The position numbers were made by a program, and so were the translations under genes. From contig OX485806.1 of NCBI GenBank assembly GCA_950295325.1, forward strand, positions 39,122,001 to 39,186,000: a DNA stretch of 64,000 bases. Direction: 5' to 3'. The stretch comes from Polytrichum commune (lineage: Eukaryota; Streptophyta; Polytrichopsida; Polytrichales; Polytrichaceae). Of the stretch, positions 1-64,000 are shown piece by piece. The notes beneath the pieces were generated by a model. It did not search any database. It was not told the origin of the DNA and was given only the letters and a program-made list of their open reading frames with translations. Numbering within the stretch: the first letter of the stretch is position 1; every line of letters begins with the position of its first letter.

Positions 1-554
1 CGCCGCGTCCTGAATCAGAATCTTGTTGCGTACAGAAAGTCCCGATTCCAACTCTCCGCAGCATCCTCAGCCAAACCTCACACCTTCAGTCACCAACTTT
101 AGGGTTGCAGAGCACCGTTCAAGACACCACATTGACACAATCTCTTACAGTTTCAAGTCGACGATACAAACGCCTATGATGTATACAAACCCTGCACCTG
201 TACGATCACATATATGCTGCCTGCTAAGTTAGCACTCAGATCGATCCCTTCACTTCCACTGCCGACAACTGGACCCTGGGGCCAGAAGCAAGCAAACTTG
301 GTTACACACAACGATATGCAGACCACTTTGTCGAACTAGCCTGGTAAGATCGGCGCAAGTGACCTTCTCAGAATCTCATCACTTGTGTTGTTCTTCTCTT
401 CCAGATGAGCCAGGCAAGTAATCAGGACTCTGTAACTGGTAAGTTGCAACACATTCTAGGAGTCGGAGACGGATACTATCTTCAGAATACCTAGATTAGT
501 AAAATGATGATGATGATGTGTAACTAATGAGCGAGATCTGAGGAATGGTTAATA

Positions 555-780
555 CAATGAACGGGGAGAGCCGACTGCTATTTACAGACAAACCGGTGGA
601 CTTTGAGAAATAACCGGTTGAAGTTCAAGACTTCAGGAAAACTATCTATCATTTTAGAGTAAATCTGTAGATTGTACCTGAATCAATGAATTAAAAACCG
701 GAAGATTTCAACATGGTACCAGTTGGACTTGGAATCACTAGGATCTTGACCGATTATGCCCCAAATTCTTCCGGGATACT
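555..780 (+). mobile_element. MITE family F1 copy (GATCGGGGA-type ends), inside R1 copy A
   Basis: About 225 bp matching the family seen at 1754-1979, with the shared inner motifs ACCGGTTGA, TTGAGAAATAACCGGTTG, CATTTTAGA and CACTAGGATCT in the same order. Its ends are more diverged than those of the 1754 copy. The same insertion is present at the equivalent place in copy B (about 7319-7495), so it predates the R1 duplication; the B version lost about 60 bp of its centre. Confidence 0.75.
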
Positions 781-1070
781 GCGTTCATAGTCGGTAGGTA
801 GGCAGGCAATAGGCATCTTGAGTGGGAAAGTCAAGCCTGAGGGCCACCACCTGATTTTCTAGTTTAGGATCTACCGATTCTTCCTTGATAAATCCTTCAG
901 AATTGAGGTGTACCGATCTCCCTCCCTGGCACTTTCCTCAGTGTGGCAGGAGACAAAGTCCACGTATTAACCGACTGTGACTGAACGACCGGAGAGAACC
1001 GAACGCTAGGCTACTCTAGTTACAGAGTAGGATGGACCAGTTGCGTTTGAGACATACACTCTAACCTCCC

Positions 1071-1110
1071 TAATATCACGCCTGTGGCAACTAAAGTGCA
1101 TGTGATATTA
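1071..1110. repeat. 40-bp imperfect hairpin motif, copy 1
   Basis: The motif starts with AATATCACG and ends with CGTGATATT (here TGTGATATT), so its 9-bp ends can pair around a loop reading GGCAACTAAAGTG. Five copies occur in the window: here, 2217-2255, 8421-8460, 10337-10374 and 29002-29040. In R1 copies A and B a pair of these motifs bounds an inner segment; the third R1 copy has only one. Confidence 0.8.
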
Positions 1111-1753
1111 ACCTCTAGTTTTCCACCGCCCAGTTTCCCTCACATTTGCCCAGAAAATGTGATCTCAATTTCAACGACCGTAGCTGAAGAACTAAAGTTT
1201 TTTTTGACAAATTCAACCATGTGGATGTTTGAGGGTTGGAGGTGTACTCACACTCCAAATTTTAACGTTGAAGTTTTGTTATGTAGGAGATTATAATGAG
1301 AATGTCAGTATTGGTCATGAAGGGAAAAAATTTAGAAATTAAACTAGGGTTGGTCTTTTTTTATCAAACCTCCACTCAAATTGTTTCCAAATGACGAAAT
1401 GTTATCCTTATTCAAAAGAGGGGCAATATACCTACTCAAATCAGCTCACAAATATTCAAACCATGATTTTGTAGTTCTTGGGGAAGCTTTGCAATTTGAG
1501 GCCGTGGTGCCACAACTATGCACCTTCCACATGAATTTACACCCACCAACACATGTCCAACTGAAATTTCCAATAATAGATGTTTAGGATATGTTGTGTT
1601 TCAATGTTATGTAAATTTTCAAAATCAATTGGGAATCATTTGCACATAGCAATAATATAGCTAGATAGATAGACACACATACACTACTTGAAAAAACATG
1701 TGTAGCATATGTTGCCCGTAAATCACAAAGGTGACAAATACCAAGTTTGGTCC

Positions 1754-1979
1754 AATGATCGGGGAGAACCGGCAGTTACTTACAAATGAACCGGTTGAGT
1801 TTGAGAAATAACTGGTTGAAGTTCAAGAATGTAGGAATGTTACCGATCATTTTAGAGGAATTTAAAGAATATACCCCAATTTATAAAAGAAAAAACTGGA
1901 GGATGTGAACATGTAACCAGTTGGACTTGCAAACACTAGGATCTCAACCGATTATGCCCAAAAATCTCCTCGATCATTG
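1754..1979 (+). mobile_element. MITE family F1, reference copy with target-site duplication
   Basis: The ends are inverted repeats (left AATGATCGGGGAGA, right complementary apart from one base). The insertion is proven by the empty site in R1 copy B near 10105: copy B reads straight through GTTTGGTCC, whereas here GTTTGGTCC occurs on both sides (1745-1753 and 1980-1988). An 8-9 bp duplication fits a non-autonomous Mutator-like or hAT element. No coding capacity is seen. Confidence 0.85.
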
Positions 1980-2216
1980 GTTTGGTCCATGGACCGGTTC
2001 CATTATAAATTAATTAAGAGCACACTCCCATATTTGAATTATTTAAAAATAGAACAAATATATTGAATCAAAATTATCCACATGGCAAAATATAGCATAC
2101 TTGAATATGAGCAAGAGGAATAGTTGAAACAATCAAGAAAACACCTAAATTAGTGTGAAATGGATCAAAACGAACTTCTCATGACTAGATTATGGTCGCA
2201 TAGGACATGAGAAGTG

Positions 2217-2255
2217 AATATCACGCCTGCTGCAACTAAAGTACACGTGATATTA
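2217..2255. repeat. 40-bp imperfect hairpin motif, copy 2
   Basis: Second motif of R1 copy A, direct repeat of the one at 1071-1110, with ends AATATCACG and CGTGATATT. The 1.1 kb between the two motifs is absent from the third R1 copy near 29.0 kb. Confidence 0.8.
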
Positions 2256-2559
2256 AAGAGGTACGTAGTGTTAAGTTCATGTATGCGCAATAATAAAGAA
2301 TTAGTGCAACATGTAACATAATGGAATAATGCAAACTCAACATTTCAATAATGACAATAATTACAATAATTACAATGATGACAATGTGATGCATACAAGC
2401 ATGTGGTTTGAATTTGTTGGTGGATTACTTTAATGTCAAAACTCCATGATATATGGGATGGAAATGTGACAATAAGGAAATAAATTTAAATTGAGCACAT
2501 TCGATCCTTAGAGTTTTGGGATATAAACGAAAAAATGACATTAATGAGGGTGATAATAT

Positions 2560-4820
2560 GGAGGTGTAGTGTTGTTTTTGGTTACAAACGAACCCATGGA
2601 AACAATCAGGGTACACTTAAAAGGTGACTTGTATATCATCTAGGTGTCTGAGATAAGTTTTCTTAAAAAAATACAAGGTTAGTTCACTTCCTTTCAGATT
2701 AGAATTGATAATTGGGTTAGGGATAATGGATAAAAAAATATTTAAAAACCTCTTTACATCAGTACATGCAATTATGATAGTCATTCATTTCACTCTAAAC
2801 TCCCAAGCAATAGTTTGATAGTGGATTCATATTAATGGGATCAAGTGTGGTGTGCAAGCATAGGCATAGCCATAGTCAATGGTCTTGCGTGAATAATTCA
2901 TTTTTGTCTCGTTACCAAAGCCATGGGCACTTGGTGTTGTCAATGATCTTATATTAATTAATTATTTTTTGAATATTTTGAAATGTCCATACAGTCATCC
3001 TCTCAGGATCTTCAGTCTCCTTCAATTTAAGTGCATTTTAGTTATGATGTCTGAGAATGGTCTCTTACATGGCTTTGATAAAATTAATTATGTTTTTTTT
3101 ATTATGACAATAGGTCACAATCATTTATGCGCGTCAACATATCCTCAACCAACTCATAAACGTATCTTATTTTGTTAAACATCATAATGACACACTTGTA
3201 GTTCTTAAAACAAGGAATTAACCGGTTACTTCTAGATTTCATTTTCTATTAGGCGGAAATTGAAGGCGGTTTCAAAAAAAATATAATCTATAGGTCCAAG
3301 CTATTGCAATTAGGATGACATTTCTTCATCATTTGGTAGTTTAATATATATTGATTATGTTTCAATAGATATGTAAACCAAAAGAAGAGATTCGTTAAAT
3401 TTGCTTTTTTATAAAGCAACTTTAAATGATGCGCTTGTACATATGAAGGATTAAATTGATTCATTTATCAATAAACCAAGTAATAGTGATTAATAAATAA
3501 TAAATAATAAATAATTAGTCCAATTGAAAAAATAAATTTAAATTTTAGCTAAATAAATAAAAATTTATAATGATAAAGGTCATTTTAGGATTTTTATAGG
3601 ATTGACTAAATTAAAGTGAAACTTCAAATAGTTGTGAAAGATGAAAATATAAAATATTTCTAAGACTCGAAGCGATTTTACGTCAAATTGATCAAACAAG
3701 TGGAGTGAATGACATAGTTGGTTTCCTCAATAATGCTAAATCTATTTTGGCAGGTTTTTTTTGTGATTACTAAGTCAAAAATAAATAAAATACTTAGATG
3801 AAAAAAATCGATGGTCACCAAGTTTTTGGAACCGAAATCTCCTGCAAAATGAAATGTGATGAAACAAAAGTAATTGAAAAGATTGAGCCCTCTCCTGCCG
3901 TGTAAAACAACTATATTTTACGAGTGTAAATTTTTTATTGGATCATCTCTCATATTTACTTATTTCACTCGTCTTTTCAAATTCTAGGAATTATTGAATT
4001 TCTAATTTGTTTCTTCAACTCCAACCATTTCCGACTTCAATCAACTTCACTTTTGAATGGAAAATCTGTTACTTATTATATTGGTCGTTTCGAATGATCG
4101 TATTTGTTAAGAGAGCATGAGGTTGTTCTCATTGTTTAATAAAATGGTTTTTTATAGTTTATTAAATTAATATTTTTATGTAAAGGTTGTAGTCTACTAT
4201 TTTTTCTTTGGTGATGAAGTATAATTATTTTTTATAAAATATGTCATTAATTTGTGATGATAATCCAAAAATGACAGCAAATTTCAAAAACATACTGCAT
4301 CTTGTTTCCAAGTTCAATTCTAATATTTCTTATATACCGAGATAAAATTGAAGTTTTATTTGAAAAAAACAGTAGTGTATGAGAAATCGATAACTTTTTG
4401 TAAAAGTTATAGACAAATCCATGAGACATTTTTATTTTGGTACTTATGATTTTATAACTTCTCCGGGGCTTGCTAAATTTTCCATTTACTACGAATTTCA
4501 TATTCGTAAGAAGATATTAAATTTATCTTTCTAGTCTACTTTTTTTTAATTCTAAAAATCAGAAAAACAATTATAAGCATTTCTGTGGTGCAGCTAATAA
4601 AATCTTCTCATCTTCATTTTTCTTTAAATATATATATGAAATTTAAAATATCATATTACTTTTAACATCATCTTGCATTCAATTTCATTAGAGAAAATTA
4701 CATGAAATGATCTAAGTTGTTTGTCCAACGGTAATTAAGCTTGTGTTGGGCTAATTAGACGTTTATGGGGACTAACTAGAACATTTTTACTCACAAACAC
4801 TTCCGAGTCTTAAAATTACC
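2560..4820. other. AT-rich gene-free interval
   Basis: No ORF here resembles a protein I know, and no inverted or direct repeat stands out. Base composition is strongly AT, unlike the GC-richer Hsp70-like gene that follows. Short ORFs at 2969-3178 and 4247-4501 look like chance. Confidence 0.6.
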
Positions 4821-4821
4821 A

Positions 4822-4884
4822 CTGGGTCGACATCCTCTGCATTATTCAGGATGATGAAGACGACCAACAACACGAAATCCGCAC
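4822..4884 (+). pseudogene. 63-bp HET-domain gene fragment, antisense to the Hsp70-like 3' end
   Basis: This matches the HET gene at 19914-19976 at about 54 of 63 positions. In the plus frame it encodes WVDILCIIQDDEDDQ, the counterpart of WVDALCIIQDDEDDQ in the HET domain. No HET homology is visible on either side. The last dozen codons and the stop (TGA, complement of 4846-4848) of the Hsp70-like ORF on the minus strand lie inside it. It is a gene scrap, probably left by a rearrangement or template switch. Confidence 0.9.
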
Positions 4885-6402
4885 GTTAATACTAAACTTG
4901 TTATTGCATTTAGGAACACCATCTACCCACTCTTTGAACTCGGGTTTATCATTGTCCTCCTCGAAGGGCCTAACACAAGGGAACCCATAAGTTTTCCTTG
5001 CAATTCTGGAAACAATGACATGAGGATCAAGTGCAAGGTCAAGTGCCAGGGCAACTGCACCCTGGCAAACTGCACTGCTAGGGTTACAAGGGCTGATGAT
5101 ATCGGAGACTCTGCCGGCGAACCTCTTTTTGATGCTGTCCATGAGATAATGGGAACCGGCAAACCCACCCACCACCACCACCATAACTTTCACTTTATCC
5201 TTCAACCTGACAAGCTGCTCATTGATAAGCTGCAGGTTCAGTTCAACCACAGGATCAAAAATCCTCTGCATATCTGCATAGGAAACCTCGAGATCATCAT
5301 AATTCTCCCTAAGTGGCCCACCCTTTTCCGTGTCGTATTTCTCCCAATCGGAGATCAGTCTGTGGGGGAGGTTGATGTCCATGGATTCATCCTCCGTGAA
5401 TGGGTGGCCAAAGCTCGGTTTCATCTCCTCCCAACTCTTGATTAGATTGGTGTAGACACCGGGGTTTTGCTTCATGCACTCCTTCAAGCAGGGTCCAATT
5501 GTTTCATGAAGGAAATCTACAAACCTAGCATCCACGTATGTGCCGCCACATAATGCTCCGGAGCTCTTTGTGATCTCTTTCACCCTGTAGCATTCCCCTG
5601 AGCTGATGACCTCTTGCACCACAATGTCGGCAGTTCCACCGCCGATGTCTGCCACCAGAAGCTTATCCCCGGCTCGGAGGTGGGTTTCGTTCATGGTTTT
5701 GTGGCAATGGAAAGAGGCAGCTTCTGGCTCCAGAACAATTACAAGTGGATGTGGACTGCCATCCACTCCGTCCACCAGCCCCGCGGCCACCATGAAGCTC
5801 TTCATTTTCTGCTTTGCCGAGTTATCCCAGATGGACGGCACCGTCACGCACCACTGGATGGCCTGCTTCGTCAACTGCTCTCCGTAATTCTGCTGCAGGG
5901 TTTTCAGAATCAATTTCCCCATCTCCCGTAGGTAATCCGTGATGACTTGCTCCACTTTCAAACCTTCCGGGAGGGCTGTGGCAGACAATTTCCCGGATTT
6001 GGGTGGCGCCAGATGCAACTTCACCCGGGTGACGTAATGCCCCAGAGTGGGTTTGATCGGGTCCTCCAAGCCCGCACGCGCCGCCGGCTTCTTGCTATTA
6101 ATTCGGTACCTGCGGACGGCTTGGAAATCCCTCTCAAACTCAGCACGAGCAGGGTACCCCCAAGACTTGAACGCCCAGGTCTTGGTCCCGGCACCGCCCT
6201 GCTCCTTGTAGTAACTGCTTGTGAGGGTTTTGCAATAGGGTTTCTCCCCTCCCCTCATATCATAATTGTGGTATGTGAATATGTCGTCGCGCTTCGTGAC
6301 ATGCGCATAGGCGAATCCAGAGAATGTGGTGCCGAAATCCAGACCGACCATTACTCTCGGCTCCGAAAGCACATCCGTCACATGGTGTCTCGACGAGCCC
6401 AT
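4846..6402 (-). CDS. HSPA12-like Hsp70 family protein, C-terminally truncated
   Basis: An actin-fold ATPase of the Hsp70 superfamily, nearest to the HSPA12-like group that is abundant in fungi and scattered in plants. From the Met at 6402 it has 518 residues. The ATP-binding motifs are in order: phosphate-1 VGLDFGTTFSGFAY (19-32), phosphate-2 ADIGGGTAD (about 251-259) and the adenosine motif VVVVGGFAG (ending near 416). No intron is needed. The ORF is open to an earlier ATG at 6651, adding 83 residues with a hydrophobic stretch; I prefer 6402 because family similarity starts just after it. The protein ends soon after WVDGVPKCNNKF, where relatives continue into the C-terminal domain, and the final residues come from antisense HET sequence. 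It may be a truncated gene or a recent pseudogene. Confidence 0.85.
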   Translation of the reverse strand: MGSSRHHVTDVLSEPRVMVGLDFGTTFSGFAYAHVTKRDDIFTYHNYDMRGGEKPYCKTLTSSYYKEQGGAGTKTWAFKSWGYPARAEFERDFQAVRRYRINSKKPAARAGLEDPIKPTLGHYVTRVKLHLAPPKSGKLSATALPEGLKVEQVITDYLREMGKLILKTLQQNYGEQLTKQAIQWCVTVPSIWDNSAKQKMKSFMVAAGLVDGVDGSPHPLVIVLEPEAASFHCHKTMNETHLRAGDKLLVADIGGGTADIVVQEVISSGECYRVKEITKSSGALCGGTYVDARFVDFLHETIGPCLKECMKQNPGVYTNLIKSWEEMKPSFGHPFTEDESMDINLPHRLISDWEKYDTEKGGPLRENYDDLEVSYADMQRIFDPVVELNLQLINEQLVRLKDKVKVMVVVVGGFAGSHYLMDSIKKRFAGRVSDIISPCNPSSAVCQGAVALALDLALDPHVIVSRIARKTYGFPCVRPFEEDNDKPEFKEWVDGVPKCNNKFSINVRISCCWSSSSS

Positions 6403-6964
6403 ATCTCTTGGTGCATTCTGAAATCTTAGACTCCGTGATAAGAGAGCTGGGGCACGGATGAATCTCCTGGATTCGGAGTAGGAAGCAAATGCAATTGCAG
6501 CAATTTCAAACAACAAACCTACGCAAATAAAACCGAATGGTAATAAGTATTTTGAAGTATCTGCTGGATGAGAGCAAGATATGAAGAAGACCGAGATTGC
6601 AGTGGTCTTGATCGGAACCCTAGGTGTAGTTTTCGTGGTTTTTTTTGCCAATGAGTCTGTTCATCTTTGAATAGTCATGATCACATAGACAGTCCATGCC
6701 AGAATCGATTTGCCGAATAGCAGTCGACATGGACTGTAACTTTTCTAAGCGGTCCTACTCAAAGAAGCGGATAGCTCAAGTGGCTCACGATAGCACCTGC
6801 TTCCCAAGAAAGCCTAGAAAACTGATCGGAAAACATTCTTCCAAATCTTGTCTCCCCTACTACACCTCCAAACGCAAAGGGTAAGGCAAAAAGGTGTCCC
6901 CATGTTGTTCGCAGAAACTTGACATACCTTGCTCAACTCCTCAACCGACGACAAACCTTAGGTC
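6403..6964. other. Upstream region of the Hsp70-like gene, up to repeat R1 copy B
   Basis: Holds the optional N-terminal extension (6403-6651) and the presumed promoter. A repeated word, GTCGACATGGACTGTAA / GACAGTCCATG, gives a small inverted repeat around 6690-6735. R1 copy B begins near 6965, about 300 bp upstream of the outer ATG. Confidence 0.5.
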
Positions 6965-7318
6965 GCCCGCCACGTCCTGAATCCGAATCTTGTTGCGTCC
7001 CGCAAGTCCCGATTCCAGCTCGCCGCAGCATCCTCAGCCAAACCTCACAACTTCAGACCATTTCATCGAACTGGCCTGGTAAGATCGGCGCAAGTGACCT
7101 TCTCAGAATCTTATCACTCTTGTTGTTCTTTTCTTTTAGAATGAGCCAGCTGGGGGCACCTCCCCATCCCCTCGCCAGGCAAGTAATCAGGACTCTGTAT
7201 CTTGTAAGTTGCAACACATTATAGGAGGCGGAGCCGCATACTATCTTCAAAACAGCTAGATTAGCAAAATGGCCATGATGGTGTGTAAGTAATGAGCGAC
7301 ATCCGAGGAATGGTCAAT

Positions 7319-7495
7319 ACAATGAACGGGGAGAACCGACTGCTAGTTACAGATGAACCGATTTGAGTTTGAGAAATAGCTGGTTAGAGACTTGAAGTTT
7401 AAGACTTCAGGAAGATGACTCATCATTTTAGATGACTTGGAATCACTAGGATCTTGACCGATCATGCCGGAAATTCTCCCGGGATACCGGGTTAA
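7319..7495 (+). mobile_element. MITE family F1, internally deleted copy in R1 copy B
   Basis: Orthologous to the copy at 555-780. The centre is missing: sequence jumps from CATTTTAGA directly to TGACTTGGAATCACTAGG, a loss of about 60 bp. Confidence 0.75.
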
Positions 7496-7625
7496 TAGTC
7501 GGTAAGCAGGCATTTGGCATCTTGTGTGGGAAAGTCAAGCCTGAGGGCCACCACCTGATTTTCTAGTTTAGGATCTACTGTTTCTTCCTTGATAAATGCT
7601 TCAGAATTGAGGTGTACCAATCTCC

Positions 7626-8262
7626 TATGTTCGGGGAAAACCGACGGCCCAATGGATTTCCCCTCATGGCCGGTTCAAATTTCCAACCATCGAATGACTG
7701 TAATTTCAATCCTCCGGCAATTAGCCGATGGATCATAAAATGTCCCGGAAATGTAGCCGATTCCTCTTGTGAGTTACTGGATTTCAGCCAGAAGCATCGA
7801 GAGCGCGATTTGTCTGGGGCATCTGATGATGCACTTGAGGAAGTACCCTCAACCTTAAACTTTTTGAATTATGCAACCTTTCCATGACCAAATCCAATTG
7901 CTTCTATGAAGAATTGGGGGACCCTTGGCCTTCAAGCGGTGAAGGCATTGCTAGGTTCAATTCCTGCCAAGGATATTAACTCTTCAAATTTAAAGTTTTG
8001 AACATGCCTTTCTTTTCACTTATTCAAGCTTTTGTACTAAAAAATAATTTCTAATAAGTTTTCATACATTTTTTAAACAATTAGTGCCGATATGAATTCC
8101 ATTTAATCGGATATTGGCCAATGAAAAAATGAAAATATAGGCAATTGGCCGATTGATTTTACAAAAGACCGGCTCTTGCCGATGTAAATTGGAAAAAATC
8201 TGACCCTTCGTAGCAACTACCGGCAATTAGCCACTAAGGCTTTAAAAACTTCCCGAACTCTG
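7626..8262. mobile_element. Insertion of about 640 bp in R1 copy B with short inverted ends
   Basis: Copy A has a single CCGATCTCC at this point; copy B has CCAATCTCC (7617-7625) and CCGATCTCC (8263-8271) with this insert between, a near-perfect 9-bp target duplication. Just inside are inverted ends GTTCGGGGAA and CTTCCCGAAC. The interior repeats the words GGCAATTAGCC and GGCAATTGGCC. No protein is recognised. A Mutator-like MITE is the best fit to a 9-bp duplication. Confidence 0.7.
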
Positions 8263-8420
8263 CCGATCTCCCTCCCTTGCACTTTCCTCAGTGTGGCAGA
8301 GGACAAAGTCCATGTATTCACCCACTGTGACTCAATGACCGGAGAGAACCGAATGCTAGGCTACTCTAGTTACAGAGTAGGATGGACCAGTTGCCTTTGC
8401 GACATACACTCTAACCTCCC

Positions 8421-8460
8421 TAATATCACGCCTGTGGGAACTAAAGTGCACGTGATATCA
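8421..8460. repeat. 40-bp imperfect hairpin motif, copy 3
   Basis: First motif of R1 copy B, with ends AATATCACG and CGTGATATC, equivalent to the copy at 1071-1110. Confidence 0.8.
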
Positions 8461-9008
8461 ATCCCTAACTTCCCACGCCCAATTTCCCTCACATTTGCCT
8501 GGAAAATATGACTTCAATATCAACAACCGTAGCCGAAGAACTATAGTTTTTTTGACAAATCCAACCATGTGGATGTTCACAAGTTAGAGGTGCCTACCCA
8601 AAATCCGAATTTAAACATTGAAGTTTTGTTATGTAGAAGATTATAATAGGAATGTCAATAGTGGTCTTGAGGAGCAAAAGTTTTGAATTTAAACTAGGGT
8701 TGGTTTTTTTATCAAACCTCCACTCAAATCATCTCCAAATGACAAAATGTTGTCCTCATTTAAAAGAGGGATAGTATACCTACTCAAATCAACTCATAAT
8801 AAATCTTGAAACCATTATTTTGTGGTTTTTTTGGATGCTTGGAATTTGAGGCAGCAGTGCCACAACTACGCACCTTCCATGTGGATTTACACCCACAAAC
8901 ACATGTCCAACTAAAAAAATCCAACATTAAATGTTTAGGATATGTTGCGTTTCAATGTCATGCAAATTATCAAATCAATTGGGAATCATTTGCACATAGC
9001 AATAAAAT

Positions 9009-9040
<32 letters not shown>

Positions 9041-9041
<1 letters not shown>

Positions 9042-9998
9042 TTGGGCATTTCTTGAGAGAAGCTAAGCTTACTTTCAAGCATAGTTCTTTTTTCAAATAA
9101 CATCCTCTTAGCAAGAGGCCATACCATTCTTCCATATATCTATGTATCTATCAAAACCAAGGAGGGTGGGTGAGACCGTGGGATCATTCCCCCATCCCAT
9201 TGCAATACAAATGTTAAAACATAACACTTTTAGAGCTTCTTACAAAGATTTTTGTTACACATAAAACCTTGGAGTATTCCATAATACTAAGGTTTTCCAA
9301 TGTAAGCCCTATCAAAGTCTCCTTACAACTTAGCTCCAGTAAATCAAATGTAAACTTGTAACACCAATCATATGCTCAATAACTTGCAATGTAGAATAAA
9401 ATTGGTCATTGCATATGTTTTGAGTAACCTTCATCTATACACACTATTTTGCAATCCGATGGTATACAAAACCTAATGTAGCCGTCATATTTGTGAAGGG
9501 TCTGCCTCACTTGTGCCCATGCCACCAACCAAATCCACGGAGAGGGTTAGTAACGTACACGAGGTGAATTACAGCAGAACCCAATTGTTATCTATGTCAC
9601 ACAAACTTATACAGCATAATCATACATTTGGTATCCCCATCATACATAATACTCAGTACTTTCAATGAGTATTTTACCTGTTCTTTAGCCATTTGCTTCC
9701 TTTGAAGTTCAAAGCTTGAAGTCAGTCACTTCCACTTCCTACAAACTCACGTCACGTTTACCCTAATCCCAAAAGTTACTAAGTGTAAACTGCTAATGTT
9801 GTTTACACTTGGAAAGGAAGTACTGAGGATGGCTTCCTCTTATTATACGATTAGGTAAACTTTTATGACCGTAGATGCAAGTTCTGGATCTACGGCTGAG
9901 CCTTTTTTAACCTCCCTTTGCTGGACCCCTAGGGTGGAACCTTACATAGGGTCTTTATTCAAAGTGTTATAGTCTTTTAATGGCATGCCAAGAACTAA
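9041..9998. mobile_element. Insertion of about 960 bp in R1 copy B, unclassified
   Basis: Absent from copy A. It is flanked on both sides by TATAGAGAGAGAG tracts (9021-9040 and from 9999), which may be a target duplication or expanded microsatellite. Inside there is no long ORF and no clear terminal inverted repeat. A solo LTR or short non-autonomous retroelement is possible, but I see no primer-binding or polypurine evidence. Confidence 0.6.
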
Positions 9999-10336
9999 GT
10001 ATAGAGAGAGAGAGAGAGAGAGAATTTATTAAAAAAACTAACAAATAAAAACATGTCTAAGATATGTTGCCCCTAAACCACAAAGGTGACAAATGCCAAG
10101 TTTGGTCCATGGACCGGTTCTATTATGAACCAATTGAGAGCACAATCCTATGTTTGAATTAATTCAAAAATAGATAAATATATTGAATCAAAATTATCCA
10201 CATGGCAAAATATAGCACACTTGAACATGAACAAAAGGAGTAGTTGAAACAATCAAGAAACCATCTGAATTAGTGTCAAATGGGTCAAAACAAACTTCTC
10301 ATGACTAGATTATGGTCGCATAGGACATTAGAAGTT

Positions 10337-10374
10337 AATATCACGCATGTGGCAACTAAAGTGCACGTGATATT
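10337..10374. repeat. 40-bp imperfect hairpin motif, copy 4
   Basis: Second motif of R1 copy B, with ends AATATCACG and CGTGATATT, equivalent to the copy at 2217-2255. Confidence 0.8.
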
Positions 10375-10689
10375 AAAGAGGTATGTAGTGTTAAATTCAT
10401 GGATGCACGATATTAGAGAATTAATGCAACATGTAACATTATGGAATAATGCAAACTCTACATTTCAATAATGGCAATAATTACAATGATGACAATAGTT
10501 ACAATGATGACAATGTGATGCATGCAAGCGTGTGGTTTGAATTCTTTGGTGGATTACTTTAATGTCGAAACTCTGTGATATATGAAAGGGAAATGTGACA
10601 ACAAAGGTGGAGATTTAAATTGAGCAAATTTGTTCCCTAGTGTTTTGGGATATAAGAGAAGGAGTGACATTAATGAGGATGATGGACTG

Positions 10690-11940
10690 CATGTTCAAAA
10701 TATGATAAATCATTATAGACTTAATTGTCATCATAATTGGGGGGAGTTGCATGATCATTTAATAAGCACAAGAAACCTCACTTTGATAGTGATGAAGATA
10801 TTCACATGAGCTCCAAAAAGTATGAGGAAAGTGGCTATGGCCTTGTAACAGTTTGAGTTTGTAAATCATCTTATGCTAATCATGTGTTTCATATCCTAGG
10901 AGAAGTGGACTCTTTGAAATAAGAGACCATGTAACCCTACTCTTCCCAAGTAACCATTTTTCAGTTGATGAATGAGTTCTTCCCTATATTAACCCCACCC
11001 AACTCATTCATTTACAATCAAATTATCTATAAACATCAAGCCAACATGGATACCTCCCATAGACACATGACCCATGCAATTTTGAGATGATTACTATGTG
11101 TTAAAAAATGTCAAAGTGGGGAAGTGGTCATGTTTTTGTTGCATTGGGAGCTTATGTGAGGGGGTTGACTCCAGTAAATACTTGCCACTCCAATGTAAAA
11201 TATTTTATGATGTCCGGGTAGAAAGAGCCTTTGTGCTTACATCAAGTGTTTATTTTAAATTTTGGACACTTTTCGATCTTTAAGGAATCCTTGCATATAT
11301 TATGTAGTTATAAATATGGGACAATCTACATACTCCAAATGCGCGTTGGCTAGCCTATTGTGGTTTGCACATTTTGGCATGAGAATTTGTGAAGGTGCTC
11401 AATTGATTTCCATCTCAATAAATCTTAGTTGTCATGTAGTGGATCACACAAGCATTTCACTCATTTTTCAGGTGGAACTGATTGGTGAAGGGTGTTTTTT
11501 GGGGGATAAAGCATGGCATTTTCTTGTGCATCACTTCCTTCAATTATTATAATCCAACATGGTTCCCAAGGGTTACTTCTGCCCATTTTTTCTCTTGAAA
11601 CAGCTCATCTCTCATGTTTCAAGAATCATCCTCCAAATACATCCCATTTTAGTCTCAAAACTTATCTACAAAAATTCCACAACCATAGTGAAATGCACTC
11701 AAAACAACCCTTTCATAGGTTTAGGAAGTTAGGGTTAAGACCCATTTACTAGAAGCGTGTTATTGAATTTATTTATTTTCTCTTTATGCAACCACTTCTC
11801 ATAGGGCAATGGGTCAACAATTAAAGAGATTGTGGGCTAGATAGATAGGAAATAGATGGAGGGAGGAACTCATCTCATACGCTTCCAAATTGTATGTGAT
11901 AATTTTCTATTGCCATGTGCCACATGTCAAGTTGGTTTGG
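10690..11940. other. Gene-free interval
   Basis: Short ORFs at 11098-11752 overlap in different frames and match nothing I know. No splice-linked coding structure and no repeat were seen. Confidence 0.5.
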
Positions 11941-11944
11941 AAAA

Positions 11945-12420
11945 CTCACTATTTAAAATCACATGTGTTATACATGCTTTTAATATTAATTGATATTAAA
12001 ATATTTTTCAATTTTGATTTGACACCATAATTAACATTAAAGACCACAACATTTAAACATAGTCTAAGTAATTTGAGATGAATTGTTGGTGGCAACAAAT
12101 CAATAGGGGGGAGGGGGGAGAGAGCTATCGCAAGCAAGCGTATCTCTCATTCATCCAACATAAAAGTTATGAAATAGCATGTGGTCTAAATTTATTATTT
12201 TTAATTGGTTTGACACCGTGATCAGCTTCAAAGCCCCGAATTAGTCTAGTCTGAGTCATTTGAGATGAATCATTCACAAACCTAAGTTATAAGGAGTCAA
12301 GTTCTTATATTGGATGGATAAGAGGCACACTCGTATGTGATAATTCCCTCTCTCACCGATAGGGGGTCAAGTTTTTAAATTTTGGAAGGATGAAAGATAT
12401 GCTCATATTGTGCAATAGTT
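11945..12420. repeat. Two diverged tandem units, with a third dispersed copy at about 54230-54430
   Basis: Units near 11990-12180 and 12195-12420 share TTGATTTGACACC/TTGGTTTGACACC, a run through AGTCATTTGAGATGAAT, and TATGTGATAATTCCCTCTC-like ends. The same series appears at 54230-54430 (AAGTCATTTGAGATGAATC, GATAATATCCTCTCTCC). The class is unknown. Confidence 0.6.
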
Positions 12421-12542
12421 CCCTTTGACCATGACACACACTCTCAATTCCATGATCATGGACCTTGAACACTAGCAACTTCACATGAATCTTCTCTGAA
12501 TCTTCTAGACCAAATCTCACTATAAAGATGGACCATGTCCAT

Positions 12543-12698
12543 CATAACATTACTCAATGTGCAGTTCTCATTTCTTGGGCCTTTAGAATGTAGCAATGGG
12601 ATTCCAAAAAAGTTGCACAAGGAGACACAACTTTAGACTAAACTCCCAACATTCCACTTGTTATATCACGAGGGATCCCGTCACTAAGTAATGTTATG
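12543..12698. mobile_element. MITE family F2 copy (CATAACATTACT ends)
   Basis: The left end CATAACATTACTCAATGTG is mirrored by the right end AAGTAATGTTATG. Another copy of the same family lies at 15238-15381, and a relative is nested at 39902-40061. About 155 bp, no coding capacity. Confidence 0.7.
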
Positions 12699-13098
12699 AT
12701 ACATAATATTACTCCGTTGTGATCATCAATCATGTGGGCCCAAGAAATCTAAATTTTCCCCTTTCTTGAATAATGTGGTGTAATGCTTAAGAATTTTACA
12801 ACTTTCAGGTTCGAATATGAAAAGATAGTTGTGAGTTTAGCCTAGACATGACGTTATTCATATCATGAAGAATATTCCATGGAATATTGTCAGTCCCGCA
12901 CAACATTGTTATGGATGACAATCACCAAGAAATTAGGAGTCATCTCATGGTCCAAAAAAGTTCAGATTTAATGATATATCATCCTACAATCGCTAGGATG
13001 TCATCACATGTGGGAACTTAGGGATGTAATTAAAAGTAAAATATACGGGCATAGTTGAGTAATGTTATGTGAGAATGCCATCTTGCATGTTATAGTAA

Positions 13099-13622
13099 GG
13101 GCCTGTTTAGACTTGGGGCCAAGGCCATTGGGAACGAAGGCCAATATGTCCCATGTGGCATGCAAATGGGCCCCCAAGCCCATTAATAAGAAAGTAACCT
13201 AACTCCATTCATTGCTTTCATGTGTAAACCTATTTAAGTGGGGTTGGGGCCATTTGGAGGCTGCAATTATGAGAGGCTTATCCACGTACCAACGTACATG
13301 AACTATTCTATGGATAATCATTAAAGTATAATAAATTTAGAAATTCTCCCCTCCTATTCAATGCTCAAAGAATAAACTACTACAAGCAAATAAAAGCTCT
13401 GACAATGGCCTCAACTAGAGGGAAAGAGTCCACAAGGTTGGGAGCTCTCTTTTCCAAGGCTTGAGGCCATTGTCATGATGAATAAAATAATTTATTTGTT
13501 AATTGGCCCCAACTCATGGTGTAAACTTGAAGAGGCGAGTCCCAACCTCTCTATCAATGAGAGGAGTGGATTTCTTGCACCCAACCCATTTTTGAGCCCT
13601 GACTCCAAGTCTAAACCTGCCT
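13099..13622. mobile_element. PIF/Harbinger-type (Tourist-like) MITE, 524 bp
   Basis: The ends GGGCCTGTTTAGACTTGG and, reversed, AGGCAGGTTTAGACTTGG match at 15 of 18 positions. A TAA flanks both sides (13096-13098 and 13623-13625). A 3-bp TWA target duplication with G-rich ends is the PIF/Harbinger signature. No transposase is present. Confidence 0.8.
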
Positions 13623-13672
13623 TAACTCCACGCATCTCTAGATAGGTCACTAGTTTCATTGGAAGTGTGATA

Positions 13673-14863
13673 CAGTCTAACCTTGATAATGTCACCCTTG
13701 TTAATGGGACACCTTGATACTGTCACCTAAAAGTTTGAAACCGATTTTCTTAGTGTAAAACTCCCTCGTTATTATCCCTATCACCCTTGTTAATGTCACT
13801 ATTTTTTTCCAAAATCCGTAGTGTAAATGTGATAATATCAAATATGGATGGATTGTATGTGATGGTTGGATGGACATATTGTAGTAGCCAAAAGGGTCAT
13901 GAGCCACCCCTGTGATAAATGCAATGTTATTCAAAGGGTCATGAGCCGCCTCTGTGCACCAACCCTGAACGGTGCTGTCTATACACGGCACTCAAAGGTG
14001 TTGTCTTTGACGGCGCTGCCAAGACTTCTTGGCCTCTATGCACCCCACCTTCCGTCACATGTGTTCACCTATGTGTCTTTGAGGGTTTCAGCTTGTGTGA
14101 AGTAATTTAGGATGTTAAGTTCTACGGTTTAGCTGAGCTGGTACAGAGTAGTGTCGACTTAAGCTAAATTAGTTCAATTGGTTTGCAATGTAGAAATCTC
14201 AAGATATGTGGCATGGTCTTCACTGTTTCTATAGTCAATAGTCGCATAGGAGAATCTAGTAAGATCATAAGTGTTAGCCGCTCATCCTAAGTGGGCATTC
14301 AATTAGGAACAATCTTCTAGATTAGTTAGTCAAGCTCATAAGTAGAAACAATCTTCTAGGTAGGTTAGTCAAGCTCATAAGTAGAAACAGTCTTCTAGGT
14401 AGGTTAGTCAAGCTCATAAGTAGAAACAGTCTCCTAGGTAGGTTAGTCAAGCTCATGGTCGAGCTCACTTGTATATAATGAACCATTGTTCATTTGGAAT
14501 TTAAATGCACACTTTCTATCATAGGCTTGTGTTTCTTCATGCAGTGCAGGTGTTCTTCGTTGTGTTGTTGTTGCTACATTGGAAGCTAGTGATTGGCTGA
14601 TCTCAATGACACATTGTGATGTGCTCATGTTGTTATTCACAATTTTGAATTATATTTTACATTCAAAAACATTGAAGTCTTGTGTTTGTTTTTTTTTTTT
14701 TTTTTTTTACATTGTAATTTCATTTTGATTTTCTACCTTTTTTTTTTGATAATATCACATTATGCACAAATCTTCAAAATGTGACATTATCAAATATGTC
14801 ACACCTTGTTTATATCACACTTTATGGTGAAACGGATGGTGTGATATTATCAAGGTTAGACTG
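13673..14863. mobile_element. Tigger/pogo-like (Tc1-mariner superfamily) non-autonomous element, copy 1
   Basis: Begins CAGTCTAACCTTGATAATG and ends with the inverse (ATTATCAAGGTTAGACTG), flanked by TA on both sides (13671-13672, 14864-14865). About 200 bp at the left end and 270 bp at the right end match the element at 31130-32447 in opposite orientation. The middle differs: it contains no transposase remnant and includes a 39-bp tandem repeat. The terminal sequence resembles those of pogo-like plant elements such as Emigrant/Lemi1. Confidence 0.85.
14305..14457. repeat. 39-bp tandem repeat, about four units
   Basis: The word AAGCTCAT recurs at 14332, 14371, 14410 and 14449, an exact 39-bp period. 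Each unit carries AGTAGAAACA and TTCTAGGTAGGTTAGTC with few differences. It lies inside the Tigger-like element copy 1. Confidence 0.9.
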
Positions 14864-14901
14864 TAGTGGCTTCAGTGCAAAGGCAACAGTCTTAGGAATG
14901 C

Positions 14902-15434
14902 CACACTAAATATTGTATTTAGTGTCATATGGTATTTAATGTCACTGTGGTAACTATTCTAAAGACACTTCTTATGATTAAGTCTATAAAATTTGTCATA
15001 GATGATTGAAATTCATGCCAATGATCAAAACAAAGTTTGGTATATTCTACAACCTGACATTTTTGTAGTGAAATATTAAGATGGATGATTGTAATTTTGA
15101 TGAAAAATCCACTTAGTAAGTGATAGTCATTGCAACATTGTTTATCTATAAGACCCAAAAACACTCACAAGGAGCGAAATATAATGTTAGGTTTACATTT
15201 AATGTTGGTGGCATTACATAGATGGTCTACAATTAGTCATAACATTACTCTTAATGTGCGTTCAGTGCGCGTGGAATATAACACTCGGATGCTTGGAAAA
15301 TTGTGCAAGGAGACTCAAAATTTAGCCGAGCTCCCACCATTTGTCATATTCCGAGGGACCACATCGTTGACTAATGTTATGGTATTGAGGAGGACAAATA
15401 GAATTTGTGACACTAAATACATTAGTTAGTGTAG
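14902..15434. mobile_element. MITE family F3 copy interrupted by an F2 MITE
   Basis: The ends read CACACTAAATATTGTATTTAG and, inverted, the TACACTAACTAATGTATTTAG type, as in the cleaner family copy at 16661-16890. The interior is split by the F2 element at 15238-15381. Confidence 0.65.
15238..15381. mobile_element. MITE family F2, nested copy
   Basis: The ends CATAACATTACTCTTAATG and CTAATGTTATG are inverted repeats matching the copy at 12543-12698; inner words GTGCAAGGAGAC and GAGGGA(C/T)C are also shared. Confidence 0.7.
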
Positions 15435-15570
15435 TCTCACTGGTCTCTACTCCATGCCACAAGGCTCAATGTTGGCTAGCTCCCTAGCACCCTTGAAGAT
15501 TTGGGAAATTATGACACCGGAGTTTCCTCCCTATGACTTAGATATATCATGCATTTTTAGTACCTTGTGT

Positions 15571-15795
15571 CCAATGTCCCGGGAGAATTTTGGGCATAAT
15601 TGGTTGAGATTCTAGTGTTTCCAAGTCCAACCGGTTACATGTTGACATCTTTTGGATTCTCTTTATTACATTAAAGTATATTCTTTAAATTCCTCTAAAA
15701 TGATCATAAATTTTCCTGAAGCCTTGAACTTCAACCGGTTATTTTTCAAACTCAACGGTTGAATGGAAATTGAACGGCATGCAACCGCTGCCCCC
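15571..15795 (-). mobile_element. MITE family F1, reverse-oriented diverged copy
   Basis: Read on the minus strand it matches 1754-1979: CTAGTGTTTCCAAGTCCAACC, CCTCTAAAATGATCA, CTTGAACTTCAACCGG and the start CCGGGAGAATTTTGGG are all present in family order. The ends are degraded and no target duplication is recognisable. Confidence 0.7.
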
Positions 15796-15799
15796 AAAA

Positions 15800-16650
15800 G
15801 CCATGCCTAGAGTTCTAGTTGTTGTCGGAGTTGCTCTTACATGTTTCCTTGTATTGCAAGGTTGAACAATGCCTAGTTGTCTCCACATATATTGTTACAT
15901 AAACCTAACCGTATACTATTTGAGGCACTTTGTAATAGAAACACATCGTATACATATTGTATGACATATCAATCATGATGCACAAAATGATCATTGCAAA
16001 CATGGCTTTAGGTTGGATAAGAGAGGTCATACAAAAATTTATGGAATTTTTTTTTGTGATCTTGTGGACATGGATACCATACCATGAAAATGCTCAAAAT
16101 ATGTAGCGAAATTGGTTGAAGCCTCGAGTAAAATTGGTTGTCTATGTATGTAGTGAACTTGGTTGATGATTTTAGTGATTCTCATTGAAACTAAGGATTT
16201 TGACTTTACACATGGACCAATCTCCTTGATTTGATGTTAATCCACATACATGACATGGACTAGACTAATGAGAGGAAACTTGCCGTTCCCATGGCTTGTT
16301 ATCCGCCTACTCAATTTATTTATTGGACATAATTGATCAACTCATGAACATAATAGGAGAGTGATGGATGACATCACGTATCCATGATGACAAATTATGA
16401 AGAATTATGTTATGATCAGTTAGATCAAGCTTTCCATACTTTCTTTGAGGAAAAGTGGCTATTGTGAGTGATTGTCATCATGTACTTTAAGATTTGAAAC
16501 TTTAAAAGAAAAAAAAGACACACACACATATCAAAGTTATCGAAGAATGTTTTATTTACCATTCTGTAACTTACGGTTTTATGAAGAAATTGTTTGAAAA
16601 TTTTATTATATAGTAAACTTCCAAACTATTTAACATATCAAATACGATAT
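15800..16650. other. Gene-free interval
   Basis: AT-rich sequence with no convincing ORF. A (CA)5 run lies near 16520. Confidence 0.5.
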
Positions 16651-16660
16651 ATAGCTCCAA

Positions 16661-16890
16661 GTACTACACTAAATAAGATATTTAGTGTCACTTACCATTT
16701 GAAATTACCCAATGCTAAATCTATTTATTGTATATCTCATATTTTTACCAACAAATGTGAAATTGGAAGTTTGGACATTATAGAACATTAACAACTTTAC
16801 TTGGTAAGAAATTCCATCAACAGTAAAAATATATTGCACTGTGTAAATCCAAATAGTAAGTGATACTAAATATGATATTTAGTGTAGTAC
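16661..16890. mobile_element. MITE family F3 with long inverted ends
   Basis: The first 35 bp (beginning GTACTACACTAAATAAGAT) recur inverted at the right end (ATCATATTTAG type, finishing AGTGTAGTAC), with only a few mismatches. 230 bp, no coding capacity. Related ends occur at 14902, 40750, 42082 and 55044. Confidence 0.8.
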
Positions 16891-16899
16891 TGTATGGCA

Positions 16900-19143
16900 G
16901 AACGTTCTGCTCCATAATTACTGATGGCGGAATAGAGTTTCCACCTCGGATTCAAGAGGAGTTATTCAATGCTGGAATGACACGTGGCAAAACGCAGTGA
17001 TCTCCCTTCACGGTACACATCGACAAGAGGCGGTATCACTGCAGAGACTTCCACGTGCCCATTCTTTGCTTGCCACTCTCAAATCGTTCTTCCGATTTCT
17101 GGCGATCCTCCTCCAGCACACCTCCCATAGGCAATCCCCACGTCAAGAGTCTTTCATCCATTAGTCTGCGCGTCCGATTTGGCGCAGAATCGAGGTAGGG
17201 AGACCCTGAGGAGGAAGCTGGCATCTTCAACTCAAGCAACGACCATGTGTTGGCAGAGGCGGATTATACTGTAGTTATCTTCTGATTGCTGAGTGCGAGA
17301 AGATTCTAAGAGAGATTCTAGATTTCTCCCTTGTACTTTGGTAGAGGTAGAGGAACCTGGATTGTGGACTAACTTGAACTTGGTGTCACAGGGTAACTGC
17401 ATGTACAGGAAGAATTGCTGTTCAAGGGTTTAGGGTTTGGGTTTAGGATTCTTGGTTGAAGGCTGCACTAGGTTTTTGTACAGGCAAATTTTCGAACAAT
17501 TGCAATGTTTGGTTTGACCATTTTCTTTAAGTCAATATAAGCAAGTTCAGGTCTTGGAGACCTGGGAGAATTCCCAGTTAGGCTGAACCATTCGTGAGGA
17601 AGACGCGCAAGTATAATAGAGAGATTTTTTTCTGGCAAGGTACAACCGGTGACTAGATTTTGTTCCTGAAAATTGAGTTCAGTCTTTGCTAAACCTGTCA
17701 ATAGAGTACTGTTGTCTGCTTGTTTAATTTGTTGTTTTCAGAAGATTAGAGAAGAAGGTTACAGATTCAGAGTTGAAGGATTGATTACTGGGTATCATAG
17801 CATCTATCGGAAAGCCCGCGGCTTTCCTCCGATCTCTGAAGGAACTGCTATTACCCGGGACTTCTTCAAGTAAGGTCTTCCTCACCTATCCACAAAAGTC
17901 TTAAAGTTTAAATTATAAGCTTCTTCTACGAAAGTTCAGTATGGATGTGGTCACATTTCAATCCGAATGTAAGTGTAATGTATTCATTCAAATTTTTACT
18001 TCTCCCCTGCCTTCCTTTACTAGTTACGAATTTGATGAGAAATTTGGGTGATTGTCGTCGTCTGTTCTTAGTTGTTTACACCAAAGATAGGATACTGAGC
18101 TCTAGGGTTTGAAACTGTAAGTGATGCACTTGTAGTTGGGTTACTCTTCTTAGAGTGGACATTCCATCAATCACTGTAATTTTCTCTCTCTTAATGATCG
18201 GTTTTTCTGGAGCAAAGTTGCATACTCTCCCACCCACAGAGCCCAAATGTTTATTGCTCATTGATTATTGAGTGCTCAAAAACCTCGAAAGCCGGTTATT
18301 GAGAGAATCATTTTACAGTGACCATAAGAATTCCTCTTAGAGAAGCCATCAGCTTTGCACTTTCTAACCTAAAATAGAGAGGTTGTTCCCTCATTTCATC
18401 TTTACAATGAGAAAGGGCAGCCATGGCAGTTCTCCTGTAACATAATAAATTTGTTTTAGCAGTTGCGAGTGCCACTCAAGCAGCCCATGATACGGATGAT
18501 CTCTGTCTCTCTGCCTCTAGAGCCAAAATTTTCCATCGACCAGCTCTTAATCTTCTCAGAACTTTGAAGATTCGGGTGCTTGGTGCGATTTCCTTTGGCC
18601 ATCAGTGCATTTGTTTCAGTCACTAAGAAATGAGTAGCTAGCTAAGCTTGGGATCATTTTATGCAGTCGTCTCACTATTATGCTTACACTTGTGAACCTG
18701 AAGAAAGTGCTTTTGTGCAAATTTAGGGCCGAGGGTTAGAGTTCAAGGTCCTCGGGTACTATTGTGTTGTTGCTAGTGTGTTAGGTCTGGTTTCAAGGAG
18801 CTTTCTTTTGGCATTTTTCTTGGATCTTCTTCAACTTGTGCACAGAAGTATGAATTTCGTTGACATGAAGCATCCGACATTTACAAAGTGGACGCTTGGC
18901 TTTGAACTATGCGTGATTGAAAGTGCGTTTTTTCTCAAGCAGTGCTGATGGACTTGTTACCCATCAGCAAGGATTTCATGGTGGAAATTGCATTCGTTGC
19001 AGCAGGAATCGAACGCCTCACCAAACCTGCAGGTCGATCAGATTATCCATATCTGAAATTTTGGCCGAGTTTGCTGTATACTGAAATCGGAGGTAATGAC
19101 AATTCAGTAGAAGCATACATTTGCAGTCCTACAAGTGGATTAC
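16900..19143. promoter_or_regulatory. Upstream region of the HET gene, probable promoter and leader
   Basis: GC content rises from about 16930 to 17260. A telomere-like word series, GGGTTTAGGGTTTGGGTTTAG, occupies about 17426-17448; such telo-box sequences are common in plant promoters and leaders. A good donor (TCAAGTAAGG near 17870) and acceptors before the ATG (TTTGCAG near 19125) make a spliced 5' leader possible. The ORFs at 17673-17873 and 18942-19151 resemble no known protein. Confidence 0.4.
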
Positions 19144-21291
19144 ATGGCTGAATCACTTGCCGCTCCAGGTCTGAATCTCATGTGCGCAAAATGTCGCAAG
19201 ATAGACTTTCATGGGGCTTTCTTTGAAAGGCGAACACAACCAGTCGACATGTCACGACTCGCCATCCACAATGTCTTCTGTGACATTGCTCACATTCTCA
19301 ACACCTATCAAGAATGTCGCTGTTGCTCCTTGCTACTCTCTGGCATTCGGCGCTTCTACCCGGATTTGCTAGCTGAAAAGAACACCAAAGTTGCCTGGCA
19401 CCCTGAAGGTACTCGAGCAATGGTGGAACTTCAGAATGGTGAGGTGGAGTATAGGAGTGTAGTCTACATCTTTGTAGGAATGGATTTCGGCAGAGATTTG
19501 GCCATCAACTTACTTTCACCGCAGCAGAGCGAGGAGAGGATTGAGACCTCCAATGCATTGAGAGCACGCCGTGTTATCCCGCATCAGGCTGAGCTCCCTC
19601 TCATCCGCGACTGGTTAAGCACATGTGAGCAGGGGCACAAAGATTGTCACCATATATGGCAACGAACATCCGTTGATGAGCTTCACCTGCGAGTGATTGA
19701 TGTCCACGAACAGTGTATTGTTGTGGCGCCCAAGAATTGCAAGTATGTTGCTCTAAGCTACATGTGGGGTGATGGTGATCTTGTGGTGAAGACGCTGAAA
19801 TCGAATTTCGAGACCTTCATGCTTCCCCAGGGTTTAAACAAAGGGCCGAAACCCTTGCCTCGAACAATCTCCGATGCAGTGGACCTTGTTAGGGCGATTG
19901 GACAGAAATATCTCTGGGTCGACGCCCTCTGCATCATTCAGGACGACGAAGACGACCAAAAACACCAGATCCGCAACATGGACCTTGTATACGGCCTCGC
20001 ATCCTTCACAATCGTGGCGGCCGATGGAGCAGATGCGGGCCTTGTAGGCGTGAAGTCGGGAACACGGAAAATTGTTCAGGACATCGAGGAAGTGGAACCA
20101 AATCTTACCCTTGTGGTCTCCCTCAGCGGGTTTGGCCCCCAGCAACGAGCTCGCTCAAAGTGGAACACAAGGGCATGGACGTTTCAAGAAGCGCTGCTGT
20201 CGCGGCGCATGGTCATATTTTTTAACGGCGAGATGACGTGGGAGTGTCGTGAAGCAGTCTGGACGGAAGATCTGCACGTCTCGCCCGGTGCTGCAATTGG
20301 CAGCTTTGCTGCGCCGCACTACAGCAATTCCATGACACCCCTGCTCGAGGGACGCTTGGCGGCAATCAGGGCAGATCCCTCAGCGAATGCAAGCATATCT
20401 ACATCAATGAACTTTGACAACCTAACTGTATACGAGAATGCGGTGCGTGAGTACACAGCCCGTGAGATGAAATACCAGTCGGACATGCTCAATGCGTTTG
20501 CAGGCTTGGCTAAAACTCTTGAGACGGCGTTGGCATCCAGTTTCTTGCAGGGCTTGCCACAAAACTGCCTCGACTCAGCCTTACTCTGGACACCAGAGCA
20601 GATACTTGAGCGCCGCTTGGGGTTTGCAAGCTGGTCGTGGGCTGGGTGGGTTGGAAAATCACGTTACATCAGCATGAACCAGAATGTCATCAAGCCTACG
20701 GTGCGATATTATGTGGTTGATAAAGACGCGGGGGCTAAAGCTACCCTCCTGCAGCAGAAATGGGAAGAAGGAAACTACGAACCTTCACTTCGCCCCTGGA
20801 GAGTGGTGAAACCGGCAAGCTCGCTCACCACGTCGGCACCTAGCACACCTCATTTTTCATGGCCGACGTCACGCACCTACGAGCTTCTTTGCATTTTTGC
20901 ACTTGCTGCGTCTTTCGAGCACTTTAACCTCAAAATGCGCGACTCATCCCTTCTGCATTCTCTGGAGCTTCACAATCACCCGGGCCACGAGATCGGCCAG
21001 ATGGGCCTCGACGCCGGAGCCCTGCATCCCAATGCAACATACTTGTTGATCGTGCTGTCGGAGTGCTCCGAACCCGTGCAGAAAGAAGAAATCTGGTTGG
21101 AGCTTCCCTCACAAATCATCCCGTCCGCTCGACGCAGTGCGGGTGATGAGAGCGAGCTGCGATTCTTCAACGTGATGTTGATCGGGTGGAGTACAGATTG
21201 TGCAGTTGCCGAGCGCTTGGGGCTGGGGTGGGTGCAGAAGGCGGAATTCTTGAAGGCGGATCCCAATTGGAGTTCAGTGGTTCTGCAGTAG
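19144..21291 (+). CDS. HET-domain protein (heterokaryon-incompatibility type)
   Basis: A single 715-residue ORF. Counting from an in-frame GTG at 19135, the HET domain spans about 200-355, with its three conserved blocks: YVALSYMWGD (204-213), LPRTISDAV followed by WVDALCIIQDD (from 241 and 261), and RAWTFQEALLSRR (from 346). The N-terminal part has a CAKC pair and a cysteine cluster ECRCC, a layout common upstream of HET domains. The first ATG is 19144. In filamentous fungi HET proteins trigger cell death after non-self recognition; plant members are rare and their role is unknown. No intron, GC-richer than its flanks, and no inner stop, so it looks functional. The last codons form the start of a downstream tandem array. 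The fungal-type family suggests ancient horizontal transfer. Confidence 0.93.
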   Translation: MAESLAAPGLNLMCAKCRKIDFHGAFFERRTQPVDMSRLAIHNVFCDIAHILNTYQECRCCSLLLSGIRRFYPDLLAEKNTKVAWHPEGTRAMVELQNGEVEYRSVVYIFVGMDFGRDLAINLLSPQQSEERIETSNALRARRVIPHQAELPLIRDWLSTCEQGHKDCHHIWQRTSVDELHLRVIDVHEQCIVVAPKNCKYVALSYMWGDGDLVVKTLKSNFETFMLPQGLNKGPKPLPRTISDAVDLVRAIGQKYLWVDALCIIQDDEDDQKHQIRNMDLVYGLASFTIVAADGADAGLVGVKSGTRKIVQDIEEVEPNLTLVVSLSGFGPQQRARSKWNTRAWTFQEALLSRRMVIFFNGEMTWECREAVWTEDLHVSPGAAIGSFAAPHYSNSMTPLLEGRLAAIRADPSANASISTSMNFDNLTVYENAVREYTAREMKYQSDMLNAFAGLAKTLETALASSFLQGLPQNCLDSALLWTPEQILERRLGFASWSWAGWVGKSRYISMNQNVIKPTVRYYVVDKDAGAKATLLQQKWEEGNYEPSLRPWRVVKPASSLTTSAPSTPHFSWPTSRTYELLCIFALAASFEHFNLKMRDSSLLHSLELHNHPGHEIGQMGLDAGALHPNATYLLIVLSECSEPVQKEEIWLELPSQIIPSARRSAGDESELRFFNVMLIGWSTDCAVAERLGLGWVQKAEFLKADPNWSSVVLQ

Positions 21292-22275
21292 CAGAATTAG
21301 GGTTTCAGTGGATTTTTTGGACTTTTCCTCCAGTACCAGGTCAAGTCACCCTTTCTCAATCTGGAGCTTGAGAGCGTAAAGACCACTCACCGTCTACCTG
21401 CATTCACTATCTACTTCCCCTCTACTTATGGGAAAGGCTGAATTCCTGAAGGCGAAACCAAAGTGGGCATTAATGATTTTGCACTAGTGGAGTTGGAATT
21501 TCAGTGGAACCATTGGGACATTTCCTCGGGCATCAGATCAAGTCATCCTTTCTCAAAATGGACCTGACAAAGTAAAGAACACTCACAACCTCCTTACCTA
21601 CATTCGCAATCTACTTACATCCCCTCTACGTATGGGAAACGCTGAATTCTTGAAGGTGAAACCAAAGTGGGCTTCAATGTTTCTGCACTAGTGGATTTTA
21701 GCGGATCCACTGGCATCAAATTGAGTCACCCTTCCGCAACATGGACCATGACATAGTAAACAACACTCACAACCTCCTTACCTATATTCACAATCTACTT
21801 ACTTTACCTCAACTTATGGGAAAGGTTGAATTCCTGAAGGCTAAACTAAAGTGGGCTTCAATGATTCTGCACTAGTGGATTTCAGTGGATTTACTGGCAT
21901 CAAATCGAGTCGCCCTTTCTCAACATGGACCGTGACATAGTAAACAACACTCACAACCTCCTTATCTACATTCACAATCTGCATACTTCACCTCTACTTA
22001 TGGGAAAGGCTGAATTCCTGAAGGCAAAACCAAAATGGGCATTAATGATTTTACACTATTGGAGTTGGGGATGCAGTGGATTCATTGGGACATTTCCTCC
22101 GACATCAGACCAAGTCACCCTTTCTCAACATGGACCTTGACAAAGTAAAGAACAAGCACAACCTCCTTACCTATATTCACAATCTACTCACTTGACCTCT
22201 ACTTATGGGAAAGGATGAACTCTTGAAGGCAAATTCAAAGTGGAGTTTGGTGGTTCTGCAGTAGTGGAATTAGGG
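21235..22275 (+). repeat. Tandem array, about six units of 184-205 bp, starting inside the HET 3' end
   Basis: The unit landmark GAATTCYTGAAGG occurs at 21244, 21440, 21644, 21828 and 22012, with a variant at 22217. Each unit also carries CACTCACAACCTCCTTACCT-like and AAGTCACCCTTTCTCAA-like words. The first unit encodes the HET C-terminus (KAEFLKADPNW); later ones still encode KAEFLKAKPKW-like peptides but are not joined to the gene. Related fragments lie at 28070-28190 and perhaps 31010-31075. Confidence 0.88.
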
Positions 22276-22279
22276 TGAG

Positions 22280-22910
22280 TTTCCATGTAGGCCACTCGCC
22301 CACTAGATTCTAGATATAGTGGTTGGAGGTATTTGCATGTAGATTAGCACAAGCTGCCAACCAACCACATTCATGTGGCCTACTAGAATTTGGAGGGCCT
22401 TGGACATGGTTGCTAGACTTCCATATGTCCACAAAAGCACTTTGTAACTTATAAGTGCCAAACATTAAAGGATTAAGGACCGGTTTTAGGAGGAGGATTT
22501 AACTTGAGGATGTTAGTAGGTGGGCCCTGATTTGTAGGAATGCTATTTCACAAGCATGCTTATAGGAGCCTGCTCATGTTTGTTGGATTTTAATTATGTG
22601 GACTAAGGCCCCAAGACCATGGATTGTTATTTCAAGGGCTTCTATGTAGTCTTTATAGAGGAAAAACTTTTAAGTAGGTCATATTTTTTTTTGGGCTGCC
22701 CAAGCTGCCAATAACAAATAATGGAGTTATGTACAATGTATGGAATGCTTATGCCAAACAATTATATCCTTATGTTTGATAGGAGACATACACTTAATAC
22801 ACATGAGGCAAGTGAGCGAGGGGAGGAGTGTTGATTATATAGCAAGCACAAATTGCATATGAACAATCAATTTATAACTATAGAGATGCATTGAAGCATC
22901 TTGAAGGGAT
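22280..22910. other. Gene-free interval
   Basis: Sequence between the HET array and the long inverted repeat. No protein-like ORF and no repeat recognised. Confidence 0.45.
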
Positions 22911-22913
22911 AAT

Positions 22914-23231
22914 AGAGTTATCCTTTAATTCAAATGAGTTTGGTAGGGAGTTTCTTACAAAACCTTCCATGTTTGGCAAGCTTGAGGTGCATGCGTCGGA
23001 GGTCGTGTGGAGGTTTGAACCAATAACATTCTATATCGGTTCATTGAGGGTCAAACTCATTTTAGCACCGCATGCGTTGCTAAAATGAGTTTGACCCTCA
23101 ATTCCCTGATATAGAATGTTATTGGTTCAAACCTCCACACGACCTCCGACGCATGCACCTCAAGCTTGCCAGACATGGAAGGTTTTGTAAGAAACTCCCT
23201 ACCAAACTCCTTTGAATTAAAGGATAACTCT
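22914..23231. repeat. Near-perfect inverted repeat, 153-bp arms, 12-bp loop
   Basis: Arms 22914-23066 and 23079-23231 pair almost completely, with only a handful of mismatches (for example AATGAG against AAGGAG), meeting at TTTTAGC/GCTAAAA. An RNA crossing it would fold into a long hairpin. A diverged single arm lies at about 27147-27330. This could be a foldback MITE, the ends of a larger element, or a young hairpin locus. Confidence 0.92.
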
Positions 23232-23234
23232 AAT

Positions 23235-24489
23235 ACTAGGAAAATATGGAAGAAACAAAATACCAACAAGACAAAATCTATGTGGACATGAAAATAAGAA
23301 ACCAACCACACTGAGAGAATAACACACGAGCAAACATGTGCATACATATGTGCAAAGATGTGAGAGATCAAAATGACATAATTCATCAAAACAACTAAAA
23401 TGTACACAGTTGTAACTCCGAATTGTCAGGTCCGATTTACAATATGTACACAGTCCACCCTGAAGAAGCCTCTAATGTATGGTTGTTTGCCTACATAAAA
23501 CCACAAGAGAGATAGAGATGAATGAAAGCCTATAAAATACCATGTATCAATTGTCTCTTCTTGGAAAGTACTATCACACACAAGTGTGGGACATAGTGAA
23601 CCCAAATCTTTGAACTATACTTTCCATAGCCCACATGTTACACATCTCCATTGACGTGTGATGTATACGTTGCCACATGTTACAGTTGTGCCTTCGGACT
23701 GCATAAATCTCCTTCAAGGCATGGATCGGAGGTACGATGGCCACGTTTAAACAATTACTAAGACGAAAATATTTGCAACAACAATGATCTGCATTTTGAA
23801 TATGCAACATGTGTGGGTCATTTGGTGTGTCCTAGCTAACAACGGTTGTTTATATTTTCGTCATCATAGCCATCCGAATCCAGTATAATGGGAGGGGAAT
23901 TCTGCCAATCCATCGGACCAATGTTGGAGATGTACACAATCACTTGTCAACATTGCAAGTGTAAGCCTTAGTGTATTTCTTTGTATGTTGCAAAGATGTA
24001 TGATATTATCCATTTCAAGCAGATGGTCACATGGGCATGATGCATATTGATTTTCATATATTTCCAATTGCCTCGGGGAAGTGCAAAAACATTGTCGACA
24101 CAATGAGATAGCTCATGCGGGAGGAGGTTTCCAAAGCTCCACCTGAGACAATATCTTCTATTGCTTTGACTGTTTCAAAGTCTTGGATGTCATCGGAGAT
24201 GTTGGTGCATGAGGGAGGAAAGTGCAACTCCCTGTGATAAAGCATCCATGTTAGATTTTCTCTCAAAATTCAAAAAGATTTTATCTCCAAACATACAGAG
24301 CGAGTTCAATTCTTTAAAAACTAGTACGTCTAGAAGGGCAACATTGAGCATTCTGAAGTTGAAGCGCATGAACAAATTTGATTTCATACAGGACAATATT
24401 TTCCCAGGACAAGGTTTTTCCAAGGTGTACTTATTCAAGATGTCTAAGCATTGGGCCTGAACTCGGTGTGAACTCGGTAAATCACATGC
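23235..24489. other. Interval between the inverted repeat and the decayed element ORF
   Basis: Several minus-strand ORFs of 70-114 codons (23574-24534) overlap each other and match nothing I know. The interval may belong to the transposon that contains the decayed ORF at 24490-25714. Confidence 0.4.
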
Positions 24490-25714
24490 AATCAAGTGGG
24501 TCCTTGGAAGGGGCTTGGATTGTTTTTTGACCATGCTACGAGTGTCAAAGATTGGACGACAACGGCATGTCCCATCTACGATCTATATTTTCGATGGATA
24601 ATGATAACCATCATTTGCGACATGCAATTGGAGGATTATGATAGCCAATGTATGTTGTGGTTTGGCATAATAGAGCTCACAAAAAAACATGGGGTCAATG
24701 ACATGTCATTCCATGGTTTCATGGTTGAGAATGCACAAACAAACTTGATTGGTGTCAAAAGGGTATTTTGCAACAAGAATTCAAATGAACCAATGGAGGA
24801 CATGGAGAAGACTTATGAATTTCATCGGGTCCAATCCTTATGAAAACATAAGAAGACTCATATCGAGAATTGCTTTTACAAGGAATTGGATTCACTTATG
24901 CATACAAGGAGTCCAAGACTTTGGATGAGTGTGATGTGGATTGTCATAAATTTCAGTTGTGGATATGAATATCAAGGGTTTGTGGTCCTTAAGGAGAGGC
25001 CGAGATATTGCAGTGGCTTATGTTTTGTCACTACCGTGTCCATTAGTGGGCATCCTTCATTCACTTTGTAAGTTTTTTTTTAATTTAATAAAAAAAAATT
25101 AGGTGCATTTTTGGTCCCCAATCGTTGATTGGATTGTCATCTTTAGTTTTGCATGGTCGTCATCCGGGATCTGCACTACTCATTTTTTTTGGATTCCACA
25201 TTTTACATATGTTTTGTCATTCTCATTGTATGTAGCAGTAGTCATAATATCTATTGTTATGGTTTTTTGTTTCTGGATGGAGGATATGACATTGCCAAAA
25301 CTTGCAGACATACCAACCTGCAAGTTGTCGAAAAATATTCATAACATTTGGCTACATATATGTGGGAATAAAGGCGTTGATCTCTTTGATGCAACATCTG
25401 ACAACTTGACAATGGTCATCATATAAATTTCTCAATATTGTTAGTTCCTAGAGAGTGCTAAAGAAAGGTAGGTCCTCTAGGTTGGAGTTGCTCCCACGTG
25501 CAGCTTGTCATCAAGGATCCCTTGTATCCTTGCCCATGTGATAGACAAGCATGCATTCGAGTTCCATGATAGACTCCCTCATTTGGAAGGTGAAGGACAT
25601 TTTAAATTCATGAAGTGTATAATTTCTAATGATTTGGGTTCCCCCAATGAGTCTCATCATCTAGATATAGTTGATTTCAACACTACAAAATGTCCAAGGA
25701 TTGTGTTGCACTGA
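24490..25714 (+). pseudogene. Decayed transposon-type gene
   Basis: One frame is open from about 24490 to 25071 except for a TGA at 24841-24843. It includes ICDMQLEDYDSQ, FHGFMVENAQTN and GYEYQGFVVLKERPRYC. After a donor-like TTTGTAAGT near 25070, same-type coding remnants resume at 25270-25426 (PTCKLSKNIHNIW, GNKGVDLFDAT) and 25505-25714. The pattern resembles an element-encoded protein family repeated in seed-free plant genomes, possibly a DDE-type transposase, but I recall this only from memory. It cannot make a complete protein here. Confidence 0.5.
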
Positions 25715-25719
25715 TTGCC

Positions 25720-27140
25720 ATGAAGCCCCCATCTTGGCCAAGTAATATACACTAAATTTTTTTCCCATGTTTTGGCACATTGCAAGAATAAGTCCCAAGT
25801 CCCATGTGGCTATTCAAAGCTCTAGACAAGCAAAGTGTTCCAACAAAATAGGCTCAAAGATTCCTACGCCATGCTTTGAAGGTCGTTTTAAACCTACGAA
25901 TATGAAGTAGGCTAGGCAAAACTTTATGTGATTATGCCCGAGTGATATCCAATTATGCATTGGGGGTACCATTCGTCCTTCCACTATCTTCAAACCCGCA
26001 TTACCGCAGACTTGGATTGTGAAAAATGGCACAAACCTGACAAATGCAAAGATTTCTTTCTTTGGGGGATGTAGGGTTCAAATTGCATAGACTTGGTCAG
26101 GCATTGCCTCTTGTTCTCAAGGGTGTAGCAGATGACTGCCTTGTGGGGCACCTCACAACGCGCGAAGGTAAGAGAATCAAGTGTTCCAAACCAACTGAAG
26201 AGCATTATCTGAAGATGAATCTTGGGCGTTTCATGTCCTTGAACTTTATGAAGAGGATGCAACTAACCCCTCCCAGTGATGGCAGAGTTTAGATTGCCAC
26301 CAACCAAAACAGTGCCACACCGGCTATAAAGCATGTGTTGGCAATCAATCAGAATCCTAAATGTAGTTGTCCCAATTATTGGAAGATGCACTCAGGTAGT
26401 ATTGGTGATATAAGTATATAAATACCTTGCAAGTATTTTGTATCATTTGTTTCTGGTTGTGTTTAGAACATATCCACATAGTGACATTTGCATCCATAGT
26501 CCTACATGGAGTGAAGAAGAATTTGCAAAATTGTTGGCTCGTGATCTAGTGATGTAGTGCAAGAACTTTAAATTAGTATGTAGTTGAGAAGCTTACAATT
26601 TACATGCATATTGTCCATTTTGATGTGTGATGTGTCTATGAAACTATTGCCATTGATGTGGGTTTAAGTCCTGTAAAACATGTAGTTGGCAAATTTGACA
26701 ATCACTAAACAAATTTTGAAAAAGTTATTTGTGTTTATGCTCACAACTACATTACCATTTAGCAATTATATTGTATATTTCATGTATGATAAGTTCACTA
26801 TCTCTCATGTGATTCACATGAATTTATGTAGATTGTTGGTGCATGATGTCATGCTTGAGAAAGAGGGCTCATAAAATTGTTTTCATTTTTGGGTGTTGTT
26901 ATTCTTTGTCTGGAAGTATGTGAGCGTATTCAATCATTGTGCATTGATCTTGGAGAACTCTTGCTCTCATTGGATGATACAAAAGGCTTACCTTAGTGTA
27001 CATGTAATCCTTATATACATGTGTGGGCCCCGTATTGCCTTGGATTTGTTTGATGCTTCTAGATGGCCTATTGAAATAATCAAACATAATATTTTTTGAT
27101 GTTGAAGGCTTTTGTCTTTTGACCAAAGGCGCCGCAACCT
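25720..27140. other. Gene-free interval, probably rest of the decayed element
   Basis: Small ORFs on both strands (25814-26292, 26686-27126) match nothing recognised. It ends at the diverged copy of the inverted-repeat arm. Confidence 0.4.
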
Positions 27141-27146
27141 GTGGGA

Positions 27147-27330
27147 TATTAGAGTTATCCTTTAACTCAACCGGAGTTTTAGTAGGGAGTTGGTTGTTTC
27201 ACATGCATAACTTTCCATGTTCGGTAAGTTATGGGTGCATGCTTGAAGTCAATGTGGAGGTTTGAACTCTTCCTGAATGGATATTGGAGTACAATGTTTG
27301 GGAGCTTAGTTTTGGACCTTACTGCTAGAG
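27147..27330 (+). repeat. Diverged third arm of the 22.9-kb inverted repeat
   Basis: Shares ATTAGAGTTATCCTTTAA, TAGTAGGGAGTT, CCATGTTCGG, GGTGCATGC and GTGGAGGTTTGAAC in order with 22914-23066, in the same orientation as the left arm. With the inverted repeat it brackets the decayed element at 24490-25714, so these may be that element's ends. Confidence 0.65.
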
Positions 27331-27334
27331 ATAT

Positions 27335-28980
27335 TGAATGTAGGGCAATTTTGTCATGTATGTCATTTAATGTCACCTACAAACAATGTATACATAACAC
27401 CTCCCCGCACTATGGATATTATTTTGATTGACATGTAAAGTATGTTGTTTGTTGTTGCACATGTGGTGTACGATGGAATCTCTCACAACTATAAACCATA
27501 CATCAACAAGACCCTAACCATGTAACTTAACTCGTAGGAAATGTTGTCCATTATCTGTAGGATTTTGGGTTCAAGTTCATTCTCTTCTAGACACATCTCA
27601 AAATACCAAAAGTGTAGGCAACATATTGTACCACCTAGCTAAGAGATATGCATAGTAACCGAGTCTACTCCAAGTAATAGCATAACTAATCTTTTGGGGT
27701 TTGTGAATGAAAAATTGGAAAACCTCCCTACCACAATGCACTTAGCCGTGGATATTTTTGGTCACCTCTCCAGCCCTTTTCTTGGGCAACTAGTAAAAAT
27801 TAAATTATTTTTTGGGCAACCAGGAAAATATGAAATCCTTGTATCACCTCATCATGAACATGTCTATCTATAGGCCCATTTGTCCCATAGAAATAGGCCC
27901 CTACTCATGCTCATGCTCATTTCCTAACTTCACTCCCCCGATTTGAGAAGATGAGAGTAGTTGGTTGGCACATATGAACCCTACCCCATCATACTCCACC
28001 TACATTTGGGCAAGTTTGTCCTTATTCCCACTAGAATTTGGTGAGCCTACATGGAAAGTCACCCTTAGTTTTCCAGTGTTTGATCTATTTGGTCATTTCC
28101 TCGGGCACCAAACCAAGTCGCCCTTTGTCAACCTAGAGGTTGGCAACGTAAAGAATACTCAACCTACCTACTTTCACGATCTACCTGGGGGCATTCACGG
28201 TTGGGGTACTACTTTTGGGTGTCTAACGGAAAAGGGACTTTTTTGGATAACTTCACATGCTTGGTATGCTTGGATTTGTATTGTGAAGCATATTTTGGAT
28301 CATACCTACCATTCATACTCCATATTGAGTACACCGACAAAGTTAATTTAGAAGGAATAGGGTCATCTAGGATATCATTTTGATTCCTTAAAGGACATTT
28401 AGGAGTGTTGCCTTAATTGTTCACCTTAGGATCAAGGAATGAAAAGGACAACAAGAATTAGTCGAAACGATCCCAAATTTTTTCCTCACAATCATCGTTC
28501 AAGTGTGTACCAATAGAACCAAAAATGTATTCAATACCAATTGCCCAACTTTACATGTGGCACCAAACATGGCCAAAAATACATATGTACACGGCCACAC
28601 GTAAAAGGAACGTCTAGTATAAGAATTGGACAAAAAAAATTATATGAATGGACACATGACACTTATGCCAAGGTACCAAGATGCAAAACAGGAAATATTT
28701 GACCACCAATGTACATCTAAATAACAAAAATGCCATTGATGTCGCCAAATTGTCAATTTTTATTTTGGATTCATGCTGCTCTAGAAATCCCGTCACCTTC
28801 CCGCTGACGCTTATCCGAGAAGATCCAGGCCGTTGGTTCTCCCCGATTTTTTGGCAATTAATAGAAATACCCTAAACGTACCCAAATATTGCGAAGTCCT
28901 TAAGTCCTTTGTCCCAAAAGTAGTACCTCAATCGTGAATGGACCCACCTATTTCACCCCTACTTATCATACTTCTGCGTC
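27335..28980. other. Gene-free interval with one HET-array fragment
   Basis: About 28070-28190 resembles a unit of the HET 3' tandem array (CATTTCCTCGGGCACCA, AAGTCGCCCTTTGTCAACC, AACGTAAAGAATACTCAACC). The rest holds nothing recognised; the ORF at 27965-28351 overlaps the fragment and is not convincing. Confidence 0.5.
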
Positions 28981-28984
28981 CAAA

Positions 28985-29318
28985 ATATACTCTAAACTCA
29001 GTAATATCACGCTTGTGGCAACCAAAGTGCATGTGATGTAAAGGAGTTATGTGGTGGTTACACGGATGAGTGATAAAAGAGGATTAGTATAGCATGTGAC
29101 ATTGTGGAATAACACAAAGTCAACATTGCAATAATGATAATAAATGCAATGATGACAATGTGATGTGTGCCAATGTGTGGTTTGAATTCTTTGGTGGGTT
29201 ATTCGATGAGTAAACGTGATATATGGGAGAGAAATGTGCAACAAGGAGCAAGATTTAAACTAGGGTTTTGGGATATAAGAAAAGGAGTGACATTAAGGGT
29301 GTTGACATTACGGAGTTT
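28985..29318 (+). repeat. Repeat R1, partial third copy (C)
   Basis: Matches the right end of R1 (2215-2555): TGTGGAATAA, GTGATGTGTG, GTGTGGTTTGAATTCTTTGG, GTTTTGGGATATAAG and GTGACATTAA follow in order. It has one 40-bp hairpin motif (29002-29040). Just left of that motif it resembles the sequence left of the first motif in copy A, so the inner 1.1 kb is missing. The G-run MITE at 29329 is inserted at its end. Confidence 0.75.
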
Positions 29319-29328
29319 AGAGTGTAGC

Positions 29329-29674
29329 CTCGGGGGGGGGGGGCAGTGTGTTAAAAAGTTAAGGATATAGGTGCGAACAACCACTATTTTATAGGGGGGT
29401 ATTACTTTCAATTCTCTTCTTTTTTTCACATGCTATCATTATGTAAATTTCTACTTTGGGTTAATAGAAAAATGGCTTGCATTACTTATAATTTCAAATT
29501 ACCTATTATTCCATACCTTATAGTACTTTAAAGATGTCCAGTGCCATTTTTGATACCCTATATTACTCTTAAGCCCAATTATAAATTTTTGCTCCCATGT
29601 TTTTAAAATACCCTATCATTTGTTCGCACGTATATTGCTACTCCAACCAATGACTACCCCCCCCCCCCCCCCCG
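29329..29674. mobile_element. MITE with poly-G/poly-C termini
   Basis: Runs from CTC plus 12 G (29332-29343) to 17 C (29657-29673) plus G. Inside the runs, ATATAGGTGCGAACAA on the left is mirrored by TTGTTCGCACGTATAT on the right. AGAGTGTAGC flanks both sides (29319-29328, 29675-29684), a 10-bp target duplication that fits a Mutator-like insertion. No ORF. Confidence 0.8.
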
Positions 29675-29684
29675 AGAGTGTAGC

Positions 29685-31129
29685 GGACTCCCTAAACAAG
29701 ATCCCATCTTTGTTTAGAAGCAAAAAGTTATGTAGAGATGCCATGTAAAATGTGACTTCACATAGAACAACAAAAGCAAGCTAGTTATACCTTTGCTCTC
29801 AACTTTCCATCCTTTCTTCCTCTCCTCCTTCCTTCAAGTTGTAATTCCTTGTAAAAAAACTCACAATCTACATACATTCAGAAACCACTTAACTTTTTCA
29901 CCTTTAACTTAATATATAGTGTTTGGTTTTTTTATACTTTTAAGTTTTGAACGGGTTTAAAGCTTTATTTGATGCATTGTCCTATGTCAAAGAGAAAATC
30001 AAAATATATTCAAAAGAGACATTATGATCATGTTAAGTATGTACTTGCATCCAAGGCCCAACATACACGTTGTGTATTTAAATTCATAACTTCAAATTGA
30101 AAATTCCATTAGAAGAGTGAATTCATTTATTATAAGTACTCAAATATAGAATATCAAGATGAGATCTTCATTACTTATCAGCAAAAGTAATTCTCAAAAG
30201 CAATTGGCCAAATCTGGTATAGAATGCAAATATCAAGACCTTCAATACTTGGAATTTGAAAATTTTCCCATATCTTTGAATTCATTATAAAATTGAGGAT
30301 ATCACCAAAAAAAAAATTAATGTCAATCTAGCATTTATTTAAATATAATTTAGACAAATACTTATTCAATATCACTTACCTACACACCACTTGCACCATC
30401 TTCTAGAATGTGTAGAATGTTTTGAAAAGGTTTTTGTCTACATTAATTGCTTGACTTTGTAAATTAATATGTTCTTTTGATTTTTTGATTTTTCTCAAAA
30501 ATTAAAGTTGGTATATAGTTTTGAATCACTTTCTCTTAAACCAAGTTTGTAGGGATCAAGAACTGACCACCAAATTACTATGCTTGCACCCAGTGTGATC
30601 GTATCATCAACGCCGTGTTGTGGATTGTACTTGAGATGCAATTTGTAGTATCTATCATAAAATGATTAGTGTTTAGGTAATTTAGTGAGTTTAAAACCCA
30701 AAATAAATGAGTCACATTGAAGTAAGGACATCGATTGTCATGGTTTGTCTCATTGTATTTGTGAAGAACTTGCAGTGGCTATAAACAAACTCCTTTCGTT
30801 GAAAAATATGGCAGACCGTATCCACTTATTCACAAACATTTTGAATACAATGATGGGTAGGAGCCTTGCCACTAATTTTCTAACATAATATGCGCTTTTC
30901 ATCCACAATTTATTATGTTGATACGGCAATGGCTGGCCTTTGCCCGTAGCATATGCTTTATATCCATTACACCCTTCATGTTGAAAAATTGGTAACTCAC
31001 CTTATACTTTGACCTTGAGAACCTAAAGAATTGTCGCTCACAACCCACCTACATTCACAAGTTGAGGGGAATAAGGATGCAAGAGGAGTAAATTAATTTG
31101 TTGGCGACAAAGGAATGATGACAGAAATA
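29685..31129. other. AT-rich gene-free interval
   Basis: No long ORF and no strong repeat. About 31010-31075 has weak likeness to the HET 3' array unit. Confidence 0.5.
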
Positions 31130-32447
31130 TAGTCTAACCTTGATAATGTCACACCATCCGTTTCACCAAAAAGAGTGATATAAACAAGGTGTGACATATT
31201 TGATAATGTCACATTTTGAAGATTTGTGTATAATGTGATATTATTAAAAAAATAGGTAGAAAATCAAAATAAAATTACAATGTAAAAAAGAAAATAACAA
31301 ATACGAGACTTCAATGTTTTTGAATGTAAAAACTAATTCAAAATTGTGAATAACAACAAGAGCACATCATAATGTGTCATTGAGATCAGGTAAAGACCTC
31401 TCACTACAGTAGAGACAAAGAAGCTTCTAATGTCACATTGTTTTGTTGATGTTAAATGTGCAACACCAATTCTAATGAGTTTGTCATGGATTTTTTCCAT
31501 TCCTAGCAACTCCAGAGTGTTGAAAATTTGAGAACCTTGGCTAGCCATAAAATTGAAAACATCTTTAGCATTGTTTTGTGCATCGCTTAGCTTCACTACT
31601 TTAGACTCATCATCAACAATCAATGGGTCTACTTCCATGGAATCAAGAACATGTTCACCATCTTGTACTAATTGCACAAGCTCCTCAGTAGAATATTCCA
31701 CCTCAAAATCATCTTCACCTTCCATGTTTATGTACTCCAAAGGACAAAGCTTTTCTACAGGCTTGCCTTCGACATCCAAACCCAAATTCAATGCGGCGAT
31801 GAGATTGCCCAATTCCAAAGTTGTTTCCTTCATTTTGGACTTCATACGTTCATCAAAATTGTTGATATCTGCATTCCACTACGTAGGCAATATGGCGGAC
31901 TTTCTCCAACAATTTCTAATGGTTTGATCATCTAATTCATGCCATGCCGCCACACACCATAGCATAGCTTGAAATAAATCAACATTCAGTTTCCCCAAAT
32001 CTTCATTTGAGTTGTTATCAATTTGTTACAAAGTCCAGGCCACAAGCTTGCGCTTATAGCACATTTTGAATGTTGCAATTACTCCTTGATCCAAAGGCTG
32101 AACAACTGAAGTCACATTTGGTGGAAGGAACAAGATAGTGATATGGGAGAGTACAAAAGCATTAAACCCATCTATAACTTTCTTGACCTCACCATGAATA
32201 TCATGGCTTCCTGCATGACCCTATTCTTTCGGCTACTACAATCTATCCATCCAACCATCACATACAATCCATCCATACTAGGTATTATCACATTTACACT
32301 ATGGATTTTGGAAAAAAATAGTGACATTACCAAGGGTGATAGGGATAATAACGAGGGAGTTTTACACTATGAAAATCGGTTTCAAACTTTTAGGTGACAA
32401 TATCAAGGCGTTCTATTAACAAGGGTGACATTATCAAGGTTAGACTG
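31130..32447 (-). mobile_element. Tigger/pogo-like element, copy 2, with transposase remnant
   Basis: The ends TAGTCTAACCTTGATAATG and TTATCAAGGTTAGACTG are inverted repeats flanked by TA (31128-31129, 32448-32449). It is the inverted relative of 13673-14863, sharing both ends. At 1318 bp it is too short for a complete element. The transposase fragment inside reads on the minus strand. Confidence 0.9.
31333..32141 (-). pseudogene. Tigger/jerky-like DDE transposase, C-terminal remnant
   Basis: Minus-strand frame with the family hallmark TSVVQPLDQGVIATFK followed by YKRKLVAW, then AAWHELDDQTIRNCW, the usual order after the DDE core. Stops interrupt the frame at 32026-32028 (TAA) and 31879-31881 (TAG). 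The acidic tail (EGEDDFEVEY, MEVDPLIVDD) is open to 31333. The DNA-binding HTH region and the first catalytic acidic residues are missing, so it is inactive. Confidence 0.9.
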
Positions 32448-32514
32448 TAGATGAATTCCTATAGACGTGCTTAGGGCCACTTCACACACGTGACTGAGGG
32501 CCATTACGACATCC

Positions 32515-32832
32515 AAGGCTTATCGGCTATGGTGTCCTCAGAAGAAAAAAATAGTGGTCACGAGAGACGTTATTTTTTATGAAGAAACCTCATCTCATTT
32601 CTCTCCACCGAAATCAGCTACATCCTCTTCTACTTTCTTTCCTAATTATTCTCTCCTTTTTTCTATTGCCTCGGCAGCTTCTCAATCCTCTTTCTCAATC
32701 AGCACTACCTCTGATAGCAGCTCTGAGAATGTTTCTTTTCCTTCTGTTTCTGCCTCTGTTTCCCCACCAGGGGTCTCACAGTCTTCCCCATCAATGGGAG
32801 ATCCTAGATCTAGTTCTACACTCATTAGCAGT
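32515..32832 (+). pseudogene. Ty1/copia retrotransposon pol fragment
   Basis: In frame from about 32515 the translation includes YRLWCPQKKKIVVTRDVIF then YEETSSHF, the motif that ends the integrase C-terminal region before reverse transcriptase in Ty1/copia polyproteins. A Ser-rich linker follows and the frame ends near 32832. No integrase core, reverse transcriptase or LTR is visible nearby. It starts about 70 bp beyond the Tigger-like element. Confidence 0.8.
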
Positions 32833-32834
32833 TG

Positions 32835-34383
32835 ATGACATGTGCAGATGTGTTAGGGCATGTTGATTGCACCCAACATTCCTGGTTTTGCCAATGTAGA
32901 TCACCATCATGCTCAATACAAACTGGATCAGTACATTAATTGAATGATCCTTTCCCAGGTGAGGACGCAGATAGTTTTGGAGAGGAGCTACGAGTTTTGG
33001 CTACCAGCCCACATTACCAACCCCCCCCCCCCCGGGAGAGTAGATCAGCTCAAAACTTGATGCATGCATGTCAATTCTGCTGTAGACTCTTCTTACGAAT
33101 TAAAAATGCGACTCCAGTATTGTAATGCAATAAAATATGTTTCCAGAGACAACCAAAGCACTCATCGAGTGATTAGCAAAGTCTATTCTTGATGCCTCAA
33201 TTCATGTTAAGATATCTGAATTAAACCAGGATATATGTCACACATCTTTCTGGAATGGCCATAAATGTTACACAGTGATACATACCTACGCCACTCCTAA
33301 TTTCCATTCAAAGAGAATTTACCCTAAACAACATTTACACTGTGAGCACTGCGCTGGCCAAATATGCAATCCTAAGCCCATTGTATGATGCGTTGTCTTC
33401 TACGTGTACGTCCAGCTCAACTGTGTTGTCAGCACTGCGATCTGCCAAGTCACAAACTCTCCTGATAACATTTTTGTTCCTGGAGCTCAGGGAAACAGAA
33501 CAAGCAGCCTCACCACATTTTCTTGGTTCGATCTCCTTCAGACTGAGCAGGTAGCGTGAACTTGCAGTCCGAGAGCTTGCAATTCTTGCAATCCTTGTTG
33601 AAAAGACTACAGCAAATTATCACAAAAGACGCACTGTCGTGGGAATTAACGATGTCCTTTAAATTGTGATGACGTATTCTTACAACTCCATAATAGCCCA
33701 CCTTCTACTCAACTGTGTGCAACAACTTTCTTGAGTCCTTGCTGTTGATCGGCTTTCATGAGGATCTGAAACTGATACATGAAAGATGGAGGTGAAATCA
33801 ATGAACGACCTTAACACTTCAGCTTTCGAAAACTTTGTTAGGGAAACAGGCTCCTCCAAACTTCATCACGAGGGGTGTCATTATACATTTGGGGTAATTG
33901 CGTGGTTGGTTGTTGTATGTGCACTTACAATCATCATATGTCACTCAATCCTTCAAAAGTTGATTTGGCTCATCGGCCGACTTGCAACGATGAAACTCCT
34001 CATGACAACCTGAATCAGGAAGGTCATCATTAATTATGATAATCAATCACATATATAATATATATATACAGAATGTAAATGCTGGAAGAATGAAAATAAG
34101 TACAATGTAAAAAAGCAATGCAGTTTCGATTGGATTTATCTTTGATCTCCCAAGTGGGTAAACCATGGTAAAGAGAAAACATACAAAGAAATAATTGCAG
34201 GTTCAGGAGAAATGTATGTAGTAGTTGAGCAGCATAATTTGGTCTCAAGGTAAATTCATGCAACTCAAGGACGAAGAAAGCATTTATTGGCTATGTATAA
34301 AGAGTGATCCCATTTAGAATAGTTGTGTCAAAATTTAGCGCCACTATTGATCTAGAGGTGAGAAGATTTGGTGGCGTTCCGCA
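32835..34383. other. Interval upstream of MRS2
   Basis: Includes a 13-C run (33021-33033) and a TATATAATATATATATAC stretch near 34050. No recognisable gene. The segment from about 33.7 kb on is the presumed MRS2 promoter and 5' leader; a TGA in frame lies about 30 bp before the chosen ATG. Confidence 0.45.
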
Positions 34384-37300
34384 ATGGGTCGGCCGAAACG
34401 GAAAGAAGTTCAAGAACCTGCGTCGGGGCCGTGGGCGCCTGCGAAGAATGTCACCAATCATCACGATCGCAATTTGCGAAACCGTCTAGGTTCTGGCCCA
34501 AGTTGCGCCCTGCGTGGGATCAAACAGCCGGGCAAGCAGTCATGGCTACTCATCGATGTCCATGGCACCTCTCAGGTCTCGATCTCCTTTTCCCCCAAGA
34601 ATATCATAATTAAGTTACGTCCACAAAACCAATTGGAATTTGGAGTATAAATTCTTAGGCGTTTGATCTTAGATTCATAGGGTCTGGCTAAGCTCACCTG
34701 AGTGCACTGTATCCTTCTTCGGTCTTGATTTCTCTTCTTAAGATACAATTTAAGTTGAATATGTGAACCAAACCTATTGGAATTTGCAGTGTAAATTCTT
34801 GGGTGAGTGATCTTATATTCATAAGGTTTGCCGAAGCTCACCCGTCTTGAATTGTGTTCTTATTCGGTCTTGATCTCCTTTTATTCCAAAAAATTCAAAT
34901 ACGGTTGCATTTGGTATTGGTATTTGGAGCCTATTTCTTGGCTGGGTGATCTTGTCAAAGAATTTGGCGAAGCTCACCTGAAGAAAAAATTGCATAATCT
35001 TCTTCATCTCGATCTCCTCTTCCCGAGAAATTCAATAATTAGGCTACTGCATCAACCCAAACCCATTGGAAATTGGAGCCTACATTCTTGGGCGGGTGAT
35101 CTTATCACAGGCTTCGGCAAACCTCACCTGAGTGATATGTTTTCTTCTTCGGGTCTCGATCTCCTCTTCTTAAGAATACAAAGTTGCATGAATCGAACCT
35201 ACTGGAATTCGGAGTCTAAATTCTTGGGTGGGTGATCTTGTCACCTGGATGATGTGCTCCTCAATTTTTCGGTCTCCATAATCTCCTCTTCCCAAAAAAT
35301 TCAACAAAGATATATTGCAACAACCAAACCTGTTGGAATTTGAAGTCCAAAATTCTTGGGGGTGGGTGATTTTATTATCAAAAGGTTTAGCAAACCTAAC
35401 CTGTGACAAATAATTGTGGTCTTCGATTTTTTGGTCTCGATAGACTCCTCTTCCCAAGAATGCCAATAAGGCTATTGCATCAACCATCCACCTGTTGAAA
35501 TGTGGAGCCCAAAGTCTTGGGCGGGTGATCTTTTGATCATAAGGTCTGGTCATGAAGCTGACCTGAGAGAAATAATTTGTTGTAGTGTTTAATTCTTGGG
35601 TAATTTGTTGCCACAGGAAGTGAGGGCGGGGAAGCATGCGATCATGAAGCGGGCTCACCTTCCAGCGCGGGACCTGCGAGTCTTAGATCCGCTGTTATCG
35701 TACCCATCGTCGATCCTGGGGCGCGAGCATGCCATCGTGGTGAACTTGGAGCACATCAAAACCATCATCACCGCTCAAGAGGTTTTCCTCCTCGACTACC
35801 AGAACCCCATGGTGGCGCCCTTCGTCCACGACCTCAAGTGCCGCCTCCCCCTCAACTTCAATCACCAGGTAATTAATTCATCACACATTATTGAGTTCTC
35901 TTCGCTCACATCATGTTTGGAATTCAGTTCCAGTGTTGGTCCGGTATCGTCTATTCTATATCATTGGGGTCTCTATAATGAGAATTCCACACTTTTTGTT
36001 TGATACCAGTACCGTACAGAAATTTGACGATAATTTTGTTTTCAATAGCATTCGGGCTTACATATTAGGCAAGAACCTTCGTACATAGGAACAATCGCTC
36101 TAGTTTCAAAAGGGTCAAAAATGGTAATTAGTCGTATAAGCAAAGATTTGCTCACCTTGCCATACCCACCGAATACCAATATTTAACTGGTATTACAATT
36201 TTGATACCCACGATAGGTTCGTTGATGCCATTATTGATGTTGATAATTGATGCCCATGCATTCTCCCATATACGAGACCAACATTGGATTTAACCCTCGC
36301 ATTTCAATCTCACATGGAGTTCAATCAACATTCAGTGGCTATGTTGCCACAGAATCTCTTCTTTCCAATGCAGTCATAGCCGACTAAGTTACGCTTACTG
36401 TTAAGTTCACACCCAAGCAGCTCTGGAATTATACCTCTTGCAAAACTTACATCTCCACAATATCCTCGCAATTTCTCAGATGGAGTTTCAAAATTCAGCT
36501 GCTATTTTGTCACAGGTGTTTTAATAATTAAAAATAATCAAATTTAATTTCCAATGCAGTCTACTTTGACTTGCACTTACTTGTATACCTCAACTTCAAT
36601 CATCAGGTTAATTACAGCTCCACCAAAGCACTCATCAAACAGAGCTTTCCCCTCACATTTTTGAAAATCCTCGCAATTTCTCACCTGGAGTTCAAATCTT
36701 GCCACAGAAATTCTATATTCCAATGCAGTCATCGCCTACTTGCACTTACTGTCAAATTCACATCCAAGAAGCTCTGAATTTATGCCTCTCTGTGCAACTG
36801 TGGGCCCTAATTTCACCAATACACACAGACGGTGCTTTTTTGTTTTTGCTGCTGTCGAGTTCTGAGGATGCCAGGATATTCGCAAATTTTGGATACTAGA
36901 CATTTCAAGTTTAATGTATCCAGGTGGGGAATTCGGGAAGATCTTAAACATGTGCATGAAGTTACTCATTTGGTTTTGCAGGTATAATGCCAGCAGCTTT
37001 TTTATTGAAAATTGCAGAGCGAAATCTACACTGAAAGGTACTATGCAAACACTTTGATAAATACACTGGTTGATTGAATGTTTCCTTGCACTCAAAAATC
37101 GAGTTTCTTCATTATATTTAGTATACATCTTTCCCAGAACAAGTGCATGAAATGGTCAATGTGTGCTATATGTGAATTGCAGGTATAAACTCCGAAGGCA
37201 TTGCATGGTTAAAAAGTATGACGACCAGAACCCTGACTGAAAGATGAGCCTACTGGTGAAATGGAATTTTTATAAATGTATCTGGCAGAAGCGGATAGTG

Positions 37301-40300
37301 GTCGTTGGTTCTATTAGGGCGTCCCCAGCAGCCTCGCCATGGGGCATGCCAACGCCAAAAATGGGGCATCCCGGGTTCTTAGGTGGCGGTACCGGCATAA
37401 ATTGAGCCCCACCAATGTCCGGTCCGGCATAATTTAGAACCGGCCCGGGTATAGTAAAGGCCTTCCAACGCCATAAATGGTTCATATGGCGGCCCTCCTC
37501 CGGCCCGCCAAGAGATTACTTTAATATCAGATACTCCGATATCCTACTTTATCCCATGTCAGATAATAGGTGTCGTTGTCTTATTGATTGCTTCCTAATT
37601 ATACCGGGGGTATGCCTAGGCTTTGGTGGGCTCTGACTCAAGATGAGCTGCCCCGCCCAAGATGGAGGGCTCCCCAAACACCCTAAACACCATATAATAC
37701 ATTATTTTTGGCGGGTTGCTTACTATCTCTCCTGGGCATGCCCTTAACCATGTGGACCTCAGGGGAGGAAGTGCCACTTGCAGGTGAACATTAACTTACA
37801 TGTCAATAGTTGTGTGTAGCAAGCAAGAAAATTGTCTCCCAAGTAGGTTAATCATTGCAACACTTAGATGCTCAAGAATGGAAGGTGCTTGTCAAGTAGC
37901 TCAACACTTGGATCCTTGAGAAATGGAAGATGGTCATGTAGAGAGAGAGAGAGAGAGTGAGAGAGAGAGTTGTGTTGAATGAGGGAAGCTTCACCTTGAT
38001 CATAGCTGCGAGCTCATACGTGAACCCATAACATGTTTATACAACAAGGCTATGGGACAAGTGCTACTGCTTCCTATTGGAGGTGGTCCCTTTTGGTATC
38101 CAAGTAAGGAAGGGGATCCAGGGGAGGGGTCTCTGTTGGATGAATTTTGCATATTATTTTGTTGTGTGCTTATGTGGGTACCCTAAGGGTGGGTGTTATC
38201 CCATACGAGAGAGGTTCCCAATGGTGAGTTGAGTTCTCTTAAATGAGATCACTAGTAGATCAACAACCTTCTCTAAGCCTAGACTAATCTTTTGCATTAA
38301 TGCAATCACAAATTTGCACTTGAGCCATGTGGCCCATTTCGCTCAACCTAGTTGGGATGAAGGAGAGATATTAGTACTACAGAATCGAGTTGTGATAGGG
38401 GACCAACAAACACATACAGTAGAGAGAAACTGACATTTTAGTATACTTGGACAAAACACTTGTCCAAAAATAATAAGGGATGTGCACTTGTGGGGACAAA
38501 AGCATCAAATGACAACAACAAAAGCAACAACACAACAATCAGAACTTTAAATGTTTGTATTCCATGTTTACCAACCACCATATTTGTGTAGTTTTGCGAT
38601 CCAATGTATGTCATATTGGTGGTTGGAATTGTCCAATAATCATCCATATATCTAAATATACTTAAATTCTAGTCAGAGCTTTATCTCATTATCTCATCTT
38701 CACTAGTGCCAAAAACACATATTTGATTAAAATTGGACTAGTCCAAGTCCAAAATTATAACATGTTGAATTCTATCATAGGACCCTACAATAGGATTGCA
38801 TGGTAAGATTCTTCAGTAGAATTTGAAGAGTTGGTAATGAAAATATTATGGCTATTTTTTTGATTGTATTTCCATTATTCAACATTTATTTGTATATAAT
38901 CAACATCATAAAACAAATATTTTCTATTATTTCATCATATTTTAACAGCATACAATTCAAGTAATCACTAAGAATTCACACATCTTCCGTAAAATTTAGG
39001 TATATCAAAACTGTATCGTAGGATCCTATGATACAATTGAAGCAACCAAAAGTCCAGATTTTGAGAAATACGTCTAGATTTACTTAGTAACAACATCAAG
39101 AGGCAGTCACCACACAAGATTCAAATGAATCTCATCCCAAGTGAATATTCACAACACTCTGCTATTGTAGAACCTAGAGATTGTTATTCCTAGAGAAATT
39201 AACACTTTGTAAGTTGGTTGTTGATTCATCCGAACTTAAGCTCACTAGACTAATTCAGGATCTCTAATCCCTCATTAGGTGTTAGGAAACTATCCAATAG
39301 AAAAATGACACATGCCAAAATTCAAGAGGGGATTGGTTGGGGGGAGTAAAGTTTTTTGGTCAAAATTGAGAGCCCTCTTCCGGATCAAGGGAGTAACTTG
39401 AACAACTTGCAGGTTGCCTGACCTTTGAAAATTTGTGGCCATCTCTTGCATGAATAAAATTGCAAAAGCATGACACCGGAGACCAAGCAACATGCAACAC
39501 GGATGCCGACGTGGGGCTCACAAACTCGCCCACCGACGGCTCCATGGGACACATGAGTGCTTCCTCCTCGCCAAATTATAGTGTCGGTGGGAGGCTCGAG
39601 TTTCCTATGAACATGATGATGGTGAGTTCACCAAGCGAAGAAGAAGGTGACGACGACGACGACGACAACAACAACAACAACAACAACAACAATTTGTCGC
39701 CTCCGAGCTTCCCCCCGTTGCTCACAAAGTTCAAGAACGACGGGAGCTTTAATTCGCGCCACCCAAGCCTCCCCAACATGTTGCCGTTTGAGTTCCGTGC
39801 CTTGGAGGCGTGCTTGGAGGCGGCTTGCAATCAACTCGATGTGGAGGTGAGTCAATAGTGTCTGAGAAGATTTTTGGGCATAATCGGTCAAGATTCTAGT
39901 GCATAACATCATTCAGATTCATAACAATGTTCTGTGGGATTGACAATATTTCACAGAATGTTCCGAGATATTCTCCACATTCAATCCCACATTCAATCTG
40001 AATATTTTGTAGAATATTGCCAATTCCACAGAACAGTGTTATGGATTTGAATAATGTTATGTGTTTTCAAGTCCAACCGGTTACATGTTGTGGTTCATCA
40101 GTCCTTCTTTAGTTATTTGAGGCGTATTCTATAGATTCGTCTACATGATCGATAGTCTTCCTAAACCCTTGGACTTCAACCCATGGGTTCTTCCAATTCA
40201 TTGTGTGTCAATCAGCTTCCTTTGTTGCTTCCCTAAGCCACATTTTGTGTCTAATTCAAGGGGTCCCAACGGTTAGATGGGGTTTTCTACTCCAATGGGG

Positions 40301-43300
40301 GCATTACAAGTGGAGGAAAGAAAAGAAAACAATCTCCTATAATTGGTCATGATCGATTCATTTAACCATGAGGGGACCATGTCATTGAACAATGATTCCT
40401 AAGAATGTAATGTTCTATACATACTAAGACAACAAGGAGACACGGTTGAGCAAATGCAAATACATGACATATTTCTCCAATTCATTCGATGGATTGCGTA
40501 AAAAATGTCACAATATATAGGTTATAATGCAAGGGCCAAGTAGATTCAACAAATACTCAAATATTTACAAACTATGATGGTGTGGAAGAGCTTAAAAGGT
40601 ATGTCACTTTGGCACAACATCGCAACGTGGGCCATGTTGCTAGCCATAGGGGAGGGGCAGCATTTGAAGCTTATTTTAAAGTGGGGAAGAAAGCATATGA
40701 GGGGTGCCAGTGTGTGAAATAAGCATTACTCTTTTGGATTTGAAGATAGTGCACTAAATAGGCCTATTACTTTGAGCCACAATAATTCTTCACAACCCAC
40801 ACCAATTCTCATAATGAGACTTAATGTGGGTCATAATAATTGTTTTCCTAGAGAATTAATGTGGGCGATTACTTGTTTTTGTGCTACTTTTGATGTAAGG
40901 TGACTATCTTATTTTACGTAAGGTGTCGGTCAAAAGTCCTCATGATGACCTACAGGAAGACCTACCAAGATCTTGGACCCACAGCAATTCCACCTTGATT
41001 AGAAATTAGTGTGGCTCATACTAATATTTCCCACACTAATTTCCCACCCGCACTGATAGGACTATTTAGTATAGTATTCGGGTTACTGTGCACAAAGTGC
41101 TTGGCGTAAAAACGCTTTTGAGGGTTTTTGAGAATGGCAAGTATAGATGTTTCTGATTGTGTTGGTGGAAGCAGGCAGCACAATTGGAGCAGCGCGCATA
41201 CAAAGCCCTTGACGAGCTCGCGATCAACATCAACACAAAAAGCTTGGAAAAGGTGCGGCAAATCAAGAGTGAATTGGTGCACATCACTCGCCGTGTCCAA
41301 AGGGTAAGCATCAACTCTGCACAAGAATGTCTTTACATCATTGTAATCAATGAACGTGGAGAATCAACAGCTAGTTACAGAGAAACCGGTTGAGTTTGAG
41401 GAGTAACCGGTTCAAATACAAGATTCCAGAAACCTTGCCAATCGATTTAGAGGAATTCGCAGAATATTCCTCAACCTAATCAAGAAAAACCAAAAGATGT
41501 CAACATGTAACTGCTTCGTATTGGAAGCACTAGGATCTCGACCGAATTATGCCCAAACATCTCCCCGGACTCTGATTGTAATATCACTGTGTTCATGTGC
41601 AATTTGCACTTTCGGAATGACATTGTGGGTGTAGAATCCTGAAAACCTCATTTGACAAATTATGGGCCTTTGAAAATACTGCACAAGGTGTTGAATGCAA
41701 GATTGTTTCCCAGACCTCTCGTGAAACTCACAAATTGGTCACCAACTGTTTTTGATAGTTATTCAGAAGAAAAAAAAACTTGCTGAAGATTCAAAGTGAT
41801 GTGGGGCTACAGTTTTTTCAAAGAAAAATGCAGTTTTATTGGGACTGCCAACACGTTACTCTTATATCTAATTATATTGGTCACCTCCACTTGTTGCAAT
41901 CATCAAAAATGAAAATATAATCTTAAATTTCTTATAGGTGTTGCTAAATCCAAATGGTGGCTCGTGATACTTATGCTTTTTGTTTAATCAAGTTGTAAGT
42001 TTGCCCTAACCCCCTAGTAAGACATTGGAAAGGTTGTTAATTCTTTCTTATTATAAATTCTAAGGGAAACCACACAACTTTCTACACTAAATAGTCCTAC
42101 TATGGGTGAAAATCATGTTAGTGTGGGCCGTCCAAATTCTTTGGTCTGGGTGGAATTAAGATGAGGTCCAAGACTCTGGGTCTTTTCCCTCAATCTTCCT
42201 TGAGACTTTCGACCAACACATTACATAAAATGAAACAATCACCTTACATCCAAGTAGCACCAAAGAAATGAAATCACACATAGTTTTTTTTATAAACAAT
42301 TATTGTGGGTTGAAAACTAATGCATCCCACATTAATTCTTAGTATGAGAATATGAGGATTAGCATGGGCTCTAGAAAATTATGTGGCCCCCAGTACTAGG
42401 ACTATTTAGTGTAGTTTTGGAGCATTGATTTTGAAACATTTGCTTCAAAATTGAAATTGATGTTGGCTTCAAATCACTATGTGCTTTGATGTGGATCTAA
42501 GTATGGACACCAAAAATACATCATGTGTTTAAAAAAGATTGGACTACATGCTAAAAAATTACTCACTTATCTAGGATCAATAGTCAAAATTATAATCCCA
42601 AGCATAGTTTCTTATCAAGGAGTTTAAAGCGTCCACCTATTAATAAGCATGTCAACCCATGTCCATACATGCCACCTCATTGTTAACACACAATGATATC
42701 TTTGGTATTATTATGATCTGGCTATTGTAACATTGGCAATGTTTCATTGTTTCTGGTGTTCGGTGTTCTCGTTTTCCTCCTAAATATTTTTATTAATTTG
42801 ATTAAATTTTAAATGCTAAAAAAAAATGGGAGTGAATTGTGGTGTTCCTCACACCCCAATTATTCTTCTCCAAGTCCTTTGGTGCAATGCTCAAATTTAG
42901 GAAGACCAAAACATTGTACAACTGAAACATGGATTGCGATGATTACCTGATTTATTTACCCAAGGTGACCATGGCATGACTATGCAGCTGACATTGAATG
43001 CCCACCTCATTATACAGGACACATTAGACTCCATGTTAAGGAACTATGCTTAGGCAACATACATGGACAATGAATAAGACATACATGTGAGCTCCAAAAT
43101 GTATGTGTAAAATGACCATGAAAATGATTTGCGTTCGCTAATTATCTCAAACATTTACAGGTATAATGTCCTAGGAGAAGCAGGCTAATCGGGATTTAAT
43201 GTTTTATTTTTTAAAAGGAGTAGAAGTAACCATTTGAGGGCCATCTACCTTCTGAAGGTCAGGGATGAGGTGGAGCACCTCTTGGATGATGATGGCGACA

Positions 43301-44331
43301 TGGCTGAAATGTATTTGACCGACAAGCTGTTACAGAACCAGCTCGAAGGCTCCCTTGCTTCCAAAAGTTTCGACGTCCATTTCTCCACGTCCCCAGTGCA
43401 CCCCGGCCCCAGAGAAGATGAAGATGAAGAGGAAGACAACCCCTCCACCGCCATGCATGAGCCCTCGACCTTGGACTACCCTGAAGTAACCCTCGAGGAT
43501 ACAATGAAGTTTCACCACGACATGCCCAAATCAGGGTTTATGAGTCGTCCTCCCAATGGACTTAAGTATCCACTTCAACCACCCAACCTCTCTTTAATAC
43601 TCATGAATGTTCTAAGTAAAAAGCTTCAATTGAAAATTAGTGGGCCTCCAATATCATCCCCAACATTTTTAATCGTGCAGACAGGAATTTACCGTGATTA
43701 GTGTAGTTATATTTCTGTGGTGATAGCAATTACTTCATGCTTAATCATGAATGGTGTAAGTGGCAGATTCAAAGACACAAAGCTCGTTTCATTCAACATG
43801 AGCAACCCAGAGCCCCACTCACCAAAGAGCACCACCACCACCACCACAGTGACTGTGAAACGGTTGAATGTGGAAGAGCTAGAGATGTTACTGGAAGCCT
43901 ATTTTGTGGTCATCGACGGAATTGTTAACAGAGTCTCCACAGTAAGAACTCCTCAATCCTCACCTTGTAATCAAGATTTGAAAATGAGACTCATTGATGA
44001 AATGTTGCTCAAGTATATAATGTACTTACTGATTTCACGATGGAATTTGAAGCTCAAGGAGTACGTGGATGACACCGAGGATTACATCAACATCATGCTA
44101 GACGACCATCAAAATCATTTGCTGAAGATGAATGTGGTACTCACAGTCTCGTGCTTAGTGATCAGCATGTTCATTGCCATCACAGGAATTATGGGCATGA
44201 ACATCAGTATCCCTCTCTTCGAGCATGGAACTCCCAAGGATTTCTGGAACGTCGTGACTGGCTCCAGTGCTGGGAGTGTTCTCATGTCCACTGCCATCAT
44301 TGGATGGTGCAAATACAAACATCTACTATGA
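34384..44331 (+). CDS. MRS2: MRS2/CorA-type magnesium transporter, seven coding exons
   Basis: Membrane Mg2+ channel/transporter. Exons: 34384-34575, 35617-35868, 39469-39846, 41175-41303, 43258 to about 43535, about 43761-43941, 44053-44331; about 562 residues. All junctions are phase 0 except the uncertain fifth intron. Family landmarks: SWLLIDVHG (exon 1), LPARDLRVLDPL and GREHAIVVNLE (exon 2), LPFEFRALEACLEAAC (exon 3), DDDGDMAEMYLT (exon 5), NVEELEMLLEAYFVVID (exon 6), EYVDDTEDYINI, then the first membrane helix ending in the GMN motif (about 518-520) and a second helix. GMN forms the selectivity filter in this family. It is longer than the usual 390-440 residues because exon 3 has an acidic Asp6-Asn9 insert and exon 5 an acidic linker. 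The subfamily and membrane are not resolved. Confidence 0.92.
34576..35600 (+). repeat. Tandem array of about 145-bp units filling MRS2 intron 1
   Basis: The unit start GTCTCGATCTCCTCTTCCC (with variants) occurs at 34576, 34722, 34867, 35006, 35153, 35272 and 35434. Each unit also has an ATTGGAATTTGGAG-like word, a TTCTTGGGYGGGTGATCTT-like word and GCTCACCTGA. The first unit starts exactly at the exon 1 donor, so donor-like sequence is repeated through the intron. Confidence 0.9.
36311..36790 (+). repeat. Threefold diverged repeat in MRS2 intron 2 with a duplicated exon-2 end
   Basis: Blocks near 36311-36440, 36464-36605 and 36668-36790 share TCCTCGCAATTTCTCA, TGGAGTTCAAA, TTGCCACAGAA, TTCCAATGCAGTC and CTTGCACTTACTGT. 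At 36591-36612 the sequence CTCAACTTCAATCATCAGG repeats the exon 2 end (35851-35869) almost exactly, including the splice-donor context. Confidence 0.75.
37317..37743. mobile_element. PIF/Harbinger-type MITE, 427 bp, in MRS2 intron 2
   Basis: The ends GGGCGTCCCCAG and CTGGGCATGCCC are inverted repeats, flanked by TTA on both sides (37314-37316, 37744-37746). The interior is GC-rich compared with the intron. No transposase. A (GA)n microsatellite follows at 37942-37968. Confidence 0.8.
39858..40200 (-). mobile_element. MITE family F1 copy in MRS2 intron 3, split by a nested MITE
   Basis: Reads TTTTTGGGCATAATCGGTCAAGATTCTAGTG in family order, is then broken by the element at 39902-40061, and resumes at TTTTCAAGTCCAACCGG. 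The resumption fits the family sequence CTAGTGTTTCCAAG, so the nested insertion can be removed exactly. Confidence 0.8.
39902..40061. mobile_element. Nested hairpin MITE, 160 bp
   Basis: The left 36 bp (from CATAACATCATTCAGATTC) and right 36 bp (ending AATAATGTTATG) are inverted repeats with few mismatches, and inner parts also pair. A 2-3 bp duplication (TG or GTG) flanks it. The ends relate it to family F2. Confidence 0.8.
40750..41074 (+). mobile_element. MITE family F3 copy X, in MRS2 intron 3
   Basis: Ends GCACTAAATAGGCCTA and, inverted, TAGGACTATTTAGTATAG. It shares words with 42082-42414 in reverse order and strand, for example AATGTGGG, TTACTTG..GTGCTACTTTTGATGTAAGGTGA and TAGAAATTAGTGTGG. 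It lies about 100 bp before exon 4. Confidence 0.8.
41349..41576 (+). mobile_element. MITE family F1 copy in MRS2 intron 4
   Basis: Begins AATGAACGTGGAGAATC and ends CCCAAACATCTCCCCGGA, with ACCGGTTGAGTTTGAGGAG and AGCACTAGGATCTCGACCG inside. It starts about 45 bp after exon 4. Confidence 0.8.
42082..42414 (-). mobile_element. MITE family F3 copy Y, in MRS2 intron 4
   Basis: The terminal 18 bp CTACACTAAATAGTCCTA are perfectly inverted at the right end. It is in opposite orientation to copy X at 40750-41074, so the two copies form an inverted pair around exon 4. Confidence 0.88.
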
Positions 44332-44785
44332 TTTCAAAGTATTCAAAACCTTTTAAATAAATTCAAGAAGATTACTGAAGATTACATGCCAAGGATGTAC
44401 TCTGCAACAGCTGTACCTTAAGCTTTTGTGTACAATATTTAAGATGAGATCTAATGAACTCAGCTGTGCATTGTGAAGGACTTACAATTGCCTCCCTCTG
44501 CTCATCCCCAATGCTCATACCAAAACAAAAACTTCATGATCAGTATCCAATATGGAGTGAATTAATGACCAGTGTACACTTCTCCTTCCTTGCAATCAGA
44601 AAAAGAGAACATGGCAAACACCTTGGGAACTGCTCCTCAAACAGCAGTAAGTAATCTTCCCACTACTGGGAGCCAAGACAATTGGTGTTGACTGCTTCCA
44701 AGCATCTCTAAAATCTCACAAAGCTATATTAGGGGAGGCAGTGGCTCGGGAGACGTTGGTGCAGGATTTAGCTGTCATATATGGT
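44332..44785. other. Shared 3' flank of convergent MRS2 and KAS2
   Basis: 454 bp separate the two stop codons. An AATAAA at 44356-44361, about 25 bp after the MRS2 stop, is a plausible polyadenylation signal. No other feature was seen. Confidence 0.55.
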
Positions 44786-47700
44786 CTACTCTTCATCGGT
44801 CTCCACATATGGTGCAAAAAGAATTGAGGAGTTCTGGCCACCAAAACCAAATGAGTTGGACAGTGCCACCTTGATGTCCAGTCTCTCCTTCTGCCCTCCT
44901 ACAATCACGTTCATGTCCTGTACATCAAGGAAACCCTCTACTAGTTAACAGATTGAATACAGAAAATCACCTGGCACACCATTAATAGTTCATTTTTTTT
45001 TTGTCCTGAAGAAAAAACATTGAATTTGGTTGTGTGGGACATCACAAATATGACTACAGAAATAATAGGGGCAGAGTGATTACCACAATACTTTCTGGGT
45101 TTTCCAGATTGATAGTTGGGTGTACCCAGCCAGTTCTGATAGCCTGCAAGGTAACATCAGAATGAATCAGGCCACAAGAGAAGCAAAAAGTTATTATTTG
45201 GGAAACACAGATGCTTCGTGCCATGCTGCCTCTAATAGAAATAGAAAAAATATGCGTCAATCAATGAATAGCAGACCTGGATGGTGGCAATAGCTTCCAC
45301 GGCACCAGCAGCCCCAAGCAGATGTCCAATCATAGATTTTGTGGAATTGATCCTTAACTGCATAGAGAACAGACACAAAATCAAGTGATATTAAATTGGC
45401 ATGTGTCCAGAAACACACACATACTTGACATGGATATCAATTTGTTTGAAAATAGAGTTAAAATGGTTCAAATTGAACTTTTATACCTCAGGGTTTTCTC
45501 CAAAAGAGCGCATGAGAGCCTTATATTCCTGAAGATCCCCAGCTTTTGTTGAGGTTGCATGAGCATTTACATAATTCACATCATGTCTACTGACTCCAGA
45601 CTGTGCTAGAGCTTTCTCTATACAGAGTAGCACACCAGCCCCTGCACAACTCAGATCATGTCAACACAGTAACACTAACCACATTATCTTGAGAATTTTC
45701 ACCACTTTTCAATTTCATGTCCGTAGGCCAGGTGTAATATTGTACTGTAACAAATCATGGAGGGTAAGAGTGAGCTTTGCATGCTGCTATTTCAGGTGTG
45801 CCCTGGGATTGTCCCAACCAATCTAAAATCAGGATCAACCCTCATAAAGCTTGTGCAGCGCACCAAAGTATTAACATGAGAAAATATTCATGCAGAAATC
45901 TTTTGTTGGTCCACCCTTCAACGATTCAGAACAAGGTTCTCACCCTCAGGATGAGGCTCGGTTGTATGGTAAGCATCACAAGAAAAGCTCCCTCCAAGGA
46001 ATTCAGCATAGATGTGTGCCCCACGTTTCTGCAGTCATTACAATTACATCATATCACTGCTAGAATCCATGTCAACAACTTTCAGACCTGCAAACAGAAA
46101 CCAGCTATTAGCAATCAAATTAATCAGAATGGAAAGCCTCATTGTACCTTGGCATGCTCAAGCTCTTCCAAAAGGAGGACTCCTGCCCCTTCTCCCATGA
46201 CAAAACCATCACGATCCTTCAAAACAACAAACAAAATATCAGCACCACAAAATACACCCCTAAGCACAGCTAGAATGAACAAAATGGCCTGAACAAAATG
46301 CGAAATGTGATCCATGAGAACCCTCAGGTAATTAGATATATTTAGATGAAACAGAATGTCAGAGTTGGTTTTGCAGTGTCTACATCTCTTGAAACAAGAA
46401 CGAAAAAACAAGAGGTACGAAAGCATGCATAGGACATCCTTCACATGGAGAAATCCTACTCCCATGCACCACATTCAAACAAATTCCACAAAATTTGATG
46501 ATTGACTTGAAAAGGTTTGTACCGCATCCCATGGGCGTGAGGCTTTTGTTGGACTATCATTGCGCTGCGACAACGCCCTGCAGGCTACAAAACCTCCAAG
46601 CCCTGTCCAAATAAACAGTACAAATTGAGTTACCAGGAGAAATAATAATTCAAATGCGTTACAAGGACAAGTCCTAAAATGGTCTTCAATGTGGCAGTAG
46701 TATCTATAGTATTTAAGATGACCACACCATGTGACCCAGCAGCTTATCTGGAAATTTGTCAAATAACCTTATAAGTATTGTGCTTAAGATATCAGTAGCC
46801 AGGAAACGACATGCTAACAGCCAGGAGAGAGAACCAACCAGAGGTCCTAGAGTTACATACGTCAACATAAGCAACAAAAGAGAATTAAACTAATAACAAG
46901 GACATATAAAAAGAGAACGACCATGCAGCAATAGCCAAATGGTGGCAAGTAATTTGACCAGAGGTCATCGAGAACAAAACGAAAGAAAAGAGTGACCAGC
47001 ATTTATTATAACCAGACAAAGTAGGTCTCATTCTCACCTATGGGAATGACTGCAGCATCAGAACCTCCTGACAACATAATATCCTGCATAGCAAAGTCAG
47101 CAGAACCTTATATACCCATCTTTCTGACTTCAAAGGTGATGTCATTTGCAGGGTTAAACACAGTGCAGAAAAAACAGATTGATAATATAAAGACTCCCTA
47201 TGTCCTCATTGAGCTTAATCTGATCGAAAAGTATACAGTGGACTTCAATGACCAGTACCAACCGCTACATCTTCATGAACTTTTATCAGCTCCAAACAAA
47301 CAGAACACATAAAAATGCTTTTAACTATAAACTACATACTCATCAGGAAGGTCTATAATGAGTACTGGTAGCTACTTTGGGATTGATGCATCCAACAGTA
47401 AAGTCAAAGAGAATACACATAACTGGAATGACTGCAATCAAAACCAATGAGGTAGGCAACTCACTGCTTCACCCCTAATGATGTGATTAGCAGCACTCAA
47501 GATGCAAAAATTACTCGTGGCACAAGCCGTGGAGATGGAGTAGTTGGGTCCCATCCATCCCTGCAACTCACAATGACAGCTCAGGTGAAGAAACAGGAAG
47601 TTGCATCACCCACAACAAGTTAAGCAAGCAATTTCAAACTTTCAACAAGGTGTTGGAAAACATCACCGACCATGAATGCAATGAGAATTTATGACCACAA

Positions 47701-49734
47701 CCTAATGAATAATAATCCTGACTTAGGCAAATTTTAACGGATATAAATGGCCTAATAACTTGATAGCAGCTCAAGAACTACACCTCACACAAGCAGTTGG
47801 AAGCCAGCTGAAAGGTCAGTCATCATGTTGAAAATAGAATAAATGAAGGATATTGGCAAGTATTCTCCTTGTTCTGCTATGATCTTGCCATAACAAGTTC
47901 ATTAAGTAATATTTAAAAACATATTTCACGGTTTGAAACACTCACTGAATCAGACTCTCCTAATAAGAAATGGAAGGGGCTCTCACCAAGTCCATCGCCA
48001 GCATGGCAGACCCCATGTTCGTTGTAGCAAATGGCACACAAAACGGGTTCATCTTGCGATATGAAACCCTTAGAGCCTCAATAGCATCGTTAAAAATCTG
48101 CTCCCACAATTGCTGGTGTTATGACCACAAACAGCTCACAGCCTCAACAGAATTCCTACCTGCCATGGCAACCCATATGCTGCAACTCTTTGAGCAGCGA
48201 TGTTCAATACAGGTTTTTGATCTGATTATGTAGAAGACATTCACCTTCCAATCAAAAGCAATCACTTTGAGTGAGCGCCTGACAGAGCTGCATCCCTGAT
48301 GGAAGCTGGCAAAAACAAGTAGTGCTAAATAGATTGAGTATACACAGGCATAAATCTTTGTTGAAGAGTATAACACCATGTGTATTATCCGTACATGACA
48401 CATACATCAATGCCAAAAGTACATCACATACCTGCATGCCACCCATGGCTGATCCGATAAGGACACCACATTTTGCTTTATCTAAGTTTTTCATTTCATC
48501 CTCTGTTATTCCAGCATCCAGGACAGCTTTCTTTCCTGCTGTTAACAAATAAAGCATGAATTTGTCCATCCTCCTTGCAAACTTTCCCGCAACCCAGCCT
48601 TCTGTTGAAAATGACTTGATTTCGCCTGCTATCCTCTGTTTGTAATACACACTATAATACATCAGTATCTGACCAGGTATACCAACCAAGCTGTTCCTAA
48701 TCTGAATGGTTTATGTGACAGAAATTCATCTGCTCTGATGTTTAAAAGAATGATCTTTAAGCCATAACCTGAAGATAAGAACAGGAGAAATCAGCTACCT
48801 ATCAGGTCAAGATTGAAATGAAGAGAGATACCGTTGGGAATTGCTTGCAGTCAAAGCCTTCAATCTCTGAGACCCCACTTTTCCCCTCCAAAAGGTTGTC
48901 ATAAAAGGTATCTGCTTCATGACCAAGACATGAAGCAATGCCCATTCCAGTTACAACTACCCTCCTTTGCTTTGTAGATGTTTTTTTTGACTCTCCGGAT
49001 TCCTTGACTGGTTGCACAGGTTGTGTAGCAACAGATGACGCTTTTCCTGCGGTAAATGATTATAAATGTCTTGCAATAACTGATTACATTGCATAGATTG
49101 TGAATGATTAGACACACAGCTTATACTGTGTAGCCCTGAGTTGGTTTCAGCTTTGAAGAAAGAGTAAATTGCATCCATGGGGAGAAACTTAAGGAGTGAT
49201 GAGCTTGCAAGGGTCTCAACAGAAACAGTTGCCTGAAAACTGCCCACTGTGCAATAAAATTTTCTGGTGACACTAGTGTCAGTACAGTGAAGCCAGGGAG
49301 AGGCCCTTACCTGCTGCAGCTTTCAAATGTCTTCGAGCTGCTCGCACTGGCTTTGGTCTCAGTCCTCCTAGACCATCACCAAAAAATGAAACATCTCCAA
49401 ATAGTGGCTCATGCTTCAAGTTGGCATACTCAGGGCAACCCTCAAAGGCAAAACATGAACCTAGACCTGATATACCCGACCCACAGAAAGCAGCAATACT
49501 CTCTCCAGATAGTGACCCCGATTGGCCACTGGTCTTAGGTGACCAACTTGCTCCAGCTAAACGCTTTGAGCTAGCATTCCTTCGTCTTAGTCTCCTTCCT
49601 GAGGGTGTTCCTGAAGGTCCAGCACTCACAGTTACATCATCTGCCAAGCCTGAGACCCCACTGGACATGTAAGCTGCGATGAGCCATGTGCAGAGAGGCG
49701 ATGTTGCAGCTATAGCCATTGCAAGAGCTTCCAA
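44786..49734 (-). CDS. KAS2: 3-oxoacyl-[acyl-carrier-protein] synthase II, chloroplast type, 13 coding exons
   Basis: Condensing enzyme that extends C16 to C18 acyl-ACP with malonyl-ACP in plastid fatty-acid synthesis. Exons: 49734-49311, 49046-48832, 48635-48432, 48097-47987, 47560-47465, 47083-47038, 46602-46523, 46216-46148, 46028-45944, 45641-45487, 45357-45277, 45143-45084, 44917-44786. All are GT-AG, and phases join without a gap to give 585 residues. Catalytic triad: Cys331 in STACATSN, His471 in NAHATST and His507 in KSMIGH, with Lys502; GFGG lies near 566-569. The sequence between ([44 protein letters not shown]) follows KAS II rather than KAS I. Residues 1 to about 150 are Ser/Ala/Arg-rich and suit a transit peptide. 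An acceptor 27 bp before the ATG (GTGTGCAG) indicates a spliced 5' leader. Confidence 0.96.
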
Positions 49735-50908
49735 TAATGAGCCTCAGTCCACTGTCAATATCTGCACACAATAGATCCAAAAGTGCAACTGTAACTGAGT
49801 AAAACAACTTGTAGACATCACAATGGAAATCCATGCACATGATGTGAGAGAATATGATTAAAAGCTCGCACAATACATAAAGATACAACTGAAAGCACAC
49901 ACACAGAGCATAGAATGTCCATAACTCAAAGAGACATGGACACTGACAGGTCAGACCACACTAAAGCTAAATGGTCAGAACTCAGAACCTGGTGAATGAT
50001 CAGGTACACCCAACAGAGAGGGCATTAACTTATCGAGTACACGTTGACATTCTACTATATAAAAAATTATCCTAAATTATAATTTGGTAGCATTAAGATA
50101 ATGTCATAAAGTGGTCTGCCAAGGCAGAAAAGAGCCAGGACATTCATAAGACTCCGAGCAATGCCAGTAAAACTACCATCAGACACCAGGCCAAACTCCC
50201 CTGTACTTGTTACAAAAAGTGAATCCAAAAAGCATATTCTGGAAAGAACCAATTTTGCACTTTGGTTATTTGAGATAGTAAACCACAGGATATGGAAGGA
50301 AGCTTACTGCAAACACAGACTAGTGATCACAAGCAGAGAAGACAGTAGACTTAAAGAGTTTGTTCGTCACGAGTGAAAGTTTGTCCAAGCCTGGAATGTC
50401 ATAGATAAATAACCTTGAGTGACAGAGAGGCAAACTCCTCACATTGCAGCACACACCGTATCAATCAGTCAGGGCTACTTTAGACATTAGGCAGTCGGCA
50501 TATACACAAAGTGCTTTGAGACAGAGGACATTCAAAATAAAAAATGCCAAGAAAATCGGAAGACAGATTACAGCAGTTCAAAGTGCACTGCCCTGCTAAC
50601 ACTGTCAAAGAGGTCAGACAATGTACTTGAAGACAGCAAACTGCCAATGGATGGTAGAGTGATGCTGAAGAAAGAGATCCGAATATGGGCATTGCACACC
50701 ACAAGTGGTATAAAAAAATCCATTGTCAAGCATTCTCTGTTACCATAATCATGCTCAAATTATAGTAAGAGGAGCACCGGATGCATTAGACAGGAGAACC
50801 GAAACGACAGGAATCCAGGTCTACTGACAGAGGCAACTGAATTGAAAAGAGCCTTGAGACTACCACATACCGCAAGAAAGACTAATTGAAAGGAACAGCG
50901 AAAGGCTA

Positions 50909-52110
50909 ATGACTAGCTCTGTAGTCATCAAGGCCTAAAAGGAAAGCTCTGCTCACAAAATGCATCTCGAGCTCAACAAAAACACATCATCACCTAGGTT
51001 GGAGAACCAGAGCAAAGGAAATTTGAACCTTTAAAAGACTACAAGACTTCAGGAGCCTTGATTTCTTTGAAGATACGCGCCCATTCACTCTCTCATCGAC
51101 TAAACACCTTCTAAGACCACGTGTCCAGCAAGCACAATTCCACAGGCACAGCACACGAGACACTATCATCAACCACAGGCAGTAGAAACCACAATGTAGC
51201 ACTACTCGCAATAGCAACAACCTCGGAGAAGCTCTACTATAATGTGCACGTGCAAGATGTGGATTCCGCGCTGTAAAACAGGACGGAAAACACACCACAC
51301 TTAGGTACTACAAATCACCAACGACTGTGTAGCTCCATAGTCATTAAGGCCTAAAATAAAGCTCTGCTCGCAAAGTGCATCTCCAGCTCAACAAAAACAC
51401 ATCACCACCTGGGTTGGAATAGCCAGAACAGAGGAAATTTTGAAGCTCAAAAGACTACGAGACTGTAGGAATCTTAATTCTCTAAAGGTACGAGTATTCT
51501 CTCATCAACTAATACACCTACTAAGACCACCACGCCCAGCAAGCAACATCTCCATAGGCGCACACACACGCGACACTATCAACCACAATGCAGCACTCGC
51601 AATTGCAACCTCGGAGAAGCTATACTCTAATGTGCACGTGCAAGATGCGAACTCCACATTGCAAAATAGGGGGAAAAAAAGCACACCACACTTAGGTACT
51701 ACAAATGACCAATGACTAGGTCCATAAGTCATTAAGGCCTTAAAAAAAGCCTCTGCTCGCAGACTGCATCTCGAGCTCAACAAAAACGCATCATCACCTA
51801 CTTAGGATGGAGAAAGCTTGAACAGGGGAAATTTGAACCTCAAAAGACTACAAGACTATAGAACCTTAATTCGCTGTCTGAAGATACGCGCATTCTCTCA
51901 TTGACTAAACGCCTTCTAAGACCACGCGCCCAGCAAGCAACATCTCCATAGGCACGCGCGCACGCGCGCACACACACACACAAAAACAAACAAACACAAA
52001 CACGACACTATCAACCACAATGCAGCACTCAATTGCAACGTCGGAGAAGCTCTACTCCAATGCGCACGTGCAAGATGCGGATTCCACATTGCAAAGCAGG
52101 ACGATAATCT
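50909..52110. repeat. Three tandem units of about 400 bp in the KAS2 leader intron
   Basis: Units start at about 50909, 51321 and 51712 with CATAGTCATTAAGGCCTAAAA-like words. They continue with AAGCTCTGCTCGCAAA, GAGCTCAACAAAAAC, CTTCTAAGACCACG, CCAGCAAGCA, CTCGGAGAAGCT and GTGCACGTGCAAGATG. Divergence is moderate. Confidence 0.9.
51952..51982. repeat. Alternating purine-pyrimidine (CG/CA) tract
   Basis: Thirty-one bases of strictly alternating CG and CA dinucleotides inside the third tandem unit, a sequence type able to adopt Z-DNA under supercoiling. Confidence 0.85.
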
Positions 52111-52370
52111 TATCCACGCACTCGTACACTACACCGGAGCACTCATCGCACTCCACGGACCTTGCTACCGAATTCCACAACCAGATTGACATTCGCACGC
52201 AGCACAAAAAAAGAAGAGGACCAGCAGCAGCAGCAGCAGCAGGACGAACGACCCAGCGGACAATCCAAGGCCGCGAGCACGAGCTCCCCCAGGCAATTTA
52301 ATTCCGGTCCGGGCTTCTTTAGAGCGCCAAGCCGGAGCTTACTCCTCCTGCTCGTCGAATGCTATTTACC

Positions 52371-52760
52371 TTGAGATGCTATTACAGCACACGCACATTC
52401 TCCTTCCGCGCAAACCAGCAGTAGCAGCACCACCACCACCACTTGCGAGTCCCTCCAATCCGTCAGTCTTCCCCGCTGAGGAGCTCAAACTGAGTTGTTC
52501 GCTCGGTCGAGACGAAACGGCACCAAAAGGTGTGGCGAGAATCTCCGAATTCTTCAAGCGCGGGCAGCAACCGGGGCTGGTGCAGGGGCGAGTGAGAGGA
52601 GAGGGACGAGATAGACAGAGAAAACAGGGGAGATGTCGGAGTGGCTATGGCGGAGGGGAGGAAGACCTAAGAGTGGTCCCCATGGCCGCTCGCAGCGTAG
52701 AGAGAGAGGGGGAGAGAGAGAGAGAGAAGGAAGGGTGGCAATACCATTAGACTAGAATCT
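52371..52760 (-). promoter_or_regulatory. Presumed KAS2 promoter and first leader exon
   Basis: GC-rich with many CpG, unlike the surroundings, and placed beyond the probable leader-intron donor. On the minus strand the GA run at 52699-52728 reads as a CT-rich tract, a common plant core-promoter or leader element. A (CAG)7 run lies nearby at 52222-52242. No TATA box was assigned. Confidence 0.45.
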
Positions 52761-52880
52761 GGAACGAGAGCAAAGGAGAGGCGGAGAAGCCCAAGTGAGG
52801 GTGAGCGCATGTCTCCCTCCTACTAGGCTACTACTAGGCTACCCTTTGCTCTTTGAAACACTTGGATGCATCTCCCCTTG
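52761..52880. repeat. About 115-bp dispersed repeat, copy 1, next to the KAS2 promoter
   Basis: Words AGCAAAGGAGAGGCGGAGAA, CCCAAGTGAG, CTACTAGGCTA and CACTTGGATGCATCTCCC recur in order at about 54435-54535 and 55268-55385. Confidence 0.65.
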
Positions 52881-53499
52881 GTGATGTCCTTCCATGACAT
52901 CACCAAGAGGTGGGGGTCTTGTTCTCTTTTCTAATACTATATACGATTCTCATGCTCTACAATGTCAAATGAATAGCCCATCGTCGATATTTCTATGTAG
53001 ATTCAAATTGAATATGAACGCTCTGGCATGTCAGGGATCTCATTGGTTTGTTCCCATGCCCACAAAACAAGCGCAGTTGCCTGAAGTATGGTATGTCCCC
53101 CTCCCCCATCGTTTCAAATAACGTATGTGGGTGTAGTTAAATTACTTCTTTCTATTGTAGGACACGTATATTTGATTGGTGTGTGGTTTGGTGAAGATCA
53201 AAGAACATACAAATCGTAATGGATTGGGGTTGAGTCCCTTCTGTTGATTCATGTCCTTTATATAGGCGAACACCTTGACTCGACATTCTAGTGTCATAAA
53301 ATGCTCCGTGCCAATGACGGGTGGGATAGTGCACTACTAACGTTTTTTGGAATTGAAATCAACCCCTTTTTGCGTTGGGTAGGCCCTCTTGGATTGGGCA
53401 TTTTTGGAATGGCGGGCCTACAACTTGGGTTACCGCAGTCAGCAATGGACCCTTAATATCATGAATGTTGTCTCCTCGATCGAGACCCCACCCTATACA

Positions 53500-53820
53500 T
53501 CAAGGACACTTGTTTAAAAGAGATTGGACTATGTTTTCAAATTTTTATATTAATTGCTCCATGCTTAGTAGTGAAACACAATTCGGAGGATTTATGTATT
53601 CAGTTAAGAAATCAACAAACATGCACTTCCAATGATATCCATGAGTAAATCAAGGGACCTCTAAATTTCAATCCAATTTTTGTTGATGTTCCATAGTAGA
53701 TCTACTAATGCAACACGTATTTCATTGTGTGGATCTAATCAGTAGAAGTTGGAGAACTTGGAAAACCCGAACCGAATAACACCCATGTACACTATTAAGC
53801 TTATCGTCATGGACCACCAT
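53500..53820. repeat. Diverged third copy of part of the 59-kb/62-kb repeat
   Basis: CTTGTTTAAAAGAGATTGGA, AAATCAACAAACATGCACTTCC, CTAATGCAACACG and TAGAAGTTGGAGAAC match 59420-59700 and 62120-62400 in order. Confidence 0.7.
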
Positions 53821-53829
53821 AAAAATTTT

Positions 53830-55040
53830 CAGTCATGAGAAGTTTGTTGACAAAATGCAATATGCCATGTCATTACACAGAGTAATTTGTTGCGGAGCTT
53901 TACAAAGAGTGGAAAATAAACCAACCGGAATTTGAAACGAGAGCAACGTAGAGGGAGATGGCTTGGGGTTTGTGGCGTTTGTGTGAACTCGTCCATCATG
54001 GATGAATGGGCTCTAGTAAAAAAAGACTTCTACATTGATGGTCGATTCATTCAAAATAAACTCCACCAAACTTTGATGTTTAATTTTAGAGCCATTTTGT
54101 CTTAAAATGGTTGTATACATGCTATAATGTAATTCATTGCATTTTCATCTCTGCAATGTGTGAGTTTACGTAGACACCATGAATCCCTAGCTGAGGGAGA
54201 GAGGGAGTTGTTACATACGAACATACATGTCATTCATCCAATGCAAAAACCTAAAACACTATGAAGCCCGGAAATTACTTTATTAGTTGATTTGAAACTA
54301 TAATTAGCTTCAAAGACCCTGAATTAGAGTGCTTAAAGTCATTTGAGATGAATCGGCAACAAACCTATGAGGGGTCGAGTTTTTATGTTCGATGGATGAG
54401 AGGTACGCTCCTATATGATAATATCCTCTCTCCGAAGCAAAGGCGGAGAAGCCCGAGTGAGCCCATGGCTCCTACTAGGCTAACTTACTAGGCTAGGCTT
54501 CTTAGGCTCAACACTTAGATGCATCTCCCCTTTCAATCCCCCCCCCCCCCCAGTTATCACACCATAACATAGTTAAAGGTAGGTGGACTTATTTGGTTAC
54601 TTTTTGTTGTTTGCTACCTTATAATAAGAGGATCCGCAAGATTGAAATTTATGTGCATCCATAGAGGTATTTGAAGAAGCCATGATCAATCTCATGAAGT
54701 TTTAGAGGTAATATAACATTGTAATGAATACTCAAAGTCCATTGACAATGAGCCATGAGAAGGTCAATATGTCCCCCAGTTATGTTGACTGTTCAATCTA
54801 GAATGGTTCACATATTTTGAGGCATGTAGTCCAATTTCTTTCAAACACATGATTTTTTGGTATTTGTTCTTGGATTTACACCTAACAACACATCACTCAA
54901 ATGTAGGTGTCTGATTAAAGTAAGTAATTGAACTAGACATGCTTACCTCAAGCAAGGGAGAGCTTTTCCTACTTCCTTGGGAATAACCTTAGTCGAATGC
55001 ACCTTGATTCTAGAATAAAAGTTTAGATGCAAAACATACT
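53830..55040. other. Gene-free interval with small repeats
   Basis: Contains the copy of the 12-kb repeat (54230-54430), the second 115-bp repeat (54435-54535) and a 14-C run (54538-54551). No gene recognised. Confidence 0.5.
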
Positions 55041-55043
55041 AGG

Positions 55044-55265
55044 TACACTAAATTGTCCATTTAGTGTGGGTCATTATTTGGAGTTGCATGTTGCTATAAC
55101 TTTCTCCCAACGTTATTGTTTTTAACCAACTAAGTCACATCATATTCTACAGTGTGCACACTAACTATTTATGTAATTTGGTTTTTAAATGATACTTTCG
55201 GTAAAATGTTATAGCAATGCATAAGTCCAAACGGCGACCCACACTAATAAGACAATTTAGTGTAG
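55044..55265. mobile_element. MITE family F3 copy with long inverted ends
   Basis: The left end TACACTAAATTGTCCATTTA, followed by GTGTGGGTC and later GCTATAACTTTCTCCC, is mirrored on the right by GGTAAAATGTTATAGC, GACCCACACTAATAAGACA and TTTAGTGTAG; the inverted ends extend over about 60 bp. Confidence 0.8.
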
Positions 55266-55269
55266 CATT

Positions 55270-57410
55270 GGAAACCAAAGCAAAGCAAAGTCGGAGAAGT
55301 CCAAGTGAGTCCACAGCTCCGAGGCTAGTAGGCTAGGCTTGGCTTTGAAGTTTGCTCTCCACTTGAATGCATCTTCCCTTTCCAATTCCACAAATTATGT
55401 GCCAATTGAAGCTAGAGTTGAAATCTAGGTAGAAGTTGAAGTTTGACAAGGTGAATTTTGGGATAACACAAAGGATCGGACCCGATCAAAGATGAAGAAA
55501 CACCAATATGCATGCCGGTGATAACATCAAAGTTTTTTCATTCTACAACCTTGTCCTAATAAACCACCTAAAAGATTAAAGGTGACGAGGTCCATGGTCA
55601 CACCCTTACAACCATTAGCAAGGTGATAAATAGTGTGGATAAGAAACTCAATACACCACGTCAAATTTCTAATCTCTTAGAATTAGTGTAAAGCGTGTAT
55701 AAGTAGTGGCAAATCAATCGAAAACATTTGGTTCAATTGATACCCCCACTATGGTTGGGTGGACCATAGCAGTAAAGTGCACTGAAAACTAATTGGTATA
55801 TGTGCATATAATCTTATGTGCATATTTTCTTGTGTCAACCGTGGTGCAGAGCATTGGACATGCTCTCCCAACATTTTGTTGGCAAATGTCATATGGAGCA
55901 AGGGGTCAACATATGAGAAGGGAGATTTGCATTGAACAGTCAAAGATGCAAGTGGCACTTTGCCGTCATTAACATTCTCATCACTTCATCACTATATGAA
56001 TCACACGGAGTCATGCACCACCATCCCATTTATGTGTTTTGCATGTGTACATTTATTGAACTTTATATGATAAAACCTTAAATTTCAATAACTCAAAAAA
56101 ATAAGCACAAAATATTTGGGGATGGTTTTAATAATAACTATATAGGATCGCCAAAAGTTATATATATAACTATATAGGTGTAGATTACAACAACATCAAA
56201 CCCATGTCAACATGTTCCTACAAATCAAAAACATTGCACTCAAATCAACGTCAATTTAAGTTCCAATGTAAAGAGGCGGTCAACTCCCCTCATCAAACTT
56301 CAACTTCTCCCTAGATTTGTGTCGACCACCAATTCTCATCTTTATGTAGAAATCAAGCACATTTCCATACATGTGGAGGGGTCCAATTCTTGTACTATGG
56401 TGGCTTTTGATGACTTGGCCAACACATAGAAGTGTGCCTTCACGGAACTTGACATTGGAACTCATGACCCATGAGATATAGGTAATGGGCTCATATTTAG
56501 GTACATCAACCCTTGAGTGTCTAAGACTCTCGATTCAGACCTCTCCATGCACATAAATACAATTGACCTACATAGTTCCATTTTTAGTTAACTTAATCAA
56601 AATGACCTTGCTTAAAGATAACTCATTCTTTTGGATCAATTTTGAAATTGGTTAAGTACCTTAACATTATTGAAGGTTCAGATCATATATAGCTTGGGTG
56701 CCCTTCGATGCAAATGCATACTTGGTATTTGTGATCGTCCATGCTCTTTATTTCATCTTTACATGCGTCATAATGTAGTCTCCACACCGGATATAAGTGG
56801 GTCTTATCGAACGTGAGCATGACATGTGGCAACTTTGAGAGGAACACAAAGCCCTCTACGCTATTGTCGAGGAGGCCCTTGAACTTCAAATTGCTCAATA
56901 TTTTGAGTGTCCCAAAATGAGGTAGAGAAGCTCCAACAACATGTGTGTATGCATGTAGGAATAATGTTGCATCTTTGTAGAAGAAATTAAAACAAGAGAA
57001 CATTCTACATAGTTCACCATGCTTAGAGTCTAAACTCAAACACAACTGGGATTGCTAAAAAAAAAATTGGAAATTGGTGACCACTGGAACAATAAAAGAA
57101 CATGCATCCCAATGGTCATGAAATCACTGCCACCATATGAATCCTAGGCAATCGGTCCGCATTGGTGAAAGAATTATGCAAATCTATCATTGAGTATCAT
57201 GCAAGTCCCGAACCGAACCTCCATAAATTGTTTCCATGTAGGTGTCCATGTCATACTTGGGACTTAGGACTTGAGACCTTGTGTGAAGTGGTAAGTCCCA
57301 ACTTCCATGCTCTCAACGGCTATGATTACACGGATTGACCTCTAATGACTTGGGACTTATAACTTGGGAGCCCTAACTCAATACTTTAAATTCTTGCTAC
57401 ACCTACCATA
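55270..57410. other. Gene-free interval
   Basis: Third copy of the 115-bp repeat at 55268-55385; otherwise AT-rich sequence. The minus ORF at 56683-57045 (120 codons) matches no family I recognise and has no supporting context. Confidence 0.45.
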
Positions 57411-57507
57411 TTTGGATACCAGGTTCTTAATACCACATTGAAATCAAGAACCTTCTACAATAAATGAGATAATTGACAACCCTATGTAATCCATAACCCA
57501 CACTAGT

Positions 57508-57731
57508 GATCGGGGAGATTTTTGGGCATAGTCGGTTGAGATCCTAGTGTTTGCAAGTCCAACCGGTTACATGTTGAAATTCTTTGGTTTTCCTTTATTA
57601 AATTGGGGTATATTCTATGAATTCCTCTAAAATGATCAGTAATTTTCATGCAGTCTTGAACTTCAACCGGTTATTTCTCAAACTCAACCGGTTCATCTGT
57701 ACCTAACTGCCGGTTTTCCCCGATCATAGAC
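57508..57731 (-). mobile_element. MITE family F1, well-preserved copy in duplication D
   Basis: The ends TGATCGGGGAGAT and TTCCCCGATCA are inverted repeats; the interior follows the family on the minus strand. The corresponding site in copy 2 (near 60600) is empty. Flanks ACCCACACT and ACCCATACA suggest an 8-9 bp duplication with later mutation. Confidence 0.85.
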
Positions 57732-57799
57732 CCATACAATCATAGACGTTATTGATAGTCATGATCGAGATATAGCAGATTAAATTTTATATAAGGGGA

Positions 57800-57885
57800 C
57801 TTTGAGAGGTTTCGAACTTGGATCTCCACATCTTACAAATAAGAGTCCTAACCAAGCATCTACTCATACCAAGGCCACAACGGCC
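57800..57885 (-). repeat. tRNA-related (SINE-like) sequence, copy in duplication D
   Basis: On the minus strand, GCTTGGTTAGGACTC, an anticodon-arm-like ACTCTTATTTGTAAG and a B-box-like AAGTTCGAAACC occur with tRNA-like spacing. A second copy lies near 60665-60745. No poly-A tail or acceptor stem was confirmed, so it is not called a tRNA gene. Confidence 0.35.
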
Positions 57886-60509
57886 CCTCCATCCGACCCC
57901 CAGCCAGCCCAACTGGTGCGGGGCCCTTCTGCAACTGAGGCTACCCATCCAGGGTAGATGGGACAAGCTCTCAAAGAGCCCCGATTGCCTGGGTGGGCCG
58001 GTGTGGCTAGGGTATCAATCCCAAGGTGATAATTTTTTGTTGTTCTATAACTTATCACACATCGCCACTGCATTGTTTTGTCTAATTAGTATGGGTAACC
58101 ATTTGGAGTTACACATTGCGATAACATTTTACCAAGAGTGTCATTTTTTACCCAAATAAGATAAGTACACCAAATATGATATTTAGTATCACCAATTTTA
58201 ATTGTCTTGCTCAATACTATTTGTAAACCGCAATGTAGTGTCACCAACACTAAATGTTAACCCAACATTATGTGTCATTCCTTGTAAATATTTTTGGGGA
58301 TTATAGATTTACAGTGTTGCAATTGATATCACTTTACAGTTTGGGATGGGTACGCCTGAGGAGTGCAACTATGTGCATGCGCCTATTGTCCAACCTTCAA
58401 CAATCAACCATCAACATTTGCCAAGTTTGGAAGATGGTGGGAGTCTGCACAAACACAAAACTTCTAAGCGCTCATGCAAACTTTAATTGGGAACTCACAA
58501 AGCCAAACATGATGTGCAAACCCGTCAGTAGCCCTTCCCGCATCTAACTTGATAGATTACATCCAAATACCAAGAGACATCCATGAGATGTCATTTAATG
58601 GTAATCATCCATAGTGGGGCACTAATATATATTATTTGAATTTCCCAACCTACCGAACCTTGTGGTATGTTAGTTTTAAGAATTCTCTAACATGATCAAT
58701 TTGTAAACATCTCAATTTATTTATACCATGGAGTTTAATATCTAACTTGAGTTTTGTTATAAGTATAAGTCTATAAATTGTAGGTCGCAACTTTGAAGTG
58801 GACCCTATATTTGTTCTCACGTAGTTTTCCAAAACATGGAACAGTGAACCCCCGGGTCTCCGACAACATGTAGTAGCCTTTGTACCTTAGCCATGCTCCG
58901 TAAACTCACCTCAGGTTCACATTTGGGTCAACTGCTAAACATTTCTATCACATTTACATACTAATTGTGTGTTCTCTTTTAATATTGGATAGTTTTACAA
59001 CATCTTCATCAAACGCTTTTCAAGTTACTTTGCATCTAGTGTCAAGAAGAACAACAAACTATCATTCTTTATGAAACACTCACATCACAATTTATATTTA
59101 CATTGTACAAATTCAAAACTTTAACCCATATGTATGAGATGTCCGAATTAGACTATAAAAGTGTTCATGGTTAGCTTTGATTGAGGGAGAAGTGTATCTA
59201 ATTCACACCCCCTTCACGTCAACCTAAGTTTGGCATCATCCATCTAAATTATATTGACATCTAAGATGTTGTTATGTTGTTATATTGGAGTTGGTACTAC
59301 ATAAGTTAATGTGTCTCTAAGGTAGAAGGGTCCTAAGTGGCTCGTTTTCTTACTCGGACCCCTATATAGTTGATTGGTTAGTGGTTTTGTGAAGGTCAAA
59401 GAGCAACATCATAAACTACACATGTTTAAAAGAGATTGGACTACGTCTTCAATTATCAATAACTACGCTACACTCAATTGTGAACACAATTGAGAGGGCC
59501 TATGTATCTAGTTGAAAAATCAACAAGCATGCACTTCCGATAACCATATGTCGGAGAGGATAATCAGGGGAGGTTTGATTTTGAATCAAGTTTTTGTAGA
59601 TGTTGCACTGTAGATTTGCTAATGCAACACGAGTTTTGTTGTGTAATCTAATCGATAGAAGTTGGAGAACATGAAATATGAACCAAATAACACCCACATA
59701 CCTTATGTAAATAAGCAAATTTGGTAGGAGCCCTCACACAATGGGCTTGGCCAATATGTTGGGGATGACCCACCTACCTACAACCTAAACCCATTAACCG
59801 CTTTGAGAGGGTTATCTAGTTACAAGAGGGAAGTTAAGAGGGATTCAACATTAACATGTTCTTAGAGTTTGCCTCAAAGACAACGAATGAGAAATCATAC
59901 CTCACCTACAAAAGTTATCTATCTCATGGAAGCTACTAAACTCTATCACTCTAGAGATTTAGCTAGTTTTGAATCCATCTTGATGTACTTCAGTCCATTA
60001 GCCTTTTTGGCTTCCCACACTTTAAAATCAATTTTATTTCATTACATTACACATGGTAACTTACATGAACATTCCAATCTTTCAGTGTATTAGTGCTATC
60101 ATATTAAATCACAACGATGTTTCACAATCAAGGTAGGTGTAATGATGTGTAAATGTTCTCGTTTTGCTCCTTAAAGGATCTCAAAAATAAGAGTGTAAAA
60201 TTTTCATCATCTCCCTTAAGAATATGTGAATAACATAGCTAGAATAGATAAAAAGATATGAGTTAAAATCTCACCACACACATAACATTTCCACAACACT
60301 TACATACCATTGGCATAAAAATGTTCATGTTTTCAAGCATCTTGAATCATCCAAAATAAATAAGGTCCCTTGAATTTCTACTCAACTCTAAACACTATAA
60401 CATTGAAGCATTGAGCAGTTGAGTGTGTGTAATTACTGGGTAGAATGTAAACAATTAGATGAGTGTAGTCTTTGAAGTGAGATGCTTTGGCATTTTAGAC
60501 ATTTATGAA

Positions 60510-62595
60510 GATTTGGATGATCAATACCAAGTTGAAATCAAAAAACTTCAACAATAAATGAGATAACCCACCACCCTATGTAATCCATGACCCACACAAT
60601 TAAATGTGGATCTTATTGATAGTCTCGATCAAAAGATAGCATATCAGTATTCGTATTAGGTGACTTTGAGAGGTTTCAAATCCGGATCTCCACATCTTAC
60701 AAACAAGAGTCCCGACCAACCATCCTACTCAGCCCCAAGGTGACAATTTCATATTGTTCAAATAACTTATCACACATCAGCACTACCACCAGAAACATTC
60801 CACTACAAATCAAGCACACGCATGGATATCAACTAAGATACATGACAAGATGTAGTAGTCTTTGTCCCTCAACCATGCTCCGTAAACTCACCTCGGGTTC
60901 ACATTTGGGTTACCTTCTAAAAACTTCTATTAGACATTCATACTAATTGTATGTTCTCTCTTAATATTGAATGATATTATAACATCATCATCAAGCTCTT
61001 TCCAAGTTACTATATGTCCAGTGTCAAGAAGAACAACCTTACAAGAACAACAAATTATCAATATATACAAAAAGTCACATCACAACTCATATTCATGTTG
61101 TAAAATTCCACAAATTTAATCCATATGTATGAGATGTCCAAATCACATTCCAAAAGTGTTCATGAATTAAATGCAGCTTTGATTGAGGGTGAAGCGTATT
61201 TCATTCACAGTCCCGTCATGTTAGCCCAAGTTTGGTGTCATTGGCCTAGATTATATTGACATCTATGACATTGATGTGTTGTTATATTGGAGTTGGTACA
61301 TAAGTTAATGTCTCTCTAAGGTATATGCCTAGGGATGGACTTTTCATTGAAAACCTAAATGATGTGCATGGGTCACCTTGAAATTAAATTCCATGTATAT
61401 ATGAAGAAAGACAAATGTCTATGTGCTAACAACAAGCTAGAAAATGGACTCATGTACTTAACCTAAGCTTTTCAATTTATTGTGATGAATGCCTCCACTA
61501 CATATACAATATATAACTCGTGAATTGAATATGCCTTTATTACATGTGAAATCCATGTTCACTTTCTAATGAGAAAGTCATTGAACATTTTTCCATACAT
61601 AGTATGTAACTCAATGATTGCATCAAACAACCAAAGGCACGAGCCAAGTAACTTAGTCATGACTCAAAAAGCAAATCTCAAGGGAGCCCATGAGCATTCC
61701 AAGAACCTATAGCTTGTCCTATGATGCAAATGCGAACCCTAACAAAAATGGGTAAGGGAGTCACCGAGGACTATTTCCATATGACAACAATGGGAGGAAA
61801 TGTGAATTAGATGAAACTAACACACTTATTGTCAAAAAAATCTCTAAGCCTTAGGGCCCCGTTTTGTTCATGTACCTTTGCTTCGTAAAAATTAATAGAC
61901 TTTTTGATTGTACACTTTTAGTGAGAATTAATGCCTCTCCTTTGTGTATACTATGTATGCTAATGCCTCAAATAAGACCCCTTCTTGCACTCAAGTTAGT
62001 TTGTATGTGGTATGAATAGTCCACCCCCAAGGCTAGATGGGTCTTAAGAGGCTCGTTTTCTTGATCGGACCCCTATATTTGATTGGTTTGTTGGTTCGGT
62101 GAAGGTCAAAGAGGAAACATCATATTTAAAAGAGATTGGCCTACGTCTTCAAATATCAATAACTACTCTATGCTCAATTATGAACACAATTGGAAGGACA
62201 TATGTATCCAATTAAGAAATCAACAAACACGCACTCTAATAACCATAACTAAATTAGAGGAGGCCAAATTTTCAATCAGGTTTTTGCAAATGTCTCATTG
62301 TAGATTTGTTATGTAAATCTAATCAATAGAAGTTGGAGAACATATTAAAAAACAACCCAAATAACAACCACATACCTTATGTAAACAAGCAAATCCGGTA
62401 GAAGTCCTCACACAATGAGCTTGGCCAATATGTTGGGGATGACCCACCTACCTACAACCTAAACCCATAAGCCGCTTTGAGTGGGTTATCTAGTTACAAC
62501 AAGGAAGTTAGGGGGGATTCAACATTAACATATTCTTAGAGTCCGCTTCAAAGGCAACGCATGAGAGATTGTACCTAACCCACAAAAGAGAAAGG
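60510..62595. repeat. Direct duplication D, copy 2
   Basis: Second copy of 57415-59920, about 0.6 kb downstream of it. It preserves the site without the F1 MITE. The best-conserved part is 62040-62595. No gene is contained. Confidence 0.88.
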
Positions 62596-62599
62596 GAGT

Positions 62600-63410
62600 A
62601 CATGATGAGCTATGGGTTGACTTAATGTTCAAGAATTGAATTAAATTCAATGTTATGCATGGAATGGGGGGGGGGGGGTATTTCGTGTGCATCATTTCCA
62701 TTCTCAAGCACTATTGTGTAACATGGAGAATGATCCCATGTAAATGGGACTTTAACTACCTAGCAATATATCTAACAAGTGTTCTCGTTGTTGATACATC
62801 ATCACCATTGGTGGTTCTGTCCTACTTTAAGAAGCTATCTATTTTGATTGCAAGTGTGCTCAAAGTCTTCGTGCAAGAGGTGATAAAAAATATATTGATT
62901 TCTAAGGTTTTTTTTTTTTTTGAGAGACAGAAGGCTGACAGGCCAATGCCAAAGCACAGGAGGCAGTTGACCACCTGGCAAGTTTGTACAAGGGTTTCTA
63001 CATTGAGAATCCTTGATAAGGGTTGCTTGCAATCAACTTCCACTTTTTCCTCTACATTTAGACAAATATAATGTGATGTGGATTGGGAGTTGAACGGCGT
63101 TGGTCCATGAATCTTAATGGGGGTTATTATATCTCTTATGAACTTGCTAGTTTTCTAAATACTCTTGGTTGATGAGGTTCGATGTTACCATTGTATTTTG
63201 ATTTTGATTTTATTTTATTCTCATTTCAAAGGCCATTTTTGAAAATATTCCATGGTGGAAAGTAATTCCAAGGAATTGAAACGTCTACACCTCGAAAAGT
63301 AGGAAGAGAGATTTCACTATCTTTAGGGGTTTGTAAACAACAAGGGCTTGTGATGCAAGAGAACCTTATGGGCCAAGGTGTAATAGGTTGTCTATGGAAT
63401 TTATGCTTAA
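62600..63410. other. Gene-free interval
   Basis: Contains a 13-G run (62666-62678) and a poly-T stretch near 62910. The ORF at 62655-63071 crosses both homopolymers and is not convincing. Confidence 0.5.
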
Positions 63411-63417
63411 TTATGTT

Positions 63418-63652
63418 TGCATTTATTCAATTTGAATTTTTGGTGAGATTACAAGATTATAGCATGCAAATACTTTTATGGATAATTTTATTGTGTTTGG
63501 TTATTCTTATGTAGCTTCTTAATTAATAGACGGTTTCCATTTACTCAATTTGAAATTTTGGTGAGATTACAAGATTATAGCATGCAATTAATTTTATGGA
63601 TTGTTTTATTGTGTTTGGTTATTCTTATGTAGCTTCTAGATTAATAAACGAT
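63418..63652. repeat. 118-bp tandem duplication
   Basis: CATTTATTCAATTTGAA at 63420 and CATTTACTCAATTTGAA at 63538 begin two units that share GGTGAGATTACAAGATTATA, GCATGCAA, TTTATTGTGTTTGG and TTATGTAGCTTCT. A 13-G run follows at 63916-63928. Confidence 0.9.
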
Positions 63653-64000
63653 GACCAATAAATTTTGTTTCAAGTAGGAAAACAATGTGCAACAAGTGAG
63701 TATAGCATTGGATGAACTAAATCTTCTCAAAGTCAAAAATGAAATGCATTGGAATTGATTCATGTCATCTTACCTTGATTATGGTGCATGATTTATGAGT
63801 TGCCATTTGTTGTTCTTGTGTCTTTTTGTATGTTACCATCTTCTTTTAAATTTCCATATGTGCCTACCAAATTGAGAGAAATAGGTGATAGAATTACAAT
63901 TTAACCTTTGGTCCTGGGGGGGGGGGGGAGGCATTAGAAGTATATTAGAAACAACGTGGGATAAAATATAAGGTTTTTAATATTCATTTGAGGTAAAATT

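Follow-up and report, generated by a model that had tools for sequence, protein, structure and literature searches.

Partial and chimeric genes produced by tandem duplication are described for Drosophila yakuba and Drosophila simulans in the available parts of three papers (PMC4503668, PMC5460883, PMC6776367). A truncated HET domain with a suggested defence role is reported for P. patens according to a passage of PMC11228847, the original work being that of Sun et al. (2020, doi 10.1111/nph.16776). Literature searches for a moss with a HET domain and Hsp70, and for the Polytrichum genome, retrieved no paper, and PMC12454661 mentions neither heterokaryon nor Hsp70.

A stretch of 64 000 nucleotides of the Polytrichum commune genome (GCA_950295325.1, contig OX485806.1, positions 39 122 001 to 39 186 000), hereafter the window, was analysed. 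An Hsp70-like gene ends there within a short antisense fragment of a HET gene. The fragment is, with high confidence, the scar of a direct tandem duplication that ran from the Hsp70-like gene into the HET domain. Such a duplication is an ordinary event and belongs to a known class of genome accident. The coordinates of the features are collected in Table 1, in which negative positions are window coordinates extended leftwards.

Table 1. Features of the tandem units, of their seam and of the two genes that it joins (A and B, left and right units)
Feature	Position	Strand	Remarks
Unit A, right part	1..4883		same-order blocks with unit B; terminates at the seam
Unit B	4882..19975		collinear with unit A
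Hsp70-like block	A -2133..-345 / B 4878..6677	+	97.0% ungapped
Block	A -276..89 / B 6676..7056	+	in chain order; 94.3% ungapped
Block	A 319..658 / B 7054..7432	+	86.2% ungapped
Block	A 726..921 / B 7434..7625	+	92.2% ungapped
Block	A 913..1673 / B 8263..9026	+	87.2% ungapped
Block	A 1692..1762 / B 10047..10117	+	in chain order; 87.3% ungapped
Block	A 1980..2554 / B 10100..10683	+	87.5% ungapped
Short element in unit A	1763..1979		direct repeat GTTTGGTCC(A) on both flanks; unit B with the single, empty site
AT-rich interspersed repeat, unit A	2565..4816	+	GC 0.279
HET remnant of unit A	4817..4883	+	57/67 identical to 19909-19975; antisense to the Hsp70-like gene
Seam between the units	4882..4883		HET left, Hsp70-like right; 2-bp overlap (CA)
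Hsp70-like copy B	4846..6651	-	open frame from TTG, 601 aa; counted from the ATG common with copy A, 518 aa
A/B-identical tract	5461..6218	-	758 bp, copies A and B
B-only segment	7626..8262		near-identical 9-bp flanks CCAATCTCC / CCGATCTCC
Intact HET gene, 715 aa	19144..21291	+	HET domain residues 201-349; PF06985 E 5.7e-31

The HET fragment and its source

The 63 bp at 4822-4884 had been predicted to match the HET gene at 19914-19976 with about 86% identity. This was confirmed, since 54 of the 63 bases were identical in an ungapped comparison, against 33/63 at the runner-up place on either strand of the window. When the HET gene was compared with window 1-6000 by blastn, the match covered 70 bp (4814-4883 / 19906-19975, 84%, E 5e-15). 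The original prediction had also asked whether the match was better than chance, and it is: alignment of 4786-4890 with the HET coding sequence gave a local score of 252, and dinucleotide shuffles (n = 1000) reached at most 120. The left limit of the fragment was set at 4817 because the bases up to 4816 belong to a repeat family. Base 4884, a mismatch with HET, was assigned to the Hsp70-like side. The fragment covers about residues 256-277 of the 715 in the HET gene and does not hold the full PF06985 domain. Past 4883/19975, agreement with HET drops to 6 of 30 bases.

Six HET loci besides the fragment were found in the genome search, the window gene included. Translated in the HET frame, the fragment gave 20 residues with 85% identity to the window HET gene (E 3e-11), and the five other loci matched it at 50-71% over 12-20 residues (E 2e-4 to 5e-7). 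At the DNA level its score was 238 with the window gene, whereas the other five loci scored 71-110 (plus strand). These loci were ruled out as the source by their weaker DNA and protein matches, and the fragment most likely derives from the HET gene still present to the right of the seam. More HET remains were sought left of the fragment and none was found: the comparison with 18501-19913 scored 201, a value matched by 97 of 100 shuffles. A 79-base DNA query against the genome matched only itself and missed the HET gene, so misses of this kind weigh little.

The PF06985 profile matched the window HET gene along the whole model (108.3 bits, model 1-146 of 146), and no NCBIfam match was obtained for the protein. 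The HET stop is followed by a tandem array with periods of 184 and 204 bp (21238-22276); five further diverged copies (63-82%) have the final 54 bp of the HET coding region as their start. Upstream, 17069-17560 showed a 67% inverted match, among 40 of 111 candidates scored, to C4:39111207-39111683. Some 27 kb separate this place from the stretch, on whose left it lies, past the Hsp70-like/kinase frame described below, and the match is perhaps another local rearrangement. A palindromic short element occupies 16660-16891; it has a very large number of genome relatives, the main matches reaching 84-88% (40 of 3181 candidates scored). Three other window frames were scanned with profiles: one carried a beta-ketoacyl synthase piece, one gave no match and the third showed a likeness to Mg transporters below the cut-off. 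No Rfam match was found in window 1-24000 and no tRNA across the window.

The truncated and the full-length Hsp70-like copies

A whole-genome search with the Hsp70-like gene of the window (copy B) detected a 96% identical copy (copy A) at C4:39119890-39121628, just left of the window. The frame of copy A (L018 4562-6487, minus strand) has 641 aa, or 604 aa from the ATG common with copy B, and runs 101 residues beyond the point where copy B departs from the family. Three paralogue loci, L014, L016 and L017, align through to the end of its C-terminus. Paralogues with a full C-terminus, for which the original prediction had advised a search, were thus available in copy A and in these three loci. 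Taken together, the full-length copy A and the paralogue C-termini mean that copy B is truncated and that the 63 bp did not originally belong to it.

Residues 591-601 of copy B (11 residues) and its TGA stop at 4846-4848 are read from antisense HET. The frame had been said to stop just where family homology ends; the stop does lie inside antisense HET, but the TGA stands 35 bp past the seam. The same triplet stands in the HET gene at 19938-19940, and the stop of copy B therefore probably existed from the start. The predicted truncation of the protein, and its coincidence with the antisense HET piece, were borne out, and the truncation is explained by the duplication seam. Pfam HSP70 (PF00012) matched copy B with E 1.5e-9 and 37.1 bits (cut-off 20.6) over model positions 112-370 of 599, that is in the nucleotide-binding region, and copy A with 41.6 bits. 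The C-terminal region that follows in the paralogues is absent from copy B, where 101 residues of copy A are missing. NCBIfam gave eight DnaK/HscA-type matches for the Hsp70-like protein, every one under its cut-off, and a PDB search gave a single weak match, DnaK. The first 83 residues of the copy B frame may be non-coding, because copy A has a stop or a frame break upstream of the common ATG.

About 13 Hsp70-like loci were found in the genome search, several of them clustered (C1:12.58-12.62 Mb, C3:56.93 Mb, C3:52.96 Mb). One neighbour outside the window (L015 4-2994, minus strand; C4 about 39114260-39117250) is a single open frame, 997 aa long or longer. This older tandem relative matches the Hsp70-like protein at 51% over residues 93-543 of the latter. 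Its C-terminal part holds a protein kinase domain (PF00069, E 4.7e-47), its Pfam HSP70 match falls short of 0.001, and an Hsp70-like/kinase fusion is possible.

The tandem units, their seam and later changes

Unit A starts outside the window, at about C4:39119871 (L018 4871). The chain of blocks shared by units A and B continues, in the same order, with 4814-4883 and HET 19906-19975 as its next link. The HET piece (54/62, 87.1%) falls inside the 86.2-94.3% range of the other non-gene blocks, its 62-bp length leaving a wide error on this identity, and the sub-blocks 913-1108 and 1980-2216 stand above it (93.4% and 90.6%). The agreement is fair, not tight. Off the chain, four shorter matches (e.g. 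1753-1862 / 7320-7438) were found in repeats. Sequence 913-1098 was met at A and B only (40 of 1623 candidates scored), the remainder of 913-1673 being an interspersed repeat in both. The same holds for 1980-2216 (40 of 2779 candidates scored), with an interspersed repeat in the remainder of 1980-2554, and 6676-7311 too was met at A and B only (40 of 2404 candidates scored). The interspersed repeats occupy the same places in the two units. From 2554/10683 to the HET piece, no A-B likeness was detected by blastn. A local alignment of 2565-4816 with 10684-19908 under stricter scores and a simpler shuffle reached a score of 32, and 8 of 40 shuffles were as good. Under lenient scores, with alignments that ran through the whole piece, it reached 684 against a shuffled mean of 682 and a maximum of 814.

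The matches to copy A's own sequence and to that of the HET gene both stop at the seam. The right unit end joins the left unit end there, HET 19975 meeting the Hsp70-like gene at 4882-4883. The breakpoint in HET falls in codon 278, inside the domain. The outer genes are whole across the breakpoints: copy A is open through its C-terminus and the HET gene is open over its 715 aa. Homology at the junction is slight, with an overlap of 2 bp between flanking sequences that differ, as viewed on breakpoints that have since diverged. Recombination between repeats was considered for the seam and rejected, no common repeat being seen at this 2-bp overlap. Insertion of the HET piece into a complete Hsp70-like gene was rejected as well: the 3' part of copy A that copy B lacks was not found in the window (best E 0.24).

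The short element at 1763-1979 entered unit A after the duplication. The AT-rich repeat that abuts the HET remnant had main genome matches of 71-80% in its left part (40 of 751 candidates scored) and matches of 64-71% in its right part (40 of 86 candidates scored). At its left edge, three other copies (L020, L026 and L029) start at 2565-2567. On the right, L026 and L027 stay similar to each other beyond the equivalent of 4816, and L028 less closely; the repeat of unit A is therefore cut there, against HET. Both parts were found in the same order at L026, one of four further places read, and they may be one element or two adjoining. This is most simply read as an insertion and a subsequent deletion, in which the end of the repeat was lost together with the HET 5' part.

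Probable origin and fate of the seam

The ancestor would have carried a single Hsp70-like gene on the minus strand and, to its right, a single HET gene on the plus strand. A unit from inside the Hsp70-like 3' end to inside the HET domain (codon 278) would have been copied in tandem through end joining that relied on hardly any homology (2 bp). Copy A at the left and the HET gene at the right, as the outer genes, would have stayed whole. At the inner seam, HET cut at its 3' side would have been joined to copy B cut at its 3' end, and copy B would have lost 101 residues and gained 11, with a ready-made stop, from antisense HET. Unit A would later have received the repeat beside the HET remnant and lost the HET 5' part, with 67 bp left. 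Gene conversion would have preserved identity with copy A in the middle of copy B, the 3' part of copy B being left to drift. In favour of a duplication are the blocks that run collinearly, on one strand, from the Hsp70-like gene as far as 2554/10683, with the HET piece after them. Against it, the 67 bp are the only bridge across the final 9 kb of unit B, and the block identities are uneven. The past neighbouring HET copy proposed in the original prediction is supported, but that reading lacked a single event that also truncated the Hsp70-like gene. The HET copy most likely came from the same duplication that caused this truncation.

The probability of 758 identical bp at 13% divergence is about 1e-46. 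Gene conversion between copies A and B is likely for this tract, because it is identical while the non-gene blocks differ by 6-14%. Differences of this size in the non-gene blocks also make it unlikely that the tandem is a haplotype artefact of the assembly. Over 503 codons, dN was 0.024 and dS 0.037 between the copies (0.026 and 0.031 by a second method), values that indicate weak constraint at most. The 26 differing residues were polarised, with L014 entered as two frames and L015 used only to about residue 454: 14 had changed in copy B, 3 in copy A and 9 were undecided. The difference between 14 and 3, the 9 undecided residues being excluded, had p = 0.013. Copy B is probably decaying with its frame still open, because 14 of the 17 polarised amino-acid changes fall there.

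Templated fillers of tens of bases occur at end-joining seams. The duplication might accordingly have fallen short of HET, the 67 bp being a filler copied from HET during repair, and the lack of any other HET sequence detected in unit A fits this precedent. Such an origin is nevertheless unlikely, since the orientation, position and order of the fragment match the predicted HET breakpoint, and its left edge is the cut edge of the repeat, a later change. A filler would need an extra step. For an unrelated, older HET fragment, beside which the Hsp70-like copy arrived, it speaks that six HET loci besides the fragment, the window gene included, make dispersed copies thinkable. It was judged very improbable: none of the five other loci comes near the fit of the neighbouring HET gene, and the collinearity of units A and B extends outside the gene too. 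That the 63 bp belong natively to the Hsp70-like gene, or match HET by chance, has a probability close to nil. Other paralogue matches to the copy B protein do end near residues 587-593, but they stop where the family sequence of copy B itself stops, whereas the alignment of copy A with L014, L016 and L017 goes on to copy A's end, and the HET match stands well above its runner-up. The native origin that the original prediction had named among its refuting conditions was itself refuted, within this genome, by copy A, which lies 7 kb to the left and has 101 other residues at this place.

Once the fragment is taken as the scar of a tandem duplication, it may be asked whether the seam does something, either because the chimeric protein works or because an antisense-HET transcript damps the HET gene. 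The frame of copy B is open over 601 codons, and the best 21-nt window against HET has 2 mismatches. Exact runs with HET reach no more than 12 bp, however, and copy B took most of the polarised changes, the undecided residues being set aside. The open frame is moreover a weak sign of selection, because the central tract looks gene-converted. A functional seam is thus distinctly improbable, and it is slightly less probable still that the seam made a working new gene with an antisense-HET transcript that tunes the neighbouring HET gene. If it did, a working seam gene would couple two families, one of which is known in fungi for self/non-self recognition.

With the tandem duplication, the 63-bp antisense scrap and the truncated protein are traced to a single structural event, of which the neighbouring chromosome still keeps a legible record. 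Annotators should take the Hsp70-like frame of the window as a product of the seam rather than a naturally short member of its family. If the proposed history is true, the Hsp70-like and HET genes were already neighbours before the duplication.

As in the Drosophila cases, to the extent covered by the available parts of those papers, the copies are in tandem and the seam cuts genes, which yields partial or chimeric genes. Unlike in those cases, the genes face each other here, so that the new 3' end is antisense, and the duplication is old and partly eroded. Like the P. patens report, as described in PMC11228847, the locus places a HET-domain gene in a plant genome. Unlike the truncated domain described there, the HET gene of P. 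commune has 715 aa and a full Pfam domain, and it is accompanied by one seam remnant.
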